This document shows, piece after piece, positions 1-64,000 of a stretch of 64,000 nt of DNA. The notes under the pieces were generated by a model. That model made no database searches and was not told where the DNA came from. It saw only the letters and a list, made by a program, of their open reading frames with translations. Each line of letters starts with the position of its first letter. The stretch's first letter is position 1. Where the stretch lies: positions 6,799,001-6,863,000 of the forward strand of contig NC_134028.1 of NCBI RefSeq assembly GCF_964204645.1, written 5' to 3'. Origin of the DNA: Tubulanus polymorphus (taxonomy: Eukaryota > Nemertea > Palaeonemertea > Tubulaniformes > Tubulanidae). A program made the position numbers and the translations under genes.

Positions 1-336
1 CAATAAAACGCGTTCATTCCAGAACTTGATTTCAATCGATACAAAAACCAGTAATTTTCAACCCATGTATCATATACAATACGCTAATATTTAACATTAA
101 CAACGAAATGAAATGCAAGCTGGGGTTTAGAATCTGCACTCCAAGCTGTGATTATAACAAAGGATATCAGTTACGATGATGCATGATGATGTAAGATGAA
201 GACAATACACACTTGGAACAGCTGTACAGTTTTAACTTGTCATGATTAAATACATTAATAGATGATGTAATTAAATTAACATTATGGTATTCTAATCTTG
301 GGCCATCGGTTGTCGAGTAGTGCCTAAGGTATACAG

Positions 337-955
337 AAAAAATGCCACCAGTAAAAGATGCCACCAGTAATAGTGCCCCAGAAAAAATGCCACCCGTAAA
401 AATGCCACCAACGATTTTTTGACCACATTTTTTCAACAGTTTAAAATGAACAAATGATGATAATAAAATTCCCCAGTTTTTGTTCAGAAATTTCCTATCC
501 AGATTATATACACGTTCGAAATTTAATTACTACTTTCCTACTGATCATGAATTTTATTTTAACTAGGAATAGACTAATGATATTATGTTGTTGATAATTA
601 GAAATTAAAGTAGAGTTAGAGTTAGGGTTAAGGTCGAAATTGCATTGAAACTTGATTACAGCAAACTGATTGTAGATTGATGATGGAAATGTCAAATCTA
701 ATTATGTAAGTAATAAGTAAAGAAATTTAAAGGAAATTTAAAGTGGGGAAACTTAGGGGTACTAAAATACAGCCAAACACAATAGTAAGTTGGAAATTCA
801 ATGGAAACATCATTGATAAAATGACTGATAATTACAGTCAACTTAAATCTATGTATGTAACTAATTTTTTCCTGCCATACAAAAAGTGGCATTTTTACCG
901 GTGGCATTTTTTCCTATGTTGCAAAATTTGGTGGCATTTTTACCTACAATCGAGT
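337..955. repeat. Fold-back element with GGTGGCATTTTT sub-repeats
   Basis: The left end (about 337-418) carries four tandem copies of a motif read on the minus strand as GGTGGCATTTTTACC or close variants. The right end (about 885-955) carries three copies on the plus strand, as GTGGCATTTTTACC and GGTGGCATTTTTTCC. The two ends are therefore inverted repeats built of short direct sub-repeats around about 460 bases of unrelated AT-rich DNA. No transposase is seen, so this is a non-autonomous or fold-back type element. The exact ends and target duplication are not clear. Confidence 0.5.
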
Positions 956-1502
956 AAGGCATTAGGCCTACACGTGATTGGACGTGTTTATTTGCCCCTC
1001 ACAATCTACTTATACCGTTTATCTTGATTAGACAGGTGAAGAGATTCCGATGTCTTTTTTAAATTCCCTCAACAAAAATATCTTCCACTTTTTCGCTGTG
1101 ATAATGAAAGTAATAGCCTTATTTTGCATTACGGTCACCAGGAAGAATGTTTGAATTGAACCTTTCAGAGTGTCAGAAAACATGATTGGAACCCACTGGA
1201 AATTTAGCAAATGAAAGTCAACAGCAGAACTGTTCGACTTCATTATTGGCAGTCTTTACTTGGCTATGAACAGTGCTAGAGACCCTTATCTGTGATATTG
1301 TGTTTTTGTTGTCCCAAACGAATGGCCAACATTTTTGTTCATCTTTTCATGTTTTCTGATGCTCATTTTGGGTTAGGCTTTATTTTCTCTTGTCCAAAAA
1401 GTGTCCCACAGGGCACTCACCAGTCCTATATTCCTTTATTTTCCTATTTTAATGAGTTTCTCTTATGTTTTCCTTTCCAAAAAGGTCCTATAATTCCTAT
1501 AT

Positions 1503-1812
1503 TTTGAACATTTTCACATTCTTTGAAAATCCTTTCTTTCTACATGCATCTTATTTTTTCATGCACCATTGTGGGCGCTCTGGTCCCACCCATTTCATAT
1601 CGTGATTTTCATATTATTTTCCTAAGTTGCTGTCCATAAAAGATGTCCACACAAAATATCAGGAGTCAATTAATTATACTCCGGACATGTTTATGATGTT
1701 GATAGAAGTGTGAAAATTATCATCCTTAGTTTAACAATTGGAAAAAAACATTGGTGGCATTTTTTCCTATTATCATTTTCACTGGTGACATTTTTTTTCA
1801 GTGGCATTTTTT
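1503..1812 (+). repeat. 310-base dispersed repeat, copy 1
   Basis: Nearly identical to 3714-4022. It starts at TTTGAACATTTTCACA and runs through a stretch containing GTGGGCGCTCTGGTCCCACC. It ends in three copies of the GTGGCATTTTTT motif, the same motif found in the fold-back element at the left edge. The few differences between copies suggest recent spread. No coding capacity. Confidence 0.75.
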
Positions 1813-2249
1813 CCTACATTCGTGCGTGCCCTTGTGTGCTATTTCTTCTCTAATTCGAAATAGAAGCAATCATCCATGTGAAGCACGAAATGATTTTTCT
1901 GGCTAACAGGAATTAGGATGTCCACATCTAAACAAACCGCTCTCTTTTGTCCACTTAAGTTCGAAGTTCACGAACCCCCCTCCTCCTCGACCTTGGATAT
2001 CTTTTATGGACAGCCCCTAAACTGCCAAATTCTAATTCTTAGAACAGTGATTTCGAGCAAGGGCAGCTGAAAGTCTTAACAAGAAGACATAGCAAAAAAA
2101 GTGTAGACCAACATTTTGATTTTAACAGTTTATTTACACAACATGTTTTGACTGCGTCATACAAGTCTTCTCCAATGATAAATATGGTTGAACGTACCTT
2201 GGATTATAAGATTTAATGTTGATATTCAGAGTTTTTTAATTGTAGCTGA

Positions 2250-4685
<2,436 letters not shown>

Positions 4686-5655
4686 ATCAAAGAATCAGAC
4701 AACGAATGTTTTTATATCCAGTTTGACCGAGCAGTCGTTTGATTGGCTGCTTGCGAAATCTGCTGCCTGTTGTGCATAATTTTACTTATACATCATAAGA
4801 ACTTTTTCTCGTGTTAGATTCTAAATTCATTTCATTTTATTCGTTTCTAGGTATAGCACACTAACGTCGATTCGCGTGTTCAATATCAGAATCGTCTTTC
4901 ATCGCAGAATTCTTATCTGATTTTACACATGAAAATCGGCAAAAATGAAAGTGATTAAGGAGAAAATAGATTAGAAACGAGTGAAATCTTGAAATCAGTA
5001 TCTAACATATGCAGATTGAGTGGGTTTTCTGTTATTTCATCTTTTAAGCTATGATGGGAATTGAAGAGAGAATAGAGTATAGACTTCCTGCTTACTCAGT
5101 TGTCGTAAAATGGAATTTTCTAGAAATCTATTCGGAAAAAACCTTGATTCTTGATCGATGAAATGTTTACAGTCGCAAAGCTACTGGGTACTAAGGAAGA
5201 GAGTGAACTTAATACAGCCAATAATTGGCTACGATTTCATGTCTTTACAATGAATTTTCTATTTACGGAGGTGTCCATTAGAAGCTCATATTGCTGTTTT
5301 TATTAGCCTGGAAGCACCAAATTTCATGCTTATACATGTAATATCAGATTGTTCTATAAAGTTCTATAATCCATTCCATGTGAAATTTAGCCCGACCAAA
5401 AACCTTTGGACCAGGCCCGAGCCAAATTTTAGCACAGGAAATGACTCACTTTGCTTTGTTCGAGCATTGTTTAATATTGAGTGTGGTTTGGCTCGGGCCT
5501 GGGCCAAATTATCTCCGTGTGATCGCGGCTCAGTCAAGTTTGACTCAAATGATGATTGAGATACAGAGTAGACTCCTCCTAACTCGAATCAAATAATTCG
5601 ATAATTCGACTTGAAAGCTTTCTTAGTAGAGGAGTCGACTGGAATTTATTTCTAC

Positions 5656-5906
5656 CTAGGGGCGAATCCAGGAATTCCAATGGCAAACTTGGCGTCTTGT
5701 AGAATTTAGCTTTCAGGGAGACATTCTGAGGTATATTGATCGGGTTCAAATAAGCTTTGGTATTTTTGGTGGGTCGCTTGGCTTAACAATAAGTTCACTC
5801 TTTGTATTTCATACCCTTTAGTCCTTCCTGCAAAGGTAGATCCCTGTTTTTTCTGCAGGCTTCTAAAGGGGGCAATTTAGTGAACCCACAACTGGATCCG
5901 CCCCTG
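5656..5906. mobile_element. MITE with GGGGCGGATCC-type ends
   Basis: The left end reads TAGGGGCGAATCCAGG and the right end CTGGATCCGCCCCTG, an inverted pair. A CTAC direct repeat flanks both sides (5652-5655 and 5907-5910). The same terminal motif recurs near 15987-16124, 17498-17810, 21420-21440, 25650-25665 and 46505. No transposase frame. Confidence 0.55.
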
Positions 5907-7644
5907 CTACAGTAACGTATGAACTCCGAATAGCGAGACCCATGGGCCTGGGATCAAACTGCTAAATGGTTTTAGCTGAAGCATTTTACAGTAAATCGGA
6001 CTTGATTCCATTTTTAACCAATATTCGTCAAATATCTTGTAGTTTTATGCAAAACTGTGATAATATATTTGATCATTATTAAAAGCAAGTTATATTTGAT
6101 AAATTGTTTTAGATGATGTATTATTATTGTACGTAGCATTGATTCACTGGTTAATTTGTATATCGTCATTTTATTGTTAATCGAATTTCATTTTTTCGCT
6201 CATAGGACGCGCTGTCTGCAGTCCGCGCGCGCGCTCGGGGTTATATCCGCTAATCGTGTCACAGCCACGCGTAGATCAATAGATGTGTCGCTTTTATCTT
6301 GAAGCAACCGAAACGTGAGAACGTAGCTCGTCGACCTAATTGCGATTTCATCGTTTAGAATAAGTTAACTGCTTAGTATGAGCAAATTTTGGAAAGTACC
6401 CTTCAAAAAGTCAGTTTGTCAAAAAAGTGGGTCAAGATTCTTCGAAATCTTGATGCAATTTTCATGATGTTTTTTTTTGGAAAGTTAAAAGTAATCCATT
6501 CTGAAATGGATTTATTCTGATACCCGGGCACTTCATATTCACGATCTGTCTTTTTTCAATAGGAAAGTGCCGCTTTTCACGGTGAAGTCCCATTTTTGTT
6601 TAGAATAGAACTGCCCCCCCCCCCCCCCCCCTAGGCCCCCAAGGAAGCTCGGCACAGACCTGTAAGAGCTCTTTTACTTGTATTCTAAAACAACATACGT
6701 TTTAGGCGGCTGATGATTGAAACTATCCTCATGAAGCGCTGCTTGCTTGCGTCACACATATATATGAGGGGGTCATGTTATTATACGGTTCTATTGTATT
6801 TGCTGCCCAAGTTACACACTTCTACTCCGTCTATTTATGAGCGTCAAGGATATACTCGGTAGACGTGAGAACTGTTTCAAGAGCAACTCGAAGAACCTCT
6901 TTATCTACATATGTTTATGTTAGCTTCGTCGTTTCTACCCCCCAAATGAACCCGCACGAATCGAGCCGGCAAGTGTAGGACATCGATTCCCGGTTCGAAG
7001 ATATATGAAAGATTAAGAAAAAAGACTGGCACAGTAAACATTGCGCAAGTCGGATCTTATGGAACCAAGAAAAATCCCCCCCCCCCCCGACTTTGAATAA
7101 GCTGGATCTTGGTATAGAACCTCCTGGCCGGTTGCACGTCGAAGCTCAGTAGTTTATTATGACCGCATCTTTCCGTTTCACGAACAAATTTAAACCCAAT
7201 TTTATTCTCCGCTGTGTCTAACCCTGTAATTAGAGATTGTCCAACCACACCAATCGTGCTTTAATTCCGCACGAATTCCCGTTTCTGTAGATGGAAGTGA
7301 ATTAAAGCAAAGTTTTCGCAGAAAAAAGTTTCGAAAAAAAATTTCTAAAATTTTAGTTTCAATCAAAATATTGTTACTAGCTAGGCAACTGACAATTTTC
7401 TAACGAAAAATAACTCAACGGACGGGCGAAGTCAAACTATGGGTCTTCGCCGAAATCCGGTGATGACGATGAAAATCAATGGTTGATTTATTTATGAAAA
7501 TATATAGTTTAAGATAGAATAAAAATGTTGTAATTGTATAAACACGATGGTGGTGATAAATAAATCATTCCACTTGATCAACACTTGTGTTTTTGTTTAG
7601 ATTTTTCTCGTGTATATTTTGGATGCTGTCTAGACCCTTATACA

Positions 7645-7814
7645 CAGTGGAACCTCGTTACGACGAACTTCTCGGGACCAGAAAATGTGTTCGTTCCGAT
7701 GATTCGTTATATCCAGTATGAAATTAATCAAATTGTCTTATTTGGGACAGAATTCTATATTTGTTATATCCGATGAATCGTTGTATCTGAGTTCGTTATA
7801 GCGAAGTTCCACTG
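7645..7814. mobile_element. Pogo/Tc1-like MITE, CAGTGGAACCTCG ends
   Basis: About 170 bases. The left end is CAGTGGAACCTCGTTA and the right end, read in reverse, is CAGTGGAACTTCGCTATAAC, forming clear inverted repeats. TA follows the right end. Internally it repeats short TTCGTTAT motifs. It is too short to encode a transposase. A related element lies at 15595-15743. Confidence 0.65.
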
Positions 7815-8070
7815 TAATCGTTTTTCAAATTTCCTAAATCCAGAATTTGACTCTGGTTCGACATACATTTCATTAGGCACGTTGGGTTACTAAATGACAT
7901 GTTTTATATAAACTATTTCTTAGTTTCCACATACCCCTCCAAGTATGTTTTATACTGTCTGATTTTATGCTGTAAATCATATTTGAAAATAAAGCGTTCA
8001 TTCATTCATTCAGAATGATGTGACTCGATTACATTTTTCGAATGAGGATATGCTAGGAAATACAGATTTA

Positions 8071-8762
8071 TACGGTTGTAGGTAAGAATCTCCTGGGTAA
8101 AAATCCTCTAGGCAAAAAATCCCCAAATCTTTAAAGAGGTAAAAATCCCCACGATTTTCGAGATATTACTCCAGTTTTATTCATTCGCAATAAAACTGGA
8201 TCTAAAAATTTAAATAGCCATAGAATAAAGAGGCAAGATATCTTTACATTTTAAACTTAAACTTCACTTGTGTTTATGCGCACAGTTCCTGAAATGTTGG
8301 AATTGTTTGTAAAATTATTTCTAAAAATAACGAACTTCAGAGTTGGGTACCCATTTGTAGGCGCGCAGCAAAAACTGACCACAGATTTTTTTTATCATTC
8401 TCGTGCTGCATTTTTGCAAATTTGCCAAATGAATATTACATAACTGAAAACTAGAGACTCATACGGTTTGAATTTTACTAAAACTGTCAAAATCCAGACC
8501 AATGAAATATGATAAAACACGCATCATAATGGATTAAAAAAAGGAGAAGAAAAATTACCCAACAATACCGGACGTACAGAAATACCCTAACAAAATGGCG
8601 GCCAGCAACTGTAAAATGGCGTATTGAGTACGTCAATGTATGAATGGATTGGCTGCAGATGCAATCCAAATCAAAAGGTGGGGGATTTTTACCTACTTTG
8701 AATAATTACGTAAGGGTTTTTACTGAGGGGATTTTTACCGAAATGATATTTACCGCTAACCA
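8071..8762. repeat. Fold-back element with GGTAAAAATCCCC sub-repeats
   Basis: The left end (8071-8155) repeats GGTAAGAATCTCC, GGTAAAAATCCTC and GGTAAAAATCCCC. The right end (about 8680-8762) carries the reverse complements GGGGGATTTTTACC and GGGGATTTTTACCG. The outermost stretches TACGGTTGTAGGTAAGAA and GATATTTACCGCTAACCAT also pair. About 500 bases of AT-rich DNA lie between. The design matches the element at 337-955, and the ATTTTTACC core is shared. Confidence 0.5.
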
Positions 8763-11478
8763 TTTCTATTGCCTCTATTTTCCCTAATGATTACAATAAG
8801 TGCACATCATTATGCTGGGAATAGCAGTTTTGATGTCATCATTAATGTCATCATTAGCGGGGTAAGCCTGCTGAAAATTGTTACCCGTGGCAAGAGATGG
8901 GTATGAATATACGTACTCACTGGTTAGAATCTGATTGCAATTTTCATTCCAGAGGTTCCGATCCGCCCCTGCCCCCGACCCCGATTTAGGTGTAGCATCT
9001 AGTACGTAACAATACATTACTATCGGGTATGATCTTTGAAATATCATATAATGGGTATGATAAATGTTCTTGATTTAACATTCAATTCGCGACATACAAG
9101 CTCCGACTACATGACATTCTACTGTTTGGTTTCTACATTTTTCGGATAAGGCAAAAAATGTCACAACTAAAACTTGTCAAATGTACTATAGTAATAGTCA
9201 TGCAGACAAATAGTTGAAAATCATATAATTTCCACAGCCGGTGGGTCAAATTCTCTAAAACTCCAGAACCTAAACGGGTGCAAGGTCTTTGGGTCGCATA
9301 CGGAATATTTCAGTGGCCCTTGGCAGAAAAAATAATCTTTTTTCCAGAATTTTCGACGAAATGGTGCCAGCGTGTAACGGATAGTGCCATTTTTAGATGT
9401 TGTTCAGCAATATCGTTCCTATGCTATAATGACATGATGTAAATTTTGAGGGATCTGCCCCAGGAAAATATTGTCATATGCCGAGGGCGGATGATTTTTG
9501 GAAGGCACCAGGGTACTGAGGAACACAAAAGTAAATGCGAGTAAAAACGAGAGTTTTAGGGAAACCCCGACGTGGCGAGCGCCGTAGGCCACTGAATTTG
9601 CAAATGTGGACGTTTTCCAATGTTGTTTTCACGGCTATCATGAGGGAATAATTCATCTTTTTTTGTAGGTCTCAGATCTGACAGCACCTCATAACATTCA
9701 GGGCGACTAGTCTCAAATGGCCCCCCTTGGTTCCGCTCATGCATGCATTTCCTCTCCATAAGCAATTAGACCAGAGAACTCAGTTAAACTCCATGTTTTA
9801 GACTTCTTGTCGGCATAATATATATACATTAAAAATGTATGAGCCCAGCTGTCGGGTTTCTTGCATTGCTCTAAGCAGAAAGATAATTCATGCACAAAAT
9901 CGTATGCACATTTTTGTTGTTGTGCGTTGCGTGTTGAATATGTTGTTGCACGTTGTGCGCACGTTCTGCAAAGAGTACCGCCAGACAAAATAGATTTTGA
10001 ACCATCGTAATGTTTAAATATCGAATCTATTCATTTTTTTATGAATAAGAACGGATAGGCAACTCGTAAAAGCTTGCGATGGTTAATAAACATTTCAATT
10101 TATCAGAATTGAATTTAGATCATTGGCAATACTACTTTTAGACCGAAATGTTAACTCCGAGCTGTATATGTATAAACATATATAGTAATTATCAGGTTTT
10201 TTTTATTTTCTTTAATTCACGCGTGTGATCATCATAGTCCATCATTACATCGCCTGGCTTCGTAAATTAACCTAAATGATCATAGATTAATGTCAGATTA
10301 AGTAGACGCGTCAATACCCCCGAATATGCAGGCAGAAATTATCACTACGTGCGCACAATTTCACGAATAATCATGTCGCTATTATTGAATCAGTGGCACC
10401 AGACTTGTCTTATATACAAACAGTTTGAAGGGCATGCAAGGACTTTTCAAAAATTGGATAACCATTTTTGTTTTGGCTTGAATGTAATACAGATGTTGAT
10501 AACGCTTTCAATTCTAGTGTAGATAAGAATCCCATGACAACCAACTATACTATACAGGGTCTTGATAAACTGCTTTCCCACAGGGGCCTGGCGCAAAGAC
10601 TTTTTTACCCCAAATCCCACCCCCCCCCCCCCCCCATGTATCCTATACGTACGCGAGTAGTACTATAACTAGTACTCAGGGGTCAAAATCTTTTTGCACC
10701 AGCCTTCTGTTGCTTTTCCCAGTTTCGCGCAGAACCTTAGCTTTACTGAGACCATAATAATATCAAAAGTTTCTGTTTTTTTTTCGTGAATGTGGTGACT
10801 TTAAAGGTTCTATGACTCCGGTTTGCATTGAAATGGTTCTACGTATAGGTGCACGTGATCGCGTTGGTTCTAAAAAAATCTCGGTTGCTAATGATTGCGG
10901 ATACAAGATTTTACATCACCATCAAATGACTTTTGGTTATTTTTTACCATTGGGTACGTGTGCGAGACAATTATCTCTGCAGACCTCAATCCATGATGTA
11001 TGCATTTGTAATCATTTCCCTGCGCCGAAACACTGTTTAAAAATACTGATAAAGTCATATGATGTAAATGGATTTTTTTAGAAACATCAACAAAAGTGAT
11101 AACGTTTTTGCCAATTTTGCTTAACGGGCAACTCGAATTCATATTTACTTGTTTTTTCAGGTTATACCAATTTTCTGCGAATGATCAATATTACCACAAT
11201 ACCGTCGCGTCGGGAAAAATATACCCAACCCTGGGAGATTATGTATTTTAGATATGCATCGGACAATCAACAAGTACCAGTTATAACAAAGCGATATTGT
11301 TCGATATTTTTCCCGCGTCGAATGAAACGCCGGGTGCAATTCCCTAAAAATGGCTCAAATTGCCCTGAAATTCCTCTTGAAAATGAAAAATATCAAGCTG
11401 ATACCTAAAAAAACTTAAAATTCATAAGCTTGTTCTCTGTATTATATATACTTTTTCATATTTTCTGATGAGCTTTCT

Positions 11479-11698
11479 ATGGTGGCTGATTCGGGCCATA
11501 CTAAACAATTTTTCACGTTGGCCCGTTTTTTGGTTTTCTCGCGCGAGAATTCAAAAAGTTCGGTTTTCTCGCGCGAGAATTCAAAACTTTTTGAATTCTC
11601 GCGCGAGAAAACCAAAAAACAGGCCAATGTGAACATTTATTTATCGTTGCTTTAGCCGTACAGAAAATTTTTTCAGTATGGCCCGAATCAGCCACCAT
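11479..11698. mobile_element. 220-base near-palindromic element with 8-base target duplication
   Basis: Flanked by identical AGCTTTCT at 11471-11478 and 11699-11706. The ends are ATGGTGGCTGATTCGGGCC and its reverse complement. Further inside, TTGGCCCGTTTTTTGG pairs with CCAAAAAACAGGCCAA, and three copies of TTCTCGCGCGAGAA sit at the hairpin centre (11537-11610). Almost the whole element folds back on itself. An 8-base duplication fits a hAT-type (or Merlin-like) transposase acting in trans. It is absent at the matching place in duplication unit 2, so insertion after the duplication is likely. Confidence 0.75.
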
Positions 11699-12134
11699 AG
11701 CTTTCTTTCGGAGTGCCATTCTATTTATATGATATGCCCTATCTTAGCAGTGCACCTCTCCCTGATTCAGACCCTAGAACCAGATAGTTGGATACGGATA
11801 CAGCTCTTTGCGTGTTTGTGTGTCGCGTTCACGGGTTTCGCACGATACGCGTTCGAAAATCGTTGTAACGATCTTGGAGTAATACTCCAAGACACGATGT
11901 GCGGTTCGAGTTTTAGTCGCGTTTAATTCATCTCTAAAACGCCAATCGATTCGCGTTTTAATCGTGAACGAGACGGAAAATAAACGTTATCGATGTTAAG
12001 TTTATTCTTATAAGCTGTACCGCGCGATAGAGGCCTGGGCGTATATGACAGATGTAGCGCAAAACAGAACTATAGTAAATCGATTTTTCTTCGAAATTTA
12101 AAAAGTTTGTTGGCTCGAACACAATAAACGGATG

Positions 12135-12318
12135 AGCCACATCAACAACAGCCTGGGACTGGCGTACGTGATGGACTCGGCGTATTCGAGACAGGGTTGG
12201 CTGTGACGTCACACTCTCAAAAACACATAAATATCGGCGGAGCGATATGAGACGCCGTAGAATATCACTGACTTTTGTCGATCTAACACATCGCTGATAA
12301 TCTTGTCTATTCTTCATC
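12135..12318 (+). promoter_or_regulatory. Globin A1 promoter and 5' leader
   Basis: Almost identical to 19230-19409 ahead of the second globin A gene, unlike the more diverged DNA further upstream. It contains a perfect CRE/ATF palindrome TGACGTCA at 12204-12211 and a TATA-like CATAAATAT at 12226-12234, about 85 bases before the ATG. Transcription would start near 12258 if the TATA spacing is standard; this is inference. Confidence 0.6.
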
Positions 12319-13976
12319 ATGGTAGGTTTTTCATTTTAACTCAGTATTGCTTGCTTTGCTTTCATTTCTTTTTCTCGAAGAAATTTGTCATTTTTTGTTT
12401 TGGTTGATTATTCGTTTACTTAAACATCATTCGTGTTACTTTTTCATCGAAGATTATGTTCTTTCCATTTAGATATTTATGTGCAATCTCAGTATATGTA
12501 TTAAGAGATTATGTTGAATAAATTCACTATTAGTTTTTGGATGAAGAAGAACAGATAGGCAAGGACCGCTAGAAGGTCGCGATGGCGAATAAATATATTA
12601 GTTTATCTTGAGGTCGTGTTCCTGATACATTGCAGAACGCTGATAAACAATGAATGAAATTCTTTAGATATTTTCTGTGGTCGATTGTTTCAGTTTACAC
12701 GGACATTACGTTATCTAAATCCATGAGAACCCGACTTTTCCATTGGGTTGAATTTTCGAAATCATCTTGATTCTCTCGCATCCTGGAAATTTACAATAGT
12801 TGGGCCCGGTGACAAGCGATTTTATCACCGCGTGTCAAAACGCCGTGTGAACGCTCACCAAAATTTGGTCCGGTCTAAACTTGGACCGGACCAGGTACGG
12901 GCCCATTTGACCGGTCTAACTAGTTGTCGTGTGAACGCGGCTTAAGATAATACCTAATCTAAGGTATCGTAGCCTTCGAAAGCATTTTTGAGGCATATAT
13001 TTTTCAATTTGTTTTACAATAACATACAGTTACTTAATCATATTCAAAAGTTGCGGTAGGCGCACTTGGTAAACGTAAAGCTTCTCGTAATTTGCAGGAT
13101 TCGACCAAAACCCATTTTTCATTTCAATCTGTGAAATGACGAATCACCTACGTATAAGTACTTCATTCGATGATAATTAGATGCTAATTGCCCCACGTAT
13201 AGAAACATAATCGTTCGTATATTACGATTTCTTTCAAAGTAATGTTTGTTAAAAATTCAAAAGAATTTTTAGAATGTTTTACGTCATTTCTTTAGATTTG
13301 CGGCTGAGAACTATTTTCTGGGTAATCTCAATTTGTAGCTTCAAATGCTCAAAGAAGAGCCGTAATCTATCTATCTTATTTCAAGGGTCTGTCTGGAGAT
13401 GAAATCGCTGCTGTGAAAAGTACATTTAAAACATTTGAAGCTGATCTGGAGGGAACTGGAACTATTTTCTATGTTGAGTACGTTTCGTCTAAACAGACCG
13501 TACACTTTTGATTGTTCAAAAATCATCCTTTACGAAAGTTATCTATTTTTGCAGATTCTTCAATAAGTTCCCGCAAAATAAAGCCTTGTTCAAGTCTGAT
13601 GATCCGAATAGTGCGCAGTTCAAACACCAGGCAAAGATGACCATGAAAAAGATTGGCGAACTGGTCGCCGTACTTGATGGTGGCTTGGACGCAAAACTGA
13701 AAGATTTAGGTGTATTCCACAAAGGAAAAAACCTCACACCCGCTCAGTTTGCTGTGCGTCGCTTTCGAGATACTTTACAACGAAATTATCACGGACTATA
13801 TTCCGTCTCATACTTTTCCTTCGATAACAATGCTATATTTTTTATTCTAGACATGTGAAGGACCGATGAAGTACACTCTTTCAAAGGTACTCGGAGCCAA
13901 GTACGATGCCACGGCGCAGACTGGTTGGGACAAAGTTCTGAAAACCATTATCGCCGGCGTTTCAAAGGAATTATAG
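12319..13976 (+). CDS. Intracellular globin A1
   Basis: Haem-binding oxygen carrier or sensor of the globin family, predicted cytosolic. Exons: 12319-12321 (the ATG only), 13386-13477, 13555-13753 and 13851-13976; 139 codons plus TAG. The later two introns are at the classical globin places B12.2 (phase 2) and G7.0 (phase 0). The product starts MGLSGDEIAAVKSTF and has FFNKFPQNKALF (B-C-CD1 region with the invariant Phe). In helix E it has FKHQAKMTMKKIG, where the residue nine before the Gly aligns to Gln at E7. The proximal His lies in DLGVFHKGKN, and the C-terminal helix is WDKVLKTIIAGVSKEL. There is no signal peptide. Nearly identical to globin A2. AATAAA signals follow at 14239-14244 and 14286-14291. 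Confidence 0.9.
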
Positions 13977-14650
13977 ACGTTTCGATTCACAGTAATTTAT
14001 ATTATAAATGCATGTAATGTGATATGGTCCGGTTAGATTTAGTGAAACTATCAACCGCGGGTAAAAATTGATTTAATGAATTTTATAACATGTCTGTTAA
14101 AACTTTGATATAATGGATCGATATCCTGGCCTTCGTCACTACACTATAGTGACAATTCTATCAACACGAAATTAATGTCTTCCATTTTGACGCCAGTGGT
14201 TTTGTCTTTATACTGTCGATATTGCTTTATTACTATCGAATAAACTGACTAATCATTTAATGTAAAATATGTTTTTATTACTACAAATAAAAGACATACA
14301 CTTGCCGTCTGAATTTTATCGTAAATATCGCGAACGCGCACGTTCTATTCTTTCATTTGTTATCGTCACAGTGGAAACTTCAAAACATGGAGCGGGAGCA
14401 GTGCAGAGATCACGTCCACCCAACATCCGCATTTTTCTTCGCGTGGAACGATCGGCAATTGTTTCTAAGGAAAACTTTTAAAACCCCTAAAAATGCAAAA
14501 TAGTGCCAGTAACCTGGAAAAACCGAACAAAAAGTTGGATATTTCATAATGATGAAGCATTTCACACTTTTATATTTCAATTTCACGAACTATTTTGGCA
14601 TCAAACCGACCAATAGTAATGTATTAGTAATACGACTGGTCTTCTAACAA

Positions 14651-15314
14651 AGGCATTTCTCACAAAACCAAAGAAGAATTACCGGGGTCCACTCGTATGA
14701 AAGCTCAGGCTGCAAAAACCATGATGGCATTGAATACGTTGCTAAACTCAGGGACCCGGCAGTATTGGTTGTTTTGGAGTTGGTAAAGAACATTATATGG
14801 TGGGTATTGTGGACGTGCAGAGCTTATAAGTTGACCGGTTGACCTTTACTTTTTAAAAATCCCGGCAGCTATACATAGCTGATGATTTCATTGCACTTTG
14901 AAAAATGACCCGGCCGATTAGGAGAAACAAGGTATAATTTTTTAGCCTTGAAGGGTCTAGTCGTATAACACAAGGGTGGAATATAACCGAAGCTTTAAGG
15001 CGTCTGTAAGCCTTCCGGGCGCGCTGTCATTTTCTGAAGAACCTACTGTTACGCCCTGGAATCTGCCCAAATATCGTGACATCACAGAATTATGTATAAC
15101 AACCGATTCGATGTAAATATATGTTTAACAAACAGTTTTTTTGAATTTTGTCTGGAATGTAAAATCTCCGCTGATGTGGGCATTAGAAACGGCACTAGGA
15201 GCGGAGAGATTTAATGAATTTACGAAAAACGCTTGGAGTTCAGTAATTGACGTCATCATCTCGGTCGTCTGTTAAACTGGTGATATAATCGAGGCTGGAA
15301 AAGAATCCGACGAG
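14651..15314 (+). pseudogene. Globin B pseudogene (unit 1)
   Basis: Degraded copy of the globin B gene at 22992-24776. Exon 1, the first intron and the 5' half of exon 2 are gone: sequence matching the DNA upstream of globin B runs straight into the AACAAAACCAAAGAAGAATT part of exon 2. Exon 2 also has a 3-base deletion, a further deletion of about 40 bases, and base changes. The exon 3 acceptor AG has become GG (15154-15155). A CAA codon has become TAA (15273-15275) and the normal TAG is lost. It cannot give a full globin. Confidence 0.85.
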
Positions 15315-15594
15315 ATATACTTAAAACACGGGACAGCTCCTCCTGATCAGTTCCTCCAAGCTCGTCCCTGCTCGAATTCTGATGATTCTGATAAATTGAC
15401 GAATTGATTTTTCTCTGATTGCGACGTGTCCATAAGATCCCTAAAATGGACAAACATTTATTTAGTAGGCCTCCGTATGCATGCCTATGGAAAATAAAGC
15501 GAATATAAATGAAAAGTTACGTTCGGGAAAAACTAACCGCGCTGAATGGTTTATGATCGTTGGAAAAATTGATTTCATTTGAAAAATATGTTTT

Positions 15595-15743
15595 CAGTGG
15601 AACCTCGTTCTAACGACCTCGGAACTACGATGATCTGTTACACGAACATATACTTTCTTATGTCAAATTGATCTAACGAACCATCGGATATTACGAACTT
15701 TTAATTTGTTCCTCCGTCGTTTCGTTAGAACGATATTCCACTG
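15595..15743. mobile_element. Pogo/Tc1-like MITE, second copy
   Basis: Inverted ends CAGTGGAACCTCGTTCTAACG and, on the other strand, CAGTGGAATATCGTTCTAACG. Same family as 7645-7814 by the CAGTGGAAC ends. TA follows the right end. Absent from duplication unit 2, so probably inserted after the duplication. Confidence 0.65.
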
Positions 15744-15986
15744 TATCTACGTATACGAAGAAATGCGTGCGTAAAAAACTTACTTGTACACGCTTTTTTT
15801 TAAAATTTCCCAGTCCATTCTCCGTCATGTGACTGCTGGCTTTACATTGACAGCACATTCCGTCTAGATATACCAGTCGCACCAGCTGGGCATTTGTTAT
15901 TGTTACGGTATTATTGTCCCCACCGGCGTAATGTATCGAACCTTCAGTACAGCCGTTGGCATCACGTAATGGCTTTATCTAGTTTT

Positions 15987-16124
15987 TCTCGGGGACGGAT
16001 TTAGAGGTCATTGGGACCGGATACACCATATATATGTATCATTTTTTCGAAATTTAAATTTAAATAAACAATCTTGTTTTCCCCTCTGAATCCTCGCTCA
16101 CTGAAATCCTTGATCCGCCCCTGC
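15987..16124. mobile_element. Short MITE with GGGGCGGATC-type ends
   Basis: The left end is TCTCGGGGACGGATTTAG and the right end CTTGATCCGCCCCTGC. Near-identical 8-base flanks CTAGTTTT (15979-15986) and CTAGTTTC (16125-16132) look like a hAT-type target duplication. The left end is diverged. Confidence 0.45.
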
Positions 16125-17497
16125 CTAGTTTCAAAATTGGTGAAGTCTCATGTCAAAGTCACAGGTGCTCGTATCATCAGAGTTGTAGGTGCTGCAAAAA
16201 CGATTATCTTTTAATAACAAGAGGCCAACGACGCACACAAACTGCTCAACTTCTATCGCTTATTATTTCGTTATTCCTCATGCATTTTGGTAATACAGCC
16301 CTGAAATCAAAGCTAATAGCCTTCTCTTATTTTATAGGCACATGATTAGCAGATCGTCTTTCGAGCCCTACGGCCAAAGTCCCAAGTATCCGCCACCGGT
16401 ATCAGATTGGATACCATGTTCAATTACAGTCAATTTGGATAGATGGCGTAGGGATATAGACTGCTGGAACCATATCATAAGGCAACAGGCGTTTTAGCGA
16501 TGTTATACAGGGGTTGATTATCCCGAACAACACTTAGCAATTCAAATAAAATATAATATCTATCGTAAAATATCTTTCCATACAATAGAGGAAAATCTAT
16601 CATTTTTCATGTAAAGTGCCAACAAATTTCATGAGAATGACCGTAATTTGCATAATTTATGCGTAAATCAAAAACCCGTTCATCATGTTTTGTAGCTTAG
16701 TGTGGTCATTACTTGTGCCAAGTTTCAGAATTTTTCAAGTCTTGTTACAGGATTTCTATTGGAAATAAACTTAGATTCGGACTAATGATCAGAAGCAAAA
16801 ACGAAAAACAAAGAGGACCACCAACCGTCTGTTTTTGGCCGAATCATCACGATAGCATATTCATGAACAAATGAGAGTATTTTTGTAAAGCAACAACAGA
16901 ACAACCGGAGATGGTGCAGCATCTTCAACACGCCTACAAATCTGCATTTTATACAACACCCGATGTTCACTGCCCCCTGGTGACTAAACTAATAAACCAA
17001 TCGAAAATTCAGAGCATGGGATAAGGCTTATTACGCCTTAGCCTATTACTAGCCTTGCTTTATGCCCATTTATTCTATTTTAACACGTATTCATGGAAAA
17101 GTTGAATCCTTAAGAATCCATAATCGATTTGAGGAATTAATTCTTTTTGTGAATCTGGATATCTGGATTATGGCACGGCAACACTATAGCTTTGTTCCTG
17201 TTAACCCGAAGTTGATTCCTACATGGAAAAGAACAAATTCCCATATAAATCTAATGATACATTTTTGATCGTTCTGCATTTCAATTCGGTTGCAAGTCTT
17301 TCACAAAATAAAATACTTTCTCCTCAATCAAAGTAATGAGAACTATACCTATATATCATGGGTATAAACTGTTTATGCAGTTTTTTTCAAAATGCAGAAA
17401 TCTTAATCAAGTACGATGGATGATGGATGTAAATAATCTTCGTTCATCTCATCAAAAAACATGCGTTTAGTACCTACTCGCTTAGTGATTTATCTAT

Positions 17498-17810
17498 CAG
17501 CGGCGGATCCAGGATTCCAGATGGAGGGGTCTAGGGGAGCAGAAATTTTTTTAAAGATAAGACAAGCGGGGACGCGTTCTGGGCACGATCACAGTACGAT
17601 TTAACTCGCAATTTGAATAGTGATTTCATAAACGATGTTGGACTGCCGTAAAAGGCGCTGGTAATTGTAGACGACGAGATAAGTTAACGCATTATCAGGG
17701 ATTTTTTCACATGTTAGCTTCGTTCCCACGAAAAGGTCAGTCCATAGAAAATTAGCTAGGACTTTAGGGGGATGCACATGTCCCATGCGCACCCCCTGGA
17801 TCCACCGCTT
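17498..17810. mobile_element. MITE with GGCGGATCCAGG ends
   Basis: The left end is CAGCGGCGGATCCAGG and the right end CCTGGATCCACCGC, an inverted pair, with TCTAT next to both ends. It interrupts the distal part of duplication unit 1, while unit 2 continues without it. No transposase. Confidence 0.55.
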
Positions 17811-19229
17811 TCTATTTACAGTCGACTCGGTGAATTTCGCACAAATTCATTTTGTTTAAAACCTTCTTTTTCCCTGATTCAAAACGTTCAGCGGCATCAG
17901 ACGTCATGTGATGCATAAAATTGATTCTGGTGGTGTGATAATCAGGATTTTTATTGATCGTCGCAGCCCGTCATTATTTCAGCTGGCTTCGTGTATTAGC
18001 CTAAATGATCGTATATACATAGATTAATGTCAGATTAAGTGGATGTTAATACCTCTTATATACAGGCAGAAATTATTACTACGTGCACACAATTTCACGA
18101 ATAATCATATCGCTATTATTGAATCAGTGGCACCAGACTTGCGAAGAGAGTGAAGGGCGCACAAGGACTTTTCAAAAGACAGCAAAATCGGTTTTTGTTT
18201 TGTGTAATACATAGGTCGATGACGACGTACAATTCTTATTTCAGACATGTCAAACCAACTATACTACACAGGGTCCTGATCAACTACTTTCCCACAGGGG
18301 CCTGGCGCAAAAACATTTTTACCACCTCCCCCAGCTTGTATCCTGGTACGTAACTTAAACAGTACCTAGGATATTGGGGTCAAAATATTTATTTGCGCCC
18401 GGCGCGCCTTTGTGGCTTTTCCCAGTCTTGCAGAGAACTTTCGCTTTACTGAAACCATACAAATCTAAACAGTTTCGTCTGTGTCTGTCGTAAATGTGGG
18501 AAATGGAAAAAGAGTCTTCTAACTCAAGTTGGCATCGAAAAGGGTTCTAACAAAAATATGAATTTTTGGTAACTATGTATGGGTTCGCGTAACCGTGTGG
18601 CGTGATCTAATAATGTAACTTGTTACATACAGCTAATTATTGCGGATACAGGATTTTACAACGCCATAAAATGACTTTTGTACTTTTTAACCCGACTTGT
18701 ATACGTGACAATTATCTCTGCAGACCTCAATCTATGATGTATGCATTTGTAATAATTTCCCTGCGTCGGAAACCGTTTTAAAAATGCCGATAAAGTCATA
18801 TGATGTTACTGGATTTTTTCTAGAAACTTCAAAGATGGAGATTGCGTTTTTGCCAATTTTGGCAAGACGAATTTATATTTACTCAGTTTCTTTTCAGTTT
18901 ATAAAGGCCTTCTGATTTTCTGTGAATGATCAATATTACCACATGCTATCGCCTTGATGGAAAAAATATATCCAGGGATTTTAGATAATGGTCAACACGG
19001 TACCAGTAATTTCGAAACAATAGGCTTATAGTTTGAGATTTTTCCGTAGAATTAACCCCGAGTGCCCACCCAGTCCCAAAAGTTTCGTTAGAATAATATC
19101 GGACATTCTGGAGATGATTATGAAGATTTATGGCTATGTATGACAGATGTAGCATAAAACAAAACTGGTAGAATGATCTTTCTTCGAAATATAAAAATAA
19201 TTGTTAGCTCGAACGCAGTAAACGGATGA

Positions 19230-19409
19230 GCCAAATCAACAGTCAAGGACTGGCGTACGTGCTGAGCTCGGCGTATTCGAAACAGGGTGGGCTGTGACGT
19301 CATACTCTCAAAAACACATAAATATCGGCGGAGCGATATCAGACGCCGGAGAATATCACTGACTTTTGCCGATCTAACACATTGCTGATTATCTTGTCTA
19401 TTCTTCGTC
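19230..19409 (+). promoter_or_regulatory. Globin A2 promoter and 5' leader
   Basis: Counterpart of 12135-12318. The CRE palindrome TGACGTCA (19295-19302) and the TATA-like CATAAATAT (19317-19325) are both preserved at the same spacing to the ATG. The base after the palindrome differs between copies, which leaves the 8-base core as the conserved unit. Confidence 0.6.
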
Positions 19410-21913
19410 ATGGTAGGTTTTTCATTTATTTCAATATCGCTTTGTTTTCATTTCATTTCATTTCTTGAATTTTCTCAGCCATGCCTTGTTTAAGGTGAAT
19501 ATTCGTATACCAACATCATTTGCGTTAGTTTTTCATTGAAAACAGACTATATGCTTGCGATTTATATCTATATATACAATCGCAGTAATTTGATAAAACG
19601 ACGATTGTGTTTGTTAGAATAGTGAATTAGATTCATCTTGTGGTTGAAAAAGAACGGACAGTTAACTATATCATAAGGATCGGTAGAAGGTCGCGTTGGC
19701 GAGTAAATATATTAGTTTATCTTGAGGTCGTGTTCCTGATACATTGCAGAACACTGATAAACAGTTACGATGAATAGAATTCTTAAGATATTTCTGTAGT
19801 CGATTTTTTAGTATAGCCGGACATTGTGTCATTAAAATCCGTAAAACTTGACCTATCCAATTATCGAGGGAGACCTTTAGGATGTGTTCAGAAATTTTGA
19901 AATCACTTAGCGACTTTTTCTCGCCCTGAAAATTTACAACAAATGTTATAGGGAAGGCTCCAGTTACCAGGCGCCATTTTGCGGTGGACCCGCGGGTCCC
20001 GCATATTGTTGGACAGATTTTAACAGTTTTTTACACTAAAAACCTTTGCGCGATTTATTGTTGCCAATCTCCCGTTCGGTACAAAAATTAAAGTTATGAT
20101 TCGTTAGAAAGGTGACGATCTCTTTTTCCTGATGGTATTTATTTCATTTGCTGCACAGTTACAGTTTTGAGATAATAAGTCACTTTTAGGAAGGTGCTTC
20201 AAGAAATGCGCGCGCGAATGGTTGACGGTCGATTTTCTGCATGTCATATATTCAAAGCTTCACGGCAATTTTCAAAATTTAAGGATACGGTGGTGTCCTT
20301 ATTTTGTTTGTAAAAAAAAAGATTGTAAAAATATTCTTAAATTAGGATTTGCTCTATCAATTTGTCCCCGAGAAGCCTCCGAACAGGCGATGGTATTGGT
20401 GAACGCAAAGCTTCTCGTAATTCGCAAATTCGACCAGAATTCGTTTCTCATTTCAACCTGTACAGTGTCGCTTGTATTAGGAAAAATGGCGAATCATGTT
20501 CTTCGTAAAGTGCTAATTGGTTGTTGGTTTCAATTGATGTAAGGTGTATTGGCAATTAGTCGATGCTAATTTGAAGCTTATTTCCCTGCATAGAATATTC
20601 ATATAATTTTTCCGTGATGTTTAATAAATCTACAGAATTATTCGTATTGCATCATATTCTAATGCGGCTGAGAAAATTTTTTCTAAAACTATTTTTCATT
20701 TTCCGAATACTCTCATCTTTCAGTTTGAAAAAGAAACTCTTATCTGTATGTGTCTAATTTCTAGGGTCTCACCGGAGATGAAATCGCTGCTGTGAAAAGT
20801 ACGTTCAAAACGTTTGAAACTGATCTGGAGGGATCTGGAACTATTTTCTATGTCGAGTAAGTTTCGTTTTAACGAACAAAATTCTGAAACCGTGTACTTG
20901 TGAGAGTTCAAAAAGGTCGAGGATGCAGACGACACCCCTATCAAATCCAAGTTCCGTATTTCTAGTTCCGATTTTTTTTTTCACAGTCCCGAAATTTCAT
21001 AAATATTTAGCCTTAATATGTCCAGAAAACACTTCGAATTTTATCAAATTACGAATAAAACATTCAAGCAATTTCAAGGATTTAGAAATGCTTGTTTACC
21101 GTCGGCGCTCGGCGGATACGGCGCAAGGCATATAGTTCCGCTCGTAACAACGAGCACGGGCTCCTGTTACTTTTTTCCCGTGGGCTTTTGAAAAAACAAT
21201 GGTATTTTAGCACTTTTTCCATCCGCAAAAAAATATGGCAGCAGTCCGCAGCACAAAGATTCAGCTTAAATTCTCTCATGTGCCTTAGAAACGGTATGCA
21301 CTCGGGTGAAATTTCAAAATTTTCTAAATCCTTGTTTTGGCTGTATGGATATACTTAACTTGCCTTTTTCAGTAAGGACATGCCCTTTCAATATTTCTTC
21401 GTGCGCCTGTCAAAGTCTGCTCCTGGATCCACCCCTGGCCTCTCAAAACTCCCTAGCGTCGCCCCTGAAAAGTCATCCTTTACGAAAATGATCTTTTTAC
21501 GCAGATTCTTCGAAAAGAACCCGCAACATAAAGCCTTGTTCAAGTCTGCTGATCCGAATAATGCGCAGTTCAAACACCAGGCAAAGATGACCATGAAAAA
21601 GATTGGCGAACTGGTTGCCGCTCTCGATGGTGGCTTGGACGCAAAACTGAAAGATTTAGGTGTATTCCACAAAGGAAAAAACATCTCACCCGCTCAGTTT
21701 GCTGTACGTCACTCTGCTGTACAACGAGATTATCAATGACGATTTCATTTCGCCTTAGTTAATAACGTTTCATATTTCCAATTCTAGACATGTGAAGGAC
21801 CGATGAAGTACACTCTGTCAAAGGTACTCGGAGCCAAGTACGACGCTACGGCCCAGTCTGGTTGGGACAAAGTTCTGAAAACCATTATCGCCGGCGTTTC
21901 AAAAGAATTATAA
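19410..21913 (+). CDS. Intracellular globin A2
   Basis: Paralogue of globin A1 with the same structure: 19410-19412 (ATG only), 20765-20856, 21505-21703 and 21788-21913 with TAA; 139 codons. Product MGLTGDEIAAVKSTF onward. It differs from A1 at a few positions (for example ETDLEGSG for EADLEGTG, EKNPQHK for NKFPQNK), including loss of the Phe-Pro after the B helix. Gln is predicted at E7 and the proximal His is in GVFHKGKN. Intron 2 is 648 bases against 77 in A1 because of an insertion. The first downstream AATAAA of A1 is AATGAA here; the second is kept at 22494-22499. Confidence 0.9.
20911..21468. mobile_element. Insertion in globin A2 intron 2
   Basis: Globin A1 intron 2 reads GTTCAAAAATCATCC, while A2 reads GTTCAAAA, then about 560 extra bases, then GAAAAGTCATCC. 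The insert contains CCTGGATCCACCCCTGG near its right end, the terminal motif of the GGATCC MITE family in this window. It has no coding frame of interest; the frame at 21380-21739 is only exon 3 read through from it. Confidence 0.65.
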
Positions 21914-22991
21914 ACGTTTCGATTCACAATATCTATATATGCATGTTTTGTGATATGATCTGAACAGATATAACGGAACTAGTAACCGCAGGAAAAGAAT
22001 GATTAATGGATTTTATAACATGTCTGTGGACACTTTGACACAAGAGGGGATTAATGGGGACGGACCATTCTCCATCCCTTTCAAAAATTCGAATGTGCCA
22101 TCCAAAAAGGTCAAGAAACCTATTATTGCCAGAAAACAAAACTAAATTTATCATGATTAGGGCAAGAAAGGCTAATTTTGGTCCTAATTTTTCTTCGGGA
22201 AGGCCACCAGAAGCCTATACCAATCTTCGTCCTTGCAGCCCCCACATCTGTCCTTCCTCTCAAATTAAGCTCCCGTTCCAATTTCCAGGTCCAATCCTTC
22301 GAATAATCCTATACATCCGCCCTTGATAATTATGCAACGATATATTTCGTCACAAGAGCTTATATAGTGATAATTACGTATGTCTTCCATTTTGACGCCA
22401 GTGGTTTTTCCTTTATATATTATATACTCTCGTTATCGCTTTATGAATGAACTGACTAATTATATAGTTGTAAAACCTGTTTTTATTACTACCAATAAAA
22501 GACATACACGTCTTGCTGTCTAAATTTTTCGTACTTATCGCGAAAGCGCGCGTTCTATTCATTCAATTGTTATATGGTCACAGTGGAAAAGTTCAAGAAG
22601 ATGAAGTGCTATGGAACAGTGTAGAAAACTCGTACACCCAACATCCGCATTTTTCTTCCCGTGGAAAACTTAACAAGCCAGTAAAATGCAAAATATTGCC
22701 GGTTACCTGGAAGAAAATCGCCCACTCGTCGAATTAAACATCACCTACAGTTTCAAAGCCCCAAAAAGTTGGATGCTTCATAATGATAATAAAACATATA
22801 TAAGATATATGCATTTTAAACTGTCATATTTCAATTTCACGCATTATATTGGCATTTAATCTATTAATTGTGTATGCATATAGTATCGAACAAACGTTGA
22901 AGGACTAGTCTTTGTGACGTATGTCCCAATTCACTCACCTATTATCTCGTCAACTCATTTAACCTAATGCCTTCAATATAGTATCGCTAGT

Positions 22992-24776
<1,785 letters not shown>

Positions 24777-27700
24777 CCTCGGACACGGGACAGTCTGATC
24801 AGTTCCTCCAAGTACATCTGTCGGCCGATTAGGGTGGAACTCGGGCCAATTGTTAATATATGCTTCGTTCCATCACCAATTAAGTTTCTACTGAGACCTT
24901 CATAGATTCCATGAATAAATATTTCGACGAAAAATGAATATTCGAATCTTACCTATACGTAGGGAATTAAAGATTACGCAATTCATTTTCTGAAAGACAT
25001 TTTGTTTTGTTACGTTTGATTTAAAAGGGAGAAATGTTTCTGTTCGAATAAGCGACGATTTGATTCCTTTTTTTGCTAATTTGTTTCAATACGCGACATG
25101 TCTACACGATATTGTATGTACAAAACTAATACGCCATGCAAAATTTACCATTTCGCTAGGTACAACATATCCTGTGTAATGGGAACTAATGCATGGTAAT
25201 TTTCGTTGTACGAGCCTGAACGAACACAAAAGCGGTAATTGTCGCCTAAGGCGTTTTTTATTTTTATCTTACTTTACTCGAATCAGCCACCACGAGAATA
25301 TCCCTATAATTAACACACATATGTATGCCTATTGAAATAAGGCGCATGCATAAAATAAGCTGAATTGGTTTATGATAAATGAAATAATCATGTTTGGAGA
25401 AAGGGTACTTTCAACACGAGGCAGATAATTTTCAGCAAAAAGGCTCTTCAGGATTTCATCTACATTTCCTGGAAACTACATCTCAATGCAGTAAATTTTC
25501 TAGAAAAGCACTTTGCATCAGGACTTCATTTATTGCTTGGAGATACACTAAAAAGTAGTTCATTTTTGATAGTTTTCTGGGGGGACACCCTTTCGTTTGT
25601 CATGGATTATGCCCTTTTTTATTAAGTTGCGTGCTACGCTGAACAGTGGTCCCTGGATCCACCTCTGGTACTATCCGGTGCTAGGTAAACATACAAGATT
25701 TACTTGGGCACGTTTTTTTAAAAATCTCCATTCAATCCTCCGTCGCCTCAGGCTCTATTATACCTAGGGAGCCAGTCCGGTTACACCAAGATTATATTGA
25801 CAGCACCTTCTGTTACCAGTTGCACCAGCTGGGTATCTTGTTCATTGAGAATCTTAGTGTCGGTGGTATATATCACAACCCCTGTTGCGGAATACGCGGA
25901 ATACGGGGCGTTTAAAAATTCCTTTAAATTCACCTCTAATTATATCATCATCACTCGGTTCTATCTGAACCGATTTTAATAAATAAACCATCATTATAAA
26001 CCATCATCGATCTTTCTTGTTCTTAATGTTGTGTTTATTTGTTCATTATATCTAACCTTCTTACATTTTTCTTCGTCACTTCAGCGAGCGTATATCATAT
26101 GGTAGAAACTGGTCTTATAGGTCAACTCCCTTATGCCTAATTAGGAAAACGTTTTCAAATTTTGCTTTTCATTTTTTTGCTTTTAGAATTTTCAGGTCAT
26201 TGGTTTGGCCAAATATTTTGTCAACTTCTGCTGTATGTTTAAGGGTTAACCCTATGAATTCTATCTTAATATGAATTTATGGAAAGATTGAATCCTAAAT
26301 CGATTTATACGAGTCCAATCCTCTTCGTAAATCTGGGTACGATTGTATAGGACAGGATCACCATGCATGTTGATCAATGATGACTTGACTCTCCGACCAC
26401 CATAGATGTTGAAACCAACAGAAATTCTTAAGAAATTTAATGATATATTTTTCATCATTTTACATTTCAATTCAATTGACAAGTCTTTCACGAGATAAAA
26501 CACTTTTTCTCCTAAATGAGAACTATACCTATCATAGGTATATACTACGTGGTTTTATCAAAACGAAGAAATCTTAATTATAAGTTCGATACATGTAAAT
26601 AATCTTCGTTCATCTTGTCAAAAATGCGTTTAGGCCCTACATGTTAAGTGATTAATCTATTTACAGCACTCTTAGAATTTTACGAGTATCTATCTTGATA
26701 AATCTTCTATTTCCATGATTCAAAACTCGCCATCCGGTCGACTCAGAGTGGTGAAATATCTATACAAATGCTGCCACAAATTATATGGTCAAGAAAACTA
26801 TCGAATCGTTTACGGACCCTGAAAATCATTCCGGACTTCTGTCATAACCAAGAGTATACTTTGAAAACCATTTCAACAAACATCGGGATATGATTGGGCC
26901 CTGATTTGAGCCGAGTCTACCGCATGCCGCAGTAAACGACTCGATTATAAGAACAACCCTGAGACAATGTCCGTACGTCAGTACTGCGTGTGCCTTGTGC
27001 GGGATATGAACACTTCTACCACAGGCCACTAATGGATTTTCAACCTCTACTAAAATGCTGCTTTTTCACTAACAGTCCATTTGATGATCGATGCACATGG
27101 TTCCCACAGTTACATGAATCAAAATCTCCCAAGTTTTTCCCAAGTATTTCATGGGTGACTTTTCAATTTTCCCAAATTGAAAATGAACAGATACCATCAT
27201 GCTACAGTCAACATTTTAGTGGTGACTGGTTGATAAAGGTGATTCTCAAAGGAAATCGCTGAAGAAAGTCGCCCTTGGCATTTGCAATACCCGAGATCAA
27301 AAATTCATAAATGAATTTTTGCCGAAATGTAAATGGATTTCCCAAATATTTCCCTGATTTGAGGAAAATTTTTTCAAATTCCCAAATATATCCAAACTCA
27401 GAATTATTATTTCATAATTCCCAATTTCCCCGTTCTGTGGGAACCATGAATGAGAGTACGCATCCAAAATGCGCCGCGCTTCAACTGATTCTCTTCGCGC
27501 GGCATTTTCTTAATAATTTCAAACTTTGCACCATCATCGCTCGAACAAAGACGCGGCTATATGTTAAAACTACCACGGTAAAAGCTTACACGTTCTACAC
27601 GCTACTGGAAAAACGAAATGATTAAAACAACTATATACACGATATATATGTACATATACAGAACACCGAGAGCATTTTTTTTTGTCGAGTAAATGCAGCG

Positions 27701-27945
27701 CCCCCGGTTTTTCGTTTTCGACATCTCATTTCGTGATATCTACGAATTCGCGCGAGACTATATTCAACGCAGAACGTAAAAAACAGCGCGACCTAAAACC
27801 GGGATGTAACGATTTATCGCGCGTAACGAACCAAAATTTCGACCCAAATATGAGAAATCAATTTAGTCCGCATTGTAGATAAATCATCGGTCGTAAACAA
27901 ACTATCGCCGCGTAAATCTTCGAATCGTCGTCGTAGCCAAATCAT
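24777..27945. other. Intergenic stretch between globin B and CCAR1
   Basis: Up to about 26735 this is the tail of duplication unit 2. The rest holds the presumed 3' end of the minus-strand CCAR1 transcript and a probable small element near 27097-27448, whose ends ATGGTTCCCACAG and CTGTGGGAACCAT are inverted. No exon is seen. The open frame at 27682-27882 lies in the probable CCAR1 3' UTR on the opposite strand. Confidence 0.5.
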
Positions 27946-30900
27946 CTACGAGTCTCCGTTCGACTTTTTCGGCGGCGAACTCGGAATCGTTTTTTCGATA
28001 TTCTTCGCCAATTGTAAAAGTTGCTCGCGCGATTTTTCGAGACACGAACGATATTTGCCCTGATTCGATTCGGCCGTTTCCGACTGTTTGCGTTGGTCGC
28101 GTAGCTGTTTCTTCAAGTCTTGCAATTCGTTGTTCGCTTTTTTGCCCGATTCCTCACTCAATGCGTAGTTTGAATTCAAAACGGCTGAAACATCGAAAAA
28201 CATCGGAGGATAATTCAAATGTTTATCCGTACAAGTTCTCGTGATTGATAATAGACTCAAATATGCTTCATTTTTCAATAATTTAAGCCCACAGCATCCT
28301 GACTCCCATCTGCTAAGCGTGCAATCAATTAACGCAGTCAAATATGTAAGACATAAATGGAAACTGTTTGATTTTACGCGTGATCTAGCAATCTCAACAA
28401 ATTTCCCTGACTTATAGCTTTCTATACAAAATTACCCAACTCTTTTTAAAGAAAAGAAATTTCCCTGACTTTTCCCGATTTCCAAGTAAGTGACCACTGT
28501 GTAATTTAACAGTTAAAATCAACAGAGTCTATTTTCAAACCTCATTGAACACCGTAGTCTTAATGTTAACCTAAATCGACAGAACTGGCTGCAGATTTAC
28601 AAAATTCAACCGTATAATTTTCAAACTATTCTATTCGAAATATCGGAACTTACTTAAATCGTTCTTCGCTTCTTTGAGTTTTGTTTCCAATTCGATACGA
28701 ATGTTTTCACTTTTCTCGAGTTTCGATATCAGGCTACTAATATCGACCATCGCTCCTTTATAACTGATTAGATTCGCGTTGTTTTCGGGCACCGACGATT
28801 CCTGAGGTTCGGTTTTTATCTTCTTCAACCGCGTCGAAGACCGAGGTACGACATTCGTCGAGCTCGAACCCACCATGTCATGAAGTATGGGTCGGTTACC
28901 TAGCGATAGTATTCAATTCATAAATAGCATGTTCAAATTTCAAATTTTCTTCCATTATGTGAATGTATACTTCAATCCAGACATGCCGACTTATCAATTA
29001 CCACATCAAGGACATTGAATAGACAATTTCCAGGGGATAAGGAAGAATGAAGAATCAGAATTATTTCTAGAGGGATGGTAGTAATTGGTTCAGGGACAGC
29101 AATAGTTTTTCAATAGCATAAAAAAAACACTATCAGGGACAGCGAGGCATTTTCAGGGATTGTCCCTGACAATTAGGGACAGTTGAAGCTCTGTCAATCT
29201 GCATTATCGCCGTTCCATCCCTGAGCTCCCTCATCTGCCTACGGACTGCCTTGTCTCTACAGTAACCCTTTATCATTTTTTTTAGCTGAGCTTTGAGAAA
29301 AAACAGTTGAAGGTTAAGTAGCTTGAAAATTGATGAAAGACCCAGGAGTCATGAGAGACAAGGGGTCATTTCAACGACATATTTAAAGTTTCATTAGATG
29401 GTCAAACACAATACTGACGATACTTTTAACGAAAGCATAAGTGATTCAGTGAAAGGACCCCTCGTCAGTTACCTAAAGCTAAGAGTTCATCGTCCGATTT
29501 CTTATCGTCGACGTCCATTTTCTCCACGGTCTGTTCGCTTCTTTCCGAAGTGTTTTCGCTTTTTTCCACCGGGCGATCGGTCAATCGTCGATATGAAATC
29601 GTATCTCGTATGACAACTTTTTGAACGAGTTTTCGAACCTAGAACAAAAGTGTAACGACACACAGTCAATATCACGACCCTCTTATGTCAGAAATATGGG
29701 GGTCTAGGGTCTAAAATACTGGTGAATTAAATCCATCTTACGAACAAAATGCTTTAAAATGCACACAGAGGATTGGGAAGTAGTAAAGAAATCAGGGAAG
29801 TTTTCGCCCATCTATGGCTGAACAATTAGGAACTAGGAACAGTTAGGGATGACTCCCGATGCCCAATACTTCAGCTCTGGCGTTACGTAGCTCTATACAG
29901 CTTTGATAACCTTTGAGTACGGGTTAAATCTGGACGAATTTGGAATAACCAAAAACGTTGGTTCACGTGTGAAACTAAATTCCAAAACAGGAAAGTTTCC
30001 AGGGCTGTACATAGCAGGATTCAGTTGCCCCCACAGAAATTTTGGAAAAGAGCCATTTTTGCAAACATTATTGTTATATCCAATGGGAGTTTAATGTAGG
30101 ATCCTTCACTTGACTGAATAGCATTTTGTTATATGCTAAATAGAGTTCTTGTTAGGGCATTTAAGAACAATCGTTTTAACGGTTTTTGATTTAGGTAACT
30201 GCCTGTTTACGGGTTCCCCCCGACATTCAAATGCCAGTCCAGGTTTCTTAAATTACGGATACGTGTGTTCTTACCTGAGCGCGTGATAAATGCAATCCTA
30301 GCGTATGAATAATCTCTTCGACATCTTTCTCCAGTATATAACCCGTGTGGGTCGTATCGAAATAAACAAACGACAACAGCAGAGCCGGATCGACAGTCGA
30401 CAGTTTCTGTTTGTCTTTTCGACTGCGTCGTTCGCGACTGCTCGTCGATCGACTATCGTCACCCTGCCGACAAAAAAAAAACTAAACGGATGAAACAAGA
30501 TCTCATAAGAAGAATTTTAATACTACTGTACAGGGTGGCCACTATCTGCCAATTTATAAATTCCCATGATTTTTCCATGTGTTCCACAAAATTCTCTGAG
30601 CAAATCAGAGGAATTTCTTTGTTTAAAATGTTATTATCTATTCATTTTTATGAATCACGTATTGATCAATTAACAGTAACACGTGGTCAATAACGATCCA
30701 AATTCCCTGAATTTTTTGCTCCCCTGAGTTTTCCAGGTTTTCCAGGTCAGTGGCCATCCCTGTAACAGCACCGATATAACGTTTTTTAAAAAATGTTCAT
30801 GACATTTACCTCGGCATCGCTGGCTTCTCTTTCATCGAAATCCTCCTTATCATCATGCTTCGTCCGCTTCGCTTCGGGTTCCTGTAAAAATTAACGCACG

Positions 30901-33900
30901 TTTTGCTAAGTTTTTTTAGGATTACCCGAATATACCAGTAGTAGGAAAATATCGATATTGAAATATGCAAGAATGGACTCCGTACGGAGCACCTAAATAT
31001 AAACACACTCACCTTCACGTCAGAACTTTCTTTCTCGTTCTTCTCGGGCTTCTCTTCGCTTTTACTTCGATCCTCCTCGCTGTCATCCTTCTTACTTTCA
31101 TCGCTCTTCTTTCCCTCCTTTGCGGCCTCATTTTCCGAATCTTTTTTGTCGGCGACTTTCTTCTCATCCTTTTCCGTCCGTTTCTCGTCTTTGTTGCTGC
31201 TTTCTTTATCTGAGTCTTTCCTCTTATCGCCGGCGTCTTTCTCCTTGCCGTCGCGTTTGTCGTCTTCTTTTTTCTCCGGCGCGACGACCAACGCTTTGTA
31301 AATGCGAAATCCGGCATCTCGCATCAGCATCTCGTTGAAAAGCTCGGCGAATAACGAAACCTGCGAATGAAAGGGTTGGTTTTACAAAATAGAAATTTCT
31401 ATAGAAATAGCGTCGAGAGATCGAACAAACCTCAAAGGAATGTTCCTTGGTATCCTCGGGTCTGTAGTCGAGTAGAACGCTTAACGACATCACCGTACAA
31501 TCGAATCGTCCATTTTTAGCCGTACCAGACGGATGTACGATTATATGCGGAGTGTCGGGTAGTTGATATCGACGTTCTTTGATTGCACGGTCTTTTTCTT
31601 CGCGTTTTCTTTTATCTTCGTCCTATTATTAATATATCACATATCACTGCGTTATTTATAGGTTGTAGATATACGGAGTTGTGACCTATAGATTGAAGTC
31701 TTCGAGTTCAACTGCTTTAGACCGATCAGTCTTCGTACACTGAATCATTGATGTACTACCGCAATATTCTCCTCTGTAGCTGCTTGTTAAACACTTTTGA
31801 GTATATGTTTTTGATGCCGTAAATCCGTTATAATAATAACGTATACATGGTACATAGTATGCGTTGTATAAGGGGTTCTGTGTGAGTAGATGTGCACTAT
31901 GTCACCAATATAAGCGTTTCAACATAACCATTACAATTGTGAATTTTAGAGTTTATTTTGTAATTGGATATATTTCATAACTCTTTTATATCTGAAAAAC
32001 TAAGATAATTATCTTTGAGAGGATGTGCACTACATCATCAATATATTGGGGCTTGACTGGTCAGTGGTAAATTCCATTCAATTATCGATATACCGGTATT
32101 CAAATCCAAAAAAACTTCATTGATCCTTAATATCATATAACTATATGATACATTATTTGTCGAGAATATCGGGCAATATGTGTATTATTTTTCAAGGGGT
32201 CAATAAACTTTCAAGTTAGTTTTCTTGTTCTGTTTAGCGTACCTCTCTTTTCCTTTTTTCATCATCATCGTCTTTTGTTTTGCCGTCTTTCTCTTTAGAT
32301 TTGTCGTCTTTAGCAGTCGTTTCGCCAGTTTTCTCTGGGGTTGCGTCCGACGACTAATGACGAAAACATGACAAAATAATATCAATACAAACCAACAATT
32401 TTAACCTTAACCTATTGTTTATCAGCGCTGTACTCACTTCATTGCCATCTTTTTCTTGTTCAGTTTTTAAAGCTTTCGTCAATCTTGCCATAAGCTGCGA
32501 CTTCAAACCTTTCGAATTGACACCGCGTGCTTCCAATTCGCGTCGCATATCCGCCACCTACAACACAACGGCAATACATCATACCTCTCTTCTCTGGCCC
32601 CGGTTTCATCGCAAACATACAAGACCGATCTTGTGTCTTATGATGATGGGCGCTAGGGAGTTACATAATGTCTAGAAAAATTGAAATCTAAAATGCTAAA
32701 TTATCAAAATCTGAAGAATTTGATTCTAATCAGGTCAGTCTTACGGTTGCAAATGTGTCTATGATAGATACATGTACGTACGAATCAAATTATTAAGAAA
32801 AGCCATTGAAGCATCTTCAAAAGTTTTAAAAATATTTACTGGATTCTGTCTACAGATGGACAGACGGATAAAAAGTGAACGTAGTAGTATGCTGGGACTA
32901 ATGTCTTGTGGGCTAAAAATGTCTAAAAACTTGAAAAGATGGATAAAAACCTAAAACGATAAATGATGAACGTTGATAATAGTTACGGAAGCGATTGAAC
33001 TAACACAAACCTTTATCATTTTAGGGTCAAGCTGCGAGTAATGCGTAGGCTCCTTTTTCTCACCATCAGCCAGTGCTTCACCGCCTTCTTCTTCGTCTTC
33101 CTGTCATAAAAACAAATACAGAAACACGACATGAGATTTTCATTCGGTTTCGCAAAGCAAAGTAGCCGCAGTTAACAGACAGAAGATATCTAGCCACATG
33201 TACATCGAAGTGAACTTCTGGGAATACAGACGGCTTCCAGTTCAACCGGAAGCATTTTTTTTTAATTACTGATTTTAGGCCTTCCCAAAATCTTAACTCT
33301 GTATTTTGTAAGGTTAAACCAAATGAGCAGTTGGTCACTAAAATCAGCCACACGCTATCGAAACACCAGCTGTATAAGTTGTGCTGTATACAGATTGAAA
33401 ATAAAGACTTAACAAGTTATCGTATTTTTCCGGCCAATAAGCTGATTTTATAGCCTCAAATTTTTACCCCAAAATATCACGATCGGCTCATACAATCTGA
33501 CCTAAAAAATCACTTCCCGATCTACGTCAATTGAACGCTATAAAAGATCATCAAAATCAAGTGGAGCGATCTATATTAATTTGAGGTCATTATTTACTAC
33601 CAATAATCTATTTTGAACTACATGCATTTTGTTACTTTGTTTGTTTCATCACCTCAGAGTGGCAATGTGTCTGCTAAAGTCAAATTGACAATAAATATGG
33701 CTAGATATCTCTGTACAGATCTAAATGAGTCTAGTTTGTCGAATGCCATTCACAGCTCCACCGTTTATCATCCCTATTAGAGCATTTCGCTTGTTGTACG
33801 GTTTGCGTGTGTTTATAGGGACATACCTTGCCAATGATCTGAAATGAAGAAATGATCGTTTGGGGGGCGCCCCGGGGCGGGGGAATGGTTGGGTGGGTTG

Positions 33901-36900
33901 CGTGCCTCAAACTTAGTGGTATCGGGGCTGGAATTTAGGGCGCTAGGAACCAAACACGCCTCTAGTCCTTACACAGCCCACCCGTATCTAGGTATAAAAT
34001 GAAGAAATTATACGGTTTAGAAGCCTGGATTTATAGATATATATATATATGATTTGCAGTGAATGAAAAAAGAAAAAGATTTGTTTAGTGCCTGAGATCC
34101 TTCTTCTTGCGCCGGTTCAGTCGCGCTGCTGGTCGGTCTATCTAGCAGAGCTTTGTACGAGTTTTGCAACCGTTCCCAATCTAACTGGGTCGGATTGCAG
34201 TTCCAAACGTCTGGCAAGAAAATGGCGACGGTCTCGACCCTGGACGGAATCAGCCGGCCCTTGTGGGTCTCCTCGGGACGCAGGTAACAAATGTCGACGA
34301 AGCGATACCTGTTGGAAAAGGGTCAGGAGAAATTGCGTCGTTAGATACAAAAAAACTATACACGTACACTACACGAACGACAAATCGAGAGAAATAACGA
34401 ACGAAAATTTTTTTTTTATCGACAAAAGCGAGCGAGATAGTTTTAATCGGAGAATTAAAAGAAAAAAAAACACGAAACATTATTGCATGGTTTATCATAT
34501 AATCTTCGGTATGCTATTTCCTCGTAGTTGTTAAAAATGCCAAAATGTTCGGGGGGCTTGGTTAGAGAGAAAAAACTGAGTCTAGTAAAAAAAAAAAAAA
34601 ACGAATATCTGAAAAGGAGAATCGCCGACTGAATGATCAAACGACTACTTTCGTTCATTTGTCGCGTGCGTTCCAAAATATTCGGGTTGAAATTTATAAT
34701 TCGATTCCTCAGCTCGTTGCATACCGGTTCACATATCTGTGTATATGTACGTAAATTCATCGTGTACGAGTAAAATTAGAAAATATCTTTTTTTTGACGG
34801 ATCTTAATATTCCTTCCGATTGAAGAAAGCGAATTGAGAATTTTTTTCTCATGATATTCACGAAGATAAAAACCGTATCGGTTTCGTTAAAGCGATCGAA
34901 GAAGAGGACGGTTACCTACCATTGAGTACACGAGCTTAAATCGACGCCGGTCAAAGCTTTCGTCGTTCGGATTGCCGTTTTGATGAGCACTTGAGGATTG
35001 TCTTTCGGATTCTGTCCGTCCAAACTCGGCGACCACGCGCCGCCGATCGCGATTGGCTCCGACTTGCCCTTCAAGCCGACGAGAAAGTTCAAAAGTCTCG
35101 CCGGGTGTTGGAATGAATCTTTTACGTCTTGCGAGTCCTCGGCGAGGGCGCAGGATTTGTGATAGAGCTCCTCCAACGGAGGGTGGCTGAGTAACATCAC
35201 CTGCACAAAGAAACTTAAGTTATCAAATTTTTTGCCATGAGTTATAAATTACTAGGATTCATTCACACTAGCGATTTGAAGAAACAGAAACTCCACCCCA
35301 AGGGGTGCCCCTGGTGGAAGAAGAATCCAAAAAATGGCTCTGTAACTTTATAGGCCTAGGTCCATAGAACATTCACAACAAATTTGGAATTGATCTGATT
35401 AAAACTGTAGGACTAGTAGCGATTTGAAGAAATAGAAACTCCACCCCCAGGGGTTAATTAATAAATAAAGTTCAAGTTCAAGGTCCGAGGCAAGAAGGCA
35501 GAAAAATGATTTCATTTTTGCCCCAGTTCGTCAAAAAATTCTCGAGTTCGAGGCCGCGTCCGAGTAAGGTGGAGAGGTTTACTCGATAAATCGAAACTAA
35601 CCTTAGCGGAGTAAAGATGATCAGAATCGCTTGGTTCGAGTACGGCGTTGTTCGACTCGAGGGGTTCGACGTCTTTGTGCATGACGTGGAACGAACAATG
35701 TCGCTCGAGCGCGAACGGTCGATGCATCGGAAACGCGTCGGTCCACGAGAACGTGCAGTTGAAGAAATCGCTCGGCACGTACATGTTCGTGTAACGAGAT
35801 TTCAACGCGATGACGTTTGCTTCTGTGCTGAAAGTAGAAGATACATAATACAACCCGGGCTGCCTACAGTTCAGTCATTCCTGGATATAATACAAGTAGT
35901 TTTTGAAGAGTTTTAACCCTTTCAGTGCTGGCTAATTAATACCCTATAGTGCTGAAGAAAATTTGAAAATTCTGAAAAATTCCACCCAAGTGTGTTGAAT
36001 AACGGGAATAGCACTATAGTGCGTCTACACCCTGGCGCGCTATATCGTTAGTTACTAATATTTCACTATGTTTGACAGGTGCTGTCATCTTTCAAGAGGG
36101 ATAATTAGTAATTACTAATTAAATCAATACACCTCAGTGCGGTGTACTAGCAAAATCCATCACTGATTCGTACACCGCACTGCAGTGTAGACGCACTGAA
36201 AGGGTTAAAGGGGAAAGTTTCAAATTTCGAGGAAGTATTTGCATTGCGTTTATATCCCAATTACAGCAGACTCCCTCCTGAATCGGTACTGTTTATCTCG
36301 GTAAACTGTTAATTCCCTGGATTTGTAAGCAAACCTTAATCCTATACACTAATAAACTTGGTTTCTAATTCAGTAACCTTCTAATTGGGTAAAAAAAATC
36401 CTGGTTCGAACTGTACTGATCTGATTTAGGCGTAGTTTACTGTACAATTACAAACCAGACAAAAATTTGTTATTGCCTATTTTATAAAATTGAAGGAATT
36501 TTGGGCAATTTGTTCAAATCAAGGAGTTTCAAGAAACTTTAAAAGCATTTTCTGTCACGAAGGAGATTTCAACGAATCAAGGAGTCGTAGGGTATCCAAA
36601 GGGTTTCAATATGAAACTTGCCAGAAATATCACTGACCTGTCTAAAGATAATTTCGGGATTTGAACCATATATCGCGGAACAACTCTCGTCCGGCGAGAA
36701 GTTCGAATCGGACTGCGAGGACGCGGCGATCGCGATCGTTTGCGAGGCGACCGCGATCGTTTACGCGGCGACGGTCGGCGTTCTTCTCGACGGTCGCGCA
36801 CTCCTCCGCGATCCCGACGTTCCCGGTGATTGTCGCCGCGATCGATACGCTCCGATCGACCTCCACCGGCGCCGGCGCGACCTCCAGCGCCACCACCACC

Positions 36901-39900
36901 ACTTCGACTTTCTTGATTCGAACGCAGTAAACCTTAAAAATAAGCATATCAATTCTCCTCAGTAAGTGACAATTCCTTTAACACCCATTTTTAAGCTTTT
37001 TCACAAAACTGGTCCAGACCAAAACTACTTTAAAACTAACTTTAGTTTAACTATATCATGACCCATGCCCCATAGTTGTGGGTTAGAGTTAACTCAAAGT
37101 TAAAATCAGTTCATTTTTAATGAATTAACTCTTGAGTCAAATCTTCACTTAGAACTACTGTGGAACTGGATAAAGTTTTACAAAAAAAATTTCAACCCAA
37201 ACTTCATGTTTAGTTCATATGAGGGAAACAACTTTTACGTAACACCTAATACACGGGAAAATCACTGATTAATCACTGATGAAACACTATGTGTATATGA
37301 TAAATAGAGAATCCCAAACTAAAACAAGAGCCCCAAGGGGCACAATGGCCAGCCTGTCAGATTTGCTTTTTATAAATGATGTAATCTGTGGGTTATATTT
37401 ATCAATATACACTCCCTGCTCAATATCATTTACATAGTAAAATCGTGTGTTAACACAGACAGCAGGAACGAATGTAATATAGAAATACGAAGTTATTGTA
37501 TTGTTCAACGCCCCTGGTGGCCATATACAAAAACCAATGAGCTTGAAACTCACCAAGATCATAGACCATGTCATGAGCTACAACTTTCCAATTGATTGAG
37601 TTAGCAAAATATGCATAGGTACGAATGTAATATAGAAATACTAAGTTATTGTATTGTTCAACGCCCCCTGGTGGCCATAAACAAAAACCAATGAGCTTGA
37701 AACTCATCTCGATCATAGAACATGTCATGAGCTACAACTTTCCAATTGATTATAGTACCAAAATATGCTTAAGTATCAATTATGATGTGGAAAAACTTTT
37801 TTTCCACCTACGAATGAGTACTGATGACCCCAAGATGGCAGCCAAGTGCGTCATAATTGCCTGGTCAAAAATACCCTCTCGGATATAAAAGATCCCTTTC
37901 CAAAGAATACCCATTACAAATTGCAATGAAACATGGCACACCATTAGAAAGCTACAGTACTCAGAATTCAGGCCAAAATTGACATTTTTGGGAACAAAAA
38001 AGGTTACAGTACGGCCATCTTGAGTCCGATCGACCCAATTTTTCTCATGCCGATGGGCCCTTGGGGGATACAAATATATACGAATGATCAAGGTTATTGA
38101 TAAAAGTGTCTTCAAAATTTCCCTCGAAAACTTCAAAAATATGTAAAAAGTGCTGATTTTGGCGAACAACAATGGCTGCCAGTCGGCCATCTTGAATCTG
38201 ACAGGGCCAGTTTTTGGCCTGAAGATGTGTCTAGGGTAGATACACATATAAACCAAATATCAAGACATTACCTTGAAGCGTCTTCAAAACTTTGGAACTC
38301 TCACGAACTATCTAGATGGTTATCTCTCGACCTAAATAGCTTCAAGAGCCATCTCAAAACAACTTTGTTCCATGCAGCATACCATTAACTCTCGGAAAGC
38401 GAATTGTATTTAACATTTTTTTGGCAGAATAAAATTTGATTGAATTTGCAATTCGGGCACATGGCTAATTAGCATATCAAGGTCATACACCTGATTTGGT
38501 AAAAACCTTTTTTTCGCGAACCTTGCGCAATTGTCAAGGATGAATTTTCTGTAGAGCAAATAAAAATTCCTCCCAAACACCAAATCAACTAAAGATTTCA
38601 TAGAAATCGATCTTGAAATACAATTTTAAATCTTAAAATAAAACCCGGAAGTAAAACAGTAGACGATACCGCGGGTTCGCGTGAACACCTGATTTCTGTA
38701 AACGAAATGTTGGTTGTGACAAAATTGTTCAGACGGTTTTAGGTGGTAATAAGTAGGCTACGGAAACGTAACGACCATGGTCGACTTATTCGATGAAATC
38801 AGGCCTATGTGATATCCAAATTTTGACTTTTTTATTCTCCAGACCTCCCTGATATAGAAATAAAAAATTTTGGTGGTACGAAAGTGCAATCACAGCGCCG
38901 ACGGGGTCAGAGATCGGCGGAGTGAAAATTGAGGTGGACGAACACGAAGAAGTAGGCTATTGCGCTACTTGAATCACGAAAACCCCTGGAGCGGCCCCCG
39001 ACGCTTTTCGTTGATTAAGTAATAAAAATATCATGCAATGGGTTTTCACAATCTACCGCTGGTATTTACCGGATTTTAATATCACTCCAAAATTCAAAGA
39101 AACCTCGAAATATCGAACTGGAATACTTCCGGTAGATATCCGCGGCTGCCCAACCGGGAAACTTATTAGTTTCAATAGATATTGATAGGATCCATCATCT
39201 TCACCCGTCAAGGGATTCGAACCCACTAAGCTAAAGCCATGCCAGAATCGGGTCGGGCTAATCACAGCGCTTGTAACAAACCACATTAGGCTTCTGTGGA
39301 ATTTCCCAGTAAATGGGTCAATCAGCGAACACGTAGCGAACGCGGAAGTATTGTCGCGTCTTGATACATAAAGTCATGCGCAAAAGCGCCAGTAATGAAA
39401 TCGCGATAATTCACGTGAACAGCTGCTGATATTTTCAGATAAACCAATCACAGGGAAGACACAACTTCCTGATTGGCTGATAAAAATTGAAATTTTCCCG
39501 ATTTAACTTTCGTGAAAAATGCAGAAAACATTTTTATGAGACCCTATTTCAAAATTCTGCTTGCTACGATTCCGAGAATGGATTACGCTTAAATACGTGA
39601 TTTGTTCGAATATGCCCTCACTTGGCAAGCAAAAGAGCCTTTTGTGTGGAAACCATGTCATTTAAATTTGCTCCATTTGTATAGTAATAGGCTCAGCCTA
39701 CGGCTGGCCTAATAATGAGAACGACGAAGTCCAAAAAGTTTTCTTTGTGTTTATCAATTCGACATTTCAACTTTACGGACTCCGATCTTTTTCATTCTGT
39801 TTTAGTGTGGGATTCAGTATATGCTTCCGATTGTTTTCCAGCGCCGCGTGCGTTTACGAGAAACAGTTTCGGGGACAACTTTTCGTAGATCGAACGCGTT

Positions 39901-42397
39901 TCTGTTTTCGTGTTTCCCCGCATCAGGCTTTCGATCCCTATCCATCTTATCTCCGATGGAATAAAGCGGACTAAGATTGCCGCTCGAGGACTGATTTAAC
40001 CGATACAACGGAATACGGACTGAATCGATTCAATGAATGAATTACTCACCAGGAGCAGGTTGTGGAGTTTGAGCCATCAACGGCGGAATAGTGCCGATCA
40101 CTTGCTGCATAGGATTCGACGTAATGATATTCTGATTCATCGGCTGACTGGATAAATTCTGCGACGGCATCATATTTTTGATATTCGGCGGATTTATATT
40201 CTGTAATAGGAACCGAATGAATACAGAGCAAAAATTTAAGTAGATAATAGACTATAGACAGTGGAATCGACCGCAGTAACACACTCTTAACCCTTTCAGT
40301 GCGTCTACACCGCAGTGCGGTGTATAAATCAGTGATCGATATTGCTAGTACACCGCAATGCGGTGTATTGATGTAATTAGTAATTATCTCTCGTGAAAAA
40401 TGGCAGCAGCAGTCAAACATAGTGAAATACTAGTAACTAACGATACATTGCGCCGCGGTGTAGACGCACTATAGTGGTATTCCCGTTATTCAACACACTA
40501 GGGTGGAATTTTAAAAAAATTTTCAAATTATCTCCAGCACTGTATGGTATTAATTAGTCAGCACTGAAAGGGTTAAATTCTACTATTACTACTAGAGTGA
40601 AACTATTCGGTATTTGAGAATCATTTTGAGTTACAGTTGAAAATCTAATTACCTGCGTAGGTAAAACTTGTATGCGCACGGCGTTCCATTTAAACGGCAT
40701 GTTCGGGTTATACGTTGCTTCCACTAAAACCCGGTCACCGACCTTCGGTTGAACTCCTTTCACACAACTAAAATCATCCGAAATTTGATTTTAAATCTTT
40801 TTAGCAGCGCTATGGGACAGTCACAATATCATAATTCTAAAATCTATCATTCGAAGTACTCATTTGTAGAGTAAAACCATGGATAAATTGGATCGGTGTC
40901 AGATTTTTATCCAAAAGCTTCTCAAAATCGCCAATAATCTCCCAGTCCCAAAACATCCAACTGACTTACTGTTTACAGGTTTGATACTAATTTCGTACCT
41001 TGTCTGGAAAAATACTTCTTCGTCGACGAAACCGAAGTTATCGTGCAGTTTCGTAACAATACTGGTGAAGGCGCGTTGTTTTTGAGGGGGCGTCGGTTCT
41101 CTGGTCATCATCCGTGGAGCCGGATAACTGACCGTTCCGACCTGACTCGTCGGAATGCCTAAACCGGGCTGAAATTTCAGAAAACAATTCTCTAAGTCGT
41201 ACGAAATACCAACGTTTTGAAACTAAGGAATCAAATTTTTTCGTAGTTTGACGTGTGTAACATTCAAATCTTTCCAAAGCCTAGAATTGGCCACAGAAAA
41301 ACCCATAAATTTCTAAAATTGAAGGGCCAAAAATCTATAAAGAATTTTTGTAGACAAGGAGTTAACAGCAGTACGGTAACTGGACTGTGCTCACCATTAG
41401 ATATTTACACAAAATATAGGTTGGTCTAAACCCTGTTATGCCTGATAGAAAGTTTTCAACATCAGGTTACTATAAATAGCGAACGGTTTAAATCTTTGAG
41501 ACACTTACTTGCATCTGAGCCATTTGATTGACAGCCGCTAATTGCTGTTGCGTTTGGGCGGCAGCGTATTGTTGTTGCATGGTCATCGTTGTTTGCTGGT
41601 TGGCTCCGAGGCTGTAAACGCTGGCTACACCGGGCTGTCCGATATTTAACGACGACTGCCCCGCTATACTTGTATTTGTGACCATCGGCGTATTCGATAC
41701 AGGAACTGTAATCAATAAATACACGCATCTAAATCAATGAACAAAAACGTAAAATCGATTCTTACCGTAATAAGTAAAGCGAGATGTATAGGTCTAGTGC
41801 TTAACCCTTTCAGTGCGCCTACACCACAGTGCAGTGTATAAATCAGTGATTTTGCCAGTACACCGCAATGCGGTGTATTGATGTAATTAGTAATTGGTAA
41901 TTATCCCTCTTGAAAAATGACAGCACCCGTCAAACATAGAAATATTAGAAACTAACGATACACTGCGCCGCGGTGTAGACGCATTATAGTGGTATTCCCG
42001 TTATTCAACACACTAGGGTGGAATTTTTAAAAATTTCAAATTATCTCCAGCACTATAGGGTATTAATTAGTCAGCACTGAAGAACAAACATTTTGAAGAA
42101 CAAGCTTTGGCTACAAGTGCAAAGTAACTTTATCAGGTACTCATTCACACGATGAAGCTACTATACATTGACTAGCAGACGGCAAGCTCATACTTCGAAT
42201 AAATAAATCAACCTTTTAAGTAGGCCTACTAGCCATATCGCTTTACTTATTCTACACCAGATCAGAAGTTAAAAGGTAAACATGTTTTTATGGAGAATGA
42301 AAAATCATCTTGAGATAGTTGACAAAATGACAGGGGCGGGCTTACCTGATGAAACCGACCTTGCCCACGGCGGATTTTTACCCCCGAACGATGCCAT
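27946..42397 (-). CDS. CCAR1: Cell division cycle and apoptosis regulator 1 (CCAR1)
   Basis: Nuclear coactivator (p53, Wnt and nuclear-receptor transcription, splicing links). Nineteen coding exons fit in phase to 1158 codons; human CCAR1 is about 1150. Exons, 5' to 3': 42397-42346, 41705-41509, 41168-40999, 40767-40653, 40200-40050, 36932-36638, 35827-35602, 35200-34920, 34308-34092, 33100-33011, 32557-32438, 32353-32243, 31622-31431, 31360-31013, 30881-30810, 30463-30275, 29638-29473, 28899-28654, 28184-27946. The start MASFGGKNPPWA matches the family. Domains: Gln-rich N-terminus (about 20-83); S1-like (114-176, KLHDNFGFVDEEVFF); Gly- and RS-rich (229-315, RKRSRSPRKRSRSPRPRSP); DBC1/CCAR core (327-568, YVPSDFF, DHLYSAK, CTQW); SAP (598-630, RRELEARGVNSKGLKSQL); Lys/Glu-rich (to 880); EF-hand-like (about 905-942); C-terminal coiled coil. 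Intron 9 appears to be GC-AG. Confidence 0.95.
30531..30762. mobile_element. MITE with CAGGGTGGCCACT ends in CCAR1 intron 15
   Basis: TA flanks both ends (30529-30530 and 30763-30764), and the termini are CAGGGTGGCCACT and AGTGGCCATCCCTG. TA target duplication plus CAGGG ends fits a Tc1/mariner-superfamily derivative, 232 bases with no transposase. A related element is at 60862-61142. Confidence 0.7.
35270..35457. repeat. Short direct repeat in CCAR1 intron 7
   Basis: TAGCGATTTGAAGAAACAGA followed by AACTCCACCCC at about 35270-35300 recurs as TAGCGATTTGAAGAAATAGA plus AACTCCACCCCCAGGGG at about 35417-35457. No coding content. Confidence 0.6.
35917..36204. mobile_element. piggyBac-like MITE, copy 1 (CCAR1 intron 6)
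   Basis: 288 bases flanked by TTAA at 35913-35916 and 36205-36208, with terminal inverted repeats CCCTTTCAGTGC and GCACTGAAAGGG. TTAA target sites and CCY termini are the mark of the piggyBac superfamily. Internal palindromes around ACACCGCACTGCAGTGT are shared with the other two copies. No transposase. Confidence 0.85.
36264..36442. mobile_element. TA-flanked MITE at the left end of repeat family 2
   Basis: TA at 36262-36263 and 36443-36444, with weakly matching inverted ends CAGCAGACTCC and CAGTAAACTAC (right end read in reverse). The left 50 bases (CTGAATCGGTACTGTTTATC) match 23575 and, inverted, 53400. Similarity to 23560-23755 continues to the right as far as 36600. Confidence 0.5.
37290..38300 (-). 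repeat. Large dispersed repeat in CCAR1 intron 5
   Basis: Contains two tandem copies of a roughly 150-base segment (37470-37616 and 37624-37755) with TATTGTATTGTTCAACGCCC, CCATGTCATGAGCTACAAC or close variants. A further part (38160-38290) has GGCCATCTTGAATCTGACAG and CAAGACATTACCTTGAAGCG. The reverse complement of both parts occurs at 49340-49990 in the furin-like gene. Its frames are open but match nothing known. Confidence 0.6.
38326..38388 (+). pseudogene. Remnant of a non-LTR retrotransposon C-terminus
   Basis: Translates as LDLNSFKSHLKTTLFHAAYH followed by a stop, which resembles the very C-terminal end of CR1/jockey-type reverse transcriptases (an LxxFKxxLKTxLF pattern). Only these 20 codons are recognisable. 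Identification rests on one short motif. Confidence 0.4.
39825..39930. repeat. Copy of the CCAGCG-CGTGCGTTTACGAGAAA repeat
   Basis: Contains GTTTTCCAGCGCCGCGTGCG, then TTTACGAGAAACAGTTTC. The repeats at 56868-57180 in the spacer after the furin-like gene carry closely similar segments. Inside CCAR1 intron 5. Confidence 0.5.
40291..40572. mobile_element. piggyBac-like MITE, copy 2 (CCAR1 intron 4)
   Basis: 282 bases flanked by TTAA at 40287-40290 and 40573-40576, with CCCTTTCAGTGC and GCACTGAAAGGG ends. It is in the opposite orientation to copy 1: the ACACCGCAGTGCGGTGT palindrome side is now on the left. Confidence 0.85.
41805..42080. mobile_element. piggyBac-like MITE, copy 3, right end damaged (CCAR1 intron 1)
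   Basis: Left TTAA at 41801-41804 followed by CCCTTTCAGTGCGCC; the interior closely matches copy 2. At the right, CAGCACTGAA is followed directly by GAACAAACA, so the last AGGG and the TTAA are lost. Confidence 0.8.
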
Positions 42398-44020
42398 CCT
42401 CGACGGTGCGATTGATCTATCTTCTAATCAGATGCGAACATAGAACCTATAGCGTTAAAAGTAAGAAGTGACCTGTCAACGATATTGTATGGCTTGTGAT
42501 TGGCTAATTCGCCTGGCGCATGAGAGTTGTTGAAGTAAGAGATGGACAGACAGAGAAAATTGAGTGAATAGATAGAGCCCCATTTGAACCCTGGTAGTGT
42601 CTTTAAGGCGCTTGAATTCTGCCGAAAGGTTTTAACAGCATACAGCAGCGTGTGTTATCACAATGGCGCTAATCCTAAATTTACCATAAAATGAATCCTA
42701 ACCAACCCAAATTCACCCTCTCCCCCACAATTCTCCTGCTATCCTAATCATCAACCTAACCCTAATTAACACCCTATTTTATCATTCATCATCCTGGTAA
42801 CCAGCCTCAATCAACAGCGTCCAGTTCCACAGTTAAGATTGAACTCATTGAAAATGAATTGATTGTAACTCAAGAGTTAACACTGATTATTCTGCTGGTA
42901 GTGGTACAGAATAAAATTGTCATTTATCTGGCTAAATATATCTATGTGAAATGTGATTAACCGAATCCGTCTATTATATATTCACTGGCACTGCCTCTAA
43001 ATTTGAGTCTAATTTGAATTTGATTGCCCTCTGCCTGGCCATTGATTGATTGAGATTGAGAATCTGGGTCGCATCCAGTATCACAAAAATTGAAAATATA
43101 CAAACTTGGGCAGCAGAGACTTCTTGTATGATTCATAGAGAAAAGCTCAGGTCTATAGCGAAATATATTAGATACAAATTAAACCGAACCTTCCATCAAT
43201 AATAAACGATATTTAAGGCTGGAATTCTCGTGCGCGAAAACGCAAAATTATTACAAAACCCGGAAATGATTTTTTTTCCGATCGGGACACGACGGAACAT
43301 TTTCATTTTTCGACAAATGAATCATAATTTTGAAAACTTGACAAAAAAACTATCTCTAATTTTTCTACGACTCTTTCAGCTAAGAATGGGGATTATTTTG
43401 ATCGTCGGATATCGAATGAATTTGATTATTTTTATTTCGATTATATACATTTGTTCCGCGGATGAACTGTTTGTTTGAGAGTGGTGACTCAAAATTTCGA
43501 ATAAATGTATTTTTAAGCTGGATTTCTGTCGTTGACAATCGGATATCAGATTAGAAACCTTGCCTATAATTTAATCGAGTTACCAAGAGGTAAGTTCGAA
43601 ATTTGTTATGTCGTTTAAACATGCAGGGGTAGGGCTAAACGGCTCGTTTTCCTTGAACGCCCACCTGTTTTAGTCTGAGTAAACTTCTCTCGGCGTTATG
43701 ACATTCCTCACGAGGCTTACACAAGCTTTTTTATAGTGACAAATCGAAACCATTTCATTAGGGTCTATTGGGAGAGTTCACATCATTTAGAAAAAAAAAT
43801 GACTCGCTAAAAGAACCTTTTAACAATATTAGTGTCTTGTTGATTTGGTCCAAGAAGGAGGTAGCCTATGATGTGCAAGGGGGGTCCTGTGTCGTGAAAA
43901 AACAGGGTGAAAACTGTCAATTTCAGTCATGGACTACTGAGATGACATTGTGGATTGTTTTAATTAAGACATGTATTACTGTAGCCTATTTGGAATTATG
44001 TTTGTTTATTCTATTTTCAG
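42398..44020. other. Divergent spacer between CCAR1 and the furin-like gene
   Basis: The two genes point away from each other, so this 1.6 kb should hold both promoters and the 5' UTR exon of the furin-like gene, whose first coding exon begins after an acceptor AG at 44019-44020. I see no clear TATA box or CpG-rich core. The frame at 43230-43478 is low-complexity and unlike any family I know. Confidence 0.5.
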
Positions 44021-44024
44021 GAAG

Positions 44025-47000
44025 ATGAAGTCTTCCGGGTTTGTCCTCGGAAGGTCGCTTTTGTGTTGCGTAATTTTCATATTATTAGGTTCCACGCCCT
44101 CGTTGTGCAACCGAGAACTTAAAACGTAAGTTGACAAAAGGCTCAATGAATATATGTTTCCATTAAGGTCGCCTGTCACTAATAATAAATTGGAATTAAT
44201 TAACCTGTAATCAGCTTTGTTCATCTGAAATAGTGTTATGACTCGTTCTGAAAAAATGTTTTTATTTCAGCCAACACCGAAGTAAAAGAGCAATTGAAGT
44301 ATCTGATCCTATGTGGTCACAACAATGGTACCTGGTAAGTCGGAGGGTTCGAACTATGGCGGTTGTTAGAAGATTTGGGCATCATTTCAAAATATGGACA
44401 TGTTTCCAAATTTACGAGATTTGAGGCAAAAGTTTAGGAAAATGAAGCAAAATTTTCGCCCCAATTAATCTATAAGCTGTAAGATTGCTTATCCTATGCA
44501 TCTGATTTTCAAAACCCTACAAAAGTTCCACTTACAAGAAAAAAATTCCATTTTCATGAAATTTTAAGCTACCTTTATGATCACGCTGTTGCAACGGTTT
44601 GTTCATGAATTCAATTTTCCTTGCGAAAAGCAGCAACGATTTGCCAATTGCTGGTGCCAATGGCTCAAGGAGCCTCTTGAGATGAAATGCTGAGGATCAG
44701 ATCTTATATAATTTAATCGGTCGAGGGTCAGGGATAATCGAGAAAACATCAGGAAATTTTGAATTATCTGATCTACACGAATCCTGTTAATGACAACGAA
44801 CAGCAACCGCAAGGTGCTGAAATCAACGTAAATAAGCAATTTTTGTAACCAAGTTTATTTATTAATGTTTGCAGTATAGAGACTCTGGTAGTAGTTCCGG
44901 TGCTGATATGAATTCAATGGTAGCCTGGGATTACGCCACCGGCGCGGGTGTCACGATCGGCGTTGTGGATGGCGGCGTTTTAGAGAATTCCGAAGATATT
45001 CGAGTGGTAAGTAATTAAGATTTGAATAAATTACAAAATCGGCCGTGCTTTCCATATGTTCAGAGATATGTTACATCTGTGAACATATTCAAGTGCAGAC
45101 CCGACATACACTGAAAGGACTTGGCAGGTTTCTACGTCCCAACCTGCCTGTCCGATACTTTTGCATTGGTTATAAACATTTTTGCCACAAATAGAGCCAC
45201 GCATACCGCATAAAATGAATGCAGTTAGAAAAAAAATGGAAACGATGAACAGACCCATCAGGGCCTCAAACATCTAATGCTTCAACTTTGAGTAATTTGT
45301 TAGACCATGTTCCGCTAATCAGGAGAGACCTGGTTGTTCCAATTTTCCACTTTCTTCATGTGGTGGTAGAGCATTCTCCACATATGCTCCCAGACTGTGA
45401 AGAATAACCTTCTTGCCAATAAACAGTTTTATTCCGTGCTAGCTACGTATAGTTTCTAGCGGAGCGCATTTGAACTTAAATAAGGAGCCTTGCACTATAT
45501 AAGTGACAATTTATTATTATCATAATTTAGTCGTACGAATATTTTGATGTTTCGTTATTTCAGAATACCGAGTTGACATTGGATTTACATCCCGGTCAGC
45601 CGATCGATGCGGACAGTACTGGAACAGAAGCTGCAGGCGTCGCTGCTGCGCTGAGGAATGCTAAATGCGGCGTCGGCATCGCTTATGAAGCTCAGATAGC
45701 GAGTAAGTATTCATCAATACAACCCGAACAGTATTTGTCGGTAATCCCTTAAAAACTGGCGAGTATTTTTCAGCCTGTGAATGATTTTGGACCACGCAAA
45801 CTTAATAACTCAGTAGATATAATGGTATACATATTTTCTGAAAGCCGTTTTCACGAGCTTTGGAATGATACCAAGTTTATTGCCTTTGTTGCGACATTGC
45901 TTCTGACGATCTTCTCAACTTGAGAAATCTGACTAATAAGACGCATAGTTTCACTACCAATTGTACGATGAATCGCTTTGCTAGACATCGCTGGGCTTCA
46001 CAAACTACAGTCCAACATCCTTAATCAGTTTAATAGAGATTGTTTTGATCCAAAAATCCAGACTAACTGCACCGTGAATAATACCTGATGCTATTTACTG
46101 TCCGCCTTTACATAAAAGTTTGTAGAATATGATGTTTTATTTGGATTTCTTGTAAAGCCTATTCGTATCGGTCCCATTAAACGTGTACGTATCTTTTTCG
46201 TCGCAACAGATATCCGGTTGTTTTCCAAGGCAGCGAATGTCATCAGAGATGACTTGAGAGCCAAGGCGCTCACTCATCGACTCGATAAAATCGACATCTA
46301 TTTGAATAATTGGTCGGCGAATGAAGATGCGGGTGATAATTCGCGAAAACTGTTCCGAATGTCGCCGCAATCCAGTCAGGCATTGTATAAAGGAATTCGA
46401 GAGGTATTTATATTTTTTGGGATGGCATGGTTTGAGTTTAAATTTCGGTTTCTGGTTTCACAGTTGCGAAGGATATCAAAAATAGTTCGTACTCCAACGT
46501 CAGGGGTGGATCCAGCCTCTTATCCTGAATATCGCTTTAAGACATTATCACAAGCCCTTAAGGGGAGTGTGGGGTTAGAATTTTATCGCCTCCAGATGCA
46601 TTCTGACCGTTTGTTAAACTGACGTTTAACTTAATATTCCATACATCGATCAACTTCGTTCATCCAAAAAGCAAGGTTAGTTAGATGAGTCGAATGATAA
46701 AAGAACACAGAAAAAGGAATTAATTACATATATTTTGAAAATATCATTCTTGAAAAATCCTAGAGAACTGCCAAGCAGTAAGTAGTAGGCTGGAAGTTGA
46801 TCTATGATAATTCGGAACTGGCCAAGGTTTGCTTAAATACATACTTTTTCAGTGACTTTGATAATTAAAGTTGTTACTGAGTAATGGGTTGTAAATGTGG
46901 ACCCACGTGTCAATTCAATGTTCTCTGGAATAAGAATTAAGAGCTAAGATCATTTCGCACTAGGAGTAGCCACATGATGCAGTTAAGCGTCTTAACTCGT

Positions 47001-50000
47001 ATGTGGCCAACTGGGACAAAAACAGAGTTACTTTCTGAGTCCCTGTCTTTTCTGGTCCTTTAGTTTTTCCAAGTTACTCAAGGTGTATTGTAATAAAGTA
47101 TCAATATGAACTGTAATGAAGTTTCAATCCGAACTGATCATGGTCTCTATCTTGCTTTCGACAGGGACGCGGCGGTAAAGGAGCCATATATATCTGGGCG
47201 TCCGGTAAAGGCGGCCTGCTGTCGGGCGATAGCTGTTCGTACGACGAATACGTCAATAACATTTACACGATCGCCGTCGCCGGAATTAAAGAGGATAATC
47301 GGCGTCTGCTGCGCGGAGAAAGGTGTTCGGCTATTATTGTATCGGCTTATAGCGCCGATTCGGGTGAGACCGGAACGCTAGACGCCACTATGCAGCAACA
47401 ATCATTGCGTAATATCGTAAGTATTTTTTCAGTCGATTGCTGAGAGCCGCTTTGAATTCCGAGAGCATGTTAGGGTAGCTACTAGGTTATTTCGAGGATG
47501 TACCAGTGAGTAGTTAATTTGTGGGAGAAGCCTCTGCTAAGAATTTACCGTGTTTTGGTCGTGGGTCTTTCTTCAATTCCAAAATATAAACAGTTACTTG
47601 TCCATGGAACCAACACAGCATGAAATGTCAGATTGATGCTTTGCTAGTGTACATTCTATAATCTTGTATTGGTATATTTGATGATGAAATTTTTAATATG
47701 GCAAAAAATATGGAACCAAGACACATCATCTTTAGCAGGGATTCATTTGAATTGCGTCACTGGACTTGACCATAAACCTGTCATAGTGGTAGTCATTTGA
47801 ACCTGATAATGGCACCACAAGACTCTGTCACGGTACAAAATCCTGCCCTATTGCTAAAGAAATCCAGGGATTCAAACCCGGTGGAATCCTTGGTATGAAA
47901 TGCCCGCCATGTAGTTTTGTCCTTCTAGCAGGGAATCAGATGTCATTGAGTATTTGCCACGGTGGTATAGTTCAAGATACAGTCATGGTTGATATAGGTT
48001 TTGTGGCAAATTTAGCAACTTAAGACAAACCTTGGTACTTAAGACGGCTTAAGTCGCGACTGTGCAACACTGTACCTTCACCCTATTTCAAGTTGTCGAA
48101 TGATAATCATTTCAGGTGTCGCCGTCCGGTAAGAGTATTTCTGAATGTGATACGGATTTCGCCGAATCAGGTGCCGCAGCTTCGATGGTCGCCGGTGCAG
48201 CTGCCTTAGCGTTACAAGTCAAGTAAGTTTTCACATGCGTATCGTCAAGAAACTTTCGGTAGCGGTAGTGAAATATCATCGATATTAAAGCCCCAACAGC
48301 ATCACAACTGAAACGAAATTTATCGTTGAAAATGACATATTATTATCATTGGATCATAGAGAAAGTGACTGTGACTTTGTATGTTCAATCAAGGAGGCCA
48401 TACACATAAAATCATGCCAACCTAAACTAAACTAAACTTTTTTTCGCTAGCTGTGCCTCATATACCCTTGATGTATTCTAAAATGCTTTACTGTCACGCC
48501 AATTGATCTCTGTAAATCAGGTATTCAGATGCTGGTAGTTGTTTATTTCTGTGGGCTTGTATACCCTTCTGGGCATTGTTTATTTCGTACATCATACCTG
48601 AGCAAAATTGATCGTGATATATTATTTTCAAGGTCAGGATGAAATAGGTTATAGCAGTTATTCTGTAGTGGAAATAAATTAAAGTCGGTACTTGTATATG
48701 CGCTCGTGTTCGTATGTATTTAACATTGTCGTTGCGTCCAATTTCAGTCCAAAATTAACTTGGAGAGACATGCAACATCTCATCATACGAACGTCAAATC
48801 CGTACATCGGATTCCGAACCAAACAAAATCGCGACGAATTCATCACAAATGCCGCTAATTTCAAAGGTGAATAAATTTTCGTCGAAACTTTATGTGGAAA
48901 ATCCGTTTTTTCGCTAGGTTTTTTGTTTAAAAAAAGAATTATGATACAATTCGAATTAGATGAACCATGATGCTCTTTCTCTGCAGTATCGCCGACGTTC
49001 GGCTTTGGATTGTTGGACATCGGAAAAATGGTTAAACTGGCGCGAAAATGGCCGGAACTTCCAAAAAATATGACCTGCATCATACCCGGACGTTTAATCG
49101 CTAAGTATGTTCCAGAAATTAGTTAAGAGTTCAGTATAGAATCTAATTGTTTTATATCATGAGTCGTAGCCTGGTTACCCTTCGGTCCAACAGCCTCCTC
49201 TAAAACACGGTTTGATTATTTGCGATCTTTTTAGTAAATGTTCTTTCAATTTGATTAAGATGGGTTTCAGGCCGGTTTTAAGTGTTCTTGCAGATCTGAT
49301 CTGACCGGGAAATCAAGAAAAATCAGTGAATCGCAGATTAATTTTTAGCCCACTTGGGACTTTAGTCCCAGCGGGCTATTGCGTTCACTTTCCGTCCGTC
49401 CGTTCGTCCGTCCGTAGACGGAATCCAGTTATTTTGGGAAGTTTTGAAGACGCTTCAAGGTAATGTCTTGATATTTGGTTTTTTACATGTATCTACCCTA
49501 GACAAAATCTTCAGCCCAAAAACTGGCCCTATCAGAATCAAGATGGCCGACTGGCAGCCATTGTTGTTCGCCAAAATCAGCACTTTTTACACATTTTCGA
49601 AGTTTACGAGGGAAATTTTGAAGACGATTTGATCGTAAACTTCGAAAATGTGTAAAAAGTGCTGATTGGTACCTAGGCATATTTTGTTACCATGATCAAT
49701 TACAAAGTTGTAGTTCATGACATGTTCTATGAATATGGTGAGTTACAAGGTTATTGGGTTTTGAATATGGTCACCAGGGGGCGTTGAATAGTAGATTAAC
49801 TTAGTATTTCCACATTAAATTAGTAACGAGGCATTTTTTGTTATCACAATCAATTACAAAATCATAGCTGCTGACATGTTTTATGATTGTATTGAGTTTC
49901 AAGGTCATTGGTTTTTGTATATGGTCACCAGAGGGCGTTGAATATTGAAATTGTTAGATTGTTGAGCATTTGAAACCACTTCCCAAGTGGGCATGGTGTC

Positions 50001-53000
50001 CCTGGACCCCTAGTTTGCCTGGCAGAGCAAATTGGGGAGTTCAGACCCTTTTCTAGAAAATCAGAAAAGTCTGGGAATTCGAATTTTTGGTGGTTGTTAT
50101 TCTTGCTAGTGACGAATGGCAGAAAGAAACTCTTCAAAAGAAAAAGCCCCCGCTAAGGATATCTTGTTTAAATCAGGGAATTTTTGGTCAATGGTTATCG
50201 GGGAATTTTGGATTCCATGATCTGTAAGAACTGGGTCCCTGCGTTTCTAAGGATATCTTGTTAAAATCGGGGAATTTTTGGTCGATGAAATGTCGGTAAT
50301 TTTGGATTCTGTGACCTCTGTAAGATACGGGTTGCCGCGTTCTACGTTACTTAAGCCAGATTATCTTTACGTATTTTCAGCAAGAATCAGATTCCGCAGT
50401 ATTTCAACGCCGAAGTGAATCGTTACTGCAAAATCGAGTATATCGAACACGTCGAGGTGCGATTCCACTTGACGTACAGCAACAAGCGCGGCCGAGTGAG
50501 CGCGCGTCTGGAGTCGCCGGCGCGCACGGAGAGCATCATTCTGAACGGACGCGAACCCGACATCACGCTGGAGGAGCTGCGATGGCAGACAGTGACGTAC
50601 GCGTTCTGGGGCGAACAGCCTCAAGGACTGTGGAGATTGCACATCGACGACGCGTCGCCGTCTGACCTCAACCGCGGGTCCGGTATGTTTCGTTTCAGAA
50701 ATAAGTATGATCTCATTTCTACAGTTGTCAGTCATTTCAACTGTTAAAATGTGATAATATGCTACAGTAAACCTTGCCTTACGCTGACAAACTGGGACCG
50801 TCAGAGTCTGTCTGAGCTAATTAAGGAGTTAAGGATAGGAAGATATGTTAAGGAGTTCGTTTTTTTCCGAGTTAGTTAGAAGTCTGAGTTGGCCATGTCA
50901 GAGTGAGGCCAGGTTTTCTGTACTAATGATATAGGCCCTACAAGAAGTTGAGTTATCAAAGTCTATTTCTGAAATTATAGTTTCTAGTTCGGGACGCAGC
51001 CATATTAAATCCACTACCTTGAAATCGGGTCCAGAGTTTTGAGTTTTAATGGACCCCAGTTCCATTAGATTGAATCCACAGGGTGAACTTCGATTATCTC
51101 GATGACCAAAGTTCACCTAGAAGCTGGTTCATATTGATTCGTTTAAGACCGATGCAGATTTTAACCGCAGCTCAGATTGAAATGAAACCTACTGCTGTTA
51201 CTGCGTATCCTGTAGTCTACTCAAATCGTTACCTCATTCGTGGACCATGGTGCAGGGTCTGTTTGACTGTCGAACTGTGTGTTCAGTTAACTTAGATTAG
51301 CTTAAGTTGACCGTCGTCCAGAGTCACGGACGAAAACTGGGTTCAGGAAGTTTTCGTGGAACAATTTACGGAATACTCAATGAATATAAATCTATGAAGC
51401 TGCTTTTGAATTTTCAGGGACATTATTCGATTATACGCTGATCATTCACGGCATGAATGAACGAACGCTTCCCGAATACGAAGGTCCCCACGATGACCGT
51501 AAGTAGTAGTCCTCGTGTTTAACACTAGATGTTATTCCGATTCTGAACGTCATTTGTGTCGAATGAGAAATGTTTTCAATTGCCCTGGCAGAATTTTCGA
51601 GAGGACAAAAATGGCGTTTTTTCTTTCAAATCTGTAATTGTCATAATCCGGTTCAGGTTCATATTTGTAACGGTTTCAAACACGTGGTACTTTAAGCCTC
51701 GCACATCTCAATATTAGATCTACATTCTTAATATTCTCTGACTGGGCAATACCCCCGATCGGCCTCCCTGACATAAGCAGCCGGCTGGACAATACTGCCA
51801 ATATTGACGTCTTGATAGTTTAGAGTCGTCATTCTGGAAAATGAAATCAGGTGATATTCATCTGTCATTTGTACGATATGAAAAGTTTACTTAAGACTTT
51901 TAACGTCAATATTGGCTGCGTTGTCCTAGAGCCGTCCTAGAAACTGTGCGCTTCTGATGTATTAGCTTAGAAATTCTGATTCTTGTTCTACTATCGTTTA
52001 TTTCCTCGTTTCAAATCTCAATTTCAAAAACTTGACTGTCTCTAGCTTTTCCCCTTGTTTAATGCCAACTATGCACAAAAACTGTCTTTTGAGTTACTTT
52101 TAGTTTAGCCTTTTCTATCACGTTTAATGTGGGCAAGAGTTTTGTAGGGTTTCAAATTGTCACGATTGTTTTTTACAACGTCTCTTATTGTCATTAATAC
52201 TAACTTTTACTAATTAATGATTAATTAATCAATTTAATGATCATATCTGAATGATTGTGTAGACGAGCAGCGACCGCCTTGCGGCTGACCGGAGAGAGAA
52301 AAAAAAACGAGAAAACCTCGGTGCTTCCAACTGTTCCTTCTTCTATCCGTATTCTGACTATTTCGGTTAGGTTTTTCCACCGAACCTCCTGGGTTTTAAT
52401 AGTAATAACCATTTCTGAGTAATGTATATTCAATTACTGACAATCGACTAAATTAGATAAATCGTTTACCCAAAAGTTGTTATTAGGGTTTTTAGATTTA
52501 CAACTGGTTTGAATATTTCATTCGTGAATTATTTGAATTAGATGAAAACGGTAAATGTAAATTCCTGCAATTGATGAAAGACTAAAAAGTTTATTTGAAA
52601 TACTAGAAATATTTCAGGTGGTTCCTGTACCACCCTGATTCAGTCTAAAAATGATATGTCGAATGAATATGCAGTAGATATGAAATAATATAACGTGCAG
52701 TAGTCTATCGTATTCATTTTTACATGAAACAACTTCAAATATTATCAAATATAGATTTTTCTGCCAGGGTAAAATTTCATTTCTTTATCAATCAGTTTTG
52801 TTGTCGTAATTTGTCGTGATTTTTTTTGGGATTTTAATCAATATTTATGGTGTGGATTCTATTTTACCTTTTTTCACCGGCATGTACGTATAGGCCTATA
52901 CCAAAGGGTTCGGGGGCATGAGGATATGAATAAGAATGAAGAAAAATTAAATTGACTTCTCTGAGATTAAATCTGAGACAATAGCAGCGTTTTAGAATTC

Positions 53001-53889
53001 TCCAGGCTGAACAAATTGATAACCTTGATTCTCATTTCTGCTGGTTGGTTTCGATTTTGACTTATTGGTTTTTGTTTTTTGTGGTGTGAACTGGGCAAAA
53101 TTTCCTCACATCATGCCGATGTCAAGATGTTAAGACGAAATTTTTATTTAGATTATGTAAAATTCTAATTTATCGTCCCCGGCCAGCTTGAGACAAAGAT
53201 CAAATGTATTGAAATTTTTTTTTGGCAGTGGTCTGCTATTCGAAATTTGGATTTTTTCAGGGTCCCGTCGACCCCTTGATTACTCATAAACTCCTTCTAA
53301 ATTGAAAATACTTGTAGGTGCATGAAACTTTAATATGTACAAGATAAAAAATTACTTACAAAACCACTGAATTAACGGTTTACTGAGATAAACAGTACCG
53401 ATTCAGGAACAGTCTACTGTAATTGGAATATGGAAGTGAAATTTGAAATGTTCTACTTTACAACTCCTTGAAATATCCAAGAATGACCAACCTGAAAGGC
53501 CTCTGTTTCGGACATTGTCGCTCAAATAATCAATATTTTTGCAACAAATTAACTTTTATTGACCGAGCACTTGGAAAACAAAAAAAGATGAAATACTAAA
53601 TCATACCCCCACACCTCCCGGAGATATTCTGAAATCGATCGAAGCACCGTGTGTTTTCTTATTCTTTTTTTTTCTCTCGTTAATAGTCGTCTACAAGTTC
53701 CGTCTGCCGTGGTGGGCCATACTGATCATCGTGGTCAGCATCGTGTTGATCGTCGTAGTCGGTCTAGTAATCTGGCGGTGTCGCGTCGTTCGTAGAAACC
53801 TCCTGCGTAAAGAAGAGCTTAAAAAGGCGGCCGTAACGAATAAAGTCTACCTGCACGATGAAATGGAGATCACCGAGAAACATATATAG
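44025..53889 (+). CDS. Furin/kexin-like pseudo-convertase, membrane-anchored, isoform a
   Basis: Proprotein-convertase fold, predicted not to be an active protease. Twelve exons: 44025-44125, 44271-44334, 44875-45006, 45564-45702, 46210-46403, 47165-47416, 48116-48222, 48748-48866, 48987-49104, 50381-50682, 51418-51498, 53687-53889; 603 codons. Order: signal peptide (about 1-28), RSKR at 37-40, then SDPMWSQQWYL. Subtilisin-like domain: Asp kept at 87 (VVDGG); catalytic His position is Thr118 (DSTGTEAAG); oxyanion Asn is Lys225 (WASGKGG); Ser position is Gly313 (ESGAAASMVAG). LTWRDMQHLIIRTS then matches furin closely. P domain about 400-535 with RGR where furin has RGD. Transmembrane helix about 545-568 and a 40-residue tail. 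The usual 80-residue prodomain is absent: intron 1 is 145 bases. Frames stay open throughout with clean splice sites, so this is an expressed-looking gene, not a decayed one. Confidence 0.88.
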
Positions 53890-56356
53890 GGTTTTTTTGC
53901 GGTTGTTTTACGGTTTTTTGTGCCATATTGCTCAATGTCTCTGTATCGAGAAATTCTCTCGCAACATCCTCCTCTGACAGGGTTTTGAAACCAGATGGCA
54001 TCGAGACTCGCTACAGTACAAAACCCTGCCACACTAGACCGAGTGCGCAGCTACATGCACAGCTTAGATGATGTCATGATTAGCCAATCAAAAATCCTGT
54101 TTTATTTTAGCCCGGGTTTTCCCAGTTATAAAGCTTTTTCCGTGGTATTTGCCTCAGCGATTATACAACGAGCAGTCTGATTGCTGCTGCAACTTTTCTT
54201 GCGGTAAATCTTGCAAGCTTTCGTGCCGTGGCTGAGGCTAGCGATGCCAAAAAGGTTTGGATCCCTGCCGAAGGAGGATGGTTCGCGTTAGTAGAGACCA
54301 ACAGGGTTCATAGCACTCAGTAATCTTTGAATTGAGCAGGGTTTCAAAAGTCTTTTGTTTTTTGCCCAAAATTTAACGAGTGATATCTGATTTGCTCGAA
54401 AAAAATTACGTTGAGAGTTATCAAATTTTGTCTTCTTTCATCTAGTTGTCACGAGTAAAAAAAAGCCAGTGATAAGGACGATATTTCAGAGCTATTTTCA
54501 GCATTTTGTTTCTAGAAATACTAATTCAATTTATTTGATGTGAACAGAAATATGAAATATGTTACAGAGGGTCTTACCCCCCCCCCCTTGATAACTGATT
54601 GATTTTGTTTCATATTTCAATGAAAAAATATTCAATTTGTTGATACTGATGGCGCTTTTCTGAGGTTGGCTGCCCCCGATATTTAGATTCGATTTACCGT
54701 TTTCAATGGTAGGTGAGAGGCTATGAACCCTGTTTCAAATGGATAGAAATAATCAAAGAAATCAATTGATGAAGAATATCAAAGTATGGTGCAATATCTG
54801 GTCTATTTGAGAAGAGAGAGAATTTATAACCGTTCGGTAAAATGTGTGGGTTAATGAAATCCTCAGGTTTATTGAACGCTGTGTCAACTGCTGAAACTGC
54901 TATCATTTCAAACTAAAAGATTGTTCTCATTTTTAGTGGCCTGTATTTTGTAAACTAGATATTAAGACAGATTAATATATACCTTTGAATACTCGGGAAA
55001 GTTCTATGCGAAGCCCGTGGCAAACTTTAATGCGTTTTGCCAGCTCAGTTAAATTGTTAGGTGAAACGGCAAAAATGGCAAAATATGCTGTGCCGTGATT
55101 TCATGAGTCACGGGATTAAAAAACCAAATCGGCTTCCATATATATACCAAGTAGGTAAAGACATTCTGTGAGCTTCAAAATTGGCTTATTCTTTATTAAT
55201 GAAAGGAATTAGGAAAGGGGTTAGGAAAGAATTTAAACAAAAATACGTATAACTTAAATCAGGGTGTGTGAGTATATAGGCAATGGGGTGAACAATGGGG
55301 TATATCTGTAATCATATGGGTTTAATCAAATTGTATATTTGTAATTACAAAATGAACAAGATCGATTAGCTAGGGATAGTTGTTAGATTTTATGGGTTTA
55401 ATAAAGGTTAATTGATAGCTTCTATCATCTTTCTTCCCAGTCGAGTCCGTCAGTTACGTTGGTCCTATAGGCCTAATCGTCTAGGATCTTTTAAACCAGT
55501 CCTAAGATTTTATAGATTGGTTCTTGAAAAACCAAATAGAATATGTCTTTGACTGGTTTTAATTGCAACTCTTGATTGTGGAATTTTACGGATTAAGCTC
55601 AAATAGTTTTATTTATGTTGTTAAATGAGTTTTCATTTTATGGATTTTATATATATGTATGTGTAAATCAAAAGACTCATAAATTTATATAATATATTTT
55701 GCAGTGAATGATAGGAAATCATATTCGTATTTATAAGTATGACGAAATGAAATTTGTGTTTGATTTGAAATTCTACGGAATTCTTGCCTATTGCTAAACT
55801 AGCTTTAATATAACTGTGCTTGTTGGTATATCGAGTTGTCCGCGGTCCTGTATGCGGTCCTGTCAAATTTGCTAAGACTGGACACTATAGACTGGACTAG
55901 TTCTGACCTTGGTTCTAAAAACCAATAATTCTGTATAACCAATATTACGAATGAAGACCTGCCTTATGATTTTAACCTGTTATTAATGTTTTACTGTTAG
56001 CAGCCGAGGTTTACCGTAGGTTCATTTTAAGCGATGTTCTTCGATGTTTTTATGTATTTTTAGTACAATTAGGAGGCACGTTAGCCTGGTGGGCGATTCT
56101 GCTCATCGTGTTAGTGATCATCGGGCTGATCGTCGGCGTTCTCGTTTTTCTACGCGTGCGCCACCTGCGCAAACAGAACAACTACGGCGAACGTACGCCG
56201 AAAAAATACAAGCAGAACAACGTTTACGGCGATACGACCGAACCGACCGAAATGCACAATTTGAAAAACGGAGAACCAACTTATGTACACCTTAAGGGAG
56301 AACCGACTTATGCTCACGTTAAGGGAGAACCTACCTATGCTCATGTTAAGGCTTAA
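44025..56356 (+). CDS. Furin/kexin-like pseudo-convertase, isoform b (alternative last exon)
   Basis: Same eleven first exons as isoform a, then 56064-56356 in place of 53687-53889; 633 codons. The acceptor TTTTTAG gives the same phase, so exon 11 can join either. Both last exons encode Trp-Trp-Ala-Ile-Leu at the same distance from the splice (residues 545-549), then a hydrophobic helix. This tail is longer: basic, then NNVYGDTTEPTEMHNLKN, and three copies of a GEPTYxHxK repeat. Isoform a instead ends with a Lys/Glu-rich tail. The second exon looks like an old duplicate of the first. Use of each exon must be shown by transcripts. Confidence 0.78.
49340..49990 (+). repeat. Large dispersed repeat in intron 9 of the furin-like gene
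   Basis: Begins near TTTTAGCCCACTTGGGAC, then GTCCGTCCGTTCGTCCGTCC. GAAGACGCTTCAAGGTAATG and AAAATCAGCACTTTTTACAC follow; they recur inverted in CCAR1 intron 5. The segment with GACATGTTCTATGA and CACCAGGGGGCGTTGAATA occurs twice (49660-49800 and 49830-49950), as it does in the CCAR1 copy. It ends near ACTTCCCAAGTGGGCATGG, which pairs with the start, suggesting terminal inverted repeats. Confidence 0.6.
50152..50343 (+). repeat. Tandem duplication of about 95 bases before exon 10
   Basis: Two adjacent diverged copies, each starting CTAAGGATATCTTGTT and ending with GGGTCCCTGCGTT or GGGTTGCCGCGTT; both contain GGGGAATTTTTGGTC or a close variant. The second copy ends 37 bases before the exon 10 acceptor. 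Confidence 0.65.
50765..50920. mobile_element. TA-flanked MITE in intron 10 of the furin-like gene
   Basis: TA at 50763-50764 and 50921-50922. The left end is CAGTAAACCTTGCCTTACGC; the right end read in reverse is CAGAAAACCTGGCCTCACTC. Tc1/mariner-type ends with no transposase, 156 bases. Confidence 0.65.
51499..53686. other. Long intron 11 of the furin-like gene
   Basis: No further phase-compatible transmembrane exon is seen. The only recognised content is an inverted copy of repeat family 2 near 53265-53425. Confidence 0.5.
53963..54283. mobile_element. MITE family 1, copy after isoform a exon
   Basis: The ends are AACATCCTCCTCTGACAGGG and GGATCCCTGCCGAAGGAGGA, an inverted pair. The interior matches 4275-4536 (GATGTCATGATTAGCCAATC, TTTTAGCCCGGGTTTT). 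It lies 74 bases after the isoform a stop, within its probable 3' UTR or the intron skipped by isoform b. Confidence 0.65.
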
Positions 56357-56867
56357 TGCAGCAGTCACAACGAAAGTGTCCGGAATTAACACTGAATGAA
56401 ATTATAGATCTTCTCGAAACTACTCATTTTTGAATGCGAACATGTGTCAAACATTCTGATTTAGGAATTTTAAACGCTAATAGCACGCATCACAGTATGT
56501 TGACATTCATGGAAATTTCAGATTTTTCTTTTCTTTTAAGCCAATGATCTTTGTTCTCAACGAATATTTTCGGTATTCATACTTATAGCATTCCGTATGA
56601 AATCAAAGTCCTGCCTTCACACGTGACATTCCAAAAAAGTAATCGTCTATTTATATTTATTGAAATTCGTCCAATACTCAATTGACTCCGCCCAGCTATG
56701 CACATTCCATCATTTACAAGAAAATTTCTCGTATACTTTTAGAACCATTTACGATTGTCGAAAGACGGTCATCCATTTATTGGTTGGTGTGCAACATTTC
56801 CCCATATCTCATCTGTACAGTACATGTACATATGTTTCAAATAAGATTATTACCTCAATGTACACAA

Positions 56868-57180
56868 TGGCACATGGAAACAGGGGACAGAAACATGTTT
56901 CCGATAGTTTCCCAGCGTTGTGCGCGTTTATGAGAAATATGGTTTTGGTTACGATGTTTCCGGGATCAAACATGTTTGATTCTGTTTCCCTGCGTTGAGC
57001 TTTACAGTCATCAGCAACTTTTTCAAAATGCACACAACACATGGAAACAGAAAACAGTAACATGTTGCCGAGCATTTCCCAGCGTCGTGTGCGTTTACGA
57101 GAAATATGGTTTTGAAAACCAACGTTTCCAAGATCAAGCATGTTTGATTCCATATTTCTCTGTTTCCCTGTGCAAGTTCA
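56868..57180. repeat. Two diverged copies of a GTTTCCCAGCGT repeat
   Basis: Both copies run through ACATGGAAACAG, then TTTCCCAGCGT, CGTTTAYGAGAAATATGGTT, ACGTTTCC or ATGTTTCC, and GATCAA-CATGTTTGATTC. Copies are about 56874-56997 and 57039-57170. A shorter related stretch is at 39825-39930. Confidence 0.6.
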
Positions 57181-58324
57181 CAAGAAATGAGAAGCATAGT
57201 TTCTGTGTTTTCTTGCGTCCTGTGCGTTGGGCTTCACGGTCATTGACAATCTTTCGAATATTACCCGACCTTTAGGCTGAATACCACATGGTTTTTCCGG
57301 TTTCGCCATAACAGCAACGATGACTAGATGCTTGACATTTTCTGCACGAGCATTCGTGGTTAATCCCGTATTGATAATTTTCATATGCAGTAGATATTTT
57401 GTACCTCTTACATCTGTATAAATCTTTCTCAATGAAAATATAGTGTATTCTTTTATATTTATAGCGTATTTAATGTATATAAACCACACTATTATGGAAA
57501 CAAATGTACACTTCTTATGAATAGATAAATTAGGAATTGATTTATTAAATGAAAATCATATTAATGTAATATATTTATTTGTATTCAACCTTTTTGATTA
57601 AAATCATGTACGTAATGTTTTAGCGAGTATAAACGAATCAGTGGAATATTTGAAATGATCTGGACCCAGTTCGACAGTTGTGTTTTGAAAAGAAAGATTG
57701 ATGGTCAAATTTGTTTGTCAGTTCGAATTTGACCATAAGGTTCAGAACATTGGGAAATTAACCTATCTAATTCAGTAGCACCTGAGGCCCAAATTTCAAC
57801 CTACCACTGTTGAATTGGATCCTCGGTGAGGATCTCTTAATTGTCTTAATCACTTCTGTCATTCCATGTCAAGAGGGGAGGGGTCTTTATTCATATGAAG
57901 CATATTTCTATAGACAAAAACATTATAGGCCTATAGCATTTATATATGTGTATATATTTCTTACATTAATGTAATCATTTCTAAATTAGAAATTTTTTGA
58001 TTAAAGGTTTGCTGGTAGAGATGAAAATTTGACCAAATTTCGAAGATCACACAACTTTGGCTGTTTAAAAAAAACGTGCTTTGAAGATTAGGCTGTCCAG
58101 GAAACCTTCTTACTTGCACTTCTCTCTAATAGCATTGTACCACCTTGATAGATATACATTTTCCAAATGTGTATATTATTATGATGATGTGATTTACCAC
58201 GCGAAAAGATGGGACAGTATTGCTTTTTATACGAATAATAAAAATCAAGATTCAATTTTGATACATTCGTTTGTTTTAAATTTTGCCGGAAATGCCGAAT
58301 GAAATTTAATAAATGTAGGCTACG

Positions 58325-58564
58325 CAGGGCCATAGGCAGGATTTAGAGAGTGGGGCTTATTTGATATAAAAGGGCACTTTCTGGTTCCGTGCATGGATAC
58401 TGCCCTTTTGCGTCGACGAAAGAGATGCCCTGTGCCTATGTGAAAGTGCCCAAAAGGTAAAACAGTAGAGGGGTTCAAATCAAATAAGTACACCTCAGAA
58501 AAAGGGCAAGTCAGCTTATCAGCCAAGTGGGGGTTACCAGCAGCCCCCTCTGCCTACGGGCCTG
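58325..58564. mobile_element. MITE with CAGGGCC-type ends
   Basis: The left end is CAGGGCCATAGGCAGG and the right end CTGCCTACGGGCCTG, inverted, flanked by direct CTACG at 58320-58324 and 58565-58569. 240 bases, with no coding potential beyond shadow frames. Confidence 0.6.
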
Positions 58565-59500
58565 CTACGATTACGCGAATTCTGTGCCAGCCCAAAAGGC
58601 CGGCGCCTTGCGATAGAATTCTTACTGTGGCACGCGACTTATAAGTTAGTTCACACTTTTTCCGCCAATGAATTTATACCAGGGGCAGCACTTGACGGTC
58701 AAGATCTGACACTGATTCTATGGTAAGTGAGGTAAAAATAGCTACAGTTCCAATAAACAATTTCGTCTTATTCTATTTCTGCATGCTGTTTCGTTCGAAT
58801 TGAATCGTCGAAATTCGATGTTGTGGTCCATTATTAGTACAGATATATTCCTGAATGATTGCCATTAAGGTTAATAATCAAATATATGAGCCAAAAGCAA
58901 TATATGGGTTTCCTGAATTACTGGCTAGGTGAACTTCGGTTATCAGTAACTCACTCATGCTCATTTCTTGCAAAAGCCAAATAACTACAATCATATTTAT
59001 CTAAAATCTTACAAATAAAAGACAAGTAATTGAATAAACAATAGTGTATTCAATCACTACCTCCTACCCCTATTTGACTCAATACAATATTGGAAGTTCA
59101 TCCAGGCGGCTGTCTTTGCCCCGTTAGCAAATAGGATAGGCGGTTACGGGAGTCCGTAAAGGGGGTGCATTAGCTGCGGTTATGGGAGTCAGTTAGTGCA
59201 TGCACAATACACTAGAATTCTGACTTTCTATGCTGGGATTGGAAACCAAAGCCAAAATTTCTAGCGATAGGCCACAGTGCTTTACCTAGCCACAGCACAC
59301 TACTGGAAGCCATGGCGAAAGTTAATCTACATAAAGCTTTACCTAACCCTAACCCTATTCCTTCACGAATGCGCGTACGCAGATATAGTACAGACTCCCG
59401 TAACCGTAGACAGTTTGAATAAGATTTGGCTTACGTAAACTCAATTAGGCCTAAACACGGTCCCACTCATATACAGCCTTGTACTTTCATGTTTAGAATC

Positions 59501-62500
59501 ATGGCTGAAGATAAAAGGGATTCGGCGACTTCACGGAAAACTGAAACGATGTCCCAGAAACAAATCGCTCGTACACAAAACAAGAAAAGAAAAATCGAAG
59601 CTTTCTTGGCTCTGGCAAAAAAAACGGAATTACCTGATGATAAAGTAAAGAAGGTGAGGAGGGTCTGCGTCTGGTAATTGAAAAATTTTCAGGACTTTTG
59701 CGCCAAAATTTTAAATAAGTGTTAATTTATATTATGATGCAATTTTATGTATCAAATCGATTGCGAATCTCGACAGAAGGGGAAGTATGAATTCGACGGA
59801 AAATCTCCCGAAGAAATAATTCAGATGAAGATCAAAATGGTGGAACTTCGTGAACAAAAATCAGCCGTCGAAAAAGTAAAAAAAAAGGTAGGCCTATAGA
59901 AAATATTTTAAAAACTCAAACTAGTATCGGCACTAAAGTTGGTAATCAGACTTAGCGATTGGATATATTCGCATATCACGTGTTGGCGCAATCAAACTGG
60001 GTTTTAAAGTCGTTATTTGTCGTCACTAATAAAATTTAATATTAAAAGAGTTCTACATTTTGTTGGAATTTGGTTTTCTTTTTTATTTCAGGATTATCCC
60101 AAATTGTCTCTGACATTAACTGAAATGCCCAATGCCGATACGTCTGTCATTCTACATATGGCTGAAATTCAGAAGTTTTTGGTATTTGCTGTTACCAAAG
60201 GGACATTGGGCAGCACCAGGTAAGACTCGAAATACAAGCTAATAGCTGGAAATATGAAAGTTTCTAAAAACTGTTAATTTCCGCAGTCTTGAAATGATTT
60301 TGATTTCAACTGGAAATGGTTCAGTCAAAGACTGGAAGTAAATATCTGTTTTTGATATCGTTTCAGACCTTGGTGTAAATTAATGAAACCATTGTCTATT
60401 AGTCACGTGGGATTTTTAGTTATTGATGGTGTTAGTATTAAGGATTTCAAAGAACACAAAGATGCCTTCCCGAATTTACAGAACCTCTTCGACTTGGTAA
60501 TGTGAACTTTTACTTTCTAAATATATGTCCATTTGCTTAGGACTGAAAGTATTTATGTTATAATATCGATTCTGTGAAATGTAAGATTTCACAAAGCGAA
60601 ATTATGATTGATAAGCTCCTGGGTATTTCACGAAAACCTTCTCTTTCTCAATGACTTATCTTGGTGATTTCAGTCAGTGGAAGTTTTAACTCCTGATTGT
60701 TATGGAATGGATGTAGCTGATGAGGTATTCAAGATACCTATGACCAAGGAGCGAATCAATTCGCATGTCAAAAAATTTGGAAGTAAGTTAAATCAATCTC
60801 ATAGATGACGAGAGCAAGGGCTGAGTACTTAAAGCATATTTTGGTGCCCTATATGTTGTTGCAGGATGACCACTTATGCGGATATCAGGGAAAAACGGGG
60901 GATTTTCTTTTCTTCAATAAATAAAATTTTTAAAAAAAGCTTAATATCAAGGAACAAAAGTCGGCGGGGATATTCGATAAGATTGCTAGATTGTGCATAA
61001 AAAATCAAACAGTTTCCGTCTATGTCTTATGTCTTCGACTGATTTAATTGATTGAATTATTAGCAGATCAAGTCAGGGAAAACGAGGTGCATGTCAGGGA
61101 ATTGTCAGGGAATAATCAAGTCAAATAAAAGTGGCCATCCTGTTAGTTACTAACAACTTTAGATCAGTCTTTTTAACAATTTTGTGTCGATTCAACACTG
61201 CAACTGTTCCTTGATGAATTTTCATGATTAATTGGGTTTATTTTAAGTAGATTTTGAAGTTAAACCTTTCTGTGAAACCGGGCCCGATTGAAAGACATGT
61301 TCCGCAGATTTAACTGCTTCGTAAAATTGTTGATATCGCATCGAATTGATAGAAAATTTCTATTACAGGACCAAAGGAAATCGAAGGCCCCATCGAAAGA
61401 CATAGATCAAAGCCGATCGTGATAAAAAAATCCGATGAAAATATAACTACCGGAGAGAATAACGGACCGGGACAAAACGACAACGGGTTCCAGGCTCGGA
61501 AGATCGAACATAAAAAGAAAATTGGTATAACCGAATCTGAAGACGTGTTTCCGCGCACTTGGTTACTGTTAAACGTTCATCAGATGCTGAGCGAAGGCTA
61601 CATTCTACCTGGTACAGGTGAATAATCCAAATTCGTAAATATCGGTATTTCGTGGTAAAAATTTTCTTGATGTGAAATTCACCCATTAGTCTCCACAGTA
61701 AGGCATGTTGTTAAATTTTTCTTTATGATTTCTCAATCTTCTGAGCGCGACTTGGGGCATTATTTCAATCAAACTTGTTTAAAGTCACCGTAGTTTGAAG
61801 TATCATAATGTTGATGACTTTTCCAAATAGCGACTTAGACTTAGTAAATTGAACTGGAAATACAAATTGAAACAACTTAGATCATGTGACAGCTTTTGCA
61901 ATGACTTAAACAAGTTTGACTGTAGAGAGGTTTGAAGTTTCTTTTTCCCTAATGTCGTCATAGAGACAAGATTGATAGGACTCGGAAGGAACTTGCTTCC
62001 ACCAGGATTTAGACCCATTAATCCTGAATTGACTATTGACCATTAGCTGATGGCTTACCGCTCAGCTACCACAACTCTCCAGAGCCGTCGGAAGGAATTT
62101 TTCAGTGGCGAGGCTTATTTCTGAAGGGTGGTCTGGGGGCCCTTCCCTAGAAAAATTTTGAAAATTCAATCGCCGGAGATGTGTTTTGGGGCCATTTCAC
62201 AGAAGCATGAGTAGTCGTGAGCCAACCACCTAGTACAGAGAACGACAAGCTGCTACGCGGTACAGCGTGCTTTTGAAAAAATTTTTGTTAAGCAAAAAAG
62301 TGGGGCGGATTTGGCCGCCCCTGCCGCCCCTGTTCCGACAGCCCTGCTTTCACTGTGAGAATAATTGACAAATTTGAAATGTTCTTTACATGAAGATGTG
62401 TGTGTTAAACTTGTTACTCTCTGTAAACCGCCAGCTCTGATGTGATTATCGCTTATTTTAACACACAGGTCATGAAGATACCACCTATAATAACTATGTC

Positions 62501-63656
62501 TACACGACGACCGGGAATTATCAACCAGTTACCGATTGCAGTCCCATGTTTGCGTTGGATTGTGAAATGGTACGAAACCATGTCTTCTTTTGATATCGTG
62601 TTAAAACAAACTTACAGTCAAAACCAGCTTAATCCGGATCGGCTTACCGTCATCTGGATTTTGGTCTAATTGCAATCCATTTGTACATGGATATACAAGA
62701 AAATGACTTAATCCGGATTTCCCATAAACTGGATTAATTTTGCCAAATGATCCGAATTAAGGGGATTCTACTGTATAGATATATGATGCATCAGCTCTCG
62801 AATTCGAAAATGTTTCAAAATCGGTTTTTGTAGGTGATGACTACTGCAAAAACGAATGAACTAGCGCGAGTGTCCCTCATCTCAGAGGACGGAATTTGCA
62901 TTTACGACAGTTTAGTCAAACCATACAACAAGGTTATTAATTATCTTACAAAGTAAGTCATCTGGAAGCATTCGAAAAGCATGGCGTGTGGGTATGCAGA
63001 GCTCAATTTAAATTATCTATTTATTTTATTATTGTTTTTACTTTATTTCCTGCGTAAATTAAAAGAGTATAATCAAGTACATCATGTTTATAAAATTGAA
63101 TATGATAATATGATCATTATAATTGATAAAATGTTATGATATATCAGTGGGACAACATAAAGAAGCAAGGCTTGTGACGTATGCTGACCAAAAAAATATA
63201 TATATTTACAGGTATAGTGGTATTACGAAGAAAATGATGGATCCAGTACAAACTCGTTTAAGAGATGCACAACGAACCATACAGAAATTGTTACCACCAG
63301 ACGCGATATTGGTAGGACAATCTATGGCCAATGATCTGAAAGCTTTAAAGGTAAAGTGTTTCGTTTAATATCTTAGTGCGGAAAAACTAGCACATCGTAG
63401 TAGAATTATTATTAGACTATTTAAAACTGAAAAATTAAGGCTAACAAAAAATTTATTCCCATACAAATTGAAAATAGATGAAAAGTTTGCCAATTAGCAG
63501 TTTTTCCTATATCACGAGTTATGTGACAAGATGTCGATATCGTTGTATTTTGTAGATGTATCATCCGTATGTCATTGATACGAGCGTTATCTATAACCAA
63601 AGCGGTCAACGAACTAGAAAAACTGGCCTTGCTCGCCTCACTCAAATTTTCTTTGG
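59501..63656 (+). CDS. DEDDh RNA exonuclease, REXO5-like, 5' part of gene
   Basis: 3'-5' RNA exonuclease family (REXO5/NEF-sp, RNA end trimming in nucleus or nucleolus). Ten exons in phase: 59501-59653, 59777-59887, 60092-60219, 60367-60496, 60674-60782, 61369-61617, 62469-62569, 62834-62952, 63212-63350, 63556-63656; the last ends in phase 2, so the gene runs off the window. A basic N-terminus (KKRKIEAF) is followed by SHVGFLVIDGVSIKDF, typical of REXO proteins. Exo motif I is FALDCEM (Asp324, Glu326); exo II is LVGQSMANDLKAL (Asp408); YSGITKKMMDP and MYHPYVIDTS are family signatures. Exo III (His, Asp) lies beyond the edge. The start ATG is the one giving MAEDKRD; in-frame ATGs lie 10 and 75 bases upstream. 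REXO1 is the main alternative. Confidence 0.82.
60862..61142. mobile_element. MITE with CAGGATGGCCACT ends in the exonuclease gene
   Basis: The ends CAGGATGACCACTTATG and AAAGTGGCCATCCTG form inverted repeats; the interior is rich in CAGGGAA motifs. Same type as 30531-30762. The left TA is not preserved. Confidence 0.55.
62615..62773. mobile_element. TA-flanked MITE in the exonuclease gene
   Basis: TA at 62613-62614 and 62774-62775, with ends CAGTCAAAACCAGCTTAATC and, reversed, CAGTAGAATCCCCTTAATTC. Internal repeats of TTAATCCGGAT. Pogo/Tc1-like, 159 bases, in the intron between exo motif I and the next exon. Confidence 0.7.
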
Positions 63657-64000
63657 GTAAGTTTTGGAAAATCTTCATTTCTAGGTTTTGTCTTATTGTC
63701 CATGGTTCAGAGCAGTCGTTGAAAGCGTTTGAACTTAGGAGGGCTGGTGAAGGTGTTAGAATTGAGATGCATCGGCGAATTTTCAGAACTCTCAACCCAT
63801 TTACTGTTTCGAATTAGTGCGATGGGATCATTCATTTATTACGTACGCACAAAATTTGAATTTTTCAACCCCCCTCCCCCCATGTACACAAAAGCGGTCA
63901 TTTTTTCATATACATTAAGCATTACAGTACACAATGGCACTTACCCCTCCCCTAATGCGTGCGTAATAAATGAATGACCCCGATTCAGTTCTGGTGAATT

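Follow-up and report, generated by a model that had tools for sequence, protein, structure and literature searches.

Two candidate prodomain-less pseudo-convertases of the furin type in the nemertean Tubulanus polymorphus

We found that a stretch of 64,000 nucleotides of the Tubulanus polymorphus genome (hereafter the window) carries a furin-like gene in which three of the four active-site residues are replaced. As far as sequence goes, homology of the furin type together with the absence of essential catalytic residues makes a strong case that the gene encodes a pseudoenzyme. Its product is predicted to be a type I membrane protein with an ectodomain composed of an S8 and a P domain, lacking the residues for peptide hydrolysis, and the convertase shape appears to have been preserved for some task other than cutting. 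A second gene of this kind lies at C6:1.84 Mb. Our preferred reading, to which we assign a probability of roughly 60%, is that both genes encode prodomain-less, membrane-anchored pseudo-convertases whose role is non-enzymatic binding or escort.

The window gene was modelled by hand by joining exons at GT-AG borders. The resulting 12 exons, all on the plus strand (44025-53889), make up a single open frame of 603 amino acids with GT-AG at 11 of 11 introns, in line with the open frame, 12 in-phase exons and clean splice sites that an earlier note on this DNA had described; of the span proposed there (44025..56356) the start was confirmed, while the end turned out to be that of an alternative last exon, the 12-exon model stopping at 53889. 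The encoded protein comprises, in this order, a signal peptide-like start, RSKR, Peptidase_S8, P domain, transmembrane helix and a short tail. Exon 1 (44025..44125) harbors the start codon, a hydrophobic stretch resembling a signal peptide (by hydropathy only) and a short linker; it is followed by an intron of 145 bp and by exon 2 (44271..44334), in which alignment to furin revealed the convertase-type site RSKR (residues 37-40, counterpart of furin RTKR104-107, at 44278..44289 as derived from the exon model) and SDPMWSQQWYL, the start of the mature domain. According to the gene model, exon 8 (48748..48866) encodes LTWRDMQHL, exon 9 (48987..49104) encodes FGFGLLDIGKMVKLA, exon 10 (50381..50682) the core of the P domain, as supported also by Pfam, exon 11 (51418..51498) the end of the P domain, and exon 12a (53687..53889), the last exon, the transmembrane helix, a tail of ~37 residues and the stop codon. 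Pfam detected Peptidase_S8 at residues 78-377 (E 3.2e-21) and P_proprotein at residues 430-504 (E 2.4e-11), both above cut-off, and the top PDB match of the protein was furin (E 6.6e-66; 37% identity over 319 aligned residues of the catalytic domain); an NCBIfam search returned a mycosin match only, below cut-off. The furin signatures reported before are indeed present, QQWYL and LTWRDMQHL being intact and WASGxGG being intact with Lys at x. A splice acceptor (TTTTCAG, followed by GAAG) positioned 4 bases 5' of the ATG suggests that an additional 5'UTR exon may lie upstream. The hand-built model was kept over a furin-guided spliced alignment of the window, which was rejected because, with a low intron penalty, it created spurious small exons around that of the Ser site and, with a high one, omitted the beginning of exon 7.

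Other features of the window were recorded alongside. Several globin-like exons, by eye from at least two gene copies, are found at 13326-24218 on the plus strand; the joined globin piece matched Pfam Globin (E 2e-14), and its best PDB entry was nerve hemoglobin, with hemoglobin III/II also matching, all of which we take to be mollusc proteins. A long run of TA dinucleotides at ~23140-23340 probably lies within a globin intron. A CCAR1/DBC1-like gene occupies ~28000-43000 on the minus strand (extent by eye; DBC1 domain E 1e-25, LAIKA domain E 7e-9), and a plus-strand ORF at 63123-63368 looks by eye like an exon of a REXO-type exonuclease, with no Pfam match at E 0.01.

Alignment of the window protein with furin placed D153, H194, N295 and S368 of furin at D87, T118, K225 and G313, and thus agrees at all four sites with the earlier note, which had listed Asp87 as kept and His, Asn and Ser as replaced by Thr118, Lys225 and Gly313. 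D87, the sole retained catalytic residue of the four, is encoded by exon 3 (44875..45006; codon 44968-44970), T118 by exon 4 (45564..45702; ACT, 45618-45620), K225 by exon 6 (47165..47416; AAA, 47207-47209), which also encodes the Ca2 ligands D232 and E262, and G313 by exon 7 (48116..48222; GGT, 48170-48172). Exon 5 (46210..46403) covers the region of the substrate cleft, where the alignments show replacement of furin E236, S253, G255 and P256 and retention of W254. The complete Asp/His/Ser triad and the oxyanion Asn of an active convertase are not found in this gene. The oxyanion Asn of convertases is Asp in PC2, and by the chemistry of serine proteases the retained Asp is useless without His, Ser and the oxyanion residue. 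Exons that could restore His, Asn or Ser were not seen in the window: four catalytic-motif patterns searched in six frames over its whole length gave zero matches, and tblastn of furin against it gave no further exon. In 14 distant prokaryotic S8 relatives, found in genome contigs with the window/furin alignment and used as control only, Asp and His were kept in every one, as were Asn and Ser in all of the 12 that have letters at these positions; two scans of viral contigs yielded no relatives of the window gene. The catalytic sites of the window gene were kept in 1 of 4 cases as compared with 22 of 36 for the other deeply conserved columns, a difference that is not significant (Fisher p 0.20).

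A search of the genome (267.8 Mb, 77 contigs) for P domains at E 0.01 revealed nine matches at eight loci. Besides the window gene and the gene at C6:1.84 Mb, six paralogues were modelled with a spliced aligner, in which small splice errors are possible; in these spliced alignments Asp, His and Ser were kept in six of six and Asn in five of six. The sixth active gene, PC2-like and located at C1:24.724-24.736 Mb, carries Asp in the oxyanion position, which we take to be as in PC2. The second dead gene (C6:1.841-1.847 Mb) carries Ala, Lys, Asp and Ala at the positions of furin D153, H194, N295 and S368. Its model consists of 12 open exons encoding 610 residues (least secure is the first coding exon, which was selected by an ATG-to-donor search), and it predicts a signal peptide-like start, RVKR ~10 residues on, and a transmembrane helix with a tail; Pfam detected the S8 domain (E 1.8e-20) and the P domain (E 4.4e-10). 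A frame break, named earlier, for orthologues, as a sign against a maintained pseudo-convertase, was sought in this paralogue and none was found. Single-protein searches of the genome, judged by their best candidates only, disclosed no third pseudo-convertase beyond the eight P-domain loci; a weak match at C4:6944913 (E 0.015) contained three stops. A genome search with PF00082 misses the window gene, since its exons match too weakly one by one. On C8 a lone exon (16491772-16491861, minus strand), with a stretch of N nearby, encodes a signal peptide and the first half of a convertase prodomain; tblastn with furin over 17 kb around it gave no other convertase exon, and it may be an orphan, part of a ninth gene or an assembly join. 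Upstream of the second dead gene (L060, ~3680-4550), a 69-base unit is repeated in tandem, in at least 10 copies by eye, and this array is open in two frames.

Between the hydrophobic stretch and RSKR the window gene has ~10 residues only. A prodomain HMM, made from six human prodomains, found no prodomain in 44.4 kb of upstream sequence in the window (searched on the plus strand, best E 7.6), on both strands of the whole window (best E 1.2) or in the 12.5 kb upstream of the second dead gene (best E 11), and as a positive control the same HMM matched six of six active loci (best E 4e-11 to 2e-3). A genome search with PF16470 gave at least one match at each of the six active loci and no match on contig C4, which carries the window gene, or near C6:1.84 Mb. 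Thus, by both searches, no prodomain like that of an active convertase is detectable for the window gene, a feature on which the earlier note was silent and which the rebuilt model and the HMM searches have added. The RxKR at the start of the mature domain, a trait of the S8B family, is present as RSKR37-40, and both dead genes keep such a site ~10 residues past the signal peptide-like stretch. Given that the furin prodomain is described as an inhibitor (PMC2662429) and as a folding helper (PMC11394684), its loss together with that of the triad points to a protein that would no longer need to be held inactive. Other fold features have been retained in the main, as judged by the cysteines and calcium sites of the S8B family.

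Five of the six cysteines that, with their pairing, we take to form the furin disulphides are found in the aligned column of the window gene, the sixth being matched by Cys425 five residues on; in the second dead gene all six are in column. Based on the ligands given in PMC12649860, the window gene retains the side-chain ligands of Ca1 (Asp115, Asp162 and Asn208), keeps Ca2 as E/D/E and Ca3 in one of three positions, and the second dead gene keeps the Ca1 ligands and has lost those of Ca2.

The main tree (ten sequences, 463 columns, bacterial outgroup) grouped the two dead genes as sisters with SH-aLRT/UFBoot support of 99.6/100. The grouping was recovered in four of five re-analyses, namely when 74 active-site columns were removed (98.6/99), when the bacterial outgroup was dropped in addition to these columns (99.6/100), when the catalytic domain was used by itself (99.5/100), and when LG+C20 was applied with the 74 columns excluded (96.7/96, with some implausible branch lengths); in the fifth, a tree of the P domain only, the two were not grouped. 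Their mutual identity, 35%, is no higher than their identity to furin-type genes (33-36%). Their branches are long, longer than those of the furin-like genes, so that long-branch attraction is a reduced but possible cause of the grouping. A character independent of substitution rate is the intron at furin position 193.2, beside the codon of the catalytic His, which is present in five of six active genes and absent from both dead genes, including exon 4 of the window gene as seen by alignment and intron comparison; the sixth active gene lacks it too, and its intron layout differs. Many intron positions of the window gene are shared with the furin-like gene of this genome (C5:7.13 Mb). Together, the trees, the fact that no prodomain is detectable for either gene and the shared absence of the 193.2 intron indicate common descent of the two dead genes, which the P domain alone does not. 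The most economical history would be a single loss of prodomain and catalysis followed by duplication; the different residues at each catalytic site make independent later losses possible.

The window gene has two candidate last exons. Exon 12b (56064..56356, plus strand), recognized by its in-phase acceptor and its similarity to exon 12a, joins exon 11 in phase and is a duplicate of 12a, with which it is identical at 79.6% of 49 bases of DNA (E 7e-9) and, at the protein level, at 41.7% of 60 residues; searched against the genome at E 0.01, it had no match except exon 12a. In the 603-residue form ending with 12a, the transmembrane helix (~543-566) is followed by a short tail with no YxxPhi motif, whereas exon 12b encodes a transmembrane helix and a tail with three (YVHL, YAHV and YAHV). 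An AATAAA at 55400, between the two exons, fits two separate transcript ends, as predicted from the sequence.

To estimate constraint, the two dead genes were compared over 443 codons, giving pN of 0.475 and pS of 0.799, a crude pairwise measure in which pS is saturated; the active pairs C5_7.13/C5_0.18, C5_7.13/C5_24.8 and C5_24.8/C1_24.7 gave pN of 0.267-0.367 and pS of 0.765-0.822. Given that synonymous sites are saturated while 35% of the residues are still identical, amino acids would have been constrained since the split, although less than in active genes; the comparison suggests constraint between the two dead genes, part of which could predate the loss of catalysis. By this one crude measure the window gene appears to be kept by selection, and the claim of the earlier note, a pseudo-convertase under selection, is supported by the open frame, the retained cysteines and Ca1 ligands, the paralogue of the same architecture, its grouping with the window gene, and pN being lower than pS. 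A decaying pseudogene, or a relaxed duplicate caught before its frame breaks, would go with branches longer than those of the furin-like genes, but we consider it very unlikely: no stop or frame break is present although the protein is only 31-36% identical to human furin and to the active paralogues; of 500 replicates evolved neutrally in a simulation at 0.05 substitutions per site, 2.4% remained free of stops, and none of the 500 was free of both stops and indels; exon GC is 0.50 as compared with 0.37 in the introns; and constraint is seen against the second dead gene.

Other explanations accept a maintained protein and differ in what it does. A dead cleft that still holds polybasic propeptides or substrates could compete with active convertases. 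Among the cleft residues, whose pocket roles are presumed, the S1 acids are partly kept in the window gene (D258 is E184, D306 is kept as D237), Y308 is kept, and furin D264 corresponds to Asp by pairwise alignment but to Phe by multiple alignment. However, D154, N192 and E236 are replaced in both dead genes (G/N, D/A and R/L), S253, G255 and P256 are replaced in the window gene, and in the second gene S253 is replaced, G255 and P256 are gapped and D306 is also lost. Such a decoy is therefore improbable, because several of the presumed S2 and S4 contacts are gone from both genes. The erosion of the acidic cleft, as well as two alternative exons for transmembrane helix and tail, one of them with three YxxPhi repeats, would suit a receptor or adhesion protein at the cell surface that has lost all ties to convertases and in which the S8/P fold serves as a scaffold and the tails signal. 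We regard this as conceivable but rather doubtful, as both genes keep RxKR ~10 residues past the signal peptide-like stretch, which suggests that processing by convertases still matters. Hardest to credit is a protein that is still a protease by means of a rearranged active site, for example with Ser312, which adjoins the position of Ser368 one residue before it, as nucleophile; there is no His at the catalytic position, Lys occupies the oxyanion position, no prodomain is detectable, and in the second gene both Ser and Asp of the triad are replaced by Ala.

We thus return to membrane-anchored binding or escort proteins. The signal peptide would direct the window protein into the secretory pathway, where it would fold without a prodomain helper; an active convertase may clip its short N-terminal stub in trans at RxKR, which we infer because both dead genes keep the site though neither has a detectable prodomain. 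The mature, membrane-anchored protein would then bind or escort a client of the secretory pathway, and the choice of last exon could set its trafficking or signalling, given that 12b would supply three tyrosine-based sorting or phosphotyrosine motifs and 12a none. The escort role is modelled on two precedents: inactive furin boosts secretion of MMP-28 no less than the active enzyme and is co-precipitated with MMP-28 (PMC2989691), and the lowering of LDL receptors by PCSK9 requires no catalysis (PMC13276728). In general terms, a binding, decoy or chaperone role is what we infer. A wider picture, which we put forward tentatively and would not yet bet on, is a hitherto undescribed animal family of prodomain-less membrane pseudo-convertases of single origin followed by duplication, in which active convertases would cut the RxKR stub, the family would escort or restrain them or their clients, and tails would be swapped by alternative last exons.

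By descent the window gene belongs to the S8B family, having an S8 domain followed by a P domain according to Pfam and matching furin at E 6.6e-66. With furin (PCSK3) it shares both domains, the transmembrane anchor, RxKR, most of the disulphide cysteines and the Ca1 ligands; it differs from furin in that other residues occupy the His, Asn and Ser positions, its model includes neither a prodomain nor a Cys-rich domain, the cleft is eroded and the last exons are alternative. The iRhoms are rhomboid relatives whose fold is unrelated to that of convertases. They resemble the proposed window protein in being membrane pseudoproteases with regulatory roles (PMC6451368), and they serve here as a model of an escort protein. 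PCSK9 resembles it as a convertase-family protein whose known action needs no catalysis (PMC13276728 and PMC8553125), but there the triad and prodomain are intact, the protein autocleaves and is secreted, and a Cys/His-rich C-terminal domain stands in place of the P domain that the window gene has. Pseudo-subtilases have already been described. CspC of Clostridioides difficile is reported to have a degenerate triad of D105, T170 and G485 (PMC6636752) and has thus arrived at Asp, Thr and Gly just as the window gene has with D87, T118 and G313; CspC, however, is bacterial and soluble, consists of prodomain, subtilase domain and jelly roll, and retains its prodomain uncleaved, whereas no prodomain was found in the window gene, and the likeness is taken to be convergent rather than a sign of membership. 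PIMMS2 of Plasmodium (PMC5520436) shares with the window gene a signal peptide, a degenerate subtilisin-like domain and a transmembrane segment, but no P domain is described for it, and P. berghei PIMMS2 keeps D155, H222 and S414 while lacking the HGT and GTS motifs. Neither CspC nor PIMMS2, as far as the passages cited describe them, is of the furin type with a P domain. Among the matches listed for the open-licence PMC literature, there was no furin-type pseudo-convertase and none from molluscs or other spiralians.

Pseudoproteases have precedents in other protease families as well as among the subtilases of bacteria and parasites. The present genes, if the wider picture is true, would stand to furin as the iRhoms stand to rhomboid proteases. 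They also call for caution, in that not every gene with an S8 and a P domain in such genomes is a furin-like protease. A two-gene family without catalysis and prodomain would open two questions to testing, namely which roles other than cutting the convertase fold can serve, and how an S8 domain reaches its fold when the prodomain is gone.
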